This document shows, piece after piece, positions 1 through 64,000 of a stretch of 64,000 nucleotides of DNA. This stretch comes from Rhizobium leguminosarum (GTDB taxonomy: Bacteria; Pseudomonadota; Alphaproteobacteria; Rhizobiales; Rhizobiaceae). The first letter of the stretch is position 1, and the number at the start of each line of letters is the position of its first letter. The notes below the pieces were generated by a model. The model was not told where the DNA came from and searched no databases. It saw nothing but the letters and a program-made list of their open reading frames with translations. The position numbers were made by a program, and so were the translations under genes. The stretch is taken from the NCBI RefSeq assembly GCF_001652265.1, contig NZ_LWBS01000439.1, forward strand, positions 147,096 through 211,095. Reading direction: 5' to 3'.

Positions 1-255
1 CGCACGATCACGGATCGCGGTAAGTTGGTTGCTGAATTGGATAAAATCCGCCGCCAGGGATTTTGTGTGAGTTATGGTGAAGTCAGCGAGCAACTTGTCT
101 CCGTCTCAGTGCCGGTTCTGGCATTCGACGGATCCGTGATCGCCGCGGTGAATGTCGGCGCCCCGGCCTTCCGCACGCAAAAGAGCGACGTCGACCGCTT
201 CATCGTTCTGCTGAAAGAGGCCTCCAGCAAGATATCGGCCCGGCTGGGATGGTAG
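1..255 (+). CDS. IclR-family transcriptional regulator, C-terminal part (5' end outside window)
   Basis: The frame is open from the first base and ends with TAG at 255. It encodes the last 84 residues of an IclR effector-binding domain: the RRQGFCVSYGEV segment followed by 'SVSVPVLAFDGSVIAAVNVG' is the family's typical core, ending in a C-terminal helix (LLKEASSKISARLGW). The winged-helix DNA-binding domain lies upstream of the window. IclR proteins usually control catabolic operons; this one converges on the minus-strand operon at 352-8462, so its target cannot be told from here. The family call is firm, the ligand unknown. Confidence 0.85.
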   Translation, partial: RTITDRGKLVAELDKIRRQGFCVSYGEVSEQLVSVSVPVLAFDGSVIAAVNVGAPAFRTQKSDVDRFIVLLKEASSKISARLGW

Positions 256-351
256 AGCTTTTCGTTCTGCGCCATATCGGACCTTGTCTCTTCGGTTCGA
301 TCCCCACCAAGACAAACCAACGCAGGTTGCTTCTGCGCCAGGCCCGCCAAC

Positions 352-1287
352 TCAGGGGAAAAGATCGGGGAGTTCGGAGCGCGCGATGCGTCGCAATCTG
401 ACCGCTTCTGCCGTGTCTATCGAGCGATAGGGAAACCGCAAACGGGTGCCCACGGGTCCCCAATTACCGATCGCACTCAACAGTTTGTCGAGAGCGGCAT
501 TCGAATAGCCAAATTCCTCCCGAAACGGGACGATATGCGCGTCCATAAACGTGCAGATGCGTCGCTCCAGATCGAGTGCGGCGTCGATATCGTTTCGCAT
601 CGAAACCGTCCAGGTCTGAGCACCGCGGGGACTAAGGCAGGCGACATTGGAAAAGGAGCCTGCTGCCACACCTTCCTTGGTGCCGGTTGCGAGATGATGG
701 CCGGGGACGAAGAGTGACAGCCCGGACAGATGCCGGCGCGCCTCGGCATACCAGGAGGCGTCGCCATCGGCGAGCTTGATGCCGATTACCTCAGGCACCC
801 CGGCGCAGACCATGCCCAACTCCTTTGGTGCCAGCACACGTTTTGCATGCGGCGGAGTGTAGAGGATGAGCGGAATTCCGTCGGCAGCCTCGGCCGCTCG
901 TTTCAGGAAGTCGACCGCTTCGGCATCGTTGAGCGGCCACCAGTCCGGCAATATGACCTGAATGGCGCGGGGATCGAGCGCGGCGGCGCGGCGGACGCGA
1001 TTGAGCATGATCAGCGGGTCGGGCTGGCAGGCGCCGATGACGAATGGGGTTGAAGACGCCTTGCAGCGCTCGGCCAGCATTGCCTGGATCCTGTCGAACT
1101 CCACCTCCGTCTGATTGTGGAATTCGCCGGCCGTGCCATTTGAGTAAATACCATCGACGCCGGCATCGATGAGGATGTCGATCTCTTCGCCGAGCTTGCC
1201 GAATTCGATGCTGTCATCGGCTGCGATCGGCAAAAGCAGGCTCGCCCAATTTCCGCCGATGGCGGGACGCGGCGTCTTCGCATTCAT
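352..1287 (-). CDS. DHDPS/N-acetylneuraminate lyase family protein (divergent)
   Basis: A 311-residue class I aldolase/lyase of the DapA superfamily (TIM barrel, Schiff-base chemistry on 2-oxo acids). The Schiff-base lysine is expected at about Lys171 (GIKLADGD) and the catalytic tyrosine at about Tyr143 (ILYTPP). The substrate loop reads SNGTAGEF instead of the usual GTTGE. ATG at 1287 is chosen because GGAGAA lies just upstream; a longer open frame to 1431 overlaps the preceding gene. It is the last gene of the transporter operon, 26 nt after the oligopeptide ATPase. It differs clearly from the second DapA-like gene of the operon (3293-4210), so the two probably act on different substrates or at successive steps. 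True dihydrodipicolinate synthase activity is unlikely in this context. Confidence 0.85.
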   Translation of the reverse strand: MNAKTPRPAIGGNWASLLLPIAADDSIEFGKLGEEIDILIDAGVDGIYSNGTAGEFHNQTEVEFDRIQAMLAERCKASSTPFVIGACQPDPLIMLNRVRRAAALDPRAIQVILPDWWPLNDAEAVDFLKRAAEAADGIPLILYTPPHAKRVLAPKELGMVCAGVPEVIGIKLADGDASWYAEARRHLSGLSLFVPGHHLATGTKEGVAAGSFSNVACLSPRGAQTWTVSMRNDIDAALDLERRICTFMDAHIVPFREEFGYSNAALDKLLSAIGNWGPVGTRLRFPYRSIDTAEAVRLRRIARSELPDLFP

Positions 1288-1313
1288 CTCTTGTTTCTCC
1301 GATGGATGACGGA

Positions 1314-2267
<954 letters not shown>

Positions 2268-3284
2268 CTAGATCTCCTGCCATCTGATGCAGCGGCTGCG
2301 GTGCTGCGGATTGACCTGTTCGAGCGCGGGAACCGCGGCGCGACAGGCATCGATCGCGAATTTACAGCGCGGAGAAAAGGCGCAGCCGCTCGGCATGTTC
2401 ATCAGGCTCGGAACCATGCCGGGAATGGCGGCGAGCTTTTCGCCGGCCCGCTTCATCCGCGCCGCATCGCCAAGGCGCGGCATGGAGGCGAGAAGGCCCA
2501 TCGTGTAGGGGTGCTTGGGATTGCGGAAAACCTCGCCGACCGGCCCTTCTTCGACGATCCGGCCGGCATACATCACCGCCACGCGATGGGCGATTTCGGC
2601 GACGACGCCGAGATTGTGGGTGACAAAGAGCATGGCCATGCCGCGCTCGCGCTGCAGTTTGAGGAGCAGGTCGAGAATCTGCGCCTGGATCGTCACGTCG
2701 AGCGCCGTGGTCGGCTCGTCGGCGATCAACAGCGCCGGATCACAGGCGAGCGCCATGGCGATCGTGGCGCGCTGCCGCATGCCGCCCGACAGTTCGTGTG
2801 GATATTGGCCGGCACGGCGTCGGGCGTCCGGTATGCCGACGCTTTCAAGCAACGCGACGGCTGCGTTCATCGCCGCCTTGCGGTCGGCGCCGCGATGGAT
2901 GCGGATCGGCTCGGCGATCTGGTCGCCGATGGTGAAGACGGGATTGAGGCTCGACATCGGCTCCTGGAACACCATGCCGATGTCCTCGCCCCTGATCCTG
3001 CGCATGCTCTCTTCGTCGAGGGAGACGAGATCGCGGACCACGCCGTTCCCAGTCGCAAGGCGGATGCTGCCTGCGGCGATCACGCCGATGTTGCGGGTCA
3101 GCAGCCGCATGACGGACAGGCTCGTGACCGACTTGCCGGAGCCGGATTCGCCGACGAGCGCAAGCGTCTCGCCGGCGGCAACAGTCAGGTCTATATTGTT
3201 GACCGCCGTGATCTCGCCGCTGCGGATGCGGAAGATCGTTCGCAATCCTCTGATGTCGAGTACGGGTTCGGCGGTCTGTTCCAT
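2268..3284 (-). CDS. Oligopeptide-type ABC transporter ATP-binding protein (OppD/DppD-like)
   Basis: A 338-residue NBD starting [14 protein letters not shown]. Walker A GESGSGKS is at 45-52; Q-loop ([11 protein letters not shown]), LSGGMRQR signature and [14 protein letters not shown] Walker B follow, then the family C-terminal region with [15 protein letters not shown] at 3284 is chosen because it lies 8 nt after the stop of the preceding DapA-like gene; the frame stays open upstream to 3548 but that part overlaps the DapA gene and has no family similarity. It pairs with the OppF-like ATPase. Confidence 0.93.
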
Positions 3285-3292
3285 CAGCCGGC

Positions 3293-4210
3293 TCAGTTCA
3301 GCAGGCCGGTTGCACGCAGGATCTCGTCGATCCGCGCCGTTTCGGCTTCGTTGAGAGAGGCACGCGGCCGCGGCATGACGGCGGAATTGATGATGCCGAG
3401 GCTGCGCATGGCGGACTTGAAGGCGCCGATGCCGGCTGCGCCGCCGCTGACACGGCCCTGCGCGACCCAGACGATTTCGAAGAGGCGGCAGAGACGCTCC
3501 TGTTCCTTCTTCGCGGCGACCCAGTCGCCGCGCTGCGCAGCATCCCAAAGGCGGACATAGCCGTGTGGATCGACATTGGCAATGCCGGGAACGACGCCAT
3601 GAGCGCCCATTAGCAGGGCGGTGTCGACGACGATCTCGGAGCCGGTCATCAGGAAGACGTCCTTGTGTTCGGCAAGGTCGAGGAGCGCGTAGCGGAAGTT
3701 GCCGTCGTCGCCGCTCGAATCCTTGAGGCCGATAATGGCGCCTTCCCTGGCGAGCGTGACCACGGTCTGGCGCTGCAGTTTGACGTGCACGCAGACCGGA
3801 ATGTCGTAGGCGACCAGCGGAACGTCTACCGCGTCGCGGATATAACGGAAGTGATCGAGGATCTCGGACTGACTGGTGACCGTATAGAAGGGCGCCGTCA
3901 CCACGACCGCGTCGGCGCCGGCGGCCTTTGCGACCTTCGCATGGGCGATGACGCGATCCGTGGTCGGATCGATGACGCCGACGACTAGCGGCACGCGGCC
4001 ATTCACCACCTTGGCCGAATGTTCGATGATGTCCCGCCGGGTCTTTTCGTCATGGAAGACCACCTCGCTCGTCGAGCCGAGTACGAATACGCCATGGCAG
4101 CCGGCACCGATCAGATGCTCGAGCACACGTGTATAGGATGGGTAATCGACGGTGAGATCAGGATTGAGCGGTGTTACGACGGGAGGGACGACACCCTTGA
4201 ATTTGGTCAT
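3293..4210 (-). CDS. DHDPS/KDG-aldolase family lyase
   Basis: A 305-residue TIM-barrel aldolase of the DapA superfamily. Lys163 (GLKDSSGD) is the predicted Schiff-base residue and Tyr135 (AYDIP) the proton-relay tyrosine; the substrate loop is GSTSEV at 45-50. It lies between the importer permease and the ATPases (18 nt after the permease gene), which ties it to catabolism of the imported compound. Family members cleave or dehydrate 2-keto sugar acids, sialic acid or hydroxyproline-derived keto acids. Which applies cannot be read from sequence; placement inside an importer operon argues against lysine biosynthesis. Confidence 0.88.
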
Positions 4211-4228
4211 TTTCGCTTCTTTCGATTG

Positions 4229-5107
4229 TCAATTCAGTTCGGCACGCGGGTCGAAGGCATCTCTGAGGCCATCGCCAATGAAATTGATTGCCAGGACAGC
4301 AAGGATCAGCGCGGCACCGGGGAAGAGCCATTGCCACGGATATTGTTCGAGCACGGCGGTCGAGCGGGCCGCGTTCAGCATGTTGCCCCAGCTTGCCGCC
4401 GGTGGGGCGATGCCGAGACCAAGGAAGGACAGCCCCGCCTCGAGCAGGATGGCATTGGCGATCTGCAGCGTTGCATAGACCACGAGGATATCGATCGAGT
4501 TCGGCAGGCCGTGGCGAAACAGCAGATGTCCGATGCCGGCGCCCATGCCGCGGGCAGCCATGACGAAGTCGCGTTCACGCAATTCCAGTAGCCGCGAGCG
4601 GATCATGCGCGCCAGCAACGGCCAGGAGAGCAGCGAGATGACGAGCACGGTCGGCCAGATGCCGGTGCCGGCAATCGAGGCGAGCACAAGCAGGAAGATG
4701 ACGGGCGGCAGGGTCATCACCAGATCGACGAAGCGCATCGAGACGGCGTCCGTCCAGCGGCCTGCAAGCGCCGAGATTGCCCCGAAGAGAAAACCGATGA
4801 CTGCCGAAAGCGCGGTGGATGCGACGGCGACCAGCAGCGAAATCCGGCCGCCTTCGAGCACGCGGGCGAAGACGTCGCGACCGACGCCGTCGGCGCCGAA
4901 CCAGTGCGTCGCCGTCGGGCCGCTATTCATGGCCAGAAGATCGATGTCGTTCGGCCGGAAAGCCCACCATAGCGGATAGGAGAGGATCAGCAGCAGCATC
5001 GGAATGGCAATGCAGACGCCGGCAACGGCTGCGCGATTGAGCAAAAACCGACTGAAGGCGCGGGCCAGTGGTCCGGGGCTCCGGCGTTCGGGAGAGCGTG
5101 CCAGCAT
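4229..5107 (-). CDS. Oligopeptide-type ABC transporter permease (DppC-like)
   Basis: A 292-residue inner-membrane permease with an N-terminal membrane helix (about 28-50), the [16 protein letters not shown] motif typical of DppC/OppC, and further helices. The ATPase-contact loop around AARGMGAG is followed by the family end [16 protein letters not shown] at 5107 is selected because it lies 2 nt after the stop of the DppB-like gene; upstream continuation of this frame reads across that gene and is not coding. It forms a heterodimer with the 5110-6069 product. Confidence 0.93.
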
Positions 5108-5109
5108 GG

Positions 5110-6069
5110 TCAACCCACCTTGATGCGCGGGTCGACGACCGCATAGGTGATATCGGTCAGAAGATTGACGACGATAACGCAGGTGCCGATGACGAGCGTC
5201 GCCCCCATGATGACGGGGTAGTCGCGGGTCTGCACGGCATCGACGAGCAAGAGACCCATGCCCGGCCAGTTGAAGACACTCTCGATGAAGATGGCGCCGC
5301 CGATTGCAAGCCCGATGGTGGAACCGATCAACGTGACGATCGGAAGAAGCGCATTGCGCAAGGCATGCTTGGTGATGACCCAGAACTCGCGAACGCCCTT
5401 GGCGCGGGCCGTGCGCACGTAATCCTGGTTCAGGACTTCGAGCAGCGAAGCGCGCATGTAACGCATGATCAATGCGGCTTGCGCGACAGACAGAAGTGCC
5501 GCCGGCAGGATCAGATGGTGGAGGAGATCGCCCACCGAGAATTCCTCGCCCGGCGTCAGCATGCCACCGGACGGCATCCAGTGCAGGCGGACGGAGAAAA
5601 TATAAAGGCCGATCAGCGCGCTGAGGAATGCCGGGCTCGATATGCCGGCAAGCGCGACCACCGACAAGGAGAGATCGGCAAGCGAATTGCGGCGGACGGC
5701 GCCGATCACCCCGAAGATGATGCCCGCGACGATGGCGAAGGCAAGTGCGGTGCCCATCAAGAGCACTGTCGGGCCGATCCGTGACAGCACCAGGCCCAGA
5801 ACCGGCTGATCGAGACGCTTGATCGAATAGCCGAGATTGCCGGTCAGCGCCTGCTGCAACCAGCCCAGATACTGCGCGGGCAAGGGCTGATCGAGCCCGA
5901 GGTTTCTGCGCAGATCGGCAAGGTCTGACGGCGACATCGGCAGGTTCGGATCGATATAGGCATCGATCGGATCGCCGGGCGTCAGGCGCAGCAGCAGGAA
6001 GATCAGCATGCTCAGGGCGACGAGCATGCCTATTCCTATGACCAGGCGTCTGAGACTGTATTGGAGCAT
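5110..6069 (-). CDS. Oligopeptide-type ABC transporter permease (DppB-like)
   Basis: A 319-residue permease starting [21 protein letters not shown]. It has an N-terminal helix, the [16 protein letters not shown] extracytoplasmic segment characteristic of DppB/OppB, an [11 protein letters not shown] coupling loop and C-terminal [18 protein letters not shown]. These features are diagnostic of the family. It lies 58 nt downstream of the binding-protein gene and is nearly joined to the DppC-like gene. Confidence 0.94.
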
Positions 6070-6127
6070 GGTTCATCCGTCTTGTCAGGGTGGCCGAAGC
6101 CACCCTCAAGGCTTTCCCGGAAACCGC

Positions 6128-7726
6128 CTATTCGGCGATCGACCATTTCTGCGGGTTGGCCTGGTAGGGGCCGCCGCCCGGCGCCGGCGTCCAGACGAAA
6201 TCCTTCACCTTGGTCGAGACGATGCCGTAGCGGTTTGCCACCCAGAGCGTCGCCCAGGGCAGGTTCGTGTTCATCACCTTGCAGACGTCCTGGTAGGCGG
6301 CATCCCGCTTGGTGCTATCAGGCTCGGCCAAGGCGCTATCGAGCGCCTTGGTCAGGTCAGGCATGCGAACCCTGGCGACATTAGGTCCGGCCGGAGGGAT
6401 CTGCTTCTCGTTGAGGCCGACATTGATGCTTCCGGCATCCGGCCCGTTCTGCAGCCCGGCATAAACCACCTGGAACTGGGCAATGTCCGGCGTCGCATTG
6501 AGCACGATGCTGTTATAGGTCGGGGCATCGACAGCACGCGGGACGATGTTGATGCCGACCTGGGCAAGCATCGCCTGAACTGCGGCAAGCACATTGGTGG
6601 CCAGCGGCGTGGTGTAATAGGTCAGAAGCGTGATCGGCTTGGCACCATTGATCTGGTCCCAGCCGGCTTCCGTCAAAAGCTTCTTGGCCTTCTCGGGATC
6701 ATAGGCATAGGTATCGATGCCCTGGGGTATCAGCTGGTCGGCAACATAGGCGCAATTGGCAGGCTTGGCCGCACCGCCATAGAGGCTCTGGATGATGGCA
6801 TCGCGATTGATCGCGTACATCACCGCCTGGCGGACGCGCACGTCCTTCCAGAGCGGGGAATCGTGGTTGAAGCCGAGATAGTTGACGACGAAAGAGTTGC
6901 CTTCGATGACCTTGAAGTCCTTGTTGTCCTTGAAGGTCGGCACGTCGTTGGAATCGACATAGGTGAACTGGATTTCGCCGGATCTCAACGCCGCGATCGC
7001 AGCGGCCGGGTTGGCGAAATAGCGATTGATGACACGTTCCAGTGCGGGTTTGCCACCGCGATAATCAGTGTTTGCGGCAAGTTCGACATATTGATCCGAG
7101 ACGTATTTGGTGAATTTGAACGGACCAGTGCCGATCGGAGCTGTGGACCACCACGCGTTCTTCGCCAGCTGGTCGGCCGGTATCGAGGAGAGCGCATGCT
7201 CGGGGAGCATCATCACCTTGGTCATCGTGTCGAGAAAACTGCTGCTGGGTGCGCTGAGCTTGATGACAACCGTGTGATCGTCCGGCGTCTCGACCGACGA
7301 TATGCCCTTCAGCCGGGCAGCGAGCACGGAGCCGGTTTTCGCATCCATCGCAAGGGTCATGGTGAACTTCGTGTCCTTGGCGGTGAACGGTTTGCCGTCA
7401 TGCCATTTGGCGTCTGCCAGCTTGAACGTGTAGGTCATCTGGTCCGAGCTGACCTCGTAGGAGCTTGCCAGCGCGCCGACGACCTTCTGCAGCTTCTCGT
7501 CATAGGTGATCAGCGGTTCGTAGTAGACGCTGAGCCAGGTGAAGCCGGCGGTCGCGGCGAGCGGATTGAAGTTGCCCTGGAAGCCTCCGGGGCCGACATC
7601 GAAGCCGCCGGATAGCGTGGCTGCCTGAGCCTCAGCTGCAACGCCCGAAACGACAAGAGCCGGAACGGCCGCCGTCGACAGCAGGGCGCCAAGCGCAATA
7701 ACGGATAATCTAGACAGTCTTTTCAT
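6128..7726 (-). CDS. Periplasmic solute-binding protein, family 5 (oligopeptide class)
   Basis: A 532-residue SBP_bac_5 protein. It begins MKRLSRLSVIALGALLSTAA and has a Sec signal peptide with probable cleavage after AEAQA (about residue 34). Family landmarks include YTFKLADAKWHDGKPFTAKD and DVRVRQAVMYAINRDAI. ATG at 7726 follows a strong GGGAGGA ribosome-binding site; an upstream ATG at 7765 would sit inside the regulator gene without one. It delivers substrate to the DppBC-like permeases encoded next. The gene overlaps the end of the GntR gene by 17 nt. Confidence 0.93.
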   Translation of the reverse strand: MKRLSRLSVIALGALLSTAAVPALVVSGVAAEAQAATLSGGFDVGPGGFQGNFNPLAATAGFTWLSVYYEPLITYDEKLQKVVGALASSYEVSSDQMTYTFKLADAKWHDGKPFTAKDTKFTMTLAMDAKTGSVLAARLKGISSVETPDDHTVVIKLSAPSSSFLDTMTKVMMLPEHALSSIPADQLAKNAWWSTAPIGTGPFKFTKYVSDQYVELAANTDYRGGKPALERVINRYFANPAAAIAALRSGEIQFTYVDSNDVPTFKDNKDFKVIEGNSFVVNYLGFNHDSPLWKDVRVRQAVMYAINRDAIIQSLYGGAAKPANCAYVADQLIPQGIDTYAYDPEKAKKLLTEAGWDQINGAKPITLLTYYTTPLATNVLAAVQAMLAQVGINIVPRAVDAPTYNSIVLNATPDIAQFQVVYAGLQNGPDAGSINVGLNEKQIPPAGPNVARVRMPDLTKALDSALAEPDSTKRDAAYQDVCKVMNTNLPWATLWVANRYGIVSTKVKDFVWTPAPGGGPYQANPQKWSIAE

Positions 7727-8462
7727 GTGTTCCTCCCACGTTTGAACTTGTCTTGTTGTTGGCAATCACCCGGGCAATGCCCTCGTAGTGACGATCCAGG
7801 CGTCTGCGCGCCTCCTCCAGATCTCTTGCCTCGATCGCATCGACGATTGCGGCATGGTCGCGCCACGTCGCCATCGGATCGGTATTTTCGAGATTGACGA
7901 AATCCGATGCCTTGTAGAAGGCGAGCCAGAAGACATCGATCAGCCGCACGAGCGTTTCATTGTCCTGGCAGCGAAACAGCAGTCGGTGGAACAGCTGGTC
8001 GTCTTCCGCAAAGGTTTCACCGCGCTCTGCATGAGCGCGCATCCGATTGACGGTGGCACGCAGCTCGGCGATGTCCTCCTCCTCGATCACGTCGATCGTC
8101 TTGCCGATCAATCCCACTTCCAGCGTGCGCCGGATTTCGAGGACCTCCTCGATCTGCCGCAGGGCGCCGCCGAGGCCGTAAGCGAGGTTGTCGAGAAGCG
8201 GCTCGAAGGAAAACGCCTTCACGAAGATGCCGACGCCGCGCCGCGTCTCCAGCACGCCGAGCGATTCCAACGCCTTGATGCCTTCCCTCAGCGAATTGCG
8301 GCTGACACCGAGTTGGGTGGCGAGCTCTCCTTCAGCCGGAAGCAGGGTGCCGGGCGCAAGGCCATTGTCGTCGATATAGGCCCGCAGACTTTCCTGCACG
8401 GAGACATGCAGCAGCGGCGCGCGCGTCAGCGGCTTCATCGATTTCAATGTCATGCCGGTCAC
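7710..8462 (-). CDS. GntR-family regulator, FadR subfamily
   Basis: A 250-residue protein. The N-terminal winged helix (LPAEGELATQLGVSRNSLREGIKALESLGVLETRRG, about 40-75) is followed by an all-helical FCD effector domain with metal-binding-type Asp/His positions (DQLFHRLLF, ATWRDHAAIVDAIEARD). As first gene of the operon it probably autoregulates and represses the transporter and the two aldolases until the substrate or a derived metabolite binds. Dyads just upstream (8491-8512) are plausible operators. Confidence 0.92.
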   Translation of the reverse strand: MTGMTLKSMKPLTRAPLLHVSVQESLRAYIDDNGLAPGTLLPAEGELATQLGVSRNSLREGIKALESLGVLETRRGVGIFVKAFSFEPLLDNLAYGLGGALRQIEEVLEIRRTLEVGLIGKTIDVIEEEDIAELRATVNRMRAHAERGETFAEDDQLFHRLLFRCQDNETLVRLIDVFWLAFYKASDFVNLENTDPMATWRDHAAIVDAIEARDLEEARRRLDRHYEGIARVIANNKTSSNVGGTHEKTV

Positions 8463-8490
8463 TTTCTCGTATCGCCGATAAGATGTATGT

Positions 8491-8512
8491 TACATATCCA
8501 CTTGTAGGATAT
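8491..8512. promoter_or_regulatory. Putative GntR operator (overlapping dyads)
   Basis: Two interleaved inverted repeats lie 29-50 nt before the GntR start: ATATCC at 8494-8499 with GGATAT at 8507-8512 (7-nt spacer), and TACA at 8491-8494 with TGTA at 8503-8506. Position and symmetry suit autoregulation by the FCD-type GntR protein. This is inference from sequence only. Confidence 0.5.
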
Positions 8513-8605
8513 CTGTCAAATGGTCAGGCTTGGAGACCCGACACCGAGCCCGGCTTGCAGCCGTTTGAGGCAGTCGTTTGGGGACAATAAAACAAGCAAA
8601 CAGCT

Positions 8606-9892
8606 TCAATCGGAGGCTTGACCGACCTCTGGAGCATGGACCACCACGCAGTTGCGGCCGGTCTTTTTGGCAAGGTAGAGCGCAGCATCAGCTTGGCGCT
8701 GCATGTGCTCTGCTGACACGAGTTCACTGTTTTGCATCAATATCGCTATTCCGATGCTGACAGTGACCCAGGGACCGACGCGGGAAGTAGGATTTGGAAG
8801 AGACGCAGTTTCTACTCTGCTGCGAATTCTCTCAGCAACCACCCGGGCCTCTTGTTCATCAGAGCCTGGGAGAAAGACGAGAAATTCTTCGCCTCCGTAC
8901 CGGGCGACCTTGTCCCGCTCGTCTCTCATGCTGCTCTGAATGATGCCGGCAACTTTCACCAGGCAGCGGTCACCTTCGGCATGTCCGAGATTATCGTTGA
9001 GATGCTTGAAGTCGTCGATATCGCACATCAGCATCGCCGCGCCGCTCGTTCGTTTAAGATCCTCGCTCCAGAAATAATGGAGCGTTTCCATCATCGAGCG
9101 CCGGTTGGCGACACCCGTCAGCGGATCTGTCCGTGCCAGCAATTCCAGCTGGGAATTGGCGTCGGTAAGCTCCGCGAGGCGACTTCGATCTCGTAACTCA
9201 AGTAAGAAAGTCTTCTGAGCGAAGATGGTTGCGGTGCGTCGGGCAACGACGGTTGCAGCCACACCGCTTGCGAAAAACAGCGTCCCGGCCAGAGCACTCC
9301 CCACTTCGATGGCGGGATTGCGCAGTTGAAACACAAGGTAGATACCGAGGGCAGATGCACCGATCGCCATCGCCCAACCGAGTGGAATGGGAAATATGAT
9401 AATGGCAGTGACGGCCACAAAAAGCATGATGGTCAAATGCCGCTCGTAAAACTCGCCACCGGTATTAACGCCCACCAAGGCGACCGACAGGAGGATCAGA
9501 AAAACAGCCGAGAGGAGGAAAACTCCCTGCACCCACAAAGCGTGCGGCCGCAGGAAGGCTATCGCGGCGACAAGAGCCGCGGGGGGAAGGATAGACGCTG
9601 GCCAAAGCATCGACATGACGGTTTCAGTCGGAAGCAAGATCGCGTTGAGGCCTAACGTCAAGACGTCGAGCACGATAACCCAAACCATCCACGCGCGAAT
9701 GATCTTGGCAGTCCGCGGCCAGGAGCGTTCGCCAAAAAGCCGAGCCAGTTCCCCATCGAGGCGGATATCACGCGTCCGTCCGCCGAGCAGGCGCTCGACT
9801 TGCTCGACAATGGCCGGGCTCAACCTCTGAAGAGGTTTCCGCGAAGACGCCCTTACCGGTTTGATAGGAGCTGTGGTTCGCTCGGTATCCAT
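8606..9892 (-). CDS. Membrane diguanylate cyclase (GGDEF)
   Basis: A 428-residue protein with a soluble N-terminal ~60 residues, about six membrane helices (roughly 65-220), a short coiled linker and a C-terminal GGDEF domain. The active-site loop is intact as ARYGGEEF, and the metal-binding DIDDFKHLND motif is present, so synthesis of cyclic di-GMP from GTP is expected. The residues before the active site read RDERDKVARYGGEEF, so the product-inhibition RxxD motif is not at its usual spacing; feedback inhibition may be lost. It is monocistronic, ending 143 nt from the GntR gene. The membrane sensor part resembles no named domain I recognise. Confidence 0.9.
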   Translation of the reverse strand: MDTERTTAPIKPVRASSRKPLQRLSPAIVEQVERLLGGRTRDIRLDGELARLFGERSWPRTAKIIRAWMVWVIVLDVLTLGLNAILLPTETVMSMLWPASILPPAALVAAIAFLRPHALWVQGVFLLSAVFLILLSVALVGVNTGGEFYERHLTIMLFVAVTAIIIFPIPLGWAMAIGASALGIYLVFQLRNPAIEVGSALAGTLFFASGVAATVVARRTATIFAQKTFLLELRDRSRLAELTDANSQLELLARTDPLTGVANRRSMMETLHYFWSEDLKRTSGAAMLMCDIDDFKHLNDNLGHAEGDRCLVKVAGIIQSSMRDERDKVARYGGEEFLVFLPGSDEQEARVVAERIRSRVETASLPNPTSRVGPWVTVSIGIAILMQNSELVSAEHMQRQADAALYLAKKTGRNCVVVHAPEVGQASD

Positions 9893-10052
9893 GTGTCGGA
9901 TCTAGGGAGCAGACGACCGGAGGCAAGACGGTCCGCGAATTCCGCCCGAGAAGACGATATGCTTGTCCTAATGATTTTGGACCAGGGGACAACAGTATGC
10001 CGTTACCGTGTCATATCGGGGCAAAGTCTCACTCATGCCAGGCCGAATTCAC

Positions 10053-10077
10053 GGTTCGATTCCTGTCAAGGCGATCA
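10053..10077 (+). repeat. Short dispersed repeat, copy A (tRNA T-arm-like)
   Basis: The sequence begins GGTTCGATTCCTGTCAAGG and ends CGATCA. The copy at 21203-21227 is almost identical, and weaker copies lie at 12785 and 49618. It resembles the T-loop (TTCGATT) of a tRNA, but no other tRNA arms are found around it. Confidence 0.5.
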
Positions 10078-10186
10078 ATGTAGCAAAGCAATCTGAGTCG
10101 GTTCGCAGCGTGGGCCACCCCAGGCAGCGCGAACAGACCGCTGATGTTCAAAGGTCAAGATGAGTACGATTAGTCGCGCTTCCTCC

Positions 10187-10347
10187 TCATTGGTGAACCA
10201 CGGTTAACATAGCAATACCGGCCTCATCGGCCGCACGTAGCAACGTTTCCCGGAATTGCTCCGGAGCAATCTGTTCGGCCGCGGCTGCAAACAATGGCAG
10301 TGGTTCGTCGCGCATAGACGTCGATATCGCAAATTCGTCAATGCGTT
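10187..10347 (-). pseudogene. Possible remnant of a coding region
   Basis: In the otherwise gene-free stretch 9893-10484 a minus-strand frame is open for about 53 codons with coding-like composition: an internal ATG at 10315 gives MRDEPLPLFAAAAEQIAPEQ and onward to LTVVHQ at 10187. No ribosome-binding site precedes it and I do not recognise the family. It could be the 3' end of a lost gene or chance. The rest of 9893-10484 shows only repeat copy A. Confidence 0.25.
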
Positions 10348-10484
10348 CTCAGCCACTGAATGGATCAGCTCAAATGCAAGTCCAGGTCAAGCGTTGTGAA
10401 ACTGAACACCTCTGGCGCCTTGCAGCGGTTCAGGGCATCCTATGATGGCTGAAAATTGTGTTTATGGCAGTTGGAGGAATGCCG

Positions 10485-12446
10485 ATGCGCTGCTTTACCG
10501 TGCTTGGACCCTCGCAGACCGGAAAATCGACAGTCGTGGAAAAGCTCGGCTCCCTGGAGGGGGCGCCGAGAAAATCCAGCTCCCCTTATGGATTGAACCT
10601 CACAGAATTCACCTTTGGAAACGAGGCGTGGTGTGCGCTGGATGCGCCAGGACCGAATGAAGCGTTGGCGCATGCACAGCACGCGCTTCTTGCCAGCGAC
10701 GCCTGCATCCTGTGCGTTTCATCGGCACCCGAGGAGGCTGTGCTCGCCGCGCCCTATCTGCGCGTAATCGAGGCCTCGGAGACGCCTTGCATCCTCTTCG
10801 TCAACCGGATGGACGAACCGAGAGGGCGGCTGAGAGATGTGATCGCAGCGCTTCAAGACTACGCTAACCACACCCTTCTGCTTCGCCAGGTCCCGATCCG
10901 CGAGGGGGATAGGATCGTAGGCAGTTGCGATCTGATTTCGGAACGGGCGTGGCGCTACCGGGAAGGCCAGACTTCGGCGCTGATCGCGATCCCCGAAAGC
11001 GCCGCCGAGCGCGAGCACGAAGCGCGCACAGAACTCCTGGAGCACCTGTCCGAATTCGATGACTGGCTTCTCGAGGAACTGATCGAGGACCGCGAGCCGC
11101 CCAGCGACGCGCTCTATGCCATTTCATCACGGATTCTCAGGGAAAACAGGATTATTCCAGTCCTGATCGGTGCCGCAAGTCACGGCAACGGCATGATGAG
11201 GCTGATGAAGGCGCTGCGCCACGAGGCGCCGCCGGTCGGGGTTCTTCGACAGCGCCTGGCTCGTGCGGGCAATGTCGATGAAAACAAGCTGACCGCCGTG
11301 AGCTTCCATGCCTATCATCGCCAGAATGTCGGCAAGACGGTGCTCGTGCGCGCACTTGGCGAGGGATTGCGGCAGGGTGCATCACTGGGCGGCTCCAGCC
11401 TCGGCGCCGTACAAAATCTCGCAAACGGGCGCTCCAATTCGGCTGTTGTGCCTGCGCCGGGGGATGTCTTCGCGACGGTCAAGTCGGACCACCTGTCCGT
11501 CCCTTCGCTGTTGACCCCCGCCGCGGTGGTCGCCCCGCCTGAGTGGACGGAACCACCCACGCCGATGCTTGAAAGGATCCTAGTTCCGGGCAGCGAGCGC
11601 GATGAAAACAAACTTTCCGAAACGCTGGCAAAACTTTCCGAGACGGATCGCGGTCTGGAAGTCTTGCAGGAGGAAGGCACGGGCGCTCAACTCGTCCGCG
11701 CCCAGGGGCCGGTGCATCTGCGTGATCTCTGCCGAACGCTGTCCGATGTCTTTCATATCTCCGTGACCGACCGAACGCCCAGCCCAATCTACCGCGAGAC
11801 GATCACGAAACCATTGGAGGTTCATTACCGCCATCGCAAACAGACCGGCGGTGCCGGGCAATTCGCGGATGTGAAGTTGAGCATTCACCCCAACGAGCGC
11901 GGCCAGGGCTTCACCTTTGGCGAAACCATCAAGGGCGGCGCCGTTCCGCGCAATTACATCCCTGCTGTGGAAGCAGGCGCGCGCGAAGCGATGGAGAAAG
12001 GACCGCTAGGCTTCGAAGTCATCGATGTCGGCGTAACGCTGTTAGATGGTCAGCACCATACGGTCGACAGTTCGGAACACGCCTTCCGGACTGCGTCGAA
12101 AATGGGGGTGCGACAGGCGCTTTCCGAAGGGGCGGCCGTGTTGATGCAACCGGTCTTCCGCTGCGAGTTCCACATCCCGTCGGTTTTTTCCGGCAGCCTT
12201 GTCCAGATCGTCTCCGCTCTCAACGGTCAGGTTCTCGGCTTCGACCGTGATGAAACCGCCAAGGGATGGGACATCTTCCGGGCGCTCATTCCGGGCGGCG
12301 CACTTAACGATCTGGCGCGGGCGCTGCGCTCGGCGACGCAGGGCATTGGTTATTTTTCCAAGACCTTCGATCACTTCGAGGAACTATACGGCAAGGAAGC
12401 GGACGCCATCGTGAGGGCAAACGAGAAACCAGGCACCGCACACTGA
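10485..12446 (+). CDS. EF-G-like translational GTPase paralogue with degenerate G domain
   Basis: A 653-residue protein. It has a P-loop GPSQTGKS at 8-15, a G3-like DAPG and a G4-like NRMD, then EF-G domains II-V (KQTGGAGQFADV, GGAVPRNYIPAVEAGAREAM, DGQHHTVDSSEHAF, final GIGYFSKTFDHFEEL). Canonical EF-G is about 700 residues. Here the switch I RGITI segment is missing and the catalytic His after DxPG is Pro (DAPGPNEA), so GTP hydrolysis on the ribosome may be altered. The start at 10485 is chosen from GGAGGA six bases upstream; GTG 10458 and ATG 10464 are alternatives. It stands alone between gene-poor spacers. The role is unknown: an EF-G2-type paralogue or a ribosome-associated stress factor are both possible. 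Confidence 0.85.
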   Translation: MRCFTVLGPSQTGKSTVVEKLGSLEGAPRKSSSPYGLNLTEFTFGNEAWCALDAPGPNEALAHAQHALLASDACILCVSSAPEEAVLAAPYLRVIEASETPCILFVNRMDEPRGRLRDVIAALQDYANHTLLLRQVPIREGDRIVGSCDLISERAWRYREGQTSALIAIPESAAEREHEARTELLEHLSEFDDWLLEELIEDREPPSDALYAISSRILRENRIIPVLIGAASHGNGMMRLMKALRHEAPPVGVLRQRLARAGNVDENKLTAVSFHAYHRQNVGKTVLVRALGEGLRQGASLGGSSLGAVQNLANGRSNSAVVPAPGDVFATVKSDHLSVPSLLTPAAVVAPPEWTEPPTPMLERILVPGSERDENKLSETLAKLSETDRGLEVLQEEGTGAQLVRAQGPVHLRDLCRTLSDVFHISVTDRTPSPIYRETITKPLEVHYRHRKQTGGAGQFADVKLSIHPNERGQGFTFGETIKGGAVPRNYIPAVEAGAREAMEKGPLGFEVIDVGVTLLDGQHHTVDSSEHAFRTASKMGVRQALSEGAAVLMQPVFRCEFHIPSVFSGSLVQIVSALNGQVLGFDRDETAKGWDIFRALIPGGALNDLARALRSATQGIGYFSKTFDHFEELYGKEADAIVRANEKPGTAH

Positions 12447-12965
12447 AACGTTCGCGCCACTTCATGCTCGTTCACAGAGCCGGGCTCACGCCCGCCCTTA
12501 CGTGCCTGGAACGTTTGCAGTTGTAGCAGCTCAGGCCCGCGGTTGGGGCTTGCTTCGGGGATGGTGTGCTGGGTACTTGATCAGTTCGCCGTTGGCGTTC
12601 ATGTGGAATTCGACCATTAGTATGCGGGCTCAAGTCGTTTGGCAAATCAACCGCGTTGCCGGTTGCCAGCAGGTGAAATCCGCCGTCGGCTGGTGCGTTT
12701 CTCTCGATGAGTTTCGCTTGATCCCGTTGCTGCGTGAATTCGATTTCATATCAGGTATTTGCTCACCTGGTAATGCGTGCCTAAGGTTCGATTCCTTTCA
12801 ACTGCAAGGGCCTTGCGTCGAATGAGGTTGCCTTGGGTTCTGCTCCTAGGCGCGAAAACGCCGGTGATCAGCGACATAGGGGCACTGTGGATTTAGCAAC
12901 CTCAACGCTAACGCGCTGAGTGTCGCCGGGTCTTTGCAGGCGATCGAACCATCTGGCTATAATGG
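12447..12965. other. Gene-free spacer
   Basis: About 520 bases between the EF-G-like gene and the cupin gene. I see only repeat copy B near 12785 and no convincing gene, RNA or terminator. Confidence 0.5.
12785..12809 (+). repeat. Short dispersed repeat, copy B
   Basis: The copy reads GGTTCGATTCCTTTCAA and then diverges from copies A and C. Here AAGG at 12783-12786 and CCTT at 12794-12797 pair around the 7-base TTCGATT loop, giving a true T-arm-like hairpin. Confidence 0.4.
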
Positions 12966-13415
12966 CTAGTCGTTGCCAAGCGGCGGCCCAGTGAAACGAA
13001 GGTGGTGCCTGCCGGCAGATTCTGCAATGCGATTCATATCCTGCGGAATCTGGAACTTGCCTGCCGCCATATCGGCAAAAAAATCTTCGAATCCCCCCGG
13101 CGTCAGGATCACCAGATGGCGCGAAGGCATGCCACCGATAACCCTGAAGGTATGCTCCATTCCGCGTGGCACGAAGACAGTTTCGCCGGCCTTCTTCGTG
13201 AACCTCTCGCCTTCCACCCAGAACTCGCACAAGCCGGAAAGAAGGACGAAGGTCTCGTCCTCTCTTTCATGGATGTGTCGCGGCGGCCCGCTTCCGAAGG
13301 GAGACAGGCTGTCGACGATGGACATCGCTCCGCCAGTTGCTGCATTCGTTAGAATAGGTCGGTAAGAAACACCGAGCCATTCAATGGTATCGGGGCATTC
13401 CAGTAGATCAATCAT
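12966..13415 (-). CDS. Cupin-domain protein
   Basis: A 149-residue single-domain cupin. Motif 1 is PPRHIHEREDETFVLLSG and motif 2 is PRGMEHTFRV, supplying the His/His/Glu/His metal ligands. ATG at 13415 is preferred because GAGGAGGAAACG directly precedes it; the frame opens further upstream to 13481 without such a site. Small cupins of this kind include quercetinase-like dioxygenases and isomerases, but the substrate is not predictable. It is divergently transcribed from the LysR gene at 13523, which probably controls it. Confidence in the fold is high, in function low. Confidence 0.85.
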   Translation of the reverse strand: MIDLLECPDTIEWLGVSYRPILTNAATGGAMSIVDSLSPFGSGPPRHIHEREDETFVLLSGLCEFWVEGERFTKKAGETVFVPRGMEHTFRVIGGMPSRHLVILTPGGFEDFFADMAAGKFQIPQDMNRIAESAGRHHLRFTGPPLGND

Positions 13416-13522
13416 CGTTTCCTCCTCGGTTGGGATGAAACGAAAGCGCTTTCGTGTTGTAGTTTTTACCATCACATCCATTATTAAGAAAATCGTTTGA
13501 TCATATAGAAACTATCGGTGAA

Positions 13523-14482
13523 ATGAATTTCGCGACCTTTGATCTCAATCTTGTACGTGTGCTCGACGCCTTGTTGCGGGAAGGGTCGACTGTGAAGGCC
13601 GGTGAGAAACTGGGAATGTCTCAGTCAGCGGTTTCCGGCGCACTTTCACGACTGCGTCATGCGCTCGATGATCAGCTGTTCGTCCGTCATGGCCAAGGTT
13701 TGCGCCCGACGGACTATGCAAGAGGTTTAGCCATGCCTCTTCGTGAGACGCTCGACAGGATGGAAGCGCTGTTCAGTAGCACCTCTTTTGATCCTGGGAG
13801 CGCCAGCCTCACTTTCAAGCTTGCAGGAAGCGATTTCTTTGCGGAGATGCTGATGCCGCGGCTGGCGCGCGAGATTCACGAACGTGCTCCGGGTATTCGG
13901 GTGCAATTGGTCGATCTCGTCCCAAACAGCTACATCGACTCTCTTGAGCGGTATGAAGCCGACATGGCTCTCATTCCTGATGCAGAATTTCCAGACTGGA
14001 TCGACCGACGTGCGCAATTCCGGTCGTCCTTCACAACTATCGCCCGAAAAGGAAACGCAGCAATCGAAGCAGCCGGAATAAAATCTGGCGCAACCTTGCC
14101 GATCGATCTTTTTTGCGATCTCGGGCACATCCTCTTCTCGCCTGAAGGAAAAACAAAAGCCATGGGTGATGCGGCACTGGCCAAGATCGGACGAACTCGG
14201 AAGGTGGTCATGACGGTTCCTGTTTTCTTCGGCGTCTGCCGAGCTGTGAGCGAGAGTGATCATATTGCACTCGTCCCTCGACAATTGGCAGAGCGCTTGG
14301 CGGATCTTTTCGGGCTCTCCCTCTATAACGCTCCCATGCCGCTTCCGCCGGCCCTCATCGTCGGCGTGTGGCACAAGCGCGCGACAGGGAACCCCGCCCA
14401 TCGTTGGATTCGGAACCTGATCGCCGAGATATTGCTGCCACTTAATGTCGGCGAGCAGCCCCTGCCAAATGAAGCGCGCTGA
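13523..14482 (+). CDS. LysR-family transcriptional regulator
   Basis: A 319-residue NodD/SyrM-like LysR protein starting MNFATFDLNLVRVLDALLRE. The N-terminal helix-turn-helix (KAGEKLGMSQSAVSGALSRLRH) is followed by a periplasmic-binding-like effector domain. It is divergent from the cupin gene with a 107-bp A+T-rich intergenic region that contains ATAGAAACTAT about 10 nt before the start codon, a plausible LysR-type half-site pair. It likely activates the cupin gene. The downstream side borders insertion-sequence debris. Confidence 0.92.
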   Translation: MNFATFDLNLVRVLDALLREGSTVKAGEKLGMSQSAVSGALSRLRHALDDQLFVRHGQGLRPTDYARGLAMPLRETLDRMEALFSSTSFDPGSASLTFKLAGSDFFAEMLMPRLAREIHERAPGIRVQLVDLVPNSYIDSLERYEADMALIPDAEFPDWIDRRAQFRSSFTTIARKGNAAIEAAGIKSGATLPIDLFCDLGHILFSPEGKTKAMGDAALAKIGRTRKVVMTVPVFFGVCRAVSESDHIALVPRQLAERLADLFGLSLYNAPMPLPPALIVGVWHKRATGNPAHRWIRNLIAEILLPLNVGEQPLPNEAR

Positions 14483-14589
14483 CGGTGCTTTCCCGCGTCG
14501 ATCGGCAAGAACGTGCCCATGCTCCATTACATATCGAGGCTGACGTGAACGTAGGATTTCGCGCGGCTGCACAGATGAGAACGCTGCTG

Positions 14590-14690
14590 AAGGGTCCTTT
14601 AAGCTTGCGTAGGAACTCCGTCCAGATCGGCCCAGTTTCGCAGGTGCCGATTTCCATGCCTACGACGTCGCGTCGGCCATCCTCAATCTG
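14590..14690 (-). pseudogene. IS256-type transposase fragment
   Basis: The minus-strand frame encodes GRRDVVGMEIGTCETGPIW followed by TEFLRKL, which matches the catalytic-core region of IS256/Mutator transposases (consensus GRREVLGM-x-G-TSE---FW--FLR-L). Both flanks lack the rest of the gene, so it is a relic. The family call rests on this one motif. Confidence 0.55.
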
Positions 14691-14854
14691 TTGCGGTGTT
14701 AATCCTTCAATAACCGCTTTCCTCGTGACCCACTGCCCATCCGGGCTTTTATCCAATGCCCTTCGATCCAAACCTCATGAATCCAAGTCGCTAGGCCGTC
14801 GTGGTCCCACAATCGGATAGAATGATCCGGCGCAAAACAGTAATAATCGCCATT

Positions 14855-14908
14855 GTTGCCGATCGCACCATGAAGTCTCTCCTCATTATACAACACGGCG
14901 CCAGAACG
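14855..14908 (-). pseudogene. IS3/IS481-type integrase fragment
   Basis: The minus strand encodes RSGAVLYNEERLHGAIG, resembling the YN-x-x-RPH-x-A(I/L)G motif near the C-terminus of rve-fold transposases. Surrounding sequence no longer codes for the rest of such a protein. It is part of the insertion-sequence scrap between 14500 and 16000. Confidence 0.5.
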
Positions 14909-14981
14909 CCCATGGGACTGAAGTTCGCGAGCTTTTATATCCGTGGCATCCTTGGTCCGGGCGGCTCGTTCACGTCCATGA

Positions 14982-15802
14982 GAGGTGTTGTCACATAAAC
15001 GTGGCATCAGTGAATTTGGCATAGAGACGGGGGTATGAACAGTTCCGCCGTCAGCTACAAGCGCCACCGTTTCCCGCAACAGATCATCTCGAATGCGGTC
15101 TGGATGTATTTCAGGTTTCCGCTGAGCTTACGCCTTGTCGAGGAAATGCTGCTGGAGCGCGGAATTATCGTCTCCTATGAAACGATCCGCCGATGGGGAC
15201 GGAAGTTCGGACCGGCCTATGCAAAGCAACTTCGTCGCAAGCGACCTTCGCGCCAGGATGTCTGGCACCTGGATGAGGTCGTGATCTCCATCGCGGGCAG
15301 AAAACACTGGCTTTGGCGTGCCGTCGATCAAGATGGTTATGTCCTCGACGAGATTGTGCAGAGCCGACGCGACACCAAGGCCGCCAAGCGGTTGCTCATC
15401 AGGCTGCTGAAGAAAGCAGGCATGCCGCCCAAGAGGATCATCACCGACAAGCTGCGCTCGTATGGCGCTGACCTTGCCGCCAAGCGGGACGTTATGCCGG
15501 ATATCGAGCACCGATCCCACAAGGGTCTCAACAATCGAGCGGAAAATTCCCATTTGCCTCTGCGGAAACGGGAGAGGACCATGCAAGGTTTCCGATCAAC
15601 CGGAGGCTTGCAGCGGTTCATCTCGATCTTCTCGGCACTTCGAAATATCTTCGTCACCCCACGCCACAAACGATCCGCACTGGCCACTCACATTCATCGC
15701 ATCCGCGCTATGGCTCATTGGAAGGCCGCCACCGGGCTATTGCCTGATCTACAACGACAAAGCGCGCCGGCCGTTTAACGCTCGATAACGTGACAACTCC
15801 CC
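14982..15802 (+). mobile_element. IS6-family-like insertion sequence
   Basis: An ~820-bp element with imperfect terminal inverted repeats: left 14982-15001 and right 15783-15802 agree at 15 of 20 positions, sharing the core GTTGTCAC. It encodes one transposase (15035-15778). I see no 8-bp direct repeat at the two junctions, which fits an old insertion or rearrangement by replicative transposition. Its right end abuts a truncated IS110-type gene. Confidence 0.7.
15035..15778 (+). CDS. IS6-family transposase
   Basis: A 247-residue transposase of full family length. It has an N-terminal HTH-like segment and a DDE RNase-H-fold core with Asp80 (WHLDEV), Asp138 (ITDKLRSYG) and Glu170 (NNRAENSH), followed by the K/R-rich RKRERTMQGFRS. 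These match the IS6/IS26 group. The open frame is uninterrupted, so the enzyme could be active. Translation starts at ATG 15035 inside the left end of the element. Confidence 0.9.
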   Translation: MNSSAVSYKRHRFPQQIISNAVWMYFRFPLSLRLVEEMLLERGIIVSYETIRRWGRKFGPAYAKQLRRKRPSRQDVWHLDEVVISIAGRKHWLWRAVDQDGYVLDEIVQSRRDTKAAKRLLIRLLKKAGMPPKRIITDKLRSYGADLAAKRDVMPDIEHRSHKGLNNRAENSHLPLRKRERTMQGFRSTGGLQRFISIFSALRNIFVTPRHKRSALATHIHRIRAMAHWKAATGLLPDLQRQSAPAV

Positions 15803-15804
15803 GG

Positions 15805-15900
15805 GCGCTGCTGACCGGTCGCAAACTGCTGCAGGCCAAATTGCGTGACGTCGAGTTCAGCATTCGGGGTATTTTGCGGGGCTATGGCTTGAAGGTTTGA
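15805..15900 (+). pseudogene. IS110-family transposase, truncated
   Basis: A 31-codon frame beginning right after the IS6-like element reads ALLTGRKLLQAKLRDVEFSI then RGILRGYGLKV and stop. It matches the middle of IS110-type transposases (LL--RK-L---L-D-E--IRG-LR-FG). Both gene ends are lost, probably on insertion of the neighbouring element. Confidence 0.6.
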
Positions 15901-15994
15901 ACCGCACCGGGTTTGCCGGAGGCTCCAACTTCTGAGAAAGTGGAGCCGATATGAGCAAGACAACGAACAAGTTTTCACCTGAAGTCCGTGCCCG
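15898..15994 (+). pseudogene. IS3-family left end and OrfA start, truncated
   Basis: TGAACCGCACCGGGTTTGCC at 15898 resembles the terminal repeat of rhizobial IS3 elements. At 15951 it is followed by ATG and MSKTTNKFSPEVRARA, the usual OrfA N-terminus. Similarity ends near 15994; the frame runs on to 16235 but the remaining residues do not look like OrfA. It is a relic. Confidence 0.65.
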
Positions 15995-16231
15995 TGCCAT
16001 CCCAAAAAAAAGAGCCGGGTGGCGATCCGGCCTCTTCAACCTGTCACCTGCCATTCAAAAACGGTTATCGGAAGCTTCCAACGCGAACAAATTCGCAACA
16101 ACAACTAGTTTTCCGTTTACTTCAACCAGAATTGCGCGGAATATTAGCAATTGGGCGGAAGCCTTCGGCACCACTCTCGATAAATTGCGCTCGAACGGCT
16201 TTCGCCCCTTGGGTTCAAGGGAGGACCAATC

Positions 16232-17314
16232 ATGAGGCGGTTTTTGCTGTACGTGGCCTCGGCCGCGACATTATCGCTCGGCGTTTCACATGCATTGGCG
16301 CAGTCGGGCAGCGTCGAGAAAGCGGTTGGCGGTTACAATTTCGGGGAAGCCGCAAAGGAGGCCCCCGGCACGAAGGATTTCCATTCGGCTGACGGTCATT
16401 TGACCTTTGCGATCGTGACGCACACGGCAGGCAATGGTTTCTTTGACCCCGTCTATGTCGGCGCAACTGTCGCCGGCAACATGATCGGCGCGACGATCCT
16501 TCTGCTCGGTTCGGAATCGCCGGTGGATGATCCCGCCCGCGAGATCGAAATCCTGAACCAAATCGTTCAGGATCCGACCATCGACGGCATCATTATGACG
16601 ACGCCGCAGGCGGGTGCCTACAACGACATCGTCAAGGCCGCCGAAGCGGCCGGCATCCCGGTCGCGACGACCAATTCGTTCGACGGCACAATCCTTAACA
16701 GGAACGGCATCAGCCACACCGGTCAGGATGCCTCGGCCGCCGCGATCGGCGGCGAGGCGCTGGCCAAATGCGTGCTTGACGGCGGCAAGCCCAGCGGCTC
16801 GATCGTGCTGCCATCCTCCACGGCGATGGGCAATATCGAGGTGAACAACCGCGTCACGGCCGCCTTCAACGCGATCGTGAAGACCCTGAAGGATGCGGGT
16901 AAGCTCGAGGCTTTCAAGGTCGACGCCGGCCCGGAGAACGTCGGCATCGACACCAACCCGAACGACCCGGTGAACGCCCTTGTTTCGCTCTTTGAGTCCC
17001 GTGGCGACGTGGTCGGCGCCTTTACAGCCAACAACGTCTTTACGCCGCCGCTTGTCAAGGCGGTGGCCCAGATGGGGTGGACCGGCAAGTTCTGTGCCTA
17101 CGGATTCGACCTCGGACCAGCGCAGCAGGAAGGCATCGCGGCAGGAAATCTGACCGGCTCGCTCGGACAGCAGCCTTTCTTGCAAGGTTTCTGGCCGGTC
17201 ATGCAGCTTTATCTGCAGATCGATCGCGGCATCGCGGCTGCCAATCTCGACACCCGCGCCCAGCTCGTGACGAAGGATACGGTCGCAAACGTCGGCAAGC
17301 GCTTCGAGAACTGA
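16232..17314 (+). CDS. Sugar ABC transporter periplasmic binding protein (ribose/FrcB class)
   Basis: A 360-residue family 4 (ribose/galactose class) binding protein with a Sec signal peptide (MRRFLLYVASAATLSLGVSHALAQ). The ligand-fold landmarks HTAGNGFFDPVYVGA, NQIVQDPTIDGIIMTT and GYDFDLGP-like segments are present. A GGGAGGACCA sequence precedes the start. It is the first gene of a three-gene importer operon with the fused permease and ATPase downstream. The cargo is probably a monosaccharide or polyol. It lies directly next to IS remnants, suggesting recent shuffling. Confidence 0.9.
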   Translation: MRRFLLYVASAATLSLGVSHALAQSGSVEKAVGGYNFGEAAKEAPGTKDFHSADGHLTFAIVTHTAGNGFFDPVYVGATVAGNMIGATILLLGSESPVDDPAREIEILNQIVQDPTIDGIIMTTPQAGAYNDIVKAAEAAGIPVATTNSFDGTILNRNGISHTGQDASAAAIGGEALAKCVLDGGKPSGSIVLPSSTAMGNIEVNNRVTAAFNAIVKTLKDAGKLEAFKVDAGPENVGIDTNPNDPVNALVSLFESRGDVVGAFTANNVFTPPLVKAVAQMGWTGKFCAYGFDLGPAQQEGIAAGNLTGSLGQQPFLQGFWPVMQLYLQIDRGIAAANLDTRAQLVTKDTVANVGKRFEN

Positions 17315-17341
17315 TTTCTGTTCGATACGTCTGAAATCAGG

Positions 17342-17365
17342 GCGGGACGGCACGAGCCGTCCCGC
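17342..17365 (+). terminator. Intercistronic stem-loop
   Basis: A perfect 10-bp stem, GCGGGACGGC at 17342-17351 and GCCGTCCCGC at 17356-17365, closes on an ACGA tetraloop. No T-run follows. Lying between the binding-protein gene and the permease gene, it more likely protects the upstream mRNA or attenuates transcription than ends it fully, giving more binding protein than membrane parts. Confidence 0.6.
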
Positions 17366-17398
17366 ATCGTGACAGCAAGGATCGCTCGGTAGAAACCC

Positions 17399-19654
17399 AT
17401 GGAGTTCACCACGACGACATCGCTCGGCCGTGCGCCGCCACAGCTCGTCGGCGGCTGGGAGGCCGGACTCCTCATATTCCTTGCGCTACTCTACTTCGGC
17501 GGGGCTCTCGTTAATCCGGCCTTCTTCGGATCAACGGAGGCCCTTCACGCGCTTCTGCGCGACACGTCTCGTGTGGGGATCATCGCGGTTGGAATGACTT
17601 TCGTCATTGCCAACAGGGATATCGATCTTTCGGTTGGGTCCACCTACGGTCTGGTCGCGGTGGTTTTCGCCAGGCTTTTTGCGCCGAGTTTTCTCGATTT
17701 CGACCTCATCACGTCGGCGATCCTTTGCGCGCTCTTGGGCACGGTGATTGGCCTGGCCAACGGCGTGCTCGTGACCATCCTGAAAGTGCCGGCATTCATT
17801 GCGACGCTGACAATGCTTTTCATCGGCCGCGGCTTCGTGCTCGCCCTGACGCATGGTCAGGCAATCTACTATTCCGACAAGGCGAAGGGCTATGCGCTTT
17901 TCTTCCATCTGGGTGAGACGAATGTCTTCGGCTTCAATAACCAAATCGCGATCTTCGCTGTCGTCGCCATCTTGGGCGCTTGTGTGCTCGCCAAAACCCG
18001 ATGGGGCTACGAGACCTTCGCCACCGGGGGCAACGAGCAAGCGGCAATCTATGCCGGCATTCGCACGCGCTGGGTGCGCACCCGCGCGTACGTGATCTCG
18101 GCGCTTTGTGCGACCCTAGCGGCTCTCTTGTCTGCCGCGCAGGACAAGGGTGTAACCCCTCTCTACGGTGTCAGCTGGGAACTTACCATTATAGCATCCG
18201 TCATTATTGGTGGTGCATCAATCCTTGGCGGCCGCGGCCGTGTGATCGGTTCCTGCCTTGGTTCGGCAGTCGTCGTCCTGATCGACAAGGTGTTGCGCGA
18301 GGGGTGGCCGATTACGCGCATCGTCGTTATCGATGGCGAAAGCATCGCAGTCGGCGCCAAGTTCACCTTGCCTGCGGGCGCGGTGCTGGTTTTCCTTGGC
18401 CTGCTTCTCGTCGTTGCCGTGCTCATCGAACCCTACCTAATTCGGCGCCAGGTCGCGGCCCGGCTTTGGGCGTGGCTTCGCGGCCGACCACCGCCGCCCG
18501 CCTACGAGATGGGTGGCGTGGCGCTTGAGGGCGTCCAGACCAAGGGCGCGATGGCAACCGACATGGCGCTGTCGGCCACCGGGCTTGGCAGTTTTCTCGC
18601 CCGCCGCGACGCGCTTGCCATCATCCTGACGGCCGTGTTGTGGCTGACGGGCGTCGCGCTGCGGCCGGACTACTGGTGGAACCTGTCCAACACCTTCGCT
18701 ATCCTGCTCAATTACACCGAGCTGGCACTCATTACGGTCGGGCTCAGCTATGTCATCGCAGCAGGCGATATCGATCTCTCCGTAGGCGCGGTGCTCGCTC
18801 TTGCCGGCAGCACCGCGGCCTATTTCCTGAAGGTGGTGGGCGCAGACCCACTCACCGCCGTGACGATGGGTCTCCTTGCGGGAATGGCGGCCGGCTTCGT
18901 CAACGCCGTCGTCACGGTCGGTTTCAAACTGCCCGCCTTCGTCGCCACGCTCGGCATGTTCTACATTGCCCGGGGCCTCGCCGCCTGGTTCGTCGCAGGA
19001 CAACAGCTTACCGGCTGGCCCGAGGGCTACAACCTGCTCGGCCGCAAGGTGAATGACGTACTCCTTCATTTCGGGCTTTGGCTGCCGTCGGGAACCATTC
19101 GCACGGTGGCCGAGGTCGTCAGCGTCCAGACGATCTGGATGTTTTTCGTCGCGCTGATCGCAGGCATCGTCCTTGCTTATACACCGTTCGGGTTGAAGGT
19201 CTGCGCCACCGGCGGCAACATCCGCGCCGCTGCCTATGCCGGTATCAACACCAATCGGGTGCGCTTCGTCGCGCTTATGCTGTCAGCGCTCTGCGCAAGC
19301 ATGGCGGGGATCATCAACGTCGCTTACTTTCGCAGCTTCAACCCGGTTGCCGGCCAGTTTCGCGAGCTCGACGCCATCGCTTCCGTGATCATAGGCGGTG
19401 GGTCGATCTTCGGTGGCTACGGCACCATGATCGGTGCGCTTGCGGGTGCGGCGGTCATCACGCTCGTACGGGCACTCCTGCAACTTAACGTCCAGGGGTT
19501 CAGCATGCCCCAACACTGGATCAATGTCTTCATCGGCGTCATCCTGATCGTGGCGGTGCTGATCGACATATGGGTGCGCCAGACCAACATTTTCGGACGC
19601 CTGCGAGCCCGCCTCGCAAGGCGCGCGCCAACACGGGACGGCACTCATGATTGA
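17399..19654 (+). CDS. Fused tandem permease of a ribose-type ABC transporter
   Basis: A single 751-residue frame holds two complete RbsC/BPD_transp_2 permease domains, about 1-345 and 400-740. Each has its own set of helices and its own copy of the core motif: IANRDIDLSVGS in the first, IAAGDIDLSVGA in the second, and ATGGN(E/I)QAA-like loops (ATGGNEQAAIYAG; ATGGNIRAAAYAG). Typical RbsC/FrcC is ~330-360 residues and homodimerises or pairs with a second permease. Here the pair is covalently linked by a hydrophilic linker (RGRPPPPAYEMGG). It overlaps the ATPase gene by 8 nt. There are no stops or frame breaks, so the fusion looks genuine. Confidence 0.92.
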   Translation: MEFTTTTSLGRAPPQLVGGWEAGLLIFLALLYFGGALVNPAFFGSTEALHALLRDTSRVGIIAVGMTFVIANRDIDLSVGSTYGLVAVVFARLFAPSFLDFDLITSAILCALLGTVIGLANGVLVTILKVPAFIATLTMLFIGRGFVLALTHGQAIYYSDKAKGYALFFHLGETNVFGFNNQIAIFAVVAILGACVLAKTRWGYETFATGGNEQAAIYAGIRTRWVRTRAYVISALCATLAALLSAAQDKGVTPLYGVSWELTIIASVIIGGASILGGRGRVIGSCLGSAVVVLIDKVLREGWPITRIVVIDGESIAVGAKFTLPAGAVLVFLGLLLVVAVLIEPYLIRRQVAARLWAWLRGRPPPPAYEMGGVALEGVQTKGAMATDMALSATGLGSFLARRDALAIILTAVLWLTGVALRPDYWWNLSNTFAILLNYTELALITVGLSYVIAAGDIDLSVGAVLALAGSTAAYFLKVVGADPLTAVTMGLLAGMAAGFVNAVVTVGFKLPAFVATLGMFYIARGLAAWFVAGQQLTGWPEGYNLLGRKVNDVLLHFGLWLPSGTIRTVAEVVSVQTIWMFFVALIAGIVLAYTPFGLKVCATGGNIRAAAYAGINTNRVRFVALMLSALCASMAGIINVAYFRSFNPVAGQFRELDAIASVIIGGGSIFGGYGTMIGALAGAAVITLVRALLQLNVQGFSMPQHWINVFIGVILIVAVLIDIWVRQTNIFGRLRARLARRAPTRDGTHD

Positions 19655-20429
19655 CGCGACACCATCCGAGCCGATCGTGCAAATGCGGAGCATTGAAAAA
19701 GCCTTCGGGGCCGTACAGGCGCTTCGAAAGGTCGATCTCACTCTTTATTCCGGCGAGATCCTTGGTCTGGTCGGCGATAACTCGGCCGGCAAATCGACGC
19801 TCATGAAGATCCTGACCGGTGCTTATCAACGCGATGCCGGTGAAATCCTGGTTGCCGGACAACCGGCGCGCTTCAAGAGCCCACACGAGAGCCGCGACGT
19901 CGGCATCGAGATGATCTACCAGGATTTCGCGCTTTGCGGGAACATGGACGTCGGCCAGAACATCTTTCTAGGCCGCTGGCCGCTCAAAGGCCCCTTCGTC
20001 AATCGGCGGAAGATGTATGCGGACGCCGACAGCGTGCTGAAACGTCTCAAAGTCGACGTGAACTCTGTCTATCAGAAGGTCGAAAGCCTGTCGGGCGGCC
20101 GCCAGCAATCTGTTGCGATTGCCCGCGCGATCTCGTTCGAGCCGCGCGTCGTGATCCTCGACGAGCCGACCGCCAACCTTTCCGTGATGGCGACCGAACG
20201 CCTGCTCGAAACCATGCTGGAGCTGAAGAAGCAAGGCGTTGCCCAGATCATCATCTCACACCGCCTTGTCGACATTTTTGCCGTGGGTGATCGCGTCATG
20301 GTTCTCAAGCGCGGTGAGTATGTCGGCGACCGCTACATCAAGAACACGGACGAGCATGAAGTGCTGGAGATCATCGTTTCCGGCACGCGCGAAAGCGCGC
20401 TGACAGCCGATGAAGCAAGAACCGTTTGA
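19647..20429 (+). CDS. Sugar ABC transporter ATP-binding protein, single NBD (FrcA-like)
   Basis: A 260-residue one-domain NBD. Walker A reads GDNSAGKST (usually GDNGAGKS), signature [14 protein letters not shown], Walker [15 protein letters not shown]-loop ISHR. Unlike RbsA it carries one NBD rather than two, so a homodimer would serve the fused permease. The start overlaps the permease stop by 8 nt, indicating coupled translation. The SBP-permease-ATPase order is that of rhizobial frcBCA. Confidence 0.92.
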
Positions 20430-20551
20430 TCCACCGACTGTGCCATGACAGCGCTGTCCGCATGCGCTGGAAAGAATTTGCTGAAGGCTTCTTGTGGGCA
20501 GAACAAGAGGAGTGCGAAATCGTACGCTAAGGCCGAACGGAGCGGGAACTT

Positions 20552-21126
20552 ATGCGACGCGCCGTAGCCGATCGCACTGACGACGAGATTGAGCCCGGAG
20601 GCGCGGAATGCTTGGCTTTCGAACGACCGATCACGGATTTCGCCTCGTTCGTGGAAAAAGACAGCGCCCTTCAGCTTATGCGCGGCCTCGCGCGAAGCGT
20701 TGTCGAATCGGGCGGACGAAGAAACCAAAACTGACGCATCTCGATGGCAATCCACAGAGAGATCGCATGCTGCAGGTTCGAGCTACGGCATCGTTCATGC
20801 TGCGTTGAGCGTTGCTGGAGACTTTCGTGTTTGGGGAGATCCTAAAACTCGCCAGCGGTGGGCATACCCGCTTCGAGTTTTCGCATTTTCGTGACAAGCA
20901 GCAGAACGAGGTCGATATCGTCATCGAAGACAGAAGAGGGAGGGTTGTCGGTATCGAGATAAAAGCGGCAGCATCCGTCTCGAGTTCCGATTTTTCCGGA
21001 TTGCGAATTTTGGCCGAGGCATGTGGAGAACAATTTGTTTCGGGCATTGTCTTGTACGATCATAACAAGGTAATTCCATTCGGCGAACGCCTATCCGCCG
21101 TGCCAATTTCGGCGTTGTGGCATTAG
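20552..21126 (+). pseudogene. Decayed AAA/DUF4143 protein
   Basis: The segment from TTG 20812 encodes LLETFVFGEILKLA and ISALWH, ending in a PD-(D/E)xK-like end: QNEVDIVIEDRRGRVVGIEIKAA. This is the C-terminal DUF4143 domain of COG1373 ATPases. Upstream in the same frame [10 protein letters not shown] resembles the preceding motif, but a TGA at 20806 interrupts it, and earlier similarity (around 20630-20700) is in another frame. The N-terminal ATPase is absent. It is a degraded gene. The remaining spacer 20430-20551 holds nothing recognisable. Confidence 0.65.
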
Positions 21127-21202
21127 CGCCTGGGAATTTCGGCTCAGTCTCCAGACCCGAGCATTCCTGAAAATTCGACGGTGTCGATGAAAATAGGCCC
21201 CA

Positions 21203-21227
21203 GGTTCGATTCCCTTCAAGGCGATCA
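21203..21227 (+). repeat. Short dispersed repeat, copy C (tRNA T-arm-like)
   Basis: The copy reads GGTTCGATTCCCTTCAAGG then CGATCA and differs from copy A at two positions in 25. It lies just downstream of the decayed DUF4143 gene. Confidence 0.5.
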
Positions 21228-21320
21228 CCCTTCAGTCGGTCGACCGACGCGTGATTTGCGCTTCGGTCAGAGCGGGATAGCAAGCGCCCGACTGGCGTCT
21301 GGTTTCCGAATGACGGCGGC

Positions 21321-22325
21321 TCACGCCGTGACCTGATTTCGCAGCCGGCCCTCGTCGAGCAGGATCTTGACCGTCTGCGCTGCGTTGTGGCGCATCTCGA
21401 TGGCTGCATGATCTGAGTAAAAGGCGTTGTGTGGCGTTATCACCAGCCGCCCCTCAAGCCAGTCACTCCTGTCGCGCCATGCTGTCAGCAGCGGATGATC
21501 GCGCGGCGGCTCCTGCGCCAGTGTGTCGATCGCTGCTGCCGCGAGATGGCCGTTTCGCAGTGAGGCCTCCAGCGCGTCGAGATCGTCGAGCAGTTCTCCT
21601 CGCGCGGTATTGATCAGGATGGCTCCGGGCTTGAGCCGGGAAAGTCCATCCGCGTCCAGAATGCCGCGCGTCTCATCGTTTGCCGGGCAATGCAGGGTGA
21701 CGATATCCGCTTGCGCGAAGAGGTCGTCCAGCCGGTCAGTGCGTTCGTAGCCGACCGCCTTCTCATGGCCGCGCGACTGGCCGGGATCATAACCCAGGAT
21801 GCGGAAGCCGAAGGGCTTCAGGCGGTTTACCACCGCTGTGCCGATCCGCCCGACGCCGACAACACCCACCGCGGTCCGGTTCGAGCGACTTAGCGGCTTG
21901 AGGCTATGGACCTGCCATCCTGTCGTATAGCCACGGGCGCGAGCGTCGTGCTCCCAGAGTCGCCGGTGCAGGGACAGGATCATCGCGACCGCGTGGTCGG
22001 CGACTTCCTCCGTGCCGTAATCGGGATTGTTGGCAAACGAAATGCCGGCATTCGCGAGTGCCGAAAGATCGATTTTCTCGTAGCCGACACCATAGCGGAC
22101 GACGCCCCTGCAGCGTGAAAGATGGGCGATAGTTTTCGGCCCGAGCCGCGCACCCCAGACCATCAGGGCATCAAGCCGAGCCAGGCGCTCGGGCGAGAAA
22201 AGCGCTTCGTCGGTGGTGGCGAAGAAATCGATCTCGACATCGTCGCCGAGCACCTCGGCCTCGAGATCAGGCGCGCCGAACATGTGATCGGTGATGCCGA
22301 CGATGTATTTCTTTTGTGCTGTCAT
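21321..22325 (-). CDS. D-2-hydroxyacid dehydrogenase (CtBP/phosphoglycerate-dehydrogenase-like)
   Basis: A 334-residue NAD-dependent dehydrogenase. Rossmann motif GVGRIG is at 157-162 and the catalytic triad is Arg242 (NTARGELL), Glu272 (LAQEPP) and His299 (TPHNAFY). It interconverts a 2-hydroxy acid and a 2-oxo acid; CtBP-like members often act on unusual substrates. It is the last gene of the monooxygenase operon, 18 nt after the FMN-reductase gene, so it may process the carbon product left after desulfonation (inference). Confidence 0.9.
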   Translation of the reverse strand: MTAQKKYIVGITDHMFGAPDLEAEVLGDDVEIDFFATTDEALFSPERLARLDALMVWGARLGPKTIAHLSRCRGVVRYGVGYEKIDLSALANAGISFANNPDYGTEEVADHAVAMILSLHRRLWEHDARARGYTTGWQVHSLKPLSRSNRTAVGVVGVGRIGTAVVNRLKPFGFRILGYDPGQSRGHEKAVGYERTDRLDDLFAQADIVTLHCPANDETRGILDADGLSRLKPGAILINTARGELLDDLDALEASLRNGHLAAAAIDTLAQEPPRDHPLLTAWRDRSDWLEGRLVITPHNAFYSDHAAIEMRHNAAQTVKILLDEGRLRNQVTA

Positions 22326-22343
22326 TTTTTGCCGGCCGACTGC

Positions 22344-22904
22344 TTATTCAGCGGCAATTGCATCTGCCGTCGAGCGAGCCTTCACAAGAATGGAGGCCTC
22401 CGCCAGCGCTTGGTTTACGCGACCGAGAATAGCCGTTGACGGATTGCCATCCGTGAAATCGCGGCTCGAGGCGTAAATTGCAGTCGGCAGCACAAAGGCC
22501 TCGAAAAAAGCAAACAGCGGGCGAAGCTGATGCTCGACAACCAGGGAGTGTCGATCGCCCCCGCCGGTTGCCGTCAGGATGACGGGTTTGCCGCGCAGGT
22601 CTGCCGGATCGAGGAGATCGAAGACGTGCTTGAACAGGCCGGTATAGCTCCCCTTGTAGGTTGGCGAGCCGATGACGAGCGCTTCTGCTTGGATGATCGT
22701 TTGGATCACCTTTTTTGCTGCAGGATCGAGGTCGGCGACCGATCTTGCGGCCGCCAGTGAGGTGCCGAGGTCTTCGATGTCGAACACCGCATGCTGCAGG
22801 CCTGCCTGCTTCGCCAGCGATTCCGTGACACTTTCCACGAAGCGCCTGGTGCTGGACGGGCGGGCCAAATTGCCCGAGAAGCCGACGATCAGATCGTTGC
22901 TCAT
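22344..22904 (-). CDS. NADPH-dependent FMN reductase (SsuE/MsuE-like)
   Basis: A 186-residue flavodoxin-fold reductase: N-terminal GFSGNLARPSSTR phosphate loop, SPTYKGSYTGLFKHVFD flavin motif and TATGGGDRHSLVVEHQLRPLF, as in SsuE/MsuE. It supplies reduced FMN to two-component monooxygenases. A good AAAGGAA site precedes the ATG. Its location after the acyl-CoA-dehydrogenase-like and SsuD-like genes supports partnership with those FMNH2-dependent enzymes. Confidence 0.92.
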   Translation of the reverse strand: MSNDLIVGFSGNLARPSSTRRFVESVTESLAKQAGLQHAVFDIEDLGTSLAAARSVADLDPAAKKVIQTIIQAEALVIGSPTYKGSYTGLFKHVFDLLDPADLRGKPVILTATGGGDRHSLVVEHQLRPLFAFFEAFVLPTAIYASSRDFTDGNPSTAILGRVNQALAEASILVKARSTADAIAAE

Positions 22905-22977
22905 CTAAATTCCTTTCGCGAGTTCGCCTCGATCATACGAGGGAGGAGGGAGGTCATCGGGCGAGGCGCTCTGTTTG

Positions 22978-24159
22978 CTACGCTGTTTTGAGGACCGCCA
23001 GCTCTGCGGGATAGCTCGAGCGGGCACTTTCGTCTCTATTCCATCGATCAAAGGCAGCCCGGCCCAATATCGAAATGGATGTATCTTCCTGCGGCGCGTG
23101 GACGAGCACGGATTGGATATCCCTGAAATGCCGTTCAAGCCCCAGGTCGGCACTAAGACCCGGATTGCCGATGCCACGTACCGCGATCTGCACGGCTTCT
23201 CGCAGTTGCCGGCCTGCGATCAGCCGAGCCCTTATCATCTTTTCCGCGTCACCATGGTTGGCCTCAAGCGCGCTAAAAATAATCTGCCGAGCGCCGGAGA
23301 CGTGCAGGTCGATCTCGCCCGAGAGCGCCACAAACCGCTCTGTTCGGGCAATGGGATGGCCTAGATTGGCAGGCACGCGCTCATGCGCGAAGCGGATGAA
23401 GGCCGCTTGCGCGGCTTCGGCCGCGCCGAGATAGATCGCGGTCAGCGCCAGCGTGATCGCCGCATGGGCGCGATTGTCCTGCTGGGCCACCGACGGATCG
23501 ACGAGTTCCAGCACGTTTTCCGCCGAGATCTCGACGTCGGTATATTCGACGTCATGCGAACCTGTGGCGCGCATGCCCAGGCTGTTCCAGTTCTCGATCA
23601 CATCAATGCCGGGCAATCCGTTCGGCACGACGAACGTTCCGACACGTGCGGGCGTCTCGTCAGTATGCGCCCAGACAAGGAAATGCGTAAGACCGCGTGC
23701 GCCGGTCACGAAGCGCTTGCGACCCGTGATCGACCAGCCGTTTGCCGTGCGGCGGGCAACGGTCGCGGGTAGACCGCCACGTGCCGGAGACCCCAGTTCC
23801 GGCTCGACGCGCGCGGCGTTGAGCAATAACGGTTTCTGCTTAGCCTCCGCCAGCAGACGCCTGTACAGATCATCAGGCCAATGGTTCTTTGCGGCTTGGC
23901 CGAGATGATTGAAGATCGTCATGGCACTGATCAGCGCCACCGAGGGATCACCCCGCCCCAGCGCCGCCAGAATGTGGGCCGCATCTCCGAGCGTTCCGCC
24001 TTCACCGCCATAGCAGGTTGCGACGGTGCTCTCGAGCAGGCCGCTCCGATGAACGGCATAGATACCGGTCCAGGGAAATTGGCCGGTTCGATCCGCATCC
24101 GGTGCGGCTTCCGCGACAACACGCACGGTTTCATCGAGGACGGTTACATCATGGGACAT
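22978..24159 (-). CDS. Acyl-CoA-dehydrogenase-fold monooxygenase (SfnB/DszC-like)
   Basis: A 393-residue flavoprotein of the acyl-CoA dehydrogenase superfamily. The central region (ITGRKRFVTGARGLTHFLVWA, MRATGSHDVEYTDVEI) is conserved, but the catalytic Glu of dehydrogenases is not evident, as in the oxygenase branch (DszC, SfnB, flavin-dependent N- or S-oxygenases). Set between an SsuD-like monooxygenase and an FMN reductase, it is probably a reduced-flavin-dependent oxygenase of a sulfur compound. The start has only a weak ribosome-binding site, and 73-116-nt spacers flank it. Confidence 0.82.
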   Translation of the reverse strand: MSHDVTVLDETVRVVAEAAPDADRTGQFPWTGIYAVHRSGLLESTVATCYGGEGGTLGDAAHILAALGRGDPSVALISAMTIFNHLGQAAKNHWPDDLYRRLLAEAKQKPLLLNAARVEPELGSPARGGLPATVARRTANGWSITGRKRFVTGARGLTHFLVWAHTDETPARVGTFVVPNGLPGIDVIENWNSLGMRATGSHDVEYTDVEISAENVLELVDPSVAQQDNRAHAAITLALTAIYLGAAEAAQAAFIRFAHERVPANLGHPIARTERFVALSGEIDLHVSGARQIIFSALEANHGDAEKMIRARLIAGRQLREAVQIAVRGIGNPGLSADLGLERHFRDIQSVLVHAPQEDTSISILGRAAFDRWNRDESARSSYPAELAVLKTA

Positions 24160-24275
24160 GCGGGTCGGCGCTTTCTGGCTGTGAAGGGAGCAACATCCCT
24201 AGGCAAAGGACGAGCAGATCCGGCTGCATTGAAAAAATGGGACGTGCAGCCTGGCGCTCGGCCAGACTGCGCAGA

Positions 24276-25382
24276 TCACGCAGCACTTTTCTTCTTATTC
24301 GCCTCTTCCCGTTCGCGAATGCCTTCGCGCACCAGCGGCAGGATGTAACGGCCGTAATCGACCGCATCATTGTAATTGTCATAGCCGCGGATCGAGATCA
24401 GATCGCAGCCAAGATCGATGTAGTCGAGGATGGAATCGGCAATGGTGCGCGGCGAACCCACCAGCGCAGTGGTGGCGCCGCCAGCATTGGTCGCGGTCAC
24501 CGTCGGATACCATAGAGCGCGGTCATGGACATCGCCGCGCGCCGCGATGTCAAGAAGCCGCTGAGAGCCGACATTGGCCGGGCGTGCCGCATTGAGTGGT
24601 GCGCGTGCCAAGCCTTTCTGACGGTTTTCGTTCAGCTGGTCGAGAACTCTATGCGCCTTCTCCCATGCCAACTCGTCATTTTCCGCCACGATCGGCCGGA
24701 AGGTAACCCATATGCGAGGGCGATCCGTCCGGCCGGCCTTTGCCGCTTCTGTGTATATCCGTTCGATCTGCTGCTTTGTTTCTGCAAGCGGCTCGCCCCA
24801 GAGCCCGAAAATGTCGCCCAGAGAACCCCCGATGCGATAGGCGGCATCCGACGAACCGCCGACCGAAATCGGAATCAGGCCACTGGTTGGGCGCACCGCG
24901 CTGCGGAATTGCTTGAACTGGTAGTATTTCCCATCGAAGTCGAAGGCTTCTCTGGACGTCCAGGCCAGACGGAGGATCCGGATGTATTCTTCCTGCCGCT
25001 CGTAACGCTCCTCCTTGTTGAGGAAGTCGCCTTCGCGCGCCTGCTCTTCGTCGCTGCCGCCTGCAATGAAGTGAACGACGACACGCCCGCCGCTCAACTG
25101 ATCGAGTGTTGCAAGAGATTTGGCTGCGACCGTCGGATAGATGGTGTTCGGGCGCAAAGCCACGATGATCTTGATATGCTTCGTGTGCGCCAGGACGGTT
25201 GCGCCGAGCGTGAAGGGATCGAAGGACGAGGAGGAGTAGGGGATCAGCGTGTAGTTGAAACCGTAATCATCGAGGGCACGTGCGTACCGCTCCAGGAACC
25301 GAGGATCCACAGGTGCGTCGGGAATGGGGTTGAGGTCGTTCGACGCGTTGGGAAAGCTGACGCTAATGAATTCCGCGGGCAT
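24276..25382 (-). CDS. FMNH2-dependent alkanesulfonate monooxygenase-like (SsuD family)
   Basis: A 368-residue luciferase-like TIM-barrel monooxygenase. SsuD-type signatures include ALRPNTIYPTVAAKSLATLD, LSGGRVVVHFIAGG and EERYERQEEYIRILRLAW. It cleaves C-S bonds of alkanesulfonates or sulfones with O2 and FMNH2, releasing sulfite. AAGGAG sits 5 nt before the ATG. It is the first gene of the operon reaching 21321, and the shared dyad motif lies 59-108 nt upstream, suggesting sulfur-dependent control. The exact substrate (alkanesulfonate, methanesulfonate or a sulfone) is unresolved. Confidence 0.88.
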   Translation of the reverse strand: MPAEFISVSFPNASNDLNPIPDAPVDPRFLERYARALDDYGFNYTLIPYSSSSFDPFTLGATVLAHTKHIKIIVALRPNTIYPTVAAKSLATLDQLSGGRVVVHFIAGGSDEEQAREGDFLNKEERYERQEEYIRILRLAWTSREAFDFDGKYYQFKQFRSAVRPTSGLIPISVGGSSDAAYRIGGSLGDIFGLWGEPLAETKQQIERIYTEAAKAGRTDRPRIWVTFRPIVAENDELAWEKAHRVLDQLNENRQKGLARAPLNAARPANVGSQRLLDIAARGDVHDRALWYPTVTATNAGGATTALVGSPRTIADSILDYIDLGCDLISIRGYDNYNDAVDYGRYILPLVREGIREREEANKKKSAA

Positions 25383-25440
25383 GTGAGCTCCTTCAGGTTG
25401 CAGACCACTGCATTGACGTTAAGGCGCGGCAGCGCCACGA

Positions 25441-25490
25441 GGAAGACAGGTCATTCTCTTTCTATCGATTTTATAGAAAATATTCGCTAT
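25441..25490 (-). promoter_or_regulatory. Shared regulatory motif, copy A (promoter of 25382->21321 operon)
   Basis: On the plus strand, GGAAGACAGGTCATTCTC is followed by TTTCTAT at 25460-25466 and ATAGAAA at 25473-25479. Together these form a 7-bp inverted repeat with a 6-7-nt A/T spacer. The block recurs before two other operons of the island (32227 and 37331). It looks like a LysR-type box (CTAT-N-ATAG) overlapping a promoter. Confidence 0.65.
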
Positions 25491-25585
25491 CGCGGCGGAT
25501 GGAGTAGGACCCACTCCCCGCCATGGCGTTGACGCAGGCCGTCTTCAACTGTCCCTGCCATCGAGCCGTGTAGCCTCTGCATGGG

Positions 25586-26668
25586 TCACGAGGCAGGCGA
25601 CCAGCCAAGTCCTGGCGCGACTGTCTCGGCCAGATCGGTCAGCAGCCGGATGTTCTCGGCGAGGCCGAAGCCGGGCGGCAGGAAGAGCACGACCTCGTCC
25701 GCGGCTGCGAGGCCTGGATCATTGAACACAGCCTCAATCACTTGATCGGGCGTGCCCTGGAAGACAGGCGAAATCTGAGCGCCGGCAGGCTGGCTGGCAG
25801 GCGCGAGGGCACCTTTGGGACGCGACGCGGCAATTCCGATGGTGCGACGCTCGAAGTCATAGGCTGCGTATTTCTCTCGAAGTTCCGTGGTGGTCCCAAC
25901 CAGGATGGAGGCGGCGACGGCGACGGGTGGCGGCTCCGTTCCCCAGATCGTGAGCCAGGTGACGCGGAACCTCTCGATGATGCGAGCCTGGTATTGCCCG
26001 AAAGTCTCGCCCTCGGCCTGGCCGTGCTGCACGGTTCCCGAGATAAGTCCGATCCCGAGTTCGGCTGCCTGCACGGCGGAGCTCAGGCTGGCTGAACCTT
26101 GCCGAATGCGGGAGCGTAGGGTCGGGCTATGCGGCGTTACCCGCAATTCGGCGCCTTGCGGAGCACCCTGACCCGGCGAAACGACAGTGTGGAGGACTTC
26201 GCCTGCAATCGCTGAGAGGAAGCGTGCCTGGCGGCGTTTGGCTTCCGTCCGGGCGTCGGCGTCAACCGCGCCGAACACCGCGTCGAATGCCGCGTTGGCA
26301 CCGGTCGAGATGGCAAGTTCCAGCCGGCCGTCGATCAGCAAGTCGGTCGTGCCGGCCGCTTCGGCGAGCAGGATCGGATCCTGGTAGCGCATTGGGATGA
26401 CTGCCGATCCCAGGTTGATGCGCTTGGTGTGCTGACCGGCGGCGGCAAAGAACGGAAGCGGTGAGGAGAGGTAATGGTCGAAATGTCGCTGGTAGGCCCA
26501 TCCCGACTGGTAACCCAGCCGCTCTGCTTCCTTGAACAACGCGATACCGTCGCGCAGACCTTGCGCCGGCCCGGTCTCGTCATTGAACGATACCCTGGTG
26601 TTGAAGCCAAGCCGCCGCTTTGGGCGGAACGACGCGGGCTGGTGATTGACGGGCGCAGCAATGGTCAT
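25586..26668 (-). CDS. Luciferase-like monooxygenase (LLM class flavin-dependent)
   Basis: A 360-residue LLM-fold oxidoreductase: LGFNTRVSFNDET start region, ALFKEAERLGYQSGWAYQRHFDHY, TKRINLGSAVIPMRYQDPILLAEAAGTTDLL. It is not an SsuD orthologue; it resembles the putative LLM proteins that accompany peptide/nickel-type importers in soil bacteria. Its start overlaps the dual-ATPase stop by 4 nt (ATGA), so it belongs to the importer operon. It probably oxidises the imported compound using FMNH2 from the SsuE-like reductase (inference). Confidence 0.87.
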   Translation of the reverse strand: MTIAAPVNHQPASFRPKRRLGFNTRVSFNDETGPAQGLRDGIALFKEAERLGYQSGWAYQRHFDHYLSSPLPFFAAAGQHTKRINLGSAVIPMRYQDPILLAEAAGTTDLLIDGRLELAISTGANAAFDAVFGAVDADARTEAKRRQARFLSAIAGEVLHTVVSPGQGAPQGAELRVTPHSPTLRSRIRQGSASLSSAVQAAELGIGLISGTVQHGQAEGETFGQYQARIIERFRVTWLTIWGTEPPPVAVAASILVGTTTELREKYAAYDFERRTIGIAASRPKGALAPASQPAGAQISPVFQGTPDQVIEAVFNDPGLAAADEVVLFLPPGFGLAENIRLLTDLAETVAPGLGWSPAS

Positions 26669-28395
26669 GCGATCTTTTCCCTGCTGATAATGCGACGGGG
26701 TTCCAGGCGTGACACGCGGGCATCCCCGGCAATGCCGGATGGGATCGATTCCAGCAGCGAGCGGGTATAGGGCTGCTGGGGTCTTTCAAAGACGTCGGTG
26801 ACGGTCCCATGTTCGACGATGCGTCCGCGCTGCATCACCGAGACGGTGTGGGCGAGTTGGCGAACCAGGGCCAGGTCGTGGGATACGAATACATAGGTCA
26901 AGCCAAGCTTGGCCTGCAGCGAAAGCAGTACCTCGACGATATCCGCCTGGACGCTGACGTCGAGCGCGGAAGTGGGCTCATCTAGCACGATCACATCAGG
27001 TTTGAGGACCAGCGCTCGGGCGATCGCCACGCGCTGGCGCTGGCCACCTGACAAGGCTTCCGGCCTGCGCAAAAGCAGGTGTTCTCCTAGTCCGACATTG
27101 GCCAGCGCTTCGCGGACTCGCTCGGCGCGTTCGTTGGCTGTTCCGATCTTGAACCGGTCGAGCGGTTCGCGCACCAGCTGCTCGACTTTCCAGGTCGGGT
27201 CCAGCGAGGTGAACGGATTCTGATAGACGAGCTGAAGGTGGCGCCATACCGCGCGCAGCGACTCGTGCGAACGACCATGGAGCTGCTCGCCGGCGACCGC
27301 GATCGTGCCGATGTCGGGTTGTTCGAGCCCAAGCAGCAGCCGGATTGCCGTCGTCTTGCCCGAACCGGATTCGCCGACCAGCGCGTGTGTGGTGCCAGCC
27401 TGGACGGCAAACGACACGTCGTTGACGGCCGTCAGAACCTTGCCGTCCACCGTGAAAGTCTTGGTGACGCCGCTAACCTCGATCTTCGGTGCCTTGTCGG
27501 CCTTGGTCCCGAGGAAACGGAAGGCGGGATCGCGCAGCGCACGGTAGCGGTCCGGGTTTAGCGCCGGGACGTCGGCATGCAACTTCCTAGCATATGCCGA
27601 GGCGGGCGCAGAGAAGACAGCCGCAGTGTTGCCGGCTTCCTGAACGACGCCGTCCTTGAGGACCACCAGCGCATCGGCCCGCTCGGCGGCGATCGCCAGG
27701 TCGTGGGTGATGAGGAGCAAGCTGATCTCAAGCTCGTGCTGCAACTTGGAAAGCAGGTCGAGGATGCGCTTCTGGATCGTGACGTCGAGCGCCGAGGTCG
27801 GCTCGTCCGCGACCAGCAGCAACGGGCGTGGAAGAACGGCAAGGCCGATCAACACGCGCTGCAGCATGCCGCCGGACAGTTGGTGCGGGTAGGAGTCGTA
27901 CACGCGCTGGGGGTTGTCGAGCCCGACCTGGGCGAAGGTTTCCAGGACGAGCGCCTTGCGGATTGCCGTGTTGGGTTCGTCGATGAGCGCGGCCGCCTCC
28001 ATCGCCTGGGCGCCGATCGTCCGGACGGGGTTGAGCGAATTGCCGGGGTCTTGCGGCACGAACCCGATAGCGCGTCCTCGCAGTGGCCGGAAACGACGTT
28101 CCGAGAGCCCCAGCACCTCCTGGCCGTCGAACTCGACGCGGCCGGTCGCGCGTCCACCCGTGGGGAGCAGTCGCAACACCGCGCGAGCGATCGTCGATTT
28201 GCCCGACCCTGACTCTCCGATGAGGGCGAGGCTCTTGCCGCGGCCGAGTTCAAACCCGACGTCGCTGACGACTTCCTGCTGTCCGTAGGAAACCGACAGC
28301 CCGTCGATCCGGAGCAGGGGGGCCGATTGCGGGAGCGCCGATCCGGTGGCGTCAATACGGGCGAAAAGCTCTGTCAGTCTGTCTTGCGAAGCCAT
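26665..28395 (-). CDS. Double-NBD oligopeptide-type ABC ATPase (DppD-DppF fusion, GsiA-like)
   Basis: A 576-residue protein with two complete NBDs. The first has Walker [19 protein letters not shown] and VADEPTSALDVT. The second has GESGSGKTT, LSGGQRQRVAIARAL and VIVLDEPTSALDVS. This fused architecture occurs in GsiA/YliA-type importers. Start MASQDRLTELF at 28395 overlaps the permease stop by 22 nt; the frame is open upstream but only through the permease gene. It energises the two permeases encoded immediately before. Confidence 0.92.
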   Translation of the reverse strand: MASQDRLTELFARIDATGSALPQSAPLLRIDGLSVSYGQQEVVSDVGFELGRGKSLALIGESGSGKSTIARAVLRLLPTGGRATGRVEFDGQEVLGLSERRFRPLRGRAIGFVPQDPGNSLNPVRTIGAQAMEAAALIDEPNTAIRKALVLETFAQVGLDNPQRVYDSYPHQLSGGMLQRVLIGLAVLPRPLLLVADEPTSALDVTIQKRILDLLSKLQHELEISLLLITHDLAIAAERADALVVLKDGVVQEAGNTAAVFSAPASAYARKLHADVPALNPDRYRALRDPAFRFLGTKADKAPKIEVSGVTKTFTVDGKVLTAVNDVSFAVQAGTTHALVGESGSGKTTAIRLLLGLEQPDIGTIAVAGEQLHGRSHESLRAVWRHLQLVYQNPFTSLDPTWKVEQLVREPLDRFKIGTANERAERVREALANVGLGEHLLLRRPEALSGGQRQRVAIARALVLKPDVIVLDEPTSALDVSVQADIVEVLLSLQAKLGLTYVFVSHDLALVRQLAHTVSVMQRGRIVEHGTVTDVFERPQQPYTRSLLESIPSGIAGDARVSRLEPRRIISREKIA

Positions 28396-29222
28396 CGGCT
28401 GATCCTGTTCACAGAAAGGACGGTTGCGATCGTGACGAATGCGGGCGCGTAAACGAGCCACGGCCATTTGAGGTAATCCTTGCCGATCGAGATCAGCAGG
28501 CCCCAGTCGGAGGCGGGCGGCGGGTCGCCGTAACCGAGGAAAGCGAGGCTGGCGATCACCAGGATCGAGTCGCCGAACTGCAGCACTGCAAGCGGCAGCA
28601 CCGAGCGCGACGCGTTCGGCAGCACGTGGCGCCACAGGATGTGCCAGCGCGATCCACCCAGGAGAAATGAAGACTCGACGAACGTCGCCTGCCGGGTCTT
28701 GATGACCTCCGAGCGCATCACCCGGGCGAAGAGAGCCACCGCCGAGACGCCGGTTGCGATGGCGGCGTTCGTGGTGTCGAAGCCGATCGCGGTGACGACG
28801 ATGACGGCGAGCAGGAATTTTGGAATTGCAAGCAGCACGTCGACCAGGCGGGCAAACAGGGTATCCACCCAGCCGCCGAAGAAGCCGGCCAGCAGGCCGA
28901 TGGGGCCGCCGGCGACAACGCCGATGACCACGGCGATCAGCGCGCTCGCCACAGAGGAGGCCGTGCCATAGACGACGCGGGTATAGAGGTCGCGACCGAG
29001 GTGATCAGTGCCGAACCAGTGTGCCGCACTGGGGCCCAGCAGCTTTTGCGCGGGAACGCCGTTGACCGGGTCGTAGCTCGTGAACAGGCTCGGGGCGAGC
29101 GACCAGGCGATCGCGAGCGCGACGATTGCGAAAGAGAGCGCAACGACCGGCGGCATGCGGAGCGCCCTCAGTCGGCTGATCGCCGTGGCGCGCGAGGGAG
29201 AATAGGCGGAGGCGAGGGTCAT
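28374..29222 (-). CDS. Oligopeptide-type ABC transporter permease (DppC-like)
   Basis: A 282-residue permease: an N-terminal helix, HWFGTDHLGRDLYTRVVYG, several helices, coupling loop ESSFLLGGSRWHILWRHVLPN, then LAFLGYGDPPPASDWG. All are DppC-type. It starts inside the end of the DppB-like gene (ATGA overlap at 29219-29222) and runs into the ATPase gene, giving tightly coupled translation. Confidence 0.92.
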   Translation of the reverse strand: MTLASAYSPSRATAISRLRALRMPPVVALSFAIVALAIAWSLAPSLFTSYDPVNGVPAQKLLGPSAAHWFGTDHLGRDLYTRVVYGTASSVASALIAVVIGVVAGGPIGLLAGFFGGWVDTLFARLVDVLLAIPKFLLAVIVVTAIGFDTTNAAIATGVSAVALFARVMRSEVIKTRQATFVESSFLLGGSRWHILWRHVLPNASRSVLPLAVLQFGDSILVIASLAFLGYGDPPPASDWGLLISIGKDYLKWPWLVYAPAFVTIATVLSVNRISRWLRKTD

Positions 29223-30229
29223 GGCGTCACCACCTTGGAAATGCCGACGGAAATTTCGTCGGCTGTGGTTGGACGACGCTCGGGAGCGCCGAGGAGCTTT
29301 ACGCGCGGGTCGAGCAGCGGGTAGGCAAGATCGGCGATCAGGTTGACGATCACGAAGACCACCGCCGCCAGCGAGACGACCGCCTGAAGCACGGGCAGGT
29401 CCTGCGTGCTCACCGACCGCTGTACCAGGCTGCCGAGACCGGTGCGTCCGAACACCGTTTCGGTAATCAGCGAGCCGCCAAGCAGTTCGCCGATGGTCAG
29501 CGCGATGACGGTGACGACAGGGAGCGACGACGGCTTGAGCAGGTGCTTGGCGAACAGGCGCATTTGCGAAAGGCCGCGACCGCGCGCGACGGCGGCGTAT
29601 TCCTGCCCGGACTCATGGTCGAGGTTGGCGATGAGGACTTCGGCGATTTGCGCGGAGATGGGGATGCCGAGCGCGATCGCCGCGAAAAGTGTCGCCCAGA
29701 AGCTGTCGGGCTCGATCACGCGAAAGACGCCGAACTGGAAACCGAAGAGGTGGATCAGCACCAGGCCGATCACGAAGTTGGGCACCGACAGGAACAATGA
29801 CGGGAAACCTCGCAGCAGGCCTTGGCCGAACCGTTTCGGAAGAAACTGTGTGCCATAGGCGATCACCGCTGCGAGAATAAGTGCTGTGACGAGACCTGCG
29901 GAAGCAAGCACCAACGTCGACGGGAGCACCTCGGCAATCAGGGTCGTCACAGGCCGATTGGTCCGCATCGACAGGCCCAGATCGCCGGTCACGAAGCCGG
30001 AAAAGGATGTCCATAGCTGCACCGGGATCGGCTTATCCAGGCCCTGGGCGGCGATGATCTCCTTGATCTCCTCCTGCGTGAACCCGTTTTGAGGATTGTT
30101 CAGGACATTGGTGATCGGGTCGCCGGGCAGGATGCTGACGACGACGAAGGTGAAGACATAAGTCAGCAGGATCACGACGATCGCCTGCACGAGGCGCTTT
30201 GCGGCGTAGTTGAGGTAAGGTTTGCTCAT
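29219..30229 (-). CDS. Oligopeptide-type ABC transporter permease (DppB-like)
   Basis: A 336-residue permease beginning MSKPYLNYAAKRLVQAIVVI. It has the SILPGDPITNVLNNPQNG external loop, AAVARGRGLSQMRLFAKHLLKP coupling loop and NLIADLAYPLLDPRVKL terminus. ATG at 30229 is selected because AGAAGG lies 8 bases upstream; the alternative GTG at 30238 overlaps that site. It pairs with the DppC-like subunit. Confidence 0.92.
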   Translation of the reverse strand: MSKPYLNYAAKRLVQAIVVILLTYVFTFVVVSILPGDPITNVLNNPQNGFTQEEIKEIIAAQGLDKPIPVQLWTSFSGFVTGDLGLSMRTNRPVTTLIAEVLPSTLVLASAGLVTALILAAVIAYGTQFLPKRFGQGLLRGFPSLFLSVPNFVIGLVLIHLFGFQFGVFRVIEPDSFWATLFAAIALGIPISAQIAEVLIANLDHESGQEYAAVARGRGLSQMRLFAKHLLKPSSLPVVTVIALTIGELLGGSLITETVFGRTGLGSLVQRSVSTQDLPVLQAVVSLAAVVFVIVNLIADLAYPLLDPRVKLLGAPERRPTTADEISVGISKVVTP

Positions 30230-30268
30230 GCCTGTCACCTTCTTGCGTTGTCCGGTTGAATTGCGGGA

Positions 30269-31915
30269 CTATTCGCTTTTCCTGGCCGTGTAGTAGCTGG
30301 CGTAGGCAACGCCGTTGTAGATCTCGCCCTTGAGCTTGGGAGACTGCACGTAGATGCGTTGGACGATTTGCGTGCGCGGGATGAAGTAGCCCTGGTCGAG
30401 GATGTACTTCTGCAACTCGTCCAGGAGCGGTTTGCGGCTTTCGGTGGAACCAGCGCTGGCGATCTTGTCGCGTAGCTCGTTGAGCGTCTTGTCGCTCTCG
30501 TCGAGGGCGAACCAGTTCTCGCCGTTGTTGGCGTTCGTCAGGATGCTGGCGACGGTGCCTGCGTCGATGAAGCTGCGCGTCACTTCGTAGGCCGGCACAG
30601 CCGGACCACCGTATTTGACCTTTTGGCCGAAGGTGACGACATCGTAGGCACGGATAGCGACTTTCCAGCCGATCTTGCCGAGTTGCTGGGCGATGAGTTC
30701 GTCGACCGATTTCGACGTCGCGAGGTAGGGGTTGGAATGCAGCGTCAGCACGAGCGGCTCGCCGTTCTTCGTCCGGATGCCGTCGGCGCCCTTGACCCAA
30801 CCGGCCTCATCCAGAAGCTTCTCGGCCTTTTCGGGGTTGTAGGCCAAGAGGTCGCTTTGGTCGGTCGCTCCCGGCACGTTGCTCTGGATGAACGATGTCG
30901 CGAGCTTCCAATCGGGCGTGTAGACAGTGTCGATGATCTCCTGGCGATTGATACCGGCCTGGAGGGCCTGGCGTACTTTCAGGTCATTGTAAGGCGCGAG
31001 CTTGGTGTTGATCGCCCAGCCGTTCACGAAGCCGAGATAGCGTGGTGTCGCGGTGGTGAAGCCCTCTGCCTTGAGAGACTCCAGCTCCTGCGGCGAGGCG
31101 TTGTAAGCGACGTCGGCTTGGCCGGACTGCACAGCGGCAACGCGCAGCGAGGGCTCGGACACCAGCTTGTAGGTGATTGTGTCGAGAAAAGCCGGGCCAG
31201 TGTGGCCGACGGCAGCGGGACCCCAATTGTAATCCTTGCGCTTGACCAGCTTGACGAAGTCGCCTTCCTTCCAGGAATCGACCACGTAGGGGCCGCTGCC
31301 GGAGGTCTTGCTGAGGTCGGCCTGCTGGGCGGCGGGCTGCGCGAGGGTCTTCGGGGAGATGAGGATCGAGCCGTGGTAGCCGAGGGTCGGGATGAAGCCG
31401 AGTGTCGGCTTCTTGAAGAAGACCTTCACCGTGGCCGCGTCGATTGCTTCGGCGTGGTCGTAGGTCTTCGGAAAGAGCCCAATCGGGTTGATACCGTCAC
31501 TCTTGCGGCCGGCGTACCAGATATCGAGGTTGGCGACGACGGCCGACGCATCGAGCGCGGTGCCGTCGGAGAAGGTCACGCCGCTCTTCAGGTGCAGGGT
31601 GAACTCGGTGGCCGTGTCGTTCTGATCCCACTTCTCGGCGATCCAGGGGCTGACCTTGCCGTCAGCGTCGACGTAGAGGAGCTTGTCGGTCACGTGGCCC
31701 CAGATGTGGCCCTGGAAGCTGGAGATCGCGCTGTTGTTCGGGATCCAGGTGTCACCCAGCGAGTCGATCAGGAAAGTGATCTCACCGCCATTGCCGTCAG
31801 CGCTCTGAGCCGACGCGAAGCCTGCCGTTGCCACCAAAAGTGCGGTCGCCGCCACGGACGTCGTTATCAGCAGGCGGCGCCGGGAAAGAGAGAGCAACGT
31901 AGAACGTTCGGTCAT
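30269..31915 (-). CDS. Periplasmic solute-binding protein, family 5
   Basis: A 548-residue SBP_bac_5 protein. The N-terminus SRRRLLITTSVAATALLVAT is a twin-arginine-like or Sec signal with cleavage after FASAQ (about residue 37). Family motifs: FTLHLKSGVTFSDGTALDAS, DLKVRQALQAGINRQEIIDT. ATG 31915 has AGGA 7 bases upstream. It is the first gene of the importer-LLM operon. Shared motif copy B lies about 310 nt upstream, implying a long leader or a distal operator. The cargo is inferred to be an organosulfur compound from its neighbours only. Confidence 0.9.
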   Translation of the reverse strand: MTERSTLLSLSRRRLLITTSVAATALLVATAGFASAQSADGNGGEITFLIDSLGDTWIPNNSAISSFQGHIWGHVTDKLLYVDADGKVSPWIAEKWDQNDTATEFTLHLKSGVTFSDGTALDASAVVANLDIWYAGRKSDGINPIGLFPKTYDHAEAIDAATVKVFFKKPTLGFIPTLGYHGSILISPKTLAQPAAQQADLSKTSGSGPYVVDSWKEGDFVKLVKRKDYNWGPAAVGHTGPAFLDTITYKLVSEPSLRVAAVQSGQADVAYNASPQELESLKAEGFTTATPRYLGFVNGWAINTKLAPYNDLKVRQALQAGINRQEIIDTVYTPDWKLATSFIQSNVPGATDQSDLLAYNPEKAEKLLDEAGWVKGADGIRTKNGEPLVLTLHSNPYLATSKSVDELIAQQLGKIGWKVAIRAYDVVTFGQKVKYGGPAVPAYEVTRSFIDAGTVASILTNANNGENWFALDESDKTLNELRDKIASAGSTESRKPLLDELQKYILDQGYFIPRTQIVQRIYVQSPKLKGEIYNGVAYASYYTARKSE

Positions 31916-32452
31916 GAGCAAATCCTGATGGTTCGGGTTGTGTTCGATAGGGTTGCGGCGCTGGCTGTTGCCGTTCCGCAAACGCATTTTGTTCCTGGTG
32001 TCGCTGCATCAGGCGTACGGCATCATCCGCCGGCAGACTTATTGACCGGCGAAGGCGCTCGCCCTGACCGCGAGATGATTATGACTGGGTAAGCAGCCTG
32101 ATGAGTGTCGCGGCGCGGCCGCAAGGCTCACTTTCTGATCGCTATTTGCCTCTCGGCATTGGATGCGTTCCTCAGTTTCTTTGACAAAATTCATGAGGGA
32201 CAGCCTAGGCAATGCGCATCGACCTAGAAAGACTGGTTATTCTTTTTCTATAGTTTTTGTAGATTTTTTTGTTTCGTTTCCGGTCTCGGTAGGGATCAGC
32301 TTTTTGCGGTGTGTGGAGATCCTTAACGCGGCACGTTTTTCAACAAGAGGGCGCGTTTGGATCGAGGATTTCCAGCCCTTGTTGTTCAGTGACCCCAGGA
32401 GGCAAACGCCTCTATAGGCAGGGTTCGCCGGGCGGCAGGTGCCATCGGGGAT
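31916..32452. other. Long intergenic region upstream of importer operon
   Basis: About 537 bases between the binding-protein start and the end of the BisC-like gene. No convincing gene is seen. It contains a T-rich stretch with the shared motif (copy B, 32227-32267). Confidence 0.5.
32227..32267 (-). promoter_or_regulatory. Shared regulatory motif, copy B (importer-LLM operon)
   Basis: Plus-strand text GAAAGACTGGTTATTCTT is followed by TTTCTATAG and then TTGTAGAT, aligning base for base with copies A and C through the GACaGGT-n-ATTCTc-TTTCTAT block. The right half of the dyad is partly decayed (TAGA only). Confidence 0.55.
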
Positions 32453-34786
32453 TCACTTTGGATCGGCGATCCTGCCGGGCTCGGCAGCACCCTCCACGAA
32501 TTTCATCGTCTCGAATATCCGCACAGGGGGAAGCTCGCCGACAAAACGTTCTACCTCCACTCTGGTGAGCTGCCCGGTCGACGCCTGGGCGAGTTGGGAG
32601 GTTCCGACGTCGCGGGTAAGGATATTCGGATTGCCGTGCACGCACATGGCCTTGTCGGCGGCCGCATCGTCCGGTTCGAACCATGCACCGGTCGCAAGCT
32701 GCATCACGCTCTCTCGCACGTCCTCGCTGATCACCGCCGCCGCAAGGCAACCGCCGCGCGCGTTGAACAGCCTGACAATATCGCCATCCGAGATGCCGCG
32801 CCTGGCCGCGTCAACCGGGTTGATGCGAACGGGTTCCCGGCCTTTTATCTTGGTGGAACGGCTGAAATCGCCGTAGTCCAGCTGACTGTGCAGTCGCTGA
32901 TGCGGCTGGTTGCAGACCAGATGGAGTGGGAAGCGGCTTTCATCCCCCTCTGTCTCTGCCCTGGGCGGATACCATCGCGGATGGCCGCGGCAATCGTCAT
33001 ATCCGAAGCTTTCGACCGTCTGCGAAAAGATCTCGATCTTTCCGGATGGCGTCTGTAGCGGAGATCCGGACGGATCATCTCGAAAGGCGCGCGCTGGTCC
33101 GCCATCGTTGGGCTTGAGCGGCAGGCGCATCTCTCCACGCTCCCAGAACGCCTCGAAGGCGGGAGCCTGGTGCCCGGCGGCGGCAAGCGCCTTTTGCGTC
33201 GTCTCGAAAAGAAAGGCGAGCCATTGCTTGCTGGTCCGGTTTTCGGTGAACTCTTCGATCTTGCCGAGACGGCGCGCTATCTCGGAGAAAATCTCATAAT
33301 CGTCCCGTGCTTCGCCGACCGGCTTGATCAGCTTCTTCATGGCGACCATCAGCGGATCGCGGTCCGCCGCACCGATATCGTTACGCTCGAGCGTGGTCGT
33401 CGCCGGCAGCACGATGTCCGCGTGACGCGCCGACGAGGTCCAGGCCGTCTCATGGACGATGATGGTCTCCGGTTTCTTGAAGGCCGCCCGCAGCCTGTTG
33501 ATATCCTGATGGTGATGGAACGGGTTGCCTCCCGCCCAATAGACAAGGCGGATGTCGGGATAACGCATCGCCTGGCCGTTATAGTGGAATATGTCGCCTG
33601 GATTGAGGAGCATATCGGCGATACGCGCGACGGGAATGAAATCCGCCACGGGATTTTTGAACTGGCCAAGGGTCGGCAATGGAACGCCAAGCTGGCCCTT
33701 ACCGATATTCCCCAAAGCGCCGAGGGAATAGGCATAGCCGCCGCCATCCAGTCCCATCTGCCCGAGCATTGCTGCCAGCACGACGCCCATCCAGACAGGT
33801 TGCTCGCCATGGTCGGCTCGCTGGAGGGAATGGCTGACGGTAATCAACGTCCTGGCGCCTGCCATGGTTCGCGCTAGATCCCGGATGGTTTCGACGCCGA
33901 TTCCGCAGATGTGGGACGCCCATTCCGGGCTCTTTTCGACGCCATCGGTCCGACCGAGCAGGTAGTCCTCGAAACGCTCGTAGCCAATTGTATAGTTGTC
34001 GAGAAATCCGCGGTCGTGCAGTCCCTCACTGACGAGCGCATATGCAACGCCGAGCATCAGCGCGACATCGGTACCCGGTATAATCGGCAGCCATTGTGCA
34101 TTCAGTTCGGCTGGAAAATCGTCCTTCAGCGGGCTGACGAGGACAAAGCGCGCCCCGCGCTCGCTCGCGCCGTTCAGCGTCTGGCGCACAATATGCGCGC
34201 TGATGCCGCCGCCATGCACGTCCGTGTTCTTGAGCGCCATTCCGCCGAAGGCGACGACCAGTTCGCTGCTCCGCTCGATGGCATCCCAGGTGACGCTCTT
34301 GCGGTCGAAATGGTCGTATGGTCCCAATACATGCGGGAGGATGACCATTGCAGCGCCGGAGCTGTAGGTGTTGACGGAGCTGACGTAACCACCCAGCACG
34401 TTGAGAAACCGGTGGATCTGGCTTTGCGCATGGTGGAAGCGTCCGGCGCTCGACCAGCCGTAGGATCCTCCGAACACGGCCTGCGGACCAAAATTTCCGT
34501 AAACGCGCTGCAGCTCTTTTGCGACGAGGTCAGCTGCGCGCCGCCAACTGACCTCGACATAGTCGTCCGCCCCGCGATTCTGCGCGTGATCCGGCGTGCC
34601 TTCGAGCCAGCCGCGCCTGATCGCCGGCCGCCTGATACGCATAGGGCTATGGGCGATCGCCGGAAGGTTGCCCAGCAACGGCGAGGGATGCGGATCGCCC
34701 GGATGAGACCTGACTTCAAGACTTCCGTTTTCGTATCGGCCTGAAAACGCTCCCCAATGGGAGCTGTGGGTCTTGAACCTGTTCAT
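32453..34786 (-). CDS. bisC: Biotin/methionine-sulfoxide-reductase-like molybdoenzyme
   Basis: A 777-residue molybdopterin oxidoreductase of the DMSO/TMAO/BisC branch. The Mo-ligand serine lies in GGSYGWSSAGRFHHAQSQIH, the family-typical GSYGW-S-G-HH pattern. Further motifs are NTYSSGAAMVILPHVLG, WAGGNPFHHHQDINRLR and the C-terminal molydopterin-binding domain (VRLFNARGGCLAAAVI). There is no Tat signal or N-terminal Fe-S motif, so it is cytoplasmic, like BisC rather than TorA/DorA. It would reduce S-oxides (or N-oxides) of small molecules, matching the organosulfur neighbours. It may share a transcript starting at motif copy C. Confidence 0.88.
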   Translation of the reverse strand: MNRFKTHSSHWGAFSGRYENGSLEVRSHPGDPHPSPLLGNLPAIAHSPMRIRRPAIRRGWLEGTPDHAQNRGADDYVEVSWRRAADLVAKELQRVYGNFGPQAVFGGSYGWSSAGRFHHAQSQIHRFLNVLGGYVSSVNTYSSGAAMVILPHVLGPYDHFDRKSVTWDAIERSSELVVAFGGMALKNTDVHGGGISAHIVRQTLNGASERGARFVLVSPLKDDFPAELNAQWLPIIPGTDVALMLGVAYALVSEGLHDRGFLDNYTIGYERFEDYLLGRTDGVEKSPEWASHICGIGVETIRDLARTMAGARTLITVSHSLQRADHGEQPVWMGVVLAAMLGQMGLDGGGYAYSLGALGNIGKGQLGVPLPTLGQFKNPVADFIPVARIADMLLNPGDIFHYNGQAMRYPDIRLVYWAGGNPFHHHQDINRLRAAFKKPETIIVHETAWTSSARHADIVLPATTTLERNDIGAADRDPLMVAMKKLIKPVGEARDDYEIFSEIARRLGKIEEFTENRTSKQWLAFLFETTQKALAAAGHQAPAFEAFWERGEMRLPLKPNDGGPARAFRDDPSGSPLQTPSGKIEIFSQTVESFGYDDCRGHPRWYPPRAETEGDESRFPLHLVCNQPHQRLHSQLDYGDFSRSTKIKGREPVRINPVDAARRGISDGDIVRLFNARGGCLAAAVISEDVRESVMQLATGAWFEPDDAAADKAMCVHGNPNILTRDVGTSQLAQASTGQLTRVEVERFVGELPPVRIFETMKFVEGAAEPGRIADPK

Positions 34787-34805
34787 TTGACAGTATCCTC
34801 GGCGA

Positions 34806-34946
34806 TCAGGCCGTTTTCAGACTGGCCAGTGAAACCTGTTCCGGAAGGATTTTTCCCGGATTCATGATGCCTTTCGGATCGATGGCATTCTTGATGACGG
34901 CCATGAGGACGCAAAACAGGGCCGCCGCCTCGGAGCGGTCAGCCAT
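34806..34946 (-). pseudogene. FAD-linked oxidase C-terminal fragment
   Basis: Between the BisC and DsbA-like genes the minus strand encodes AVIKNAIDPKGIMNPGKIL followed by a short tail and stop. This is the hallmark C-terminus of GlcD/D-lactate-dehydrogenase-type FAD oxidases (IK-A-DP-GI-NPGK). Only about 45 residues remain, so it marks a deletion within a former operon. Confidence 0.7.
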
Positions 34947-34960
34947 GTTTTTGCGATGGA

Positions 34961-35563
34961 TCAGGCGATGAGCTTTTCGCCCTTCATGTGACGCTCGAGG
35001 AAGGGCAGGCTGTCCTGCCCCCAGTAAAGTTCGCCGTCATAGCGGAAGGTCGGAAGCCCGAAGACGCCGGCGCCCCTGGCCGTCTCATAATTTGCTTTCC
35101 AGGCGGATTGCACAGTTTCGCCCTGGGCACGTATTTCCAAAGCCGCGCCATCGAAACCCGCGGCATCGGCGATCGCACGACCGACCTCTGCGTCACCGAT
35201 ATTTTCTCCGCGCAACCAGAAGGCCTCCTGCAGCGCTTTCGTCAGCCTGAGCCAGTCTTCGCCCGCATCGATGGCGGCAAGGACAAGGAAGCCGGCGGGC
35301 GTTGGATCCGACAAGGCTGCACGGTTTTCGAAGTTCAGGGTTTTGCCCCGGATGGCCGCCCAACGCTTGAGATCCGTCGTCCAATAAGCCCGACGGGCCT
35401 CCGGCCGGTTGCGAGAATAGATCGCGCCATTATCCTCAATCAGGGGGATGACATAGGGGCGGATCGTCGCGTTTTGTTCGGAGGCCAGTGCCGCGAATGG
35501 CTCCAAGCCGATGAAAGCCCATGGCGAGCCGATGCCGAAGAAATAGTCGATGGTCTTTGTCAT
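34961..35563 (-). CDS. DsbA-fold 2-hydroxychromene-2-carboxylate isomerase family protein
   Basis: A 200-residue thioredoxin/GST-kappa-fold protein: MTKTIDYFFGIGSPWAFIGLE, where the active position is Ser (GSPW) rather than the CxxC of disulfide oxidases; AFWLRGENIGDAEVGRAIADAAGFD; GVFGLPTFRYDGELYWGQDSLPFLE. These are HCCA-isomerase signatures, a glutathione-dependent family. It follows the TetR gene by 12 nt. It may isomerise or conjugate a glutathione-linked intermediate (inference). Confidence 0.87.
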   Translation of the reverse strand: MTKTIDYFFGIGSPWAFIGLEPFAALASEQNATIRPYVIPLIEDNGAIYSRNRPEARRAYWTTDLKRWAAIRGKTLNFENRAALSDPTPAGFLVLAAIDAGEDWLRLTKALQEAFWLRGENIGDAEVGRAIADAAGFDGAALEIRAQGETVQSAWKANYETARGAGVFGLPTFRYDGELYWGQDSLPFLERHMKGEKLIA

Positions 35564-35575
35564 ATTCTGATGCTT

Positions 35576-36145
35576 TCAAGATGTCCGGTCGTGGAGGGCC
35601 GTGGCGTCGAAGACGGAAAGTGCGCAGTCTCGGGCGACGAGGACCGCTGTCGGGTCACGTCCGACTGCCACCGTCGCAAGCGCGCCTTCATAAAGAAGCG
35701 ATAGATGCGCGGCAGTCTGGTCAAGGCCGAGCCCGGCCTTGGATATGACGGCGCGGAAGATGTCGCCTACGGCTTTCTTATGTGTGCGAGCGACCGTCAC
35801 GACGCGTTCGGAATCGCCATGCTCGGCCACCGCAAGAGCAAATGCGCAGCCCCGGAACTCCGGGCTGTCGGCCTTTTCATACAGGCGCTCGAAAATAACT
35901 CTGACCTGGTCTCTCGGAGCACCCGTCGCGTCCAAGGCCTCCCGCAAGGAGCGAATAACACGTTCGTGGCGATCCTGGAGATAGGCTGCAACAAGATGAT
36001 CTTTGGACGGGAAGTGTCGATAGAGCGTTGCCTTTGCAACTTTCGCTTCTTCGATAATGCGATCTATCCCAACAGCCCGAATACCTTCGCTGTAAAATAG
36101 CCCGCCGGCTGCGGCGAGGATCTGATCTGATATGGGTTCTCTCAT
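35576..36145 (-). CDS. TetR-family transcriptional regulator
   Basis: A 189-residue regulator with an N-terminal HTH (FYSEGIRAVGIDRIIEEAKVAKATLYRHFPSKDHLVAAYL) and a ligand-binding C-terminal domain of the type often found with redox enzymes. It lies between the ketopantoate-reductase-like and DsbA-fold genes with 52- and 12-nt gaps, so it is probably co-transcribed with both and may sense a substrate of the pathway. Confidence 0.92.
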   Translation of the reverse strand: MREPISDQILAAAGGLFYSEGIRAVGIDRIIEEAKVAKATLYRHFPSKDHLVAAYLQDRHERVIRSLREALDATGAPRDQVRVIFERLYEKADSPEFRGCAFALAVAEHGDSERVVTVARTHKKAVGDIFRAVISKAGLGLDQTAAHLSLLYEGALATVAVGRDPTAVLVARDCALSVFDATALHDRTS

Positions 36146-36197
36146 TGGATCGCTTCAGGTTGGTGGTTGCATCGTTGAACAATTGGAAGGCGACACA

Positions 36198-37226
36198 TCA
36201 GGTCGTTGCGGCGAGACCGGTGTTGCTTCCCTGATAGGGTCTGTCGACAAGTGATTGAATCGCGTCAAGCGCCAGTGCGTTGGTGAAGCCGCCTTGATGC
36301 TCCAATCTGCCAGCAAGATTCTGGACAACCTCATTGTAGGGTGTCGGAATATTGTGCAAACGACCCAGCAAGACGATTTCGCCGTTGAGAAAATCGACTT
36401 CACTCGAAGCGCCTCTGGTAAAACTTTGCCAAGTCGATTGTTGACCGGGATGGATGCCACTGTCCTGAGCTATGCGCCACCCTGAAAGATCTGTGGTCCG
36501 CTCAGAGGGTGAAGCGAGGTTATAACCGGCAGCCTCAAGAGCTTGGCGAGCTTCATTGACCAGCGCGTCTGCGATTGAGACGCGGAGATCCTCGGCCCCA
36601 ACGAACAATTCCAAGACGTTTCGAACGTTGTGACGAAGTTTGGCTGATTTCCAACGGCGGATGTCGTTGCTGGTTTCCGCCAGATAATGAGCGCGGTTGA
36701 GGTCCGCCGCAATCTGCTCGGCTGTTTCATCAGAGCCCGACGGGAAACGCCCTATGGTGACCACGCCGACCTGCGGATCACCCGCCACCGCAACGCAGCC
36801 CGTTTCGGTAAACCGTGCCGGCGTCAGAATACTGGCTCCGTAAACCCTGGCGAACGTTCTGAGCGCCATCGCTTCTGTCGCCAAGCCATTTTGAAAGGTG
36901 ACGACGGGGAGACTGGCAGCCGTTGCACCCGCTGAATCCGACACTTGACGCCATGACCAGGAGGCCAGGGCGCTTGCCGCGTCCTGAGTTTTGACCGTCA
37001 ACAACAGGATATCATCGAGGGCCAATTTGGGCGGGTCGCTGAGGTCGAGAGCGTTAAGCCCGATCTGTCGCTTGCCGGAGGGACGCTGGTAGCTCAGACC
37101 ATATCTCTTTATATGGCCGATCTGTGCGCCACGTCCGACGAGCGCATATGTGATGCCGGCAAGTTCGAACTGCGCAGCGAGGCTTGCACCCACCGCGCCT
37201 GCCCCCACGATAACGTATCGTGTCAT
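36198..37226 (-). CDS. Ketopantoate-reductase-like (ApbA/PanE family) oxidoreductase
   Basis: A 342-residue NADPH-dependent reductase: Rossmann VIVGAGAVGASLAAQFELAG near the N-terminus, LLTVKTQDAASAL, FQNGLATEA, and a C-terminal ApbA_C-type helical domain with WKSAKLRHNVRNVLEL and RGASSEVDFLNGEIVLLGR. The K..N..E catalytic pattern fits 2-oxo-acid reduction. ATG 37226 sits just after GGAAGAG; the TTG at 37238 would include that site. Its promoter region holds motif copy C, so this paralogue is probably not the housekeeping panE. Confidence 0.88.
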   Translation of the reverse strand: MTRYVIVGAGAVGASLAAQFELAGITYALVGRGAQIGHIKRYGLSYQRPSGKRQIGLNALDLSDPPKLALDDILLLTVKTQDAASALASWSWRQVSDSAGATAASLPVVTFQNGLATEAMALRTFARVYGASILTPARFTETGCVAVAGDPQVGVVTIGRFPSGSDETAEQIAADLNRAHYLAETSNDIRRWKSAKLRHNVRNVLELFVGAEDLRVSIADALVNEARQALEAAGYNLASPSERTTDLSGWRIAQDSGIHPGQQSTWQSFTRGASSEVDFLNGEIVLLGRLHNIPTPYNEVVQNLAGRLEHQGGFTNALALDAIQSLVDRPYQGSNTGLAATT

Positions 37227-37330
37227 CTCTCTTCCCAAATCTGATTTATGACCAATGCGGACTAGCGTGTGGCGTCAGCCAGGAGGTCGACAAGCCCACG
37301 TTCGAAACATAGGCATGTAAATGGACCGAA

Positions 37331-37375
37331 GAAAGACAGGTCGTTCTCTTTCTCTCCTGATTTCGTAGAAAATAG
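37331..37375 (-). promoter_or_regulatory. Shared regulatory motif, copy C (37226->32453 genes)
   Basis: GAAAGACAGGTCGTTCTC on the plus strand is nearly identical to copy A, followed by TTTCTCT and GTAGAAAA as a slightly degraded dyad. It lies 105-149 nt upstream of the ketopantoate-reductase-like start. The surrounding 37227-37526 spacer shows no gene. Confidence 0.6.
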
Positions 37376-37526
37376 TTTGGAATCTGGACGTTTTACGGCC
37401 ACCTTGATCTCTGCCGACCGAGCTGGTCGAGGAGCCGAGGGGGAAGGTCCGGGGACTCCGTAGCCTAACGGTTCTGCTGCGATCTGAAGGCCGGAGAACC
37501 GGCGGGGCGCGCGTTTCGATCGGGCG

Positions 37527-38303
37527 CTAGACGAGCGAGTCTACGACGCCGCCATCGACTCTCAGTGCCGCGCCGGTCGTCGCGGACGCCTGGAGGGACG
37601 CGACGTAGACCACCATGTTCGCAACCTCCTCGACGGTTGCCGGCCGCTGAATGATGGAGGTCGGACGATGCGTCTTGACGAAGTCGATGCCGGCTTGCTC
37701 GAAGGACCGCTCGGCGGTGACATGCCCCTTGAGCATCTCGGCGGCGCCTTCGGACATGGTCGGGCCCGGTAGCACCGAGTTCACCGTCACTCCCGTGCCA
37801 GCCATGCGCTTGGCGAGACCGCGTGCAACTGCAACGTCGGCGGTCTTGCTGACGCCGTAGTGGATCATCTCGACAGGGATATTGAAGGCGGATTCCGAAC
37901 CGAGGAAGATGAAGCGCCCCCACGATTTGGCAGCCATTTTCGGAAGGTAGGCGCGCGCCAGGCGCACGCCGGCCATGACGTTGACCTGCCAGTGGCGGTC
38001 CCAGATCGCATCGTCGGTCTCGAAGAAATCCAGCGGCTGAAAGATTCCGAGGTTGCTGACGACAATGTCCGGCTCGGGTTCGGCCCGGATCATCGCGTCA
38101 CAACCCTCGGCGCTGGCGAGGTCGAGCGCATGACCGCGCGCACGGCCGCCGAGGCGCGCCACCGCTGCATCGACCTTTTGCCGGGTGCGGCCGTTGATAA
38201 CTACCGCTGCGCCCACCTCATGGAGGCCGCGGGCAATGGCAAATCCGATGCCATCGGTGGATCCTGTAACCAGGGCGACTTTACCTGAAAGGTCGATGTT
38301 CAA
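37527..38303 (-). CDS. Short-chain dehydrogenase/reductase
   Basis: A 258-residue SDR. NAD(P)-binding GSTDGIGFAIARG near the N-terminus, NLG(I) segment SNLGIFQPLDF, catalytic Ser (FLGSESAFN), Tyr (YGVSKTADV) and Lys in YxxxK form are all present, as is PGPTMSEG. The start is taken as TTG 38301-38303 because AGGAG lies 7 nt upstream; an ATG at 38342 is possible. It could oxidise or reduce an alcohol/carbonyl of unknown nature. It is 120 nt from the NmrA-type gene and may share its MarR control. Confidence 0.87.
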   Translation of the reverse strand: MNIDLSGKVALVTGSTDGIGFAIARGLHEVGAAVVINGRTRQKVDAAVARLGGRARGHALDLASAEGCDAMIRAEPEPDIVVSNLGIFQPLDFFETDDAIWDRHWQVNVMAGVRLARAYLPKMAAKSWGRFIFLGSESAFNIPVEMIHYGVSKTADVAVARGLAKRMAGTGVTVNSVLPGPTMSEGAAEMLKGHVTAERSFEQAGIDFVKTHRPTSIIQRPATVEEVANMVVYVASLQASATTGAALRVDGGVVDSLV

Positions 38304-38423
38304 CTTGCTTCTCCTGGAAGGTTGGCCGGGCGGCGCATTCATCGCGCCGCCATCAGCGTGTTGGACAGAGCCGGCGCTTCGGACCCGGTGATGGCGATGT
38401 CCTGTCGGCAATGCGGGAGCGGC

Positions 38424-39317
38424 TTACGCCGCTGCGTCCAGCGTATTGAAGGCGGCGCGGTGCGACATGACGAAGTCCTGAACGGTCATCGGTGGCACGC
38501 CCGTCACTTCGGCGATGATCTTGTCGGCGCCCGAGAAGATGCCGTTCTGGTAATCGAGGGCGATCGCGCAGAAATGCTGGATCAAAAATTCCGGCAGGCC
38601 GAACTTTTCCAGGCGATCGCGATAGGCGGGTATGGTCAGCGGCCGGTAGCTGATCTTGCGGCCGAGCACCGCGCTGATGGCTGCGGCGATGCCCGGCTGG
38701 TCAAGCTCGGTCGGCCCATGAAGCGTGTAGGTCTTGCCGATATGGGCGGCCGGCTCCACTAGCAGCGCAGCAATGAGGCGGGCCTGGTCCTCGGCAGCAA
38801 TGGGAGCATGACGGCCAGCGCCATAGGGCAGGTCGATGATGCTCTGTTCGACGATCGTCTTGCGCGCAAACGGGTAGAGCAGCCATTGCGAGAAGAAGGT
38901 CGGCCGCAGGTGAATGGTGGGAACGCCCGACCAGTCGAAGATCCGCTCGGCGATCCAGTGATCGCGCGCCGCATGACTCTTGGAGTCCTCGCGCGCGGAG
39001 ATCTGCGACATGTTGATTACGGCCCTGAGGCCGGCGCGCCTGGCCGCATCGGCGAAATATGCCGTCGTCTGGATGATGCCGGGACGGACGGGGTAGCAGA
39101 AATAGGCCGCGGCTGTGCCGGCGGCGGCGCGGATAACGTCGTCATGCTCGAAGAGGTCGCCGACCACGACCTCGGCGCCGTCGCTGCGAAGCGCCTCGGC
39201 CCGCTGGTCCTCCTTGTGGACCATGGCCCTGATGGCATGACCCTTTTCGAGCAGACGTTGGACGGTGTAGCGGCCGGTCTCACCGGTCGCGCCGGTAACG
39301 AGGAACGTGTCAGTCAT
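38424..39317 (-). CDS. NmrA-family NAD(P)-binding protein (quinone/azo-reductase-like)
   Basis: A 297-residue atypical SDR: FLVTGATGETGRYTVQRLLEKGH dinucleotide motif, INMSQISAREDSKSHAARDHW, and HLRPTFFSQWLL. This matches NmrA/QorB-like quinone reductases. The second ATG (39317) is preferred since AGGAG sits 6 nt upstream; the first ATG (39323) touches it. A perfect palindrome lies 34 nt upstream and MarR is encoded next, so repression by that MarR is likely. Role: reduction of quinones or reactive electrophiles. Confidence 0.86.
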   Translation of the reverse strand: MTDTFLVTGATGETGRYTVQRLLEKGHAIRAMVHKEDQRAEALRSDGAEVVVGDLFEHDDVIRAAAGTAAAYFCYPVRPGIIQTTAYFADAARRAGLRAVINMSQISAREDSKSHAARDHWIAERIFDWSGVPTIHLRPTFFSQWLLYPFARKTIVEQSIIDLPYGAGRHAPIAAEDQARLIAALLVEPAAHIGKTYTLHGPTELDQPGIAAAISAVLGRKISYRPLTIPAYRDRLEKFGLPEFLIQHFCAIALDYQNGIFSGADKIIAEVTGVPPMTVQDFVMSHRAAFNTLDAAA

Positions 39318-39350
39318 TTTCATCTCCTTTTGTCAGGTTGAATCATAAAA

Positions 39351-39364
39351 TGTGTAATTACACA
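39351..39364. promoter_or_regulatory. MarR operator 1
   Basis: The perfect 14-bp palindrome TGTGTAATTACACA lies in the 68-bp gap between the MarR stop and the NmrA-type start. It matches the two other copies (39825-39840, 39919-39930) in the pattern TGTGYAATTRCACA. Confidence 0.7.
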
Positions 39365-39385
39365 CTTATCGGCAAAAAAAGGGAG

Positions 39386-39811
39386 CTAGCCGCTGAGGTT
39401 CAGCTCCAGAATTTGATCGCGCATACGTGCGGCGCGGTCCTGTCCAACCTCCCGTTCAAACGCGGCCTGGGCATTTTCCCAAAGAGGAATGGCCTCCGCC
39501 ACTTTTGCAACGCCAGAGGGAGAGAGGGTGACGTCGAAGGAGCGGCCGCTGTCGGCCCTGCCGGCGACAACCCACCCGGCTGCCTGCAGCGGGTTCAGCG
39601 CGCGGACGAGTGTCGTGCGCTCCATGCTCAGCATTTCGGCCAGACTGTTGATCTTGAGGCTTTGGTAGGCTTGCAGCAGCGACAGAATCGAGAACTGCGA
39701 GACCGACAGTCCGGCAGGCGCCAGATGACTATCGTAAAGTCGACTCAGATGCCGCGCGTTCTGGCGGGCGGCGAGGGCATAACAGCGATGAGGACCAGTT
39801 GGTGTCAGCAT
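39386..39811 (-). CDS. MarR-family transcriptional regulator
   Basis: A 141-residue winged-helix regulator: LAPAGLSVSQFSILSLLQAYQ, recognition helix region LAEMLSMERTTLVRALNPLQAAGWVV, wing AGRADSGRSFDVTLSPSG. Length and layout are usual. It is flanked on both sides by the same palindrome, implying autoregulation and control of the NmrA-type gene and the divergent gene at 40010. The ligand may be a quinone or phenolic (family knowledge). Confidence 0.92.
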   Translation of the reverse strand: MLTPTGPHRCYALAARQNARHLSRLYDSHLAPAGLSVSQFSILSLLQAYQSLKINSLAEMLSMERTTLVRALNPLQAAGWVVAGRADSGRSFDVTLSPSGVAKVAEAIPLWENAQAAFEREVGQDRAARMRDQILELNLSG

Positions 39812-39824
39812 GCCGCATACCTAA

Positions 39825-39840
39825 CTGTGCAATTGCACAG
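39825..39840. promoter_or_regulatory. MarR operator 2
   Basis: The perfect 16-bp palindrome CTGTGCAATTGCACAG begins 14 nt upstream of the marR start codon, a position suited to autorepression. Confidence 0.7.
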
Positions 39841-39918
39841 CGTCAAGTCCAAACCTCGTCGTCCGGGCGATAACATAACAAGGTCGCCACATCCCGGCTC
39901 CAAGGCTCATTGATTAAA

Positions 39919-39930
39919 GTGCAATTACAC
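39919..39930. promoter_or_regulatory. MarR operator 3
   Basis: GTGCAATTACAC is a near-palindrome (one mismatch) with the same AATT centre as the other two sites. It precedes the divergent SnoaL-like gene at 40010. Confidence 0.6.
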
Positions 39931-40009
39931 ACTATCTTCCGCAAGGTCGGTGTTGAGTTTGGATCGCGCTCACCGCCACCCCAGATATCACGCCTTCCGG
40001 AGAAACGAC

Positions 40010-40413
40010 ATGACGGGCAGCAACGGAGAAAAGCACCCATTCCTCGATGATCTTGCCGATGACGCCGAGCTGAGAGGGACGGTCCTGCGCCGTCCGGTTT
40101 CGGGCCGTGACAATATCAAGCGCCTGGTCGAGGCTGCCGGCACGCTCTACACCTCGCAGCAGCCCACCTTCTACGGTGCGATCGATCGCGCCATTTCCTG
40201 CAATACCAGGCAACACTTCGCAGCGGCCTCGATCTGGAAGCGATGGGGGTCATTGAGCGCGACCAGACGGGGCTCGTGCAGCGGGTGACGATGACGTTTG
40301 CACCTTTGGACGCCGCGGTGTCACTGTCGGCAGAACTGCGCGACATCGTCGGAGAGGAGTTTGGTGACGATCTCTTTTACGACGCGTCGGTGAACGAGAT
40401 CGCGGTGTCCTGA
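40010..40413 (+). pseudogene. SnoaL/NTF2-like protein, frameshifted
   Basis: ATG 40010, preceded by GGAGAAACGAC, opens MTGSNGEKHPFLDDLADDAE then RGTVLRRPVSGRDNIKRLVEA and the TLYTSQQPTFYGAIDR strand typical of SnoaL-like folds. Around 40205-40230 the similarity moves to another frame (LEAMGVIERDQTGLVQRVTM, then LRDIVGEEFGDD to a stop at 40413). One indel therefore separates the two halves. A MarR-type palindrome precedes it. It is a pseudogene or a sequencing error. Confidence 0.65.
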
Positions 40414-40438
40414 TTGCCAGACCCACATTCGATCGTAC

Positions 40439-40481
40439 GCAAAGGCCGGGGCCGGGCTACGGCCGCCCCCCCGGCCTTTGC
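40439..40481. terminator. Bidirectional stem-loop terminator
   Basis: GCAAAGGCCGGGG at 40439-40451 pairs perfectly with CCCCGGCCTTTGC at 40469-40481 (13 bp, 17-nt loop, which itself is GC-rich). A/T ends on each arm suit termination of the convergent genes on both sides. Confidence 0.75.
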
Positions 40482-40487
40482 ACGCCA

Positions 40488-41459
40488 TCAGCCGCAAAGA
40501 AACGCCAGCAGGTCGGCGTTCAGGCGGTACTTGTCGACGTGCAGCAGCCCATGCGAGCCGCCTTCGTAGACAATGAGCTTGGCATGTGGAACGAGCCCCG
40601 CGGTCAACTTCGCGGAGATTTCCAGCGGCACGATCTGGTCGTCGCTGCCGTGGACCACCAGCGCGGGAACGGTGATCTTCCTGAGGTCATCGCGGAAATC
40701 GGTTTCCGAAAACGCCCCGAGCGCATGGTAGGCGGCAGGCAAGCCGGTTGCCTGTCCCTGGCGCCAGTAGCTCTCCCGCAGGCCTTCCGAGACATGCGCC
40801 CCCGGACGATTGAAGCTGTAGTACGGCATGGTGACGTCGAGATTCCACTGCGACCGGTTTGCCTGCACGGCAGCGCGGAACGCATCGAACAGCTCCTTGG
40901 GAGCACCGTTCGGATTGGTCGTAGTCTTCAGCAGGAAGGGAGTTACCGAGGAGACGAAGGCGACTTTAGCGACGCGGCTCTGACCGTGACGCGCAACATA
41001 GCGTGCGACCTCGCCACCGCCCATCGAATGGCCGACGAAGGTTGCTTCGCGCAGATCGAGCGCCTCGACCAGTTGCGCCAGATCGTCGGCGAAGGTGTCG
41101 TAGTCGTAACCGCTGGATGGCTGGCTCGAGCGGCCAAAACCTCGACGGTCATGGGCGATGACGCGATAGCCGTTCTGCAACAGGAAGAACATCTGGTCTT
41201 CCCAGGCGTCGGACGAGAGCGGATAGCCATGGCTGAATACCACGGCCGGACCGGTGCCCCAGTCCTTGAAATAGAGGCTGGTGCCGTCTTTCGTGACCAG
41301 GCGGTCGCCGGCGGGCTTCCCGGCATGGACTGCCGCGGGCGTTTTTGCGGCCACCGAGTTCGCGCTGGCACCGGTCGCCGCCAGTCCTACGCCGGCGATG
41401 GCGGCCCCTTTCAGCAGGTTGCGCCGGGAAGCGCTTTCGGGTGTTGAGGTCGCAGGCAT
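40488..41459 (-). CDS. Tat-exported alpha/beta hydrolase (non-haem chloroperoxidase/arylesterase-like)
   Basis: A 323-residue alpha/beta hydrolase with a twin-arginine leader (SRRNLLKGAAIAGVGLAATG at 11-30). Nucleophile Ser145 lies in GHSMGG, the acid near Asp273 in HGSDDQIVP and the base near His303 in GGSHGLL. The sequence HGYPLSSDAWEDQM and AHDRRGFGRSSQP are typical of the chloroperoxidase-F/arylesterase group. It is probably an esterase in the periplasm. GGAG lies 8 nt before the ATG. It forms a possible pair with the GST gene 93 nt upstream. Confidence 0.9.
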   Translation of the reverse strand: MPATSTPESASRRNLLKGAAIAGVGLAATGASANSVAAKTPAAVHAGKPAGDRLVTKDGTSLYFKDWGTGPAVVFSHGYPLSSDAWEDQMFFLLQNGYRVIAHDRRGFGRSSQPSSGYDYDTFADDLAQLVEALDLREATFVGHSMGGGEVARYVARHGQSRVAKVAFVSSVTPFLLKTTTNPNGAPKELFDAFRAAVQANRSQWNLDVTMPYYSFNRPGAHVSEGLRESYWRQGQATGLPAAYHALGAFSETDFRDDLRKITVPALVVHGSDDQIVPLEISAKLTAGLVPHAKLIVYEGGSHGLLHVDKYRLNADLLAFLCG

Positions 41460-41552
41460 AAGGAAACTCCGTGGATATGCCGCCTGGGCGGCGTGAGTGG
41501 CGAATGGTGATGGCGCGTCCGGTGGTGTTCGAACCGCCTTGAGGTGTGGGGA

Positions 41553-42239
41553 TTAGAAGCCGAGCCTGCGCAGATCCTCCGCGACGAACATCTGGCCGCT
41601 GCGATTCTTGACGCTCGGCAGTTCGGAGACCTTCGCGCGCCAGGACTTCAGCGCGGAATGATCTTCAGGGACGGCAATGCCGGCGGCGTCCGCGAACATC
41701 AGCCCGGCAAACACCGTGATGTCGGCCATCGAGAATGCATCGCCGGCGACGAACGAACGGTCCTGCAGCACCATGTCGAAATACCTCATGCCGGCTAGCG
41801 CCTTATCCCGCTGGCGGTTGCCCCAGTCCTGACGGCCAGCCCATTCCGGACTCTTGAACACTTGCAGCTCGGCGCCGAGGCCGGGCGTCGCGTGATGGAA
41901 GTAGTTGCCGACCGCATCGAGCAACTCGGTCTCGGCCCGCTTCTGCATCATGTGGATGACGGCCTTTTCCTTCGGCGTCTTGCCGGTGAGTCGTGGATCG
42001 CCGTCGAGATTGTCGAGGTATTCGGTGATGGCGGTGGCCTCCGCGATGTAGGTGCCGTCCTCGAGCTGGAGGACCGGGAGCACGCCCGACGGGTTCATTT
42101 CGAGGAAAGCCGGCTGCTTATGTTCGGCGCCGATGAGGTCGACGGAGACGAACACGACCTGCGGTTCCAGGCTCTTCTCGGCGAGCACGACGCGGATGCG
42201 AGCCGGATTGGGAAAGCCGGGGCGATCGAAGATTTTCAT
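41553..42239 (-). CDS. Glutathione S-transferase
   Basis: A 228-residue GST: N-terminal thioredoxin-like domain (MKIFDRPGFPNPARIRVVLAEK, NPSGVLPVLQLEDGTYIAEATAITEYL with the cis-Pro and ExxAI glutathione site) and helical C-terminal domain (FVAGDAFSMADITVFAGL). ATG 42239 has AAGGAG 7 nt upstream; the frame opens 15 codons earlier without a site. It is divergent from a TetR gene with palindromes between, indicating induction by an electrophile. It conjugates or reduces a toxic compound. Confidence 0.92.
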   Translation of the reverse strand: MKIFDRPGFPNPARIRVVLAEKSLEPQVVFVSVDLIGAEHKQPAFLEMNPSGVLPVLQLEDGTYIAEATAITEYLDNLDGDPRLTGKTPKEKAVIHMMQKRAETELLDAVGNYFHHATPGLGAELQVFKSPEWAGRQDWGNRQRDKALAGMRYFDMVLQDRSFVAGDAFSMADITVFAGLMFADAAGIAVPEDHSALKSWRAKVSELPSVKNRSGQMFVAEDLRRLGF

Positions 42240-42257
42240 GAGTGACTCCTTTATATG

Positions 42258-42333
42258 TCTATCGATAGATAGATTGCGATTCACAGATATCTCTTCCCTT
42301 TTCGGCCGTCAACAACTATCTATCGAGTGATAG
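42258..42333. promoter_or_regulatory. TetR operators between GST and TetR genes
   Basis: Two sites share CTATC/GATAG halves: the perfect palindrome TCTATCGATAGA at 42258-42269, and CTATC at 42316-42320 with GATAG at 42329-42333. Both lie in the 107-bp divergent region, the usual place for TetR sites controlling both genes. Confidence 0.6.
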
Positions 42334-42346
42334 GTACGGAACGACG

Positions 42347-42919
42347 ATGGCAAAAACCAAGACGGATATGCGCGAGGCGGTCATGACCGCCGCAAAAGCC
42401 ACGGTGCAGTCGCATGGTTACAATGCGCTGAGCTTTCGTGAACTCGCGAAAGAGGTCGGGATCAAAAGCGCCAGCGTGCACTATCATTTTCCGACCAAGG
42501 GCGATCTCGGCGCCGCGTTGGCGCGTCGCTATACAGAGGAGGGCGCAGCCTACCTGGCGGAGCTGCTGGCCACTTCCAACGATGCGAGTTGGTGTATGGA
42601 CAGATACGCGGCGATCTTTCGCGCTGCCCTGGCCAACGATAATCGCATGTGCCTATGCGGCATTATGAGCGCGGAACTCGACGACCTTCCTGCGGAGGTC
42701 AGAACCGAGGTCAATAGATTCGCGCAGATGAACGTCGAATGGCTCACCCAGATCCTCTCACGCGCAAGGCCCTCGACGGGCGAACAAGATCTGCAGGAGT
42801 GCGCGATGGCGATCTTTGCTGCTATCGAAGGCGCGCAGCTGGTCGCGCGCGGTTGCAGGGACATCGGCATTTATGACCGGGCGATCCGGGCCTATCGGAC
42901 CACGGGTCTCATCCCGTAA
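42347..42919 (+). CDS. TetR-family transcriptional regulator
   Basis: A 190-residue regulator: HTH FRELAKEVGIKSASVHYHFPTKGDLGAAL and a C-terminal effector domain with a cysteine pair (MCLCGIMSAEL) that could respond to electrophiles or thiol oxidation (inference). It is divergent from the GST gene and probably represses it. The downstream spacer 42920-43225 holds no gene. Confidence 0.9.
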   Translation: MAKTKTDMREAVMTAAKATVQSHGYNALSFRELAKEVGIKSASVHYHFPTKGDLGAALARRYTEEGAAYLAELLATSNDASWCMDRYAAIFRAALANDNRMCLCGIMSAELDDLPAEVRTEVNRFAQMNVEWLTQILSRARPSTGEQDLQECAMAIFAAIEGAQLVARGCRDIGIYDRAIRAYRTTGLIP

Positions 42920-43166
42920 TTGGCCGGCGGCTCTAATGGGAGTGGCAGTTGCTCAACAGTGTGCGATGGGGTTTTGCGCAACTCCGCCAGCCGATCTATC
43001 CGGCGAGCCACTTCAGCGGCATCTGCGGTCGAAATGCCCCTCCTACTCAGTCAGTTGATACTACTGACCGCGATCGGGTGGCAAAGGTTGCGCATGGATG
43101 GTGGATGAGGGTTGCAATTTGTCGCAATTCAAAAAGCGTCATTCCAAAACAACTAGAGGAGTTGTC

Positions 43167-43180
43167 AGGTGATATCACCT
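43167..43180. promoter_or_regulatory. Toxin-antitoxin operator palindrome
   Basis: The perfect palindrome AGGTGATATCACCT lies 46 nt before the antitoxin start, the normal place for autorepression by an RHH antitoxin. Confidence 0.55.
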
Positions 43181-43225
43181 TCCATATATTGATAGCATGA
43201 CGATCAGTGTTAAGGAGTGCAAGCG

Positions 43226-43480
43226 ATGGCAGCAGTGACAATACGCAATTTGTCTGAGGAGACACATCGTGCCTTGAGAGTGAGGGCAGCTCATCACGGC
43301 CGCAGTACCGAAGCAGAAATCCGTGACATCCTAGAAACAGCGGTACGGCCAGCTGAGCGCGTTATGTTGGGCTCGTTGCTAGCATCGATCGGACGCGAGG
43401 CAGGGCTTTCCAACAACGACGTGGATAATCTGCAGCTCGTCCGAGACAAAGCGCCTGCGGAACCTATGAGTTTCGAATGA
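43226..43480 (+). CDS. vapB: RHH antitoxin, FitA/VapB type
   Basis: An 84-residue ribbon-helix-helix protein: MAAVTIRNLSEETHRALRVRA, then HHGRSTEAEIRDIL, the StbC/FitA signature. The C-terminal half would wrap the PIN toxin. ATG 43226 follows AAGGAG by 8 nt; a GTG at 43217 lies in the same frame but overlaps the site. It overlaps the toxin gene by 4 nt (ATGA). Confidence 0.9.
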   Translation: MAAVTIRNLSEETHRALRVRAAHHGRSTEAEIRDILETAVRPAERVMLGSLLASIGREAGLSNNDVDNLQLVRDKAPAEPMSFE

Positions 43481-43902
43481 TCCTGATCGATACCAACGTC
43501 ATCTCGGAGCCATGGAAGCCCACACCCGATAATCAGGTGCTGGCGTGGATCGATGCTCAAGCAGTGGAAACACTGTTCGTCTCGGCGATTACAGTAGCTG
43601 AGTTACGGTTCGGCATTGCCGCGATGCCTAGCGGAAGACGAAAGGCCGTCCTCTACGATCGACTAGAACAGGAAGTTCTACCTCTATTTTCTGGACGCGT
43701 TCTATCGTTCGACATGGCTGCGTCAAAGAGCTATTCGGAATTAATGGCGCGAGCACGCGTAGCAGGTCGGGCAATCGGTAAAGCAGATGCCTATATCGCC
43801 GCAACTGCCGCGGCGAACGGATTTATTGTCGCCACCCGCGACACTAGTCCCTTCGAAGCCGCAGGACTTAACGTTATCAACCCGTGGTACGCACCAACAT
43901 AG
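43477..43902 (+). CDS. vapC: PIN-domain toxin, FitB/VapC type
   Basis: A 141-residue PIN ribonuclease with all four acidic residues in place: Asp5 (LIDTNVISE), Glu42 (VAELRFG), Asp104 (KADAYIAA) and Asp122 (TRDTSPF). As in the family it should cleave structured RNA such as initiator tRNA, and be held inactive by the antitoxin. It is intact, so the pair is probably functional and may stabilise this region or plasmid. Confidence 0.92.
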   Translation: MILIDTNVISEPWKPTPDNQVLAWIDAQAVETLFVSAITVAELRFGIAAMPSGRRKAVLYDRLEQEVLPLFSGRVLSFDMAASKSYSELMARARVAGRAIGKADAYIAATAAANGFIVATRDTSPFEAAGLNVINPWYAPT

Positions 43903-44055
43903 CAGCGACAAAGCGTCAGATGATTGCCGAGCCATCCCGCAATCTCGACCCATCAAGACCGGCAGGTTGGCAATTTATCTGCACGGGACGTTATGGCCCC
44001 AATTCTACGTGCAACCTATTCGGGTGACTCGAAGGCGTGGATTCTTGCGGATTAA

Positions 44056-44078
44056 AAGATGATTAAAATAATCATCTT
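44056..44078. promoter_or_regulatory. Iron-responsive operator (RirA-type box)
   Basis: AAGATGATTA at 44056-44065 and TAATCATCTT at 44069-44078 are perfect 10-bp arms around AAA. The core TGA-N9-TCA is the reported rhizobial iron-responsive box. It lies 64 nt before the TonB receptor start, consistent with repression in iron-replete cells. Confidence 0.7.
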
Positions 44079-44141
44079 ATGTTGACAAGGCCAATTTCGC
44101 TCCATAGGTTCCGCCCGCATCGGTGGCGTAGGGACCAAGCA

Positions 44142-46313
44142 ATGGCGCGTGTTTTTTTGAATGTTTCTAATAATGTAACGCGAATTTATAACGATAGCCT
44201 ATTTGTCGCGACAGCGATCCTCCTGATCGGTGTTGCAGCATCGCCGGCTTCAGCTCAGAGCGCATCGACAGATGGCAGCGCGACGACGCTGGAGCCGATC
44301 GTCATTCAAGGTGCATCCTCTGATAGCAAGACCGACTGGACGTCCGTTGCTGCCAAGAACAGTTCGGCCGCGACCAAGATCAACACGCCGCTCGTCGAGA
44401 CGCCGCGTTCGGTCTCGGTGACCACCGAGAAGGAAATCGAGCAGCGTGGCGCCCAGAGCATCATCGAGGCCGTGCGCTATTCGGCCGGCGTGACAACCGG
44501 ACCGAACGGGTTCGATCCGCGCTTCGACCAGATCTTCATTCGCGGCTTCAACGTTACGACGGTTGGCGACTACCGTGACAGCTTGCGTCAGCCCTATATC
44601 AATTACGGCATGTTCCGCACCGATCCCTATCAGCTGCAGCGCGTCGAGGTGATCAAGGGACCGGTATCCGTTCTCTACGGCTCCGGATCGCCGGGCGGTC
44701 TCGTCAACAAGATATCGAAGCTTCCGACCGAAGAGCCGATCCGCGAGGTGGGTGTTTCATACAGCACCAAGGATCGAGCTCAGGCGATGTTCGATTTCGG
44801 CGGGCCGATCAGCGAAGACAACGACGATTTCCTCTATCGCATCGTCGGCCTTGCGCGCCGCGGCGACACCAATTTCGATATTGCCGACGACCGCTATTTG
44901 CTGGCGCCGTCGTTTACCTGGAAGCCTGACGAGGGCACGACCTTCACGCTGTACGGTCTGGTGCAGGCCGACGAGACCGACTCTAATGTCGGCGCGATCA
45001 CGACCTCGGACGGGAGGATCCTCGACATTAGGGCGAGCGATCCCGACTATGACTACCAGAAGGTCAAGCAGCAGCAGGTCGGCTATCAGTTCGAGCACGA
45101 ATTCGACAATGGTCTGACGTTCCGGCAGAACCTGCGTTATTCGCATCTCGATCTCAGGGCTCGCTACCTCGGCGTTTTGAGTTGGACGGACACTGTTGCG
45201 CATCGGTACCCGAATTCGATCCGCGACGAGATGAATGTCTTCCAGGTCGACAACCAGCTCGAGGCGAAGTTCGATACCGGTCCGCTTGCCCACACGATGC
45301 TGTTCGGGCTCGACTTAACCAATCTGCAGTCGAGCTTTGGCTATGGCCTCGGAGCCGCCGATCCGGCATTCGACTTCGATATCGCCAACCCGACCTATGG
45401 AGTCTCGGGCGCTACGCCGGACTATAATTTCTTGGCTTCCGATGCCGATTTGCGGCAGGTCGGCATCTACGCCATGGACCAAATCGAGGTCGGAAACTGG
45501 CGTTTCAACCTCGGCGGCCGACAGACCTGGGTGAACCAGACGCGAGATGCGACCTTGCCCTCGGTCAGCTCGGAGGAGGTCGATAAGAATGCCTTCTCTG
45601 TACAGGCCGGCGCCCTTTACCTCTTCGACAACGGCATCGCGCCGTTCGTTTCCTACGCGACCTCCTTCGATCCAGTCACCAACCGATCGGCCACCAACAC
45701 AATTCTTCCGCCGACGAAGGGCGAGCAATACGAGCTCGGCGTGAAGTACCAGCCTCCCGGCTCCGACATCCTGCTATCGGCCGTTGCCTATCACATCGTC
45801 GAGCAGAATAAGCCGAGGCTTGCCGATCCACTAACCTTTGCCTACGACTCCCAGGGCGAGGTGACTGGAAAGGGTATCGAGCTTGAAGCCCGCGCGGCAA
45901 TCGCCGACGGTCTCGATATCATTGCGGCCTATACCTACAACGACTCCGAAGTGACCGGGGGCGACAACGTCGGAAATACTCCGGCCATCACCCCGACCCA
46001 TATTGCGAGCCTGTGGGCGAACTACACTTTCCAGGAAAGCAATCCCTTCAACGGTCTGTCGGTTGGCGCGGGCGTGCGCTACATCGGTGAGACCTGGACG
46101 GATGTGGCCAATACCTCGAAGAATCCTGCGACCTTCTATGTCGATGCATCCGCCTCCTATGATTTCGGCGCGGTCGACAAGAAATACGAGGGCCTGACGG
46201 CAGCCTTCGCCATCCGCAACATCGCCGATGAGCGCGAAACAGTTTGCGAAGAGGGATTTTGCTATCTCGGCCAGGGCCGCAACATGACCGGCACCCTGAA
46301 ATACCGGTGGTAA
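44142..46313 (+). CDS. TonB-dependent siderophore receptor (FhuA/FhuE/FpvA-like)
   Basis: A 723-residue outer-membrane receptor. It has a signal peptide ending ASPASAQS, a TonB box region (LEPIVIQG), a plug domain (INTPLVETPRSVSVTT, RGAQSIIEAVRYSAGV, IKGPVSVLYGSGSPGGLVNK) and a 22-strand barrel ending GQGRNMTGTLKYRW with terminal aromatic. The plug motifs indicate ferric hydroxamate-type siderophores. ATG 44142 is chosen because AGGGACC precedes it and it heads a proper signal sequence; the frame opens at 44079. A RirA-type box precedes it, and a decayed fhuF follows by 9 nt. Confidence 0.93.
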   Translation: MARVFLNVSNNVTRIYNDSLFVATAILLIGVAASPASAQSASTDGSATTLEPIVIQGASSDSKTDWTSVAAKNSSAATKINTPLVETPRSVSVTTEKEIEQRGAQSIIEAVRYSAGVTTGPNGFDPRFDQIFIRGFNVTTVGDYRDSLRQPYINYGMFRTDPYQLQRVEVIKGPVSVLYGSGSPGGLVNKISKLPTEEPIREVGVSYSTKDRAQAMFDFGGPISEDNDDFLYRIVGLARRGDTNFDIADDRYLLAPSFTWKPDEGTTFTLYGLVQADETDSNVGAITTSDGRILDIRASDPDYDYQKVKQQQVGYQFEHEFDNGLTFRQNLRYSHLDLRARYLGVLSWTDTVAHRYPNSIRDEMNVFQVDNQLEAKFDTGPLAHTMLFGLDLTNLQSSFGYGLGAADPAFDFDIANPTYGVSGATPDYNFLASDADLRQVGIYAMDQIEVGNWRFNLGGRQTWVNQTRDATLPSVSSEEVDKNAFSVQAGALYLFDNGIAPFVSYATSFDPVTNRSATNTILPPTKGEQYELGVKYQPPGSDILLSAVAYHIVEQNKPRLADPLTFAYDSQGEVTGKGIELEARAAIADGLDIIAAYTYNDSEVTGGDNVGNTPAITPTHIASLWANYTFQESNPFNGLSVGAGVRYIGETWTDVANTSKNPATFYVDASASYDFGAVDKKYEGLTAAFAIRNIADERETVCEEGFCYLGQGRNMTGTLKYRW

Positions 46314-46322
46314 GGCACGGCA

Positions 46323-47080
46323 ATGGAGACAAACGGGGGCGTTCCAGCGCCCGACCTAATCGCTGACCATCCTGTCGCCCACCAGGCCGTCGACCTCGAC
46401 AGTCTGGTGGGCGACGGCCCGTTCTCCTATTGCCGCGGCAAGCTGTTCGGTTCCCCGCCGCAGACGGGCATTGTCGTTTCCTGCAGAGATATTTGCGACC
46501 GGGCGATTTTCGACGAGATCATTGGCCGATATGCGCAAAGACTTCCGGGCAGCGACGGTCGCGCCCAGCGTCCACATGTTCGTGCACCGCATCGGGCTGC
46601 CGCTGGAGATCGACGGGCTTTCGCTCGTCTGCAACGAGCATACGGGTGAGCCGGAAGCATTCGTGATGTCCGGAAGGCCTGACCTTGCCACCGATCCAGC
46701 TGCTAAGCTTCACCGGCTGATGCGCGGCCACGCCGAGCCGGTGATCGCGGCGATCGCCGGCAATGCCGGCGTTGCTCCGAAGCTTCTCTGGAATAATGTT
46801 GCGGCACACCTCTCTGGATCCTCAAGGAGATCGCCCATCGTCACGAGCCCAGCCTCGTCAAAGGCGGTCTGGCACTGCTTGAAGGGCCCGCATGGCAGTG
46901 CGGCCGGCACAATCCGATGTTCGGCATGATCCGCATTGCGGGCAGCAGTGCGGCCTCGAGTTCGCTCGCCGAAAAGTCTGCTGCCTGCGCTACAATCTCC
47001 CGGGCGTGGCTGGCTGCGGCGAAGCCTGTCCGCTGCCGGACGGGCGCCATCAGCTCCTATCGGCCCGCCAAGTCTTGTAG
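46323..47080 (+). pseudogene. fhuF: Siderophore-iron reductase FhuF, multiply frameshifted
   Basis: FhuF-like pieces occur in order but in changing frames: METNGGVPAPDLIAD to GKLFGSPPQTG (frame of 46323), DFRAATVAPSVHMFVHRIGL and RPDLATDPAAKLHRLMRGHA (about 46500-46810, +1 frame), LWILKEIAHRHEP to HNPMFGMIR (about 46810-46950, first frame again), and RRKVCCLRYNLPGVAGCGEACP (to 47080, third frame). The last holds the CC-x10-C-x3-C type Fe-S ligand region of FhuF. At least three indels make it non-functional. It would have reduced iron released from the siderophore imported by the receptor upstream. Confidence 0.75.
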
Positions 47081-47682
47081 AGACTATGGATGGCAGTCGC
47101 CGATGACGAGAAGGACCGCTCCGATGGAGCGCGTTGGTCATGCCGACGCGCCAAGCGAAATCCCCCGTCGTCTCAAAGCGCGGTCTCTGCTGCCTCGACG
47201 TCGGCGAGCGGCTTTACCATGAACAGGCATGGATGGTCTTCGTGACTGCCAGAGCGCGATTTCAATGCCGGCAGGTTGGTTCTCACATTGCTGCATGGAC
47301 CTAGTATGTGTTCCGTGGACCGATTGGCAAGCCTGCAGGTGCTTGCCGATCTCGCAGACGGCAGGACTCGTTCTTCATGGCGAAGATGGCCAGATCGTGT
47401 TGATCTCAATGTCCAAAGCCGGGTCAATGTCGACCGATTCATTTCTTGTTATCGAGACCTGATGGCGCTGACATTTTCGCTCGCATGGCTGCTATTTCAT
47501 TGGATTTCCAGGAACTCTAAGTCGCATGGAATTTAATTGATCGCGGAAGTATGGATCTGCTCAGAAGATCTTTGGGATTTAGAGCGGGATCATTGTTTAG
47601 TTAATACTAAATTATTGAATCTGGTGCGAGATCTTGCGTCAGCCGGCACACCGGTCGTCCCATTACCTTCGAGGAGACCCGC
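47081..47682. other. Gene-free spacer before the chemoreceptor
   Basis: About 600 bases with no convincing coding frame; the last 120 bases are A/T-rich and probably hold the promoter of the chemoreceptor gene. Confidence 0.4.
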
Positions 47683-49557
47683 ATGAAACGCCCGAGTATC
47701 AAGCAAGCCCTGATCTTAAAGCTGTCGATCATCAGTCTGTTCATGATTGGCCTGTCCTATGTCTCGCTGAACACGATCTCGACACTTCGTGCCAATACTG
47801 AGCAGATCGGGACCTTCTGGATGCAGCGGCTGGTGACGGCTCGCGAGATCAAGGAAAACTTCCTCGACCTGAAATTGGTTTATGGCCAATACCTTCTCGT
47901 GGACACGGCGGAGCAAAAGAAGGCGGGACAGCAAGAGATCGACGCTGCTGGCGTTGATCTGGACACGGTTGTCGGCGAATACGAAAAAGGCGTCCGCACG
48001 GAGCGGGGGCGCCAACTGATCAATCAGATCAAGCCGGAACTCGCCAAATATCGCGCGCTGGCAGAACAAATGATCGCGTTTCAAAATGACGGGAAGACGC
48101 CTGAAGCAATCCGCCTCTTCAAGGAAAATATGGAACCGCAAGCCGAGCTGGTGAACAAGGCGGTGGCGGATCTGGTCGCTTTCATTCTCAACCAAGCCGA
48201 AGGCTTTGTGACCGCGAGCGGCGATTCCGCACAGTCCGCTTTCCTGCTGACGGCCGTCATCGCAGCGCTGGCGGTGCTTCTTGCCATAGCCGGCATCTTC
48301 TTTGCGATATCGGGGATAGCCAACCCAATCCGAAGCATCGCCTCCGCCATGAGGCGCTTGTCGGATGGAGATCTTGACAGTGATATTCCCTATGCCGGTC
48401 GCGCCGACGAAGTCGGTGAAATGGCCGGTGCGGTTGAAATCTTCCGTAACAACGCCCTCAACGTCGTCAGGCTGGAGAAGGAAGCCGCCGAATCCCGCAG
48501 CGAGAGCGAGGCGGCGCGCGCCGCAACGCAGCAGCGCGCCGAACGCGAGGCGGAACAATTGCGCTTCGCGACCACGACATTGGGCGGAGGCCTCCGGCGG
48601 CTTGCAGCAGGCGACATTTCCTTCCAGCTTTCGGAGCAGTTTGCGGCCGAATACGAAACCTTGCGCGAAGACTTCAACGCTTCGCTCCGTCAATTGGGCG
48701 CGACGATCGGCGCCGTGCTCCAGACGGTATACAGCATCGATAATGGTACCGGTGAGATTGCATCTGCCGCGCAGGATCTTTCCAAGCGTACCGAACAACA
48801 AGCCGCCTCTCTCGAGGAGACGGCCGCAGCCCTGGAAGAGATCACGTCGAATGTGACGATGGCGACCAAACGCACCGACGAGGCGCGCAATGTCGCCAAA
48901 GAAGCCGATATCAGTGCTCAGCGGTCGGCAACTGTCGTCTCGGAGGCGGAAGGGGCCATGCGACGCATCGAGGACAGTTCACAGCAGATTTCGAATATCA
49001 TTAGCGCAATTGATGAAATCGCCTTTCAGACAAACCTCTTGGCGCTGAATGCCGGCGTTGAGGCTGCCCGTGCGGGTGAGGCGGGCAAGGGTTTTGCAGT
49101 TGTCGCCCAGGAAGTCCGTGAGCTTGCCCAGCGTGCTGCTCAAGCGGCCAAGGAGATCAAAGGCTTTATTCAAAAGTCATCCACTGATGTGCAAAATGGC
49201 GTGAAACTGGTTCTCGAAACCGGAACCTCGCTGAAGTCAATCGGTGAGTACGTCGTGCAGATCAACCAGCTCATGGATGCGATTGCCACATCGGCGCGTG
49301 AGCAGTCGACTGGACTTGCCGAGATCAACACAGCCGTCAATCAAATGGACCAGGCGACCCAGCAAAATGCGGCGATGGTCGAGCAGTCGACGGCTGCCGT
49401 TGCCTCATTGTCCTCCGAGGCAAGCCGCCTGCGGGATCTGGTCAATCAATTTCAATTGGACGGCGACAAAAGCGCGGACGGGCAGCACAGCGTACGGGCC
49501 TTCGAAGGCAACAGGCCCATCCACTTGGTCGCTTCGCGGCGCGTGACGCAAAGATGA
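47683..49557 (+). CDS. Methyl-accepting chemotaxis protein
   Basis: A 624-residue transducer: membrane helix at about 10-30, a ~155-residue periplasmic helical domain (four-helix-bundle type, residues 35-190), second helix about 190-213, HAMP (IANPIRSIASAMRRLSDGDL), a second HAMP-like stretch (LGGGLRRLAAGDISFQL), then the signalling domain with the hairpin EIAFQTNLLALNAGVEAARAGE and methylation helices. No C-terminal pentapeptide for CheR docking is present (ends RRVTQR). The ligand is unknown. It is monocistronic. Confidence 0.94.
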   Translation: MKRPSIKQALILKLSIISLFMIGLSYVSLNTISTLRANTEQIGTFWMQRLVTAREIKENFLDLKLVYGQYLLVDTAEQKKAGQQEIDAAGVDLDTVVGEYEKGVRTERGRQLINQIKPELAKYRALAEQMIAFQNDGKTPEAIRLFKENMEPQAELVNKAVADLVAFILNQAEGFVTASGDSAQSAFLLTAVIAALAVLLAIAGIFFAISGIANPIRSIASAMRRLSDGDLDSDIPYAGRADEVGEMAGAVEIFRNNALNVVRLEKEAAESRSESEAARAATQQRAEREAEQLRFATTTLGGGLRRLAAGDISFQLSEQFAAEYETLREDFNASLRQLGATIGAVLQTVYSIDNGTGEIASAAQDLSKRTEQQAASLEETAAALEEITSNVTMATKRTDEARNVAKEADISAQRSATVVSEAEGAMRRIEDSSQQISNIISAIDEIAFQTNLLALNAGVEAARAGEAGKGFAVVAQEVRELAQRAAQAAKEIKGFIQKSSTDVQNGVKLVLETGTSLKSIGEYVVQINQLMDAIATSAREQSTGLAEINTAVNQMDQATQQNAAMVEQSTAAVASLSSEASRLRDLVNQFQLDGDKSADGQHSVRAFEGNRPIHLVASRRVTQR

Positions 49558-49617
49558 GGCACGACTGACGTCAGATCAAATACCGAAAGATATCGAACTG
49601 GCGCCCGGACGATCGTC

Positions 49618-49643
49618 GGTTCGATCCCTCCAAGGCGGTTGTC
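49618..49643 (+). repeat. Short dispersed repeat, copy D (diverged)
   Basis: The copy reads GGTTCGATCCCTCCAAGGCG, with the same layout as copies A and C (GGTTCGAT-Y-CC...CAAGGCG). It lies 60 nt after the chemoreceptor stop. Confidence 0.4.
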
Positions 49644-49753
49644 CCACATCACTCCTCGCAAGTCATCATGAGCGGCAGCGATATTCTCATATCCTGCCGC
49701 ATCCTGTAGGGTCGCGGTATCTGCGGACTTATGGGAAAATTTCAGAGCGATCG

Positions 49754-50143
49754 ATGAATAAGACTTTCAATCCAGCCTCGGTGCGCCGGCCTTTTGGAAA
49801 TTACAATCACGGCCTGCTGGTGCCGCCCGGCGCAGCGCTGCTCGTCACGTCGGGCCAGCTTGGTATCGATCTCGACGATACTGTTCCGAGCGACATCACT
49901 GCTCAGGCGGAACTCTGCTTCGAGGCAATCAAGGCGATCTTGCAGGAGGCAGAGATGAGTTTTGCCGACGTCATCCGCATTTCGGGCTTCGTCACCCGCC
50001 GCGAGGATTTCCCGGCCTATATGGCTGTACGGGATCGCTATACGCTCGATCCGAAGCCGGTTTCCACCTTGCTCGTCATCGGCGGCTTTACGCGCCCTGA
50101 GTTTCTCGTCGAGGTCGAGGTGACGGCTGCGAAAATCTTCTAA
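49754..50143 (+). CDS. ridA: RidA-family protein (YjgF/UK114)
   Basis: A 129-residue single-domain RidA-like protein: HGLLVPPGAALLVTSGQLGID, AQAELCFEAIKAILQEAEMSFADVIRISGFVTRREDFPAYMAVRD, STLLVIGGFTRPEFLVEVEVTA. RidA hydrolyses reactive enamine/imine intermediates; members encoded with catabolic clusters often act on pathway imines (e.g. RutC group). It converges with the flavodoxin-type gene by a 4-nt overlap. Whether the canonical Arg is retained (FTRPEF) is not certain. Confidence 0.9.
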   Translation: MNKTFNPASVRRPFGNYNHGLLVPPGAALLVTSGQLGIDLDDTVPSDITAQAELCFEAIKAILQEAEMSFADVIRISGFVTRREDFPAYMAVRDRYTLDPKPVSTLLVIGGFTRPEFLVEVEVTAAKIF

Positions 50144-50721
50144 AAGCGCTCCATCGCGTCTCCGACGCGGGCGAGGAATTTTGCCCGCGTCTCCGGCGTG
50201 CAATTGTTCATGTCGTAATGGGCGAGGAACGTCACCGGCCTCACCGGATTGATCTGCGCCCTCAGTACGCGCTTGACGATTTTCTTTGGCGGGTTGCCGG
50301 CGGCGAAGGCCCGGAAGGGCGTTGCGCCATAAGTCAGGACGGCTGCGAGCTTGCGGATGTGGCGCAGCCGCGATTCCACCTTGCCGTTGACCAGCTCGAA
50401 GGAAACGCCCGGCAGCCAGACTCGGTCGAAATATCCCTTCAGGATCGCCGGAAAGCCGAAGTTCCAGATCGGGGTGCAGATCACCAGCCCCTGGGCCGCC
50501 TTCAACCTTTCGACATGCGATTCCACCAGCTTCAGATTTTCCGGATAGTCGTGATAGACGAGCCGGTCGCGGCGCGAGAGCACCGGATCGAACTGCTCTT
50601 CATAGAGGTCGCAGCCATCCACTGTATGCCCGGCCTTCTCAAGGCTCTCGACGGTTTGCCGGTAAAGCGCCTTGCCGTAACTTTCCTCGACCGGGTGAGA
50701 GTGGAGGACGAGAACCCTCAT
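50140..50721 (-). CDS. NAD(P)H:quinone oxidoreductase, flavodoxin fold (KefF/MdaB-like)
   Basis: A 193-residue flavodoxin_2-fold protein starting MRVLVLHSHPVEESYGKALY with IWNFGFPAILKGYFDRVWLPG, the usual flavin-site motif of NQO1/KefF. It likely reduces quinones or flavins using NAD(P)H. ATG 50721 overlaps the stop of the FAD-oxidase gene by 4 nt; sequence extended further upstream lies inside that gene. It may supply reduced flavin or recycle electron acceptors for the oxidase. Confidence 0.88.
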   Translation of the reverse strand: MRVLVLHSHPVEESYGKALYRQTVESLEKAGHTVDGCDLYEEQFDPVLSRRDRLVYHDYPENLKLVESHVERLKAAQGLVICTPIWNFGFPAILKGYFDRVWLPGVSFELVNGKVESRLRHIRKLAAVLTYGATPFRAFAAGNPPKKIVKRVLRAQINPVRPVTFLAHYDMNNCTPETRAKFLARVGDAMERF

Positions 50722-52127
50722 GAGGCCTCCATCAGGGCCGCCAGGCCAGGGAAGAGATAGTTCTTGCCGGCGTTGAAATCGAAATCGGGATTGTCCCACG
50801 CGATCATCTTGCCGGGATTGAGCAGGCCCTTCGGATCGGTTTCCTGCTTGAAGGCCAGCTGCACCGCGTCGGTGCGCTTCATGCCGCCTTCTTCCAGCGT
50901 ATAGCGGTGCGGGTTGAAGATCGGGCATCCATTGTCCTGATGGATCTTGATGATCTCCTCCAGCCGCTCCTCGGTGGTGTAGCGCACCAACGGCAGGCCG
51001 GAGCACTGGATCTGGCCGTCGAATTTGATGAATTCGAGGTGACTCGGCACTTCGTCACCAAAGATTTCGACCATCTGCCGAACCTTGGCGACATGATCCG
51101 GCCCCGGATATTGCACCTGCAGATAGGTGAAGCTCGGGTCGACCTTGAGCGCACGCAATGTCGTGTGGTTCCAGGCAAGCTCGTAGGCATGCGGGATGCC
51201 GCGCATGCTTTCCACCTTGTCGGAGCGGAACATGACCTCGCCCTTCTGCGCCGCCGTGAAGGCAAGAAAGGCATCCATGGAGTGCGGCGCGATCATCAGC
51301 ACGACGATCGACTGGCCCTGACGGATGTACGGCTTGTGGCGGGTGAAATAGTCGTAAGGAATGGGAGCGGCGATCGGCGCGATCTCCTTGACGAGGATGC
51401 CGTTGCATTTCGCCAGTGCGTCGGAGAAGCGCACCGCTTCCATGAAGTCGTCATAGCCGACGAGCACATCGACCCAGTCATAGGCAGGTGCAAGCGGCAT
51501 CTCGATCTCGGTGATGATGCCGTTGGTGCCATAGGCGTGGCTCACCTTCTGGAGATCCCAGCCGGTGAGATCGAGGACGCGCGGCTCGGCCTCCATGGTG
51601 ACGACGCGCAGGCGCAGGATGTTGCCGAGGTCGCGCAAGCCGCCCCAGGTGATCGAGCCGACGCCGCCGGAACCGCCGGCGACGAAGCCGCCGACCGTCG
51701 CCGTCTGGGCGGTGGAGGGGTGGAAACGCAGCTCCTGGCCGGAATGGGCCTTGGTCTGCTTGTCGAGCTGGGCAAGCACGATGCCCGGTTCGCAGATGAC
51801 GCGGCCGGGATGGATCTCCTTGATCTTGTCCATGGCGGCAAGATTGAGAACGATGCCGCCGGAAAGCGGCATGGCCTGGCCGTAATTGCCAGTGCCGGCG
51901 CCGCGCGGCGTGACCGGTACGCCATGGGCATAGGCGACCTTCAGCGTCCGGATGACCTCTTCCTCGGTCTTCGGTGTGACGACGAGATCGGCCGTCACAT
52001 TGTCGAGCTGAGCTTTGAGTACAGGCGAATACCAGTAGAAATCCCGGCTCTTCTGGCGAACCAGCGCCGGATTATCCTCGACGGCGATGCCTTCGAGTTC
52101 CTTTTTTATCTTCTGATAATCGGCCAT
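50718..52127 (-). CDS. FAD-binding oxidoreductase (GlcD/vanillyl-alcohol oxidase family)
   Basis: A 469-residue FAD_binding_4 protein: PVTPRGAGTGNYGQAMPLSGGIVLNL (PP-loop of the VAO/PCMH fold), VGGFVAGGSGGVGSITWGG and C-terminal RTDAVQLAFKQETDPKGLLNPGKMI. ATG 52127 with GGAG upstream is preferred over 52157. It starts 2 nt after the amidohydrolase stop. It would dehydrogenate a 2-hydroxy acid or similar product of the cluster. Confidence 0.87.
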   Translation of the reverse strand: MADYQKIKKELEGIAVEDNPALVRQKSRDFYWYSPVLKAQLDNVTADLVVTPKTEEEVIRTLKVAYAHGVPVTPRGAGTGNYGQAMPLSGGIVLNLAAMDKIKEIHPGRVICEPGIVLAQLDKQTKAHSGQELRFHPSTAQTATVGGFVAGGSGGVGSITWGGLRDLGNILRLRVVTMEAEPRVLDLTGWDLQKVSHAYGTNGIITEIEMPLAPAYDWVDVLVGYDDFMEAVRFSDALAKCNGILVKEIAPIAAPIPYDYFTRHKPYIRQGQSIVVLMIAPHSMDAFLAFTAAQKGEVMFRSDKVESMRGIPHAYELAWNHTTLRALKVDPSFTYLQVQYPGPDHVAKVRQMVEIFGDEVPSHLEFIKFDGQIQCSGLPLVRYTTEERLEEIIKIHQDNGCPIFNPHRYTLEEGGMKRTDAVQLAFKQETDPKGLLNPGKMIAWDNPDFDFNAGKNYLFPGLAALMEAS

Positions 52128-52128
52128 G

Positions 52129-53442
52129 TCAGGCTCCAACGACGTTATCGAGTTCACGGTAATCCGGCAGGCTGCGGTCGATCACCTTGCCGCGGCGAAG
52201 CACGACGCGGTCAGACTGCGGACGGGACAGGAATTCACTCCAGCGCCGCGCGCTGAAGAGCACGAGATCGGCCGGATCGCCGGCGGCGATGCGGCCCTTG
52301 TCCGGCCGTCCGACGATGGCGGCGGGCGAGGTGGTGACGACACGGGCGGCAGTATCGAGCGGGTGATCGAGATGCAGAATCCGCACGGCCTCGCGGAAGA
52401 CCTCCACCGGATCGAGATCGCCATAGGCATAGAAGGGGTCGCGGGTATTATCGGATGCGACCGCGGTCGCGACACCGGCGGCGGCCAGTTCCTTGAACAG
52501 CGTGACGCCGCGCCAGCGCGGGGTGCGGCCGGGGTAGCGATCCTGCAGATACATGTTGCACATCGGCAGTGAAATGACCGCGATACCCGCCTTGGCGACC
52601 AACTCGACGGTGCGCGCGGCGGTGTCTTCGTCCTGGCGGGCGAGCGAGCAGCAATGGCCGGCGGTCACCTTACCCTCGAACCCGTTGCGCAGCACGGCCT
52701 CGGCGATTGCCTTCAGTGTTTCCGCGCCGCGATCATCCGTCTCGTCGACATGCAGATCGACATCCAGGCCCTGCTCTGCGGCAGTCCCGAAGAGTGTGTC
52801 GAGCTGCCAGACAAGCTCCGGCCCCATCCGGGTGACACCGCCAAGCAGGCCGCCGTTCTGTCGGATTGTTGTGACGAGATCGGTAAAGAAGGCGCCGTCT
52901 GCCATGGCATCCAGCGGGAAGAGGGCGACCGCCTGCAGCGCAATCCTGTCCTTCCAGGCATCCCGGATTTCGGCAAAAACCTCGAAGGATATGCGATGCT
53001 GGGGCGCAAGCGAATCCAGGTGCGTGCGGATCAGGCTGGTGCCATGGGCATAGGCGGAGCGGAGCGAGAATTCCATGCGCCGTTTGACGTCTGCGGCTGA
53101 CCAGTTGGCTTCCCGGTCGGCCCTGACGGCATCGAGCGCGCCCATGAAGCTGCCGTCGGGATTGGCCTGGCGCGGCCAGATATGGCCTTTGTCGAGATGG
53201 GTATGGATATCGGCAAAGCACGGCCAGACCATACCGTCCTTAAGATCGGTCCTGGCATAATCGGCGGGTGCGGCGCCGGCCGGCCGGATGGCGGCAATCA
53301 TGCCGTCGCTGATGACGATATCGACCGTGGCCAGCCCTTCCGTGACCGGCACGTCGACATGCTCGACGGTGACGGCGGGCACTGTCGCATTGCTCAGCAC
53401 GAAGCGGGCCGCATTCGGCGGGGATATGAAGGAATAGGTCAT
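52129..53442 (-). CDS. Cytosine-deaminase-like amidohydrolase
   Basis: A 437-residue metal-dependent hydrolase: metal motif ADIHTHLDKGHIWP, HVDETDDRGAETL (HxxE proton relay), TAGHCCSLA and ASDNTRDPFYAYG as in CodA. The amidohydrolase TIM barrel is thus complete, so deamination of a pyrimidine-like ring or an analogue (creatinine deaminases belong to this family) is expected. It lies between the transporter permease and the FAD-oxidase genes, overlapping the permease stop by 1 nt, so the importer should bring in its substrate. Confidence 0.9.
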   Translation of the reverse strand: MTYSFISPPNAARFVLSNATVPAVTVEHVDVPVTEGLATVDIVISDGMIAAIRPAGAAPADYARTDLKDGMVWPCFADIHTHLDKGHIWPRQANPDGSFMGALDAVRADREANWSAADVKRRMEFSLRSAYAHGTSLIRTHLDSLAPQHRISFEVFAEIRDAWKDRIALQAVALFPLDAMADGAFFTDLVTTIRQNGGLLGGVTRMGPELVWQLDTLFGTAAEQGLDVDLHVDETDDRGAETLKAIAEAVLRNGFEGKVTAGHCCSLARQDEDTAARTVELVAKAGIAVISLPMCNMYLQDRYPGRTPRWRGVTLFKELAAAGVATAVASDNTRDPFYAYGDLDPVEVFREAVRILHLDHPLDTAARVVTTSPAAIVGRPDKGRIAAGDPADLVLFSARRWSEFLSRPQSDRVVLRRGKVIDRSLPDYRELDNVVGA

Positions 53443-54284
53443 CAGTTTTCCCGTTTGATGCTGCTTTCATGCCAGCGATGAAGACTCAGCCAGGCGATGA
53501 AGGTGGTGAGGCCGAAGATCGCCACCCCAAGCATGGAGAGCATCAAGAGCGCCGCAAAGAGCCGCGGTATGTTCATCCGGTACTGCGCTTCCAGCAGGCG
53601 GAAGGCGAGACCGGAGCCGGCACCGGCAGAGCCCGCGGCAAATTCGGCGACGACGGCGGCGATCAGCGCAAGGCCGCCGCCGATGCGAAGACCGGTCATG
53701 AAATAGGGTTGGGCGGCAGGCAGTTTGAGAAAGAGCAGCGTCTGCCAGCGCGAGGCGCCGTAGAGCTCAAAGAGGTTGATCAGATTGTGGTCGACGCTCT
53801 TCAGGCCCTGGACCATATTCGAAAGGATCGGGAAAAAGGCGACGAGGAAGGCGCAGATCAGCAGCGCTACCTGCGTGGAGGGAGCGTAGATCAGGATCAG
53901 CGGCGAGATGGCGACGATCGGCGTTACCTGCAGGATGACGGCAAGGGGATAGAAGGCAAGCTCGACCCAGCGCGACTGCACGAGAAAGATCGCAAAACCG
54001 ACGCCGCCGACAAGCGCCAGCATCAATGAGATGAAGGTGATCTTGGTGGTGACCCAGAGGGCAGGGGCAAGCGTACCCCAATCCGTCACGAAGGCGTTTG
54101 CCACAGCGGCCGGTCCTGGCAGGATATAGGGCGGCACGCCGGACAGTTTCACATAGGCGTACCAGACGAGGATCATCAGGGCGATGACGAGGAAGGGGAT
54201 GGCGATACGCAGCGCAAGATCGCGGCGCCTTGCGCTTGCGGTACCCTTAACGAGCAGCGGCGATGTGTCTGTTTCGTCACTCAT
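53442..54284 (-). CDS. ABC transporter permease (SsuC/TauC/ThiX class)
   Basis: A 280-residue BPD_transp_1 permease of the nitrate/taurine class: LRIAIPFLVIALMILVWYAY first helix, the signature coupling loop ELYGASRWQTLLFLKLPAAQPY, then GLRIGGGLALIAAVVAEF. Start ATG 54284 (MSDETDTSPL) overlaps the ATPase stop TGA by one base. The permease forms a homodimer with the ATPase and the NMT1-type binding protein. Confidence 0.92.
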   Translation of the reverse strand: MSDETDTSPLLVKGTASARRRDLALRIAIPFLVIALMILVWYAYVKLSGVPPYILPGPAAVANAFVTDWGTLAPALWVTTKITFISLMLALVGGVGFAIFLVQSRWVELAFYPLAVILQVTPIVAISPLILIYAPSTQVALLICAFLVAFFPILSNMVQGLKSVDHNLINLFELYGASRWQTLLFLKLPAAQPYFMTGLRIGGGLALIAAVVAEFAAGSAGAGSGLAFRLLEAQYRMNIPRLFAALLMLSMLGVAIFGLTTFIAWLSLHRWHESSIKREN

Positions 54285-55123
54285 CAATGATCCCCTGCCG
54301 AATTGATCGCCCCGATCAGCGAATGCGATACCGTTTCGCAGGCCTTGCGGTATTCTTCCGAGGTGCGGTAGTGCGCGTCGCGTTCGAGGCTGGTGATCAG
54401 CGGGACGTCGGCATGCACGCGCCCGGGCCTTGCCTTCATCACGACGATGCGGTTCGAGAGATAGGCGGACTCGAAGACCGAATGCGTCACGAAAATCACC
54501 GTAATGCCGGTCGCCTTCCACAGCCGCAGCACGTCGTCGTTGAGCTTCTGGCGGGTGATCTCATCGAGCGCGGCGAAAGGCTCGTCCATCAGCAGCAGCT
54601 TCGGCTTCGTCACCAGCGCACGGGCGATCGAGACGCGCATCTTCATGCCGCCGGAAAGCTCGCGCGGATAGGCCTTGGCAAAATCCTGAAGGCCGACGGT
54701 GGTCAGCACTTCCATGATCTGATCATGCGCGGCTGCCTTCGAAACGCGCCTCAACCTCAGCGGCAGATGGACATTGTCGAACACGTTCTTCCAGGGCATC
54801 AACGTTGGCTCCTGGAAGACAAAGCCGATATCGCCCTCCGGCAGACCCCTGGAATTGATGCGCGAACTCGGCCAGTCGATCGTTCCCGAGGTGACATCGC
54901 CAAGACCGGCTATGATGCGCAGCGCCGTCGACTTGCCGCAGCCGGAAGGGCCGAGCAGGCTGACGAACTCGCCGCTTTCGACTGTCAGCGACATGTTCGA
55001 AAGGGCGGCAGTGCCGCTGGAAAAGACCTTCGAGACCGACTGCATGACAACAAGCGGCCGCTTGCGCGTCTCTTTCGGGGATACCGCCTGGGCGTGTGCT
55101 GGGAGCATTGCTGTCTCGTTCAT
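54284..55123 (-). CDS. ABC transporter ATP-binding protein (SsuB/TauB/ThiZ class)
   Basis: A 279-residue NBD: Walker A GPSGCGKST, Q-loop VFQEPTLMPWKNV, signature LSGGMKMRVSIARAL, Walker B LLLMDEPFAALDEITR, H-loop VTHSVFES. The MPW and DEPFAALD sequences are characteristic of the nitrate/taurine/thiamine-precursor class. It lies between the binding protein and permease genes. Confidence 0.93.
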   Translation of the reverse strand: MNETAMLPAHAQAVSPKETRKRPLVVMQSVSKVFSSGTAALSNMSLTVESGEFVSLLGPSGCGKSTALRIIAGLGDVTSGTIDWPSSRINSRGLPEGDIGFVFQEPTLMPWKNVFDNVHLPLRLRRVSKAAAHDQIMEVLTTVGLQDFAKAYPRELSGGMKMRVSIARALVTKPKLLLMDEPFAALDEITRQKLNDDVLRLWKATGITVIFVTHSVFESAYLSNRIVVMKARPGRVHADVPLITSLERDAHYRTSEEYRKACETVSHSLIGAINSAGDH

Positions 55124-55181
55124 GCGGGAGGATACGGCCCGCCACGTCCTTAATGGCGGACCAGGAAAGCCGTCGGTCGGA

Positions 55182-56198
55182 CTACTTCTTCAGTGCCACG
55201 CCGGTGCTCTTGCAGACGAACTTCGTCGTAAACGCTTTGGTGTAATCCGTCTCCGGCTTGAAGACCTTGATCGCCACCATCTCGTTGAAGAACGTCTTGT
55301 AGTGCGCATCGGTGATGCAGCCGATGCCCTTGTCGAGGCTGTCGCCGGATTCGATGATGCCATATTCCTTCATCTTGGCGATGGAGTAGGCGAGCTGGCC
55401 ATCCGTCATTTCAGGATTATCCTTCTTGATCAGTTCGTTCGCCTTGACGTTGTCGCCGTAGAGGTAGTTGTACCAGCCTTCGATCGAGGCATCGACGAAG
55501 CGCTGCACGACGTCGGGTTTGCCGTCGATCATTGTCTGCGTCGTCGTGATCATCGTCGAGTAGGGCGAATAGCCGTTGTCGGCGAGCAGGAAGACCTTCG
55601 GCTCGAAGCCTGCCTGCTTCTGGATCTCGTAGGGTTCGGAGGTCAGGTACCCCTGCTGAGCAGAGTCCTTGTCTGCAAGGAAGGGGGCGGGACTGAAGTT
55701 ATAGGGCTTGTACTGCTCGTCCTTGAAGCCTTTGAAGTTGGCCTTCATCCATTCGAAATAGGTGAGGTAGCCGTCCTTGCTGAGGAACAACGTTTTCAGC
55801 TTGGCGAGATCCTCGAATTTGTCGACGCCGTTATCCGGATGGGCGATCAGCACCTGCGGATCCTTTTGGAAGATCGCGGCGACATCGACCAGCGGAATGC
55901 CTTGTTCGACGGCGGATATCTCGCCCTGCGGGCCGCCCATGTAGAAATCGAGCTTGCCGGAGATCAGCGGCGCGCTGTTTGCAGCATTCGGGCCGCCCTG
56001 GACGATGGTGACGTCGAGGCCATATTTTGCATAGGTGCCGTCGGCGACGGCTTGGTAGAAGCCGCCATGTTCCGCCTGGGCAAGCCAGTTCGTCCCGTAG
56101 CTCACCTTGTCGAGGGCAAGCGCCGGCGAGGCGGCGGCAAGCATCGAGGCAAGGCCGAGGCAGGCCAGGAATTGCATCTTCGTCTGTGCTTTCAACAT
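55182..56198 (-). CDS. NMT1/THI5-like periplasmic binding protein
   Basis: A 338-residue SsuA/THI5-type binding protein: signal MLKAQTKMQFLACLGLASML to ASPALA, then SYGTNWLAQAEHGGFYQAVADGTYAKYGLDVTI, the diagnostic NMT1 start region, and GGPQGEISAVEQGIPLVDV. Members bind pyrimidines (ThiY), sulfonates, nitrate or other small anions. The NWLAQAEHGGFYQA motif is the ThiY/pyrimidine-type rather than the SsuA type (inference). ATG 56198 is preferred; the frame opens further upstream into the regulatory region. It is divergent from a LysR gene. Confidence 0.9.
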   Translation of the reverse strand: MLKAQTKMQFLACLGLASMLAAASPALALDKVSYGTNWLAQAEHGGFYQAVADGTYAKYGLDVTIVQGGPNAANSAPLISGKLDFYMGGPQGEISAVEQGIPLVDVAAIFQKDPQVLIAHPDNGVDKFEDLAKLKTLFLSKDGYLTYFEWMKANFKGFKDEQYKPYNFSPAPFLADKDSAQQGYLTSEPYEIQKQAGFEPKVFLLADNGYSPYSTMITTTQTMIDGKPDVVQRFVDASIEGWYNYLYGDNVKANELIKKDNPEMTDGQLAYSIAKMKEYGIIESGDSLDKGIGCITDAHYKTFFNEMVAIKVFKPETDYTKAFTTKFVCKSTGVALKK

Positions 56199-56284
56199 GG
56201 TTGGCAGTTCCCCTTCTGAGCGGAGGGAAGCCTTGCTCGGCCCCCTTTTGAGGGAATTTGAGCCATTGCCATGCGCTTTGAAAA

Positions 56285-56361
56285 GCATCAAAATTCGTGC
56301 GCATTGATGCCTTTTCGGCATCTCTGGGGAAGCTGAAGATAATTTGTGCGTCCTGCACAAA
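56285..56361. promoter_or_regulatory. LysR-type dyads in divergent promoter
   Basis: Two inverted repeats lie in the 183-bp region between the binding-protein gene and the LysR gene: GCATCA at 56285-56290 with TGATGC at 56305-56310 (14-nt spacer), and TTTGTGC at 56343-56349 with GCACAAA at 56355-56361 (5-nt spacer). The first pair has flanking AAAA/TTTT. Both are candidate LysR sites. Confidence 0.55.
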
Positions 56362-56381
56362 ATTTATGCATTGGAGAGATC

Positions 56382-57371
56382 ATGTTGCACTCCAGACGCC
56401 TTCTTTACATCAACGAGATCGCCCGTTGCGGTTCGATCCGCAAGGCGGCCGCGCGCCTCAACGTGGCGTCGTCGGCGGTCAACAGGCAGATTTTGGCGCT
56501 GGAGGAGGAGATCGGGGCGCCGCTTTTCGAGCGGCTGCCGCGTGGCCTGCGGTTGACGGCTGCCGGCGAACTCTGCATCGAGCATATTCGGGACGTGCTA
56601 AAGAATTACGAGCGCCTGGAGGGGCGCATCCGCAGCCTCAAGATGCAGCAGGCAGGCAAGGTGCGCATGGTGACGACCGTTGGGCTTGCCGCCGGGCCGC
56701 TGCCCGAAATCATCGCGCGCTTTCTTTCAGAGCATCCGCGCGTCTTCGTCCAGCTGCGTAACGATACCGGCGGCACGACGGCCAGCCCTGTTGTATCCGG
56801 CGAGGTGGATATCGGTCTGGGCTTCAACATCCCCGCCATGCCCGGCATCCGCACGCTCGGAAATTTCGATATCCCGATCGGTGTCGTGCTGCCGCCAGGG
56901 CATCAGTTGATCGGCCCTGGGCCGATCAACCTTGCCGATGTCACCCAGGAAAAACTGGTTCTGGCGCAGCCGGGCACCAGCCTGCGCGAGGTGATCAACC
57001 TTGCTTTTGCGCGCCTGCCCATCTCGGTCGAGCCGGTGCTGGAAACCAATGCATCGGAGATGCTGAAACAGCTCGTCAAATGCGGCACGGGGCTGACGCT
57101 GCTCAATCCGCTCGACGTCATCACCGAATGCCGGCGCGGTGAACTCGTCTTCCGGCCGATCGCTGAGCCGCATGCGCGTTACCAGCAGATGAAGCTGTTT
57201 GCCCGCGCCCGCGCGCCCCTCGACGCGGCCACCAGCCTTTTCGTCGAATATCTGCTCGCCGAACTGCTCGGCTTGGTGCAGGAGTTACAGGCCAAGGGTC
57301 ATATCCCACCGGATGTGAAACCCGCGGCTGAGCCTATTTCACATAGAGATTCGAAAGCGGATAGGCCTTGA
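56382..57371 (+). CDS. LysR-family transcriptional regulator
   Basis: A 329-residue LysR regulator starting MLHSRRLLYINEIARCGSIR, with recognition helix VASSAVNRQILALEEEIGAPLFERL and a CysB-like substrate domain. ATG 56382 follows GGAGA by 5 nt; an in-frame ATG at 56346 is less likely. It is divergent from the importer, and the two dyads between suggest control of that operon. Its 3' end overlaps the convergent creatininase-family gene by 38 nt. Confidence 0.92.
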   Translation: MLHSRRLLYINEIARCGSIRKAAARLNVASSAVNRQILALEEEIGAPLFERLPRGLRLTAAGELCIEHIRDVLKNYERLEGRIRSLKMQQAGKVRMVTTVGLAAGPLPEIIARFLSEHPRVFVQLRNDTGGTTASPVVSGEVDIGLGFNIPAMPGIRTLGNFDIPIGVVLPPGHQLIGPGPINLADVTQEKLVLAQPGTSLREVINLAFARLPISVEPVLETNASEMLKQLVKCGTGLTLLNPLDVITECRRGELVFRPIAEPHARYQQMKLFARARAPLDAATSLFVEYLLAELLGLVQELQAKGHIPPDVKPAAEPISHRDSKADRP

Positions 57372-58131
57372 GATCCTGGAGCAGCTCGACGAACCCCTTG
57401 ACCTGATGGCGGCAGATCGCCTCGCCCTTTTCGGCTGTGGCGATCGAGGCATTGCCGACCACGCCGAAGGGATTGAGGTCATGCGCGATCCAGGCCAGCG
57501 AATGCGGCGGCAGAGGCTGAAGAAATTTGGACTGCTCCCGCATCCATTCGGCCTTCGAGGCAAAGTTTTGGGCCTTGTCCATGCGCACCAGTTCGGGGCG
57601 GAAGTGCAGCATCAATGACGTCTCGACATCGCCGCCGTGGATGCCGTATTTGCTCTCGTGGTCGCTGACCATGCCTTCCGGATGGCCGAAACGGCCCCAT
57701 TGCGTGGAGACCACCGCCATTTGATGGCGCACGCGCAGTTCGCGCGCGACGATGCTCATGATGTCGACATTGCCGCCGTGGGAGTTGACGATCACCATCT
57801 TCCGCAGCCCGGCTTCGGCAACCTTTGCGCCAATCGCCGTCCAGACGGGGATGAGCAGCTCGGCACTGAGCGACAGCGTGCCAGGGCCGTAGATGTGTTC
57901 GTTGGCCTTGCCGATCTCCTGTGTCGGAAGGACCAGGATGTCCAGATCCTCCGGCCGCTGCCTCCTCAGTTCCGCCAGCATGCCGGTCGCGATCGCGACA
58001 TCCGTTGCGATCGGCAGATGCGGGCCGTGCTGTTCCGTCGAGGCAATGGGCAGAACGGCAATCGTGGTCTCGGGGGAGAGGCCGGCAAAATCATATGTGT
58101 TGAGCTCGTTCCAGTAAAACGGCGTGGGCAT
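57334..58131 (-). CDS. Creatininase-family amidohydrolase
   Basis: A 265-residue protein of the creatininase/MftE/ArfB fold: metal-binding STEQHGPHLPIATDVAIATG, NSHGGNVDIMSIVARELR, GIHGGDVETSLMLHFRPELV. The family includes creatinine amidohydrolase and FAPy-type deformylases. ATG 58131 has AAGGGA upstream; the frame continues to 58200 without that site. It faces the LysR gene and is transcribed on its own. With the cytosine-deaminase-like enzyme and ThiXYZ-like importer it suggests a small heterocycle (creatinine or a thiamine-derived pyrimidine) as substrate. Confidence 0.88.
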   Translation of the reverse strand: MPTPFYWNELNTYDFAGLSPETTIAVLPIASTEQHGPHLPIATDVAIATGMLAELRRQRPEDLDILVLPTQEIGKANEHIYGPGTLSLSAELLIPVWTAIGAKVAEAGLRKMVIVNSHGGNVDIMSIVARELRVRHQMAVVSTQWGRFGHPEGMVSDHESKYGIHGGDVETSLMLHFRPELVRMDKAQNFASKAEWMREQSKFLQPLPPHSLAWIAHDLNPFGVVGNASIATAEKGEAICRHQVKGFVELLQDLKAYPLSNLYVK

Positions 58132-58281
58132 GCGGTCATCCCTTTTCGTCACCTGCTTCGATAGGGAGTAGGGAATAAAGATAAGCCGGAAAAGCATCAT
58201 TTTTTGCGCATGGTGCTGCTTTTTTTCGCGCGCATCGGCGGGCGTTACTCCGCTGGCGCTTCCGCGTCCAAGGCAACTTCG

Positions 58282-58310
58282 TTGAAGTTGTGGCTCGCGG
58301 CATCTTATGA
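58282..58310 (+). promoter_or_regulatory. Candidate promoter of paoABC
   Basis: TTGAAG at 58282-58287 and TTATGA at 58305-58310 are separated by exactly 17 bases, 136 nt before the paoA start. It is the best -35/-10-like pair in the 315-bp gap 58132-58446, which otherwise holds nothing notable. Confidence 0.35.
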
Positions 58311-58446
58311 CCGCGGCTCGGGGAATTCATGAGCCAGATCGATAACCGTATGCAACGGAAGGGGTCTAATCAGGAGGCGGAGTTGCACTACCTGAGCAGA
58401 CGGCGTTGACGCGCGCCCATGTCCAACGAGCAAGGTGGAACAGTTC

Positions 58447-59082
58447 ATGCCAAGCCAGACACAACTGGAACTTTCCCGTCGAGATCTACTTATCTCGTCG
58501 GCCGCAACGATTGCGGTAACCGGAGCCGTCGCTCCCGCGGCGGCACAGTCCCCAGGAAATGAAATGGCCTATACATCGAAAGTTTCTTTCGCGGTTAACG
58601 GCGAGAACCGCGATCTCGAGGTCGACAACAGAACGTCGCTGCTCGACGCACTGCGCGAGCACCTGCATCTCACAGGCACGAAAAAGGGATGCGACCACGG
58701 CCAATGCGGCGCATGCACCGTCATGGTCGACGGCCACCGCATCAACTCCTGCCTGACACTGGCAGTCATGCACGAAGGCGATCAAATCACCACGATCGAA
58801 GGCCTCGGCCAGCCTGGAAACCTTCATCCGATGCAGACGGCCTTCGTCAAGCATGACGGCTTCCAGTGCGGCTACTGCACGCCGGGACAGATCTGTTCCT
58901 CCGTGGCGGTGCTCGAAGAGATCAGGGCGAACATACCGAGCCACGTCACCGGCGATCTTACGGCTGAGGCGGCTGTTACTCTGGCCGAGATCCGCGAACG
59001 CATGAGCGGCAATATCTGTCGATGCGGCGCCTATTCCAACATTATCGATGCCATCTCGGAAGTCGCGGGGATAAAAGCATGA
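58447..59082 (+). CDS. paoA: Periplasmic aldehyde oxidoreductase, [2Fe-2S] subunit
   Basis: A 211-residue subunit with a Tat leader ([20 protein letters not shown], cleaved after AAA/AQS) and both ferredoxin-type cluster motifs: [15 protein letters not shown] (plant type) and CGYCTPG...CRC for the second [2Fe-2S]. The match is to PaoA/YagT, the only subunit carrying the signal; the complex is exported as a folded trimer. ATG 58447 is chosen because GGTGGA lies 7 nt upstream; GTG 58435 is an alternative. It overlaps paoB by 4 nt. Confidence 0.93.
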
Positions 59083-60029
59083 GAGCCTTCACCTATGAAC
59101 GTGCCTCATCCGTCGAGGCCGCGGCCGAGGCGGCAGCCTCCAATCCTGAAACCAAGTTCATCGCCGGCGGCACCAATCTCCTCGACCTGATGAAGCTCGA
59201 GATCGAGACACCGGCGCATCTGATCGACGTCAACGGTCTCGGCCTCGACAAGATCGAATCCACGCCAGAGGGTGGGTTGCGCATCGGCGCGTTGGTTCGC
59301 AACACCGATCTTGCAGCTCACGAAACTGTTCGCCGCGACTACGGCCTGCTTTCCAGGGCGCTTGTCGCGGGCGCCTCCGGGCAACTGCGCAACAAAGCGA
59401 CGACGGCCGGCAACCTTCTGCAGCGCACGCGCTGTCCTTATTTCTATGACCCGAACCAGCCGTGCAACAAGCGGCAGCCGGGCAGCGGCTGTTCCGCCAT
59501 CGGCGGCTTCAGTCGCCAGCATGCAGTGGTCGGGGTAAGCGACAGCTGCATCGCCACTCATCCGAGTGACATGGCCATCGCGATGCGGGCACTCGATGCC
59601 GCCGTAGAGACGGTCAAGGCCGACGGCAGTCGTCGCTCGATTGCGATTGCCGACCTTCACCGATTGCCCGGCGGCACGCCCCATTTGGAGACCGTTCTCG
59701 AGCGCGGTGAGTTCATCACGGCGGTCCTGCTGCCGCCCCCGATCGGCGGCAAGCACATCTATCGTAAAGTCCGGGACCGCGCCTCCTATGCCTTCGCACT
59801 CGTCTCGGTCGGAGCCGTGATCCAGCCGGACGGTACAGGACGTGTCGCCGTTGGCGGCATCGCCCATAAGCCGTGGCGCATCGAGGCAGCCGAAGCCGAG
59901 CTGCCGAAGGGCGCGCGGGCGGCGGCGGGCGTCCTTCTTGCCCACGCCCATCCGACCGAACAGAACCGTTTCAAGGTCGATCTGGTCGAGCGCACGCTCG
60001 GCGCGGTCATTGCCGAAGCAAGGGGTTGA
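59079..60029 (+). CDS. paoB: Aldehyde oxidoreductase, FAD-binding subunit
   Basis: A 316-residue FAD_binding_5 subunit ([45 protein letters not shown]). Four cysteines at about 119, 129, 138 and 157 within [20 protein letters not shown] and [13 protein letters not shown] match the extra [4Fe-4S] insertion found in PaoB but not in typical XDH FAD subunits. The start ATG (59079) lies inside the end of paoA. It transfers electrons from the Mo site to the acceptor. Confidence 0.92.
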
Positions 60030-60032
60030 GCC

Positions 60033-62231
60033 ATGCAGTTCGATACGCCAGCGACAACCAACCCGATCGACAATCTGAAGGTCGTCGGTCAACCGATCCA
60101 CCGCATCGACGGCCAGCTCAAGACGACCGGCCGGGCGATGTACGCCTATGAGTGGCACGATCCGAACATGCGCTACGCCTATGGTTATCCCGTCGGCGCG
60201 GCCATCGCCAAGGGCCGCATCAAATCCATGGACGTTTCCGCCGCCAAGAGGGCTCCCGGTGTCCTCGCCGTCGTGACGACGCTCGACGTCGGAGAGCGGA
60301 AAAAGGGCAAGTTCAACACCGCCAAGCTTTTCGGTGGCGACGAGATTCAGCACTATCACCAGGCAATCGCGGTCGTCGTCGCCGAGACCTTCGAGCAGGC
60401 GCGCGCTGCAGCCGCTCTGGTCAAGGTCGACTATACCGAAGAAAAAGGTGCGTTCGACCTCGGCCAGGCGAAAGATTCGGCCGTCAAGCCGGATGAATCG
60501 CAGCAGCCCGATACTGCGACCGGCAATTTCGAGGCTGCCTTCACGTCGGCTCCCGTTACTCTAGACGCAACTTACACGACGCCCGACCAGTCGCATGCGA
60601 TGATGGAGCCGCACGCATCGATCGCAGCCTGGAACGGCGACGAGGTGACCGTCTGGACCTCCAGCCAGATGATCGACTGGTGGCGTTCCGACCTTGCGAC
60701 GACGCTCGATATCGACAAGGAGAAGATCCACCTCATGTCGCCCTTCATCGGCGGCGGCTTCGGTGGGAAGCTGTTCCTGCGGGCCGACGCCGTGCTGGCC
60801 GTTGTCGGCGCACAAGCGGTAAAGCGGCCCGTCAAGGTCGCCTTGCCGCGACCCCTCCTGATAAACAACACGACCCACCGGCCGGCGACGATCCAGCGGA
60901 TCCGCATTGGAACCGAGCGTGACGGCAAGATAACCGCCATTGCCCACGAAAGCTGGTCCGGGGATCTTCCGGGCGGCGGACTGGAGACCGCCGTCAACCA
61001 GACGCGTCTTCTCTATGCGGGTGCAAACCGGATGACCGCGATGCGTCTTGCGACGCTTCATCTCCCGGAGGGCAATGCCATGCGCGCTCCGGGCGAAGCC
61101 CCCGGACTGATGGCGCTCGAAATCGCCATCGACGAGATTGCCGAAAAAGTTGGGATCGATCCTGTGCAGTTTCGGATCGTCAACGACACGCAGGTCGATC
61201 CGGAGAAGCCGGAGCGGCCTTTTTCCCAGCGCAATCTCGTCGGCTGCCTGACGCTCGGTGCGGAGCGGTTTGGCTGGCGTGAAAGGGGAAGGCCGGGTTC
61301 CAGGCGCGACGGCAGCTGGCTGGTCGGCATGGGTGTCGCCGCTGCCTTCCGCAACAACCTCGTCCTTCCCTCCGGAGCCCGGGTAAAACTCGACCGGGAA
61401 GGCGTCGTGACGGTCGAAACCGACATGACCGACATCGGGACGGGCAGCTACACGATCATCGCCCAGACCGCCGCCGAGATGATGGGGGTCGCGATCGACA
61501 AGGTCGCCGTCCAACTCGGCGACTCGCGTTTTCCGGTTTCTGCGGGTTCCGGCGGACAGTTCGGTGCGAACTCTTCCACGTCTGGCGTCTACGCAGCCTG
61601 TGTCAAGCTGCGTGAGGCCATTGCCAAGAAGCTCGGCTTCAACTCCGAAGACATCGTCTTCGAGAATGGCGAGGTCCGCTCGGGCAATCGTTCGGTGCCT
61701 CTTGCCGAAGCCGCCGGTCCGGATGGTCTTGTCGGCGAGGACACCATCAAGTGGGGCGAGCTCACCGAGACGCATCAGCAATCGACATTCGGCGCGCACT
61801 TCGTGGAGGTTGGCGTCGACATTGCCACGGGAGAAAGCCGCATTCGCAGGATGCTCGCAGTCTGCGCGGCAGGTCGGATCCTCAACCCGATCACCGCCCG
61901 CAGCCAGGTCATCGGCGCAATGACGATGGGGGCGGGCGGCGCACTGTCTGAGGAATTGGCGGTTGACACCCGCCGCGGCTTCTTCGCCAACCACGATCTC
62001 GCCAGCTACGAAGTGGCGGTGCATGCCGACATTCCACACCAAGAGGTAATCTTCATGGACGAGACCGATCCGATGTCCTCGCCAATGAAGGCGAAGGGCG
62101 TCGGCGAGCTTGGCCTTTGCGGCGTCGCGGCAGCAATCGCCAACGCCGTATACAACGCGACCGGCGTCAGGGTTCGTCACTATCCGCTGACGCTTGACAA
62201 GCTGATCGGCGGCTTGCCGGACGTGGCCTGA
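60033..62231 (+). CDS. paoC: Aldehyde oxidoreductase, molybdenum-binding subunit
   Basis: A 732-residue XDH-family large subunit: FIGGGFGGKLFLRADA, MRAPGEAPGLMALEIAIDEIAE (with Ala/Pro-Gly-Glu substrate loop) and the catalytic glutamate at about residue 692 in KAKGVGELGLCG. It oxidises aldehydes to acids using water as oxygen donor and molybdopterin-cytosine dinucleotide as cofactor. It starts 3 nt after paoB. Aromatic or other aldehydes are the usual substrates of PaoABC. Confidence 0.93.
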   Translation: MQFDTPATTNPIDNLKVVGQPIHRIDGQLKTTGRAMYAYEWHDPNMRYAYGYPVGAAIAKGRIKSMDVSAAKRAPGVLAVVTTLDVGERKKGKFNTAKLFGGDEIQHYHQAIAVVVAETFEQARAAAALVKVDYTEEKGAFDLGQAKDSAVKPDESQQPDTATGNFEAAFTSAPVTLDATYTTPDQSHAMMEPHASIAAWNGDEVTVWTSSQMIDWWRSDLATTLDIDKEKIHLMSPFIGGGFGGKLFLRADAVLAVVGAQAVKRPVKVALPRPLLINNTTHRPATIQRIRIGTERDGKITAIAHESWSGDLPGGGLETAVNQTRLLYAGANRMTAMRLATLHLPEGNAMRAPGEAPGLMALEIAIDEIAEKVGIDPVQFRIVNDTQVDPEKPERPFSQRNLVGCLTLGAERFGWRERGRPGSRRDGSWLVGMGVAAAFRNNLVLPSGARVKLDREGVVTVETDMTDIGTGSYTIIAQTAAEMMGVAIDKVAVQLGDSRFPVSAGSGGQFGANSSTSGVYAACVKLREAIAKKLGFNSEDIVFENGEVRSGNRSVPLAEAAGPDGLVGEDTIKWGELTETHQQSTFGAHFVEVGVDIATGESRIRRMLAVCAAGRILNPITARSQVIGAMTMGAGGALSEELAVDTRRGFFANHDLASYEVAVHADIPHQEVIFMDETDPMSSPMKAKGVGELGLCGVAAAIANAVYNATGVRVRHYPLTLDKLIGGLPDVA

Positions 62232-62239
62232 TGATGTCG

Positions 62240-62266
62240 ACGGCGGTCCGAAAGCCGGACCGCCGT
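62240..62266 (+). terminator. Stem-loop between paoC and paoD/xdhC
   Basis: An 11-bp perfect stem: ACGGCGGTCCG at 62240-62250 and CGGACCGCCGT at 62256-62266, with loop AAAGC, followed by TAATT. It begins 9 nt after the paoC stop and would end or reduce readthrough into the maturation genes. Confidence 0.6.
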
Positions 62267-62286
62267 TAATTCCTGTAGGATTTCCC

Positions 62287-63214
62287 ATGCATCACACACT
62301 TGCGCCCATCACGGCGCCAATTCCCGTCAGGGCGTCGTCCACCGACGATCCTGCGGAGCTGCTTCGCTTCGCGATAGACGCCCATGGTCTTGGCGCGGCG
62401 GCACTTGCCACCCTCGTTGACATCCGGGGCGGGGCCGCGCGGGCGCTCGGCGCTCATATGGCGGTTGCCGCAGACGGGCAGTTCTGCGGCTATGTCTCCG
62501 GCGGATGCGTCGAAGCCGCCGTCGCTACCGAAGCGCTTCTGGCAATGGCGCAAGGGTGCGACCGCACGGTCAAGTTCGGCGACGGCTCGCCCTTCTTTGA
62601 CATTGTCCTTCCCTGCGGCGGCGGAATCTCCGTCGCAATCCATGTCCTGAAGGATGTCGGAGCTTTGCGGCATGTTCTCGAGTCTCGAACGGCGGCAGGC
62701 AGCCGGTCTTGCCTATTCGCCGGAGCGGCAGACGCTTATATCGGTCGACCCGCCGCTGCGGGCGTGCTGGAGCGAGGGTGATTTCCTGACTGTCTACCGT
62801 CCCGGCACCCGCGTCGTCCTGTCCGGGCGGACGATCGAAGCGCAGGCTGTCGCACGACTGGCCGAGGCTTCCGGCTACGACGTGATCGTCAGAGGACAGG
62901 GCGAGGGGGGCAGGGTCGCAGCCGACATCATCGACCCCTTCACGGCCGTAGTGCTCCTGCATCATGACCTCGACGCCGAAGCCGCCATTCTCCAGACCGC
63001 GCTTGCCTCGCCCGGGTTCTACATCGGCGCGCTCGGCAGCACCCGGACGCATCGTCGACGTGTCGAGCGGTTGACAGCCATGGCTTTCGGAAAGGATGAT
63101 ATCGGTCGCATCAAGGCGCCCATCGGGATGTTCGGCCCGACGCGGGATGCAACCTCGCTCGCCCTGTCGGTTCTGGCTGATATCGCTGCGGCAAGACTGG
63201 TGGCTTATGCGTAA
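62287..63214 (+). pseudogene. XdhC/PaoD-type molybdenum-cofactor chaperone, frameshifted
   Basis: The N-terminal half (frame starting ATG 62287) reads as XdhC_CoxI (LLRFAIDAHGLGAAALATLV, GGCVEAAVATEALLAMAQG, CGGGISVAIHVLKDV) until about residue 130. The natural continuation LERRQAAGLAYSPERQTLIS with RTIEAQAVARLAEASGYDVI, HHDLDAEAAILQTAL and the end AARLVAYA lies in the +1 frame (62654 onward, to 63214). The frames switch near 62680-62690 at GAGTCTCGAACGG, as from one inserted or two lost bases. XdhC/PaoD inserts the sulfurated cofactor into the Mo subunit. If real the enzyme may lack its chaperone; it may also be a sequencing error. Confidence 0.75.
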
Positions 63215-63821
63215 GGCGTCAGTCGCGATCGTCATTCTTGCTGCCGGCAAGGCAAGCCGGATGGGTGAGGGCGGGAAGCACAAGCTGCTGGCCGAGTTCG
63301 ATGGCGTGCCGCTCGTGCGGCGGTCAGCATTGACGGCGCTCGGTGCGGATGCAGCATCTGTAGCTGTTGTAGTCGGCCATCGCAGGAGCGAAATTGAAGC
63401 TGCGCTCCAGGGGCTCGCTCTGACTTTCGTCGACAATCCCGATTACGCCAGCGGCATGGCGAGCTCGCTCATGGCAGGATTCTCATCAAAGCGCGCTGAC
63501 GGCGCCGACGGCATTCTCGTCATGCTGGCCGATATGCCCGGCATTTCCACGGCACACCTCAATGCCTTGATTTTCGCCTTTCGCAACGCGGGCGGCGAGG
63601 CCATCGTGCGCGCCGTTTCACAGGGCAAGCCAGGCAATCCCGTTATCCTGCCACGTTCTCTCAATCACGCAGTGCTGAGACTTGAGGGCGACGTCGGCGC
63701 GCGCGATATCATTGCGAGGTCAGGCCTGCCCGTGCTCGATGTCGATGTCGGCGATGCAGCTTGCCTCGACGTCGATACGCCGGACGATATCGTGGCCGCC
63801 GGCGGCGCAATGAAGAACTAA
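63207..63821 (+). CDS. mocA: MobA/MocA-like nucleotidyltransferase
   Basis: A 204-residue NTP_transf_3 protein: VAIVILAAGKASRMGEGGKHKLL nucleotide-binding loop, VGHRRSEIEAAL, MLADMPGIS metal motif and QGKPGNPVILPRS. It would make the cytosine (MCD) form of molybdopterin required by PaoABC-type enzymes. ATG 63207 overlaps the xdhC stop by 8 nt, linking the two maturation genes. The choice of CTP over GTP follows from context. Confidence 0.9.
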   Translation: MRKASVAIVILAAGKASRMGEGGKHKLLAEFDGVPLVRRSALTALGADAASVAVVVGHRRSEIEAALQGLALTFVDNPDYASGMASSLMAGFSSKRADGADGILVMLADMPGISTAHLNALIFAFRNAGGEAIVRAVSQGKPGNPVILPRSLNHAVLRLEGDVGARDIIARSGLPVLDVDVGDAACLDVDTPDDIVAAGGAMKN

Positions 63822-63889
63822 CTCGCGGGATGGCAGCGAGATGGTTTTGCATTTGATCTGGAACCATCACGACTAGGCTCCAGACTCAA

Positions 63890-64000
63890 TCATGCCCACC
63901 AAATGACGAGAGCAGCGATGTAGCAAGTTGCCTCGAAGTTGATCATGAGCTTGTCGTATCGTGTTGCGATGCGCCTCCAATCCTTCAGGCGGCAGAAGGT
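63890..64000 (-). CDS. IS5-family transposase, 3' part (continues beyond window)
   Basis: The minus strand reads FCRLKDWRRIATRYDKLMIN, then FEATCYIAALVIWWA and stop at 63890. This is the conserved C-terminus of IS5-type (IS427 group) transposases common in rhizobia. The start lies outside the window, so intactness is unknown. The element bounds the pao cluster on its right. Confidence 0.85.
   Translation of the reverse strand, partial: TFCRLKDWRRIATRYDKLMINFEATCYIAALVIWWA

Follow-up and report, generated by a model that had tools for sequence, protein, structure and literature searches.

Genes and control sites in the window

The window, meaning the whole 64,000-nucleotide stretch of Rhizobium leguminosarum DNA that was analysed, carries three minus-strand operons: a SsuD-like operon, an importer operon, and an operon for a ketopantoate-reductase-like protein (KPR), a TetR regulator, a DsbA-fold protein and a BisC-type reductase. 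The genes recognized were:

21321..22325, minus: D-2-hydroxyacid dehydrogenase (domain match)
22344..22904, minus: NADPH-FMN reductase, MsuE type (TIGR03566, 221.3 bits, cut-off 212.5)
22978..24159, minus: acyl-CoA-dehydrogenase-like oxidoreductase (SfnB match weak, below cut-off)
24276..25382, minus: SsuD-like luciferase-like monooxygenase (below the SsuD equivalog cut-off)
25586..26668, minus: second luciferase-like monooxygenase, LLM2 (TIGR04027-like, below cut-off)
26665..30238, minus: importer, two permeases and a double ATPase
26665-28635, minus: importer double ATPase (domain match)
28374-29222, minus: importer frame (relatives in related loci)
29219-30238, minus: importer permease (domain match)
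30269..31987, minus: Opp/Dpp-type substrate-binding protein, SBP (TIGR04028-like, below cut-off); likely start near 31915
32453..34786, minus: BisC-type molybdopterin S/N-oxide reductase (TIGR00509, 939.7 bits, below the cut-off of 1017.55)
34961..35563, minus: DsbA-fold oxidoreductase (domain match)
35576..36145, minus: TetR-family regulator, proposed operator reader (TetR_N; phylogenetic footprint)
36198..37238, minus: KPR (domain match); likely start near 37226

The Klebsiella cassette names KPN_01854/01858 occur in one paper.

A repeated motif stands upstream of each operon (25441-25490, 32227-32267 and 37331-37375), and both its positions and the operons agreed with the first-pass annotation. 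Every copy consists of two adjacent elements, an 18-bp palindrome and a 17-bp TCTA-N9-TAGA box, separated by 3, 3 and 5 bp in copies A, B and C. Together with -10-like hexamers of putative promoters, the sites are:

25416..25421, minus: -10-like hexamer TAACGT, 18 nt past operator A
25440..25457, minus: putative TetR-type operator, copy A (AGGAAGACAGGTCATTCT on the plus strand), before the SsuD-like operon (window matches; orthologous sites)
25461..25477, minus: sulfur box, copy A, exact TCTA-N9-TAGA
32202..32207, minus: -10-like hexamer TAGGCT, 18 nt past operator B
32226..32243, minus: putative TetR-type operator, copy B, before the importer operon (window matches)
32247..32263, minus: sulfur box, copy B, TCTACAAAAACTATAGA on the minus strand
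37306..37311, minus: -10-like hexamer TATGTT, 18 nt past operator C
37330..37347, minus: putative TetR-type operator, copy C, before the KPR-TetR-DsbA-BisC operon (window matches)
37353..37369, minus: sulfur box, copy C, one mismatch (TCTA-N9-GAGA), 5-bp gap to the operator

The copies do share GAAAGACaGGT, ATTCTc and TTTCTAT, as had been described, except that copy A reads GGAAGAC in place of GAAAGAC. Their spacing is identical up to TTTCT, with 2 extra bases in copy C (TTTCTCTC). The GAAAGACaGGT..ATTCT part is the palindrome, AGAAnGACnnGTCnTTCT. The TTTCTAT/ATAGAAA dyad noticed in copy A is real and corresponds to the second element, the box; copy B has it too, and copy C with one mismatch.

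Within the window, the 24-mer RGAAAGACNGGTYRTTCTYTTTCT (≤3 mismatches) matched these three copies only, compared with 0 matches in 100 shuffles. In the 8.18-Mb genome the 17-mer core was found at four places with ≤1 mismatch, three of them being these copies, a rarity at odds with the housekeeping sigma element that had been considered as an alternative. At 2 mismatches the core gave 18 genome matches and the reversed-pattern control 24, so that matches at this threshold are uninformative. No RNA family was found in an Rfam search of the window. Overall, each copy of the motif probably combines two control sites, one half answering to a local TetR and the other to a genome-wide sulfur-supply signal.

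The palindrome as putative TetR operator

The TetR protein, encoded by the second gene of the third operon, has a TetR_N helix-turn-helix domain (PF00440, 5.8e-15). With ≤2 mismatches, the palindrome occurred at 150 places in 66 of the 67 related loci L027-L093, the sole exception being L093; 40 column-permuted palindromes averaged 6.7 places. The count of 150 includes coding and wrong-orientation sites, and permuted palindromes resembling the true pattern scored high (up to 82 sites and 59 loci). A list of 145 sites was compiled with a limit of ≤2 mismatches for sites followed by a recognised gene and ≤1 for the others; genes in the fetched loci were called by our own codon-score script, free of annotation. 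Of these sites, 91 stand before a unit of KPR, SBP or SsuD-like type, the order of genes differing between loci, and none of the 91 lies inside a called gene. Two “LLM2” sites were coding and one “SDR” site was a wrong-orientation reading; these were not used as promoters. A TAnnnT hexamer follows the operator by 17-19 nt in 50/50 SBP, 28/28 SsuD-like and 9/13 KPR promoters.

In loci with tetR apart from KPR, 14 intergenic palindromes, all without a box, lie 57-101 bp before tetR. The more distant homologues (L094-L106, 36-45% identity) were handled separately: a match (≤2 mismatches) was present ≤300 bp before tetR in 6 of 13, namely two loci in each of three actinobacterial genera, while the permuted control averaged 0.13 loci and reached six in 2 of 300 runs. 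Both sets of sites speak for an operator at the promoter of tetR itself. The case for autoregulation is nevertheless weaker than that for control of the operons, because 14 of the 36 tetR-proximal sites overlap the 3'-terminal coding sequence of KPR, where they may be coding coincidences (and were excluded as promoters), and because a -10-like hexamer at 18-20 nt was found in 7 of the 36 and none in 28.

The operator stands at the neighbouring promoters and is conserved together with tetR; judged from sequence, the TetR protein of the third operon probably uses the palindrome as its operator. A second TetR gene of the window, TetR2 (42347-42919), was rejected as its reader, being detected in only five of the loci L027-L106 (L027, L029, L051, L059 and L093), the last of which is without a palindrome.

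Related versions of the TetR regulon have other genes swapped in: a FecCD/Peripla_BP_2 importer with a NtaA-type monooxygenase, SsuABC-like importers, 3-mercaptopyruvate sulfurtransferase and GlcD-like oxidases. As a guess, they hint at a sulfur-bearing 2-hydroxy or 2-keto acid as substrate.

The TCTA-N9-TAGA sulfur box

In the own genome, the box TCTAYNAANTNNRTAGA (≤1 mismatch) gave 25 strand hits at 18 places, versus two hits for the reversed control, and recurred near cysH, tauD-like, ssuA-like, flavin-reductase and luciferase-like monooxygenase genes. Nine of the 15 places outside the window are in or before sulfur-acquisition clusters; three others are apparently in or beside unrelated coding sequence and three have an unclear context (when the box loci were read, L224 was read at the wrong place). 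For the exact 20-mer box, a set of 61 relatives gave 35 matches and a set of 199 family genomes gave 19, with 0 control matches in either; three box-positive genomes are common to both. Among 16 further box loci, about five (L277, L278, L280, L283, L286) had no evident sulfur gene. The box thus precedes sulfur-assimilation and scavenging genes genome-wide above controls. Because of this recurrence the dyad is a separate sulfur-regulon box, and since 9 of 15 further boxes are at sulfur genes and the core is rare, it is not a housekeeping element.

At the cysH promoter the box was present in 30/30 Rhizobium loci (21 exact, nine with one mismatch), covering the -10 downstream of an invariant TTGACA. 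Its distance to the start codon was 34-86 bp at five own-genome sites, 116 bp at the tauD-like gene and 165 bp at cysH. In the composite promoters, the box centre lies near -60 relative to the predicted promoter, which is no classic repressor position, unlike that of the box at cysH.

The box (≤2 mismatches) was found in 86/86 structural promoters outside five Rhodobacterales loci and in 0/5 structural promoters within them (L086 and L088-L090, which we take to be Rhodobacterales; L085 was looked up as Neomegalonema), with permuted controls resembling the true pattern reaching up to 71 of the 86. Of 108 sites where a box accompanies the operator, 97 have a gap of 3 bp between the two. This near-fixed gap, and the A+T richness of the dyad region, would suit TetR alone binding the entire 45-bp region, the dyad being an extension of its site or an A+T-rich UP element. 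We regard this as very improbable, for the dyad occurs genome-wide without the palindrome, and the palindrome without the dyad at the 14 intergenic tetR-proximal sites and in 5/5 Rhodobacterales promoters.

Candidate readers of the box

The first-pass annotation had proposed one regulator, probably of LysR type, coordinating the three operons. Coordination is supported at the sequence level by a shared control sequence tied to organosulfur acquisition. The single LysR regulator was dropped as main account: the motif has two elements, the palindrome tracks TetR, and the assembly, which is 93% complete, yielded no CysB ortholog (best match 29% identity, 75 bits). A LysR-type activator (CysB/Cbl-like) could still read the box within a two-site architecture. 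LysR sites follow the rule T-N11-A, which TCTA-N9-TAGA also satisfies, and LysR-type activators bind near -60, about where the box centre lies in composite promoters. The missing CysB ortholog, the position of the box near start codons and over the cysH -10, better suited to a repressor, and the lack of a recurrent LysR neighbour (LysR-like genes in 3 of 16 box loci, L277, L286 and L288, each different) make it decidedly unlikely.

Two 45% identical Rrf2 paralogs, Rrf2A and Rrf2B, were the other candidates. Rrf2B is encoded away from the window (G000:C165:52844-53251) and has an Rrf2 domain (PF02082, 2.9e-37; TIGR00738 above cut-off). After the superfamily its top equivalog is CymR (80.5 bits, cut-off of 195 not reached), and it is below the cut-offs of RirA (43.7 bits), IscR (78.8) and NsrR (57.3). 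Four cysteines, C-x8-C-x2-C-x5-C, are kept in 30/30 aligned sequences. Its relatives adjoin genes for sulfate and taurine SBPs, SfnB-like proteins, LLM and flavin reductase, and in some loci the box lies between the Rrf2B relative and the sulfur gene. In 30 Rrf2B loci we found five boxes with ≤1 mismatch (reversed 0; shuffled mean 0.17, 0/200 reaching five); the own locus, L319, and 24 of the other 29 had none at this threshold. Rrf2B was detected in 14 of 18 box-positive and 59 of 181 box-negative genomes (p=2.5e-4, phylogeny ignored), and two of the four box-positive genomes lacking it at the threshold used were under 2 Mb.

Rrf2A, divergent from cysH, was the first lead as box reader, and it or both paralogs might read the box in a two-site architecture. 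The box lies between Rrf2A and cysH in the 30/30 Rhizobium loci, as well as in L279 and L282, which represent two further genera, and the identity of the paralogs fits this too. The lead was lowered on the evidence of missing boxes, another dyad and co-occurrence. The box is missing in five of six other-genus Rrf2A-cysH regions examined in full (L248 was omitted, with cysH 1350 bp distant), and dyads like GGAGAGATATTTGCTCC (0-3 mismatches) stay in all six. This dyad has one exact own-genome copy, at cysH, and 47 loose matches versus 27 in controls. Co-occurrence was weaker (6/16 versus 23/135, p=0.058, phylogeny ignored). We consider a role of Rrf2A unlikely; Rrf2B appears the likeliest reader of the box, and repression the somewhat more likely sign of its effect.

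Proposed mechanism

Computation showed the two elements and the genes that they accompany, their near-fixed geometry, how far they are conserved and in which lineages they occur; protein binding, the ligand, the direction of the Rrf2 effect and the promoter start we infer. The explanation that we find likely as a whole is that each copy forms a composite promoter with two inputs. TetR on the palindrome, overlapping the predicted -35 region, would keep the three operons off, and a pathway-specific organosulfur ligand would bind TetR and release them. The box, about two helical turns upstream, would mark a sulfur-acquisition regulon that spans the genome; its most likely reader is the CymR-like Rrf2B, which would report the sulfur status of the cell. 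Expression of the scavenging operons would require both a shortage of sulfur and the presence of the substrate.

More tentative, plausible and slightly short of probable, is the wider idea that in CysB-less Rhizobiaceae a four-cysteine Rrf2 of a new kind, which may sense sulfur or Fe-S status, runs sulfur acquisition by reading the box genome-wide. On the organosulfur island the box, fixed two helical turns from the TetR operator, would then complete an AND gate that controls a novel route of organosulfur use. Its substrate is perhaps a mercaptolactate- or mercaptopyruvate-type compound, since a related version carries 3-mercaptopyruvate sulfurtransferase.

Sulfur-supply sensing in CysB-less rhizobia appears undescribed in the open-licence literature, where we found no rhizobial TetR-sulfonate or Rrf2-sulfur regulator. 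The analysis puts forward a box and its regulon, together with a candidate regulator whose cysteines are conserved, and places the unfamiliar KPR-like, DsbA-fold, BisC-type and Opp importer genes in one sulfur-acquisition regulon. One promoter, with its two sites at near-fixed spacing, could combine a local substrate signal with the global sulfur status; if true, root-nodule bacteria would scavenge organic sulfur only with both signals in agreement.

Comparison with known systems

CysB, Cbl and SsuR exert LysR control of sulfonate genes. The type of target gene is the same here, whereas the box position differs, a TetR is in the cluster and the assembly gave no CysB ortholog. CymR of Firmicutes is an Rrf2-family cysteine regulator with a sulfur regulon, and shares with Rrf2B the fold and the role proposed for it. 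Unlike the cluster-free CymR, Rrf2B has four conserved cysteines, and its 80.5 bits stay under the CymR cut-off of 195; we know of no CysK partnership for Rrf2B. The RirA box, TGA-N9-TCA, has the N9 spacing of the sulfur box with a different half-site. RirA, the rhizobial iron regulator (PMC10510648), is also an Rrf2 protein of Alphaproteobacteria, but its targets are iron genes. Against its model Rrf2B scored only 43.7 bits.

The operator of McbR from Corynebacterium glutamicum is TAGAC-N6-GTCTA, and the half-site spacing of the operator here differs from it. McbR is a TetR-family global sulfur repressor that shares sulfur and sulfonate promoters with second regulators of ROK type, the dual regulator CysR and the activator SsuR (PMC2580772). 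This pairing of a TetR-family protein with a second regulator at the same sulfur promoters resembles the arrangement proposed for the window, where, however, the TetR seems to act locally and the global role is assigned to a putative Rrf2 reader.

Motif copies and island genes

The genome carrying the island (8.18 Mb, 472 contigs) is close to Rhizobium ruizarguesonis / leguminosarum, and the TetR of operon 3 shares 98% identity with its R. ruizarguesonis UPM1133 counterpart. The first-pass annotation had described one motif upstream of three minus-strand operons, and all three copies were confirmed:

~25440-25477, copy A, SsuD-like operon
~32226-32263, copy B, SBP-importer and luciferase-like monooxygenase (LLM2) operon
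~37330-37369, copy C, operon 3: ketopantoate-reductase-like gene (KPR), tetR (35576-36145), DsbA, BisC

A 24-base consensus matched the window at exactly these copies and never in 100 shuffles. The possibility that the motif abounds at unrelated promoters was not borne out: a 17-base core within one mismatch had four places genome-wide, three being the window copies, so the motif is not a common promoter element. At two mismatches there was no excess (18 places vs 24 for the reversed control).

Organosulfur acquisition is well supported as the island function. The MsuE-type FMN reductase scored over its curated cut-off; the SsuD-like, SfnB-like, BisC-type, TIGR04027-like and TIGR04028-like assignments fell under theirs. 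Related island versions carried additions: a 3-mercaptopyruvate sulfurtransferase that passed its cut-off in L034, GlcD-like oxidases, or importers of other types. Four TetR-regulon variants carried a Peripla_BP_2/FecCD/ATPase importer and an NtaA-type monooxygenase behind the palindrome described below, with the adjoining box except where stated:

L034:4495-13504, sulfurtransferase and GlcD-like oxidase as well
L047:4465-8871
L085:13171-17616, without box
L091:5347-9816

Past copy C, window positions 37527-42919 held SDR, NmrA-like, alpha/beta hydrolase, GST and TetR2 (42347-42919) genes, and no motif copy lay among them in the 24-mer scan of the window. Relatives of these genes occurred together mainly in L027, L029 and L059, and partly in L051 and L093, among the best 80 of 195 loci with TetR relatives.

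A palindrome and its predicted TetR reader

On either strand, the conserved block reads as an imperfect palindrome of 18 bp, AGAAnGACnnGTCnTTCT. We gathered the best 80 of 195 TetR-relative loci. In the 67 nearer ones, the palindrome (up to two mismatches) had 150 places in 66 loci; 40 column-permuted versions averaged 6.7 places (highest 82). From 145 sites kept for reading, 91 lay upstream of a KPR unit (13), an SBP-importer unit (50) or an SsuD-like unit (28); gene order varied, and none of the 91 fell within a called gene. Another 36 lay upstream of tetR: 14 were intergenic, without box, 57-101 bp from the gene, and 14 were within the KPR gene end, where the match may be coincidence. Of the 13 distant loci from the same 80, six (two each from Actinomycetospora, Streptomyces and Curtobacterium) had a match no more than 300 bp upstream of tetR; permuted palindromes averaged 0.13 loci, and two of 300 reached six. 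TetR2 was detected in only five of the best 80 of 195 loci. The simplest reading of these sequence comparisons is that the operon 3 TetR is the predicted reader of the palindrome, its putative operator.

A TAnnnT hexamer started 17-19 nt past the operator in 50/50 SBP, 28/28 SsuD-like and 9/13 KPR promoters, and at 18 nt in all window copies. It was absent at 28 of the 36 tetR-proximal sites, and 15% of shuffled segments had it anywhere in the scanned 20 nt. If TAnnnT is the -10, the operator would span about -48 to -31, over the -35 region, and thus take a repressor position.

A sulfur box beside the operator

Upstream of the operator lay TCTA-N9-TAGA with an A+T-rich middle. Allowing two mismatches, it occurred in 86/86 structural promoters once five Rhodobacterales loci were set aside (82 at one mismatch or fewer) and in 0/5 of those; column-shuffled patterns averaged 11.6 of the 86 (maximum 71). 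At tetR-proximal sites it was found in 8/36, two mismatches allowed. The gap, at 108 sites with box, was 3 bp in 97, 4 in 9 and 5 in 2, the centres lying about two helical turns apart. The elements are therefore separable, yet their spacing is near-fixed.

Genome-wide, TCTAYNAANTNNRTAGA within one mismatch gave 25 strand hits (18 places) vs two for the reversed pattern. Outside the window copies, nine of 15 places were in or upstream of sulfur-acquisition clusters (FMN reductases, several LLMs, a TauD-like dioxygenase, SsuA-like binding proteins, cysH), three were apparently within or beside unrelated coding sequence, and three (C187, C451, C77:101116) had an ambiguous context. The exact 20-mer gave 35 hits across 61 relatives and 19 across 199 family genomes, the reversed pattern none in either. 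About 11 of 16 new loci from the family search adjoined sulfur genes or members of the TetR regulon, with cysH (twice), cysG, tauD-like, LLMs and SBPs among them; five did not. At cysH, the box lay over the -10 of a promoter with invariant TTGACA in 30/30 Rhizobium loci, which is a repressor position. At five other sites in the genome, 34-86 bp separated it from the start codon, and at the tauD-like gene 116 bp.

Several box neighbourhoods had further features. An exact box lay ~150 bp upstream of a gene that resembles groES by eye (L228/L239, G002:C5:197922). Close to a further sulfur box, L172:7595-8815 (contig C44 of this genome) encoded a fusion of LLM and DsbA-fold domains, for which the window has separate LLM and DsbA genes. 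Small proteins (about 64-89 aa) with xKQVIEhxGxxVGVVVPD were encoded behind boxes or beside Rrf2B, discussed below: L177:8076-8270, without Pfam or NCBIfam match, and others in L043, L213, L327, L329, L332-L335, L337 and L339.

Candidate readers of the sulfur box

No CysB ortholog was found in the genome assembly. Rrf2A, the Rrf2 protein beside cysH, was the first candidate but became the less likely one: five of six Rrf2A-cysH intergenic regions from other genera lacked the box and kept a dyad resembling GGAGAGATATTTGCTCC. This second 17-bp N9 dyad had 0-3 mismatches across genera and one exact copy in the genome, at cysH; it is probably an Rrf2A operator or a leader element.

L180:8241-8257, GGAGAGATATTTGCTCC dyad, Rrf2A-cysH intergenic; equivalents in L244, L246, L247, L249, L250 and L251

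L038 and L287 encoded a second Rrf2 protein, Rrf2B (C165:52844-53251 in this genome), close to boxes. Of 73 genomes with a match, 30 contributed one Rrf2B locus each. Neighbours in these 30 loci included sulfate- and taurine-binding proteins, SfnB-like oxidoreductases, LLMs and flavin reductases, and four cysteines (C-x8-C-x2-C-x5-C) were kept in 30/30 aligned proteins. These loci held five boxes within one mismatch, four between Rrf2B and the adjoining gene (reversed pattern 0, shuffled patterns mean 0.17). Ignoring phylogeny, Rrf2B was present in 14/18 box-positive vs 59/181 box-negative genomes (p = 2.5e-4); for Rrf2A the figures were 6/16 vs 23/135 (p = 0.058). Counting against Rrf2B, 25 of the 30 loci, including that of this genome, had no box within one mismatch. 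Given the two-site architecture, we consider Rrf2B a fairly probable reader of the box.

Proposed mechanism and comparison with known systems

TetR would signal the specific substrate and the sulfur box the sulfur status, transcription needing permission from both. With the box at -60, repression and activation are both possible for Rrf2, which may block the A+T-rich upstream region or activate.

CymR is the Rrf2 sulfur regulator of Firmicutes; Rrf2B scored under the CymR model cut-off. In the open-licence literature searched, we found neither a two-regulator TetR sulfur promoter nor an Rrf2 sulfur regulator in Rhizobiales. A likeness exists in Corynebacterium, where two-regulator sulfur promoters also pair a TetR-family protein, McbR, with a second regulator, the ROK-type CysR/SsuR (PMC2580772).
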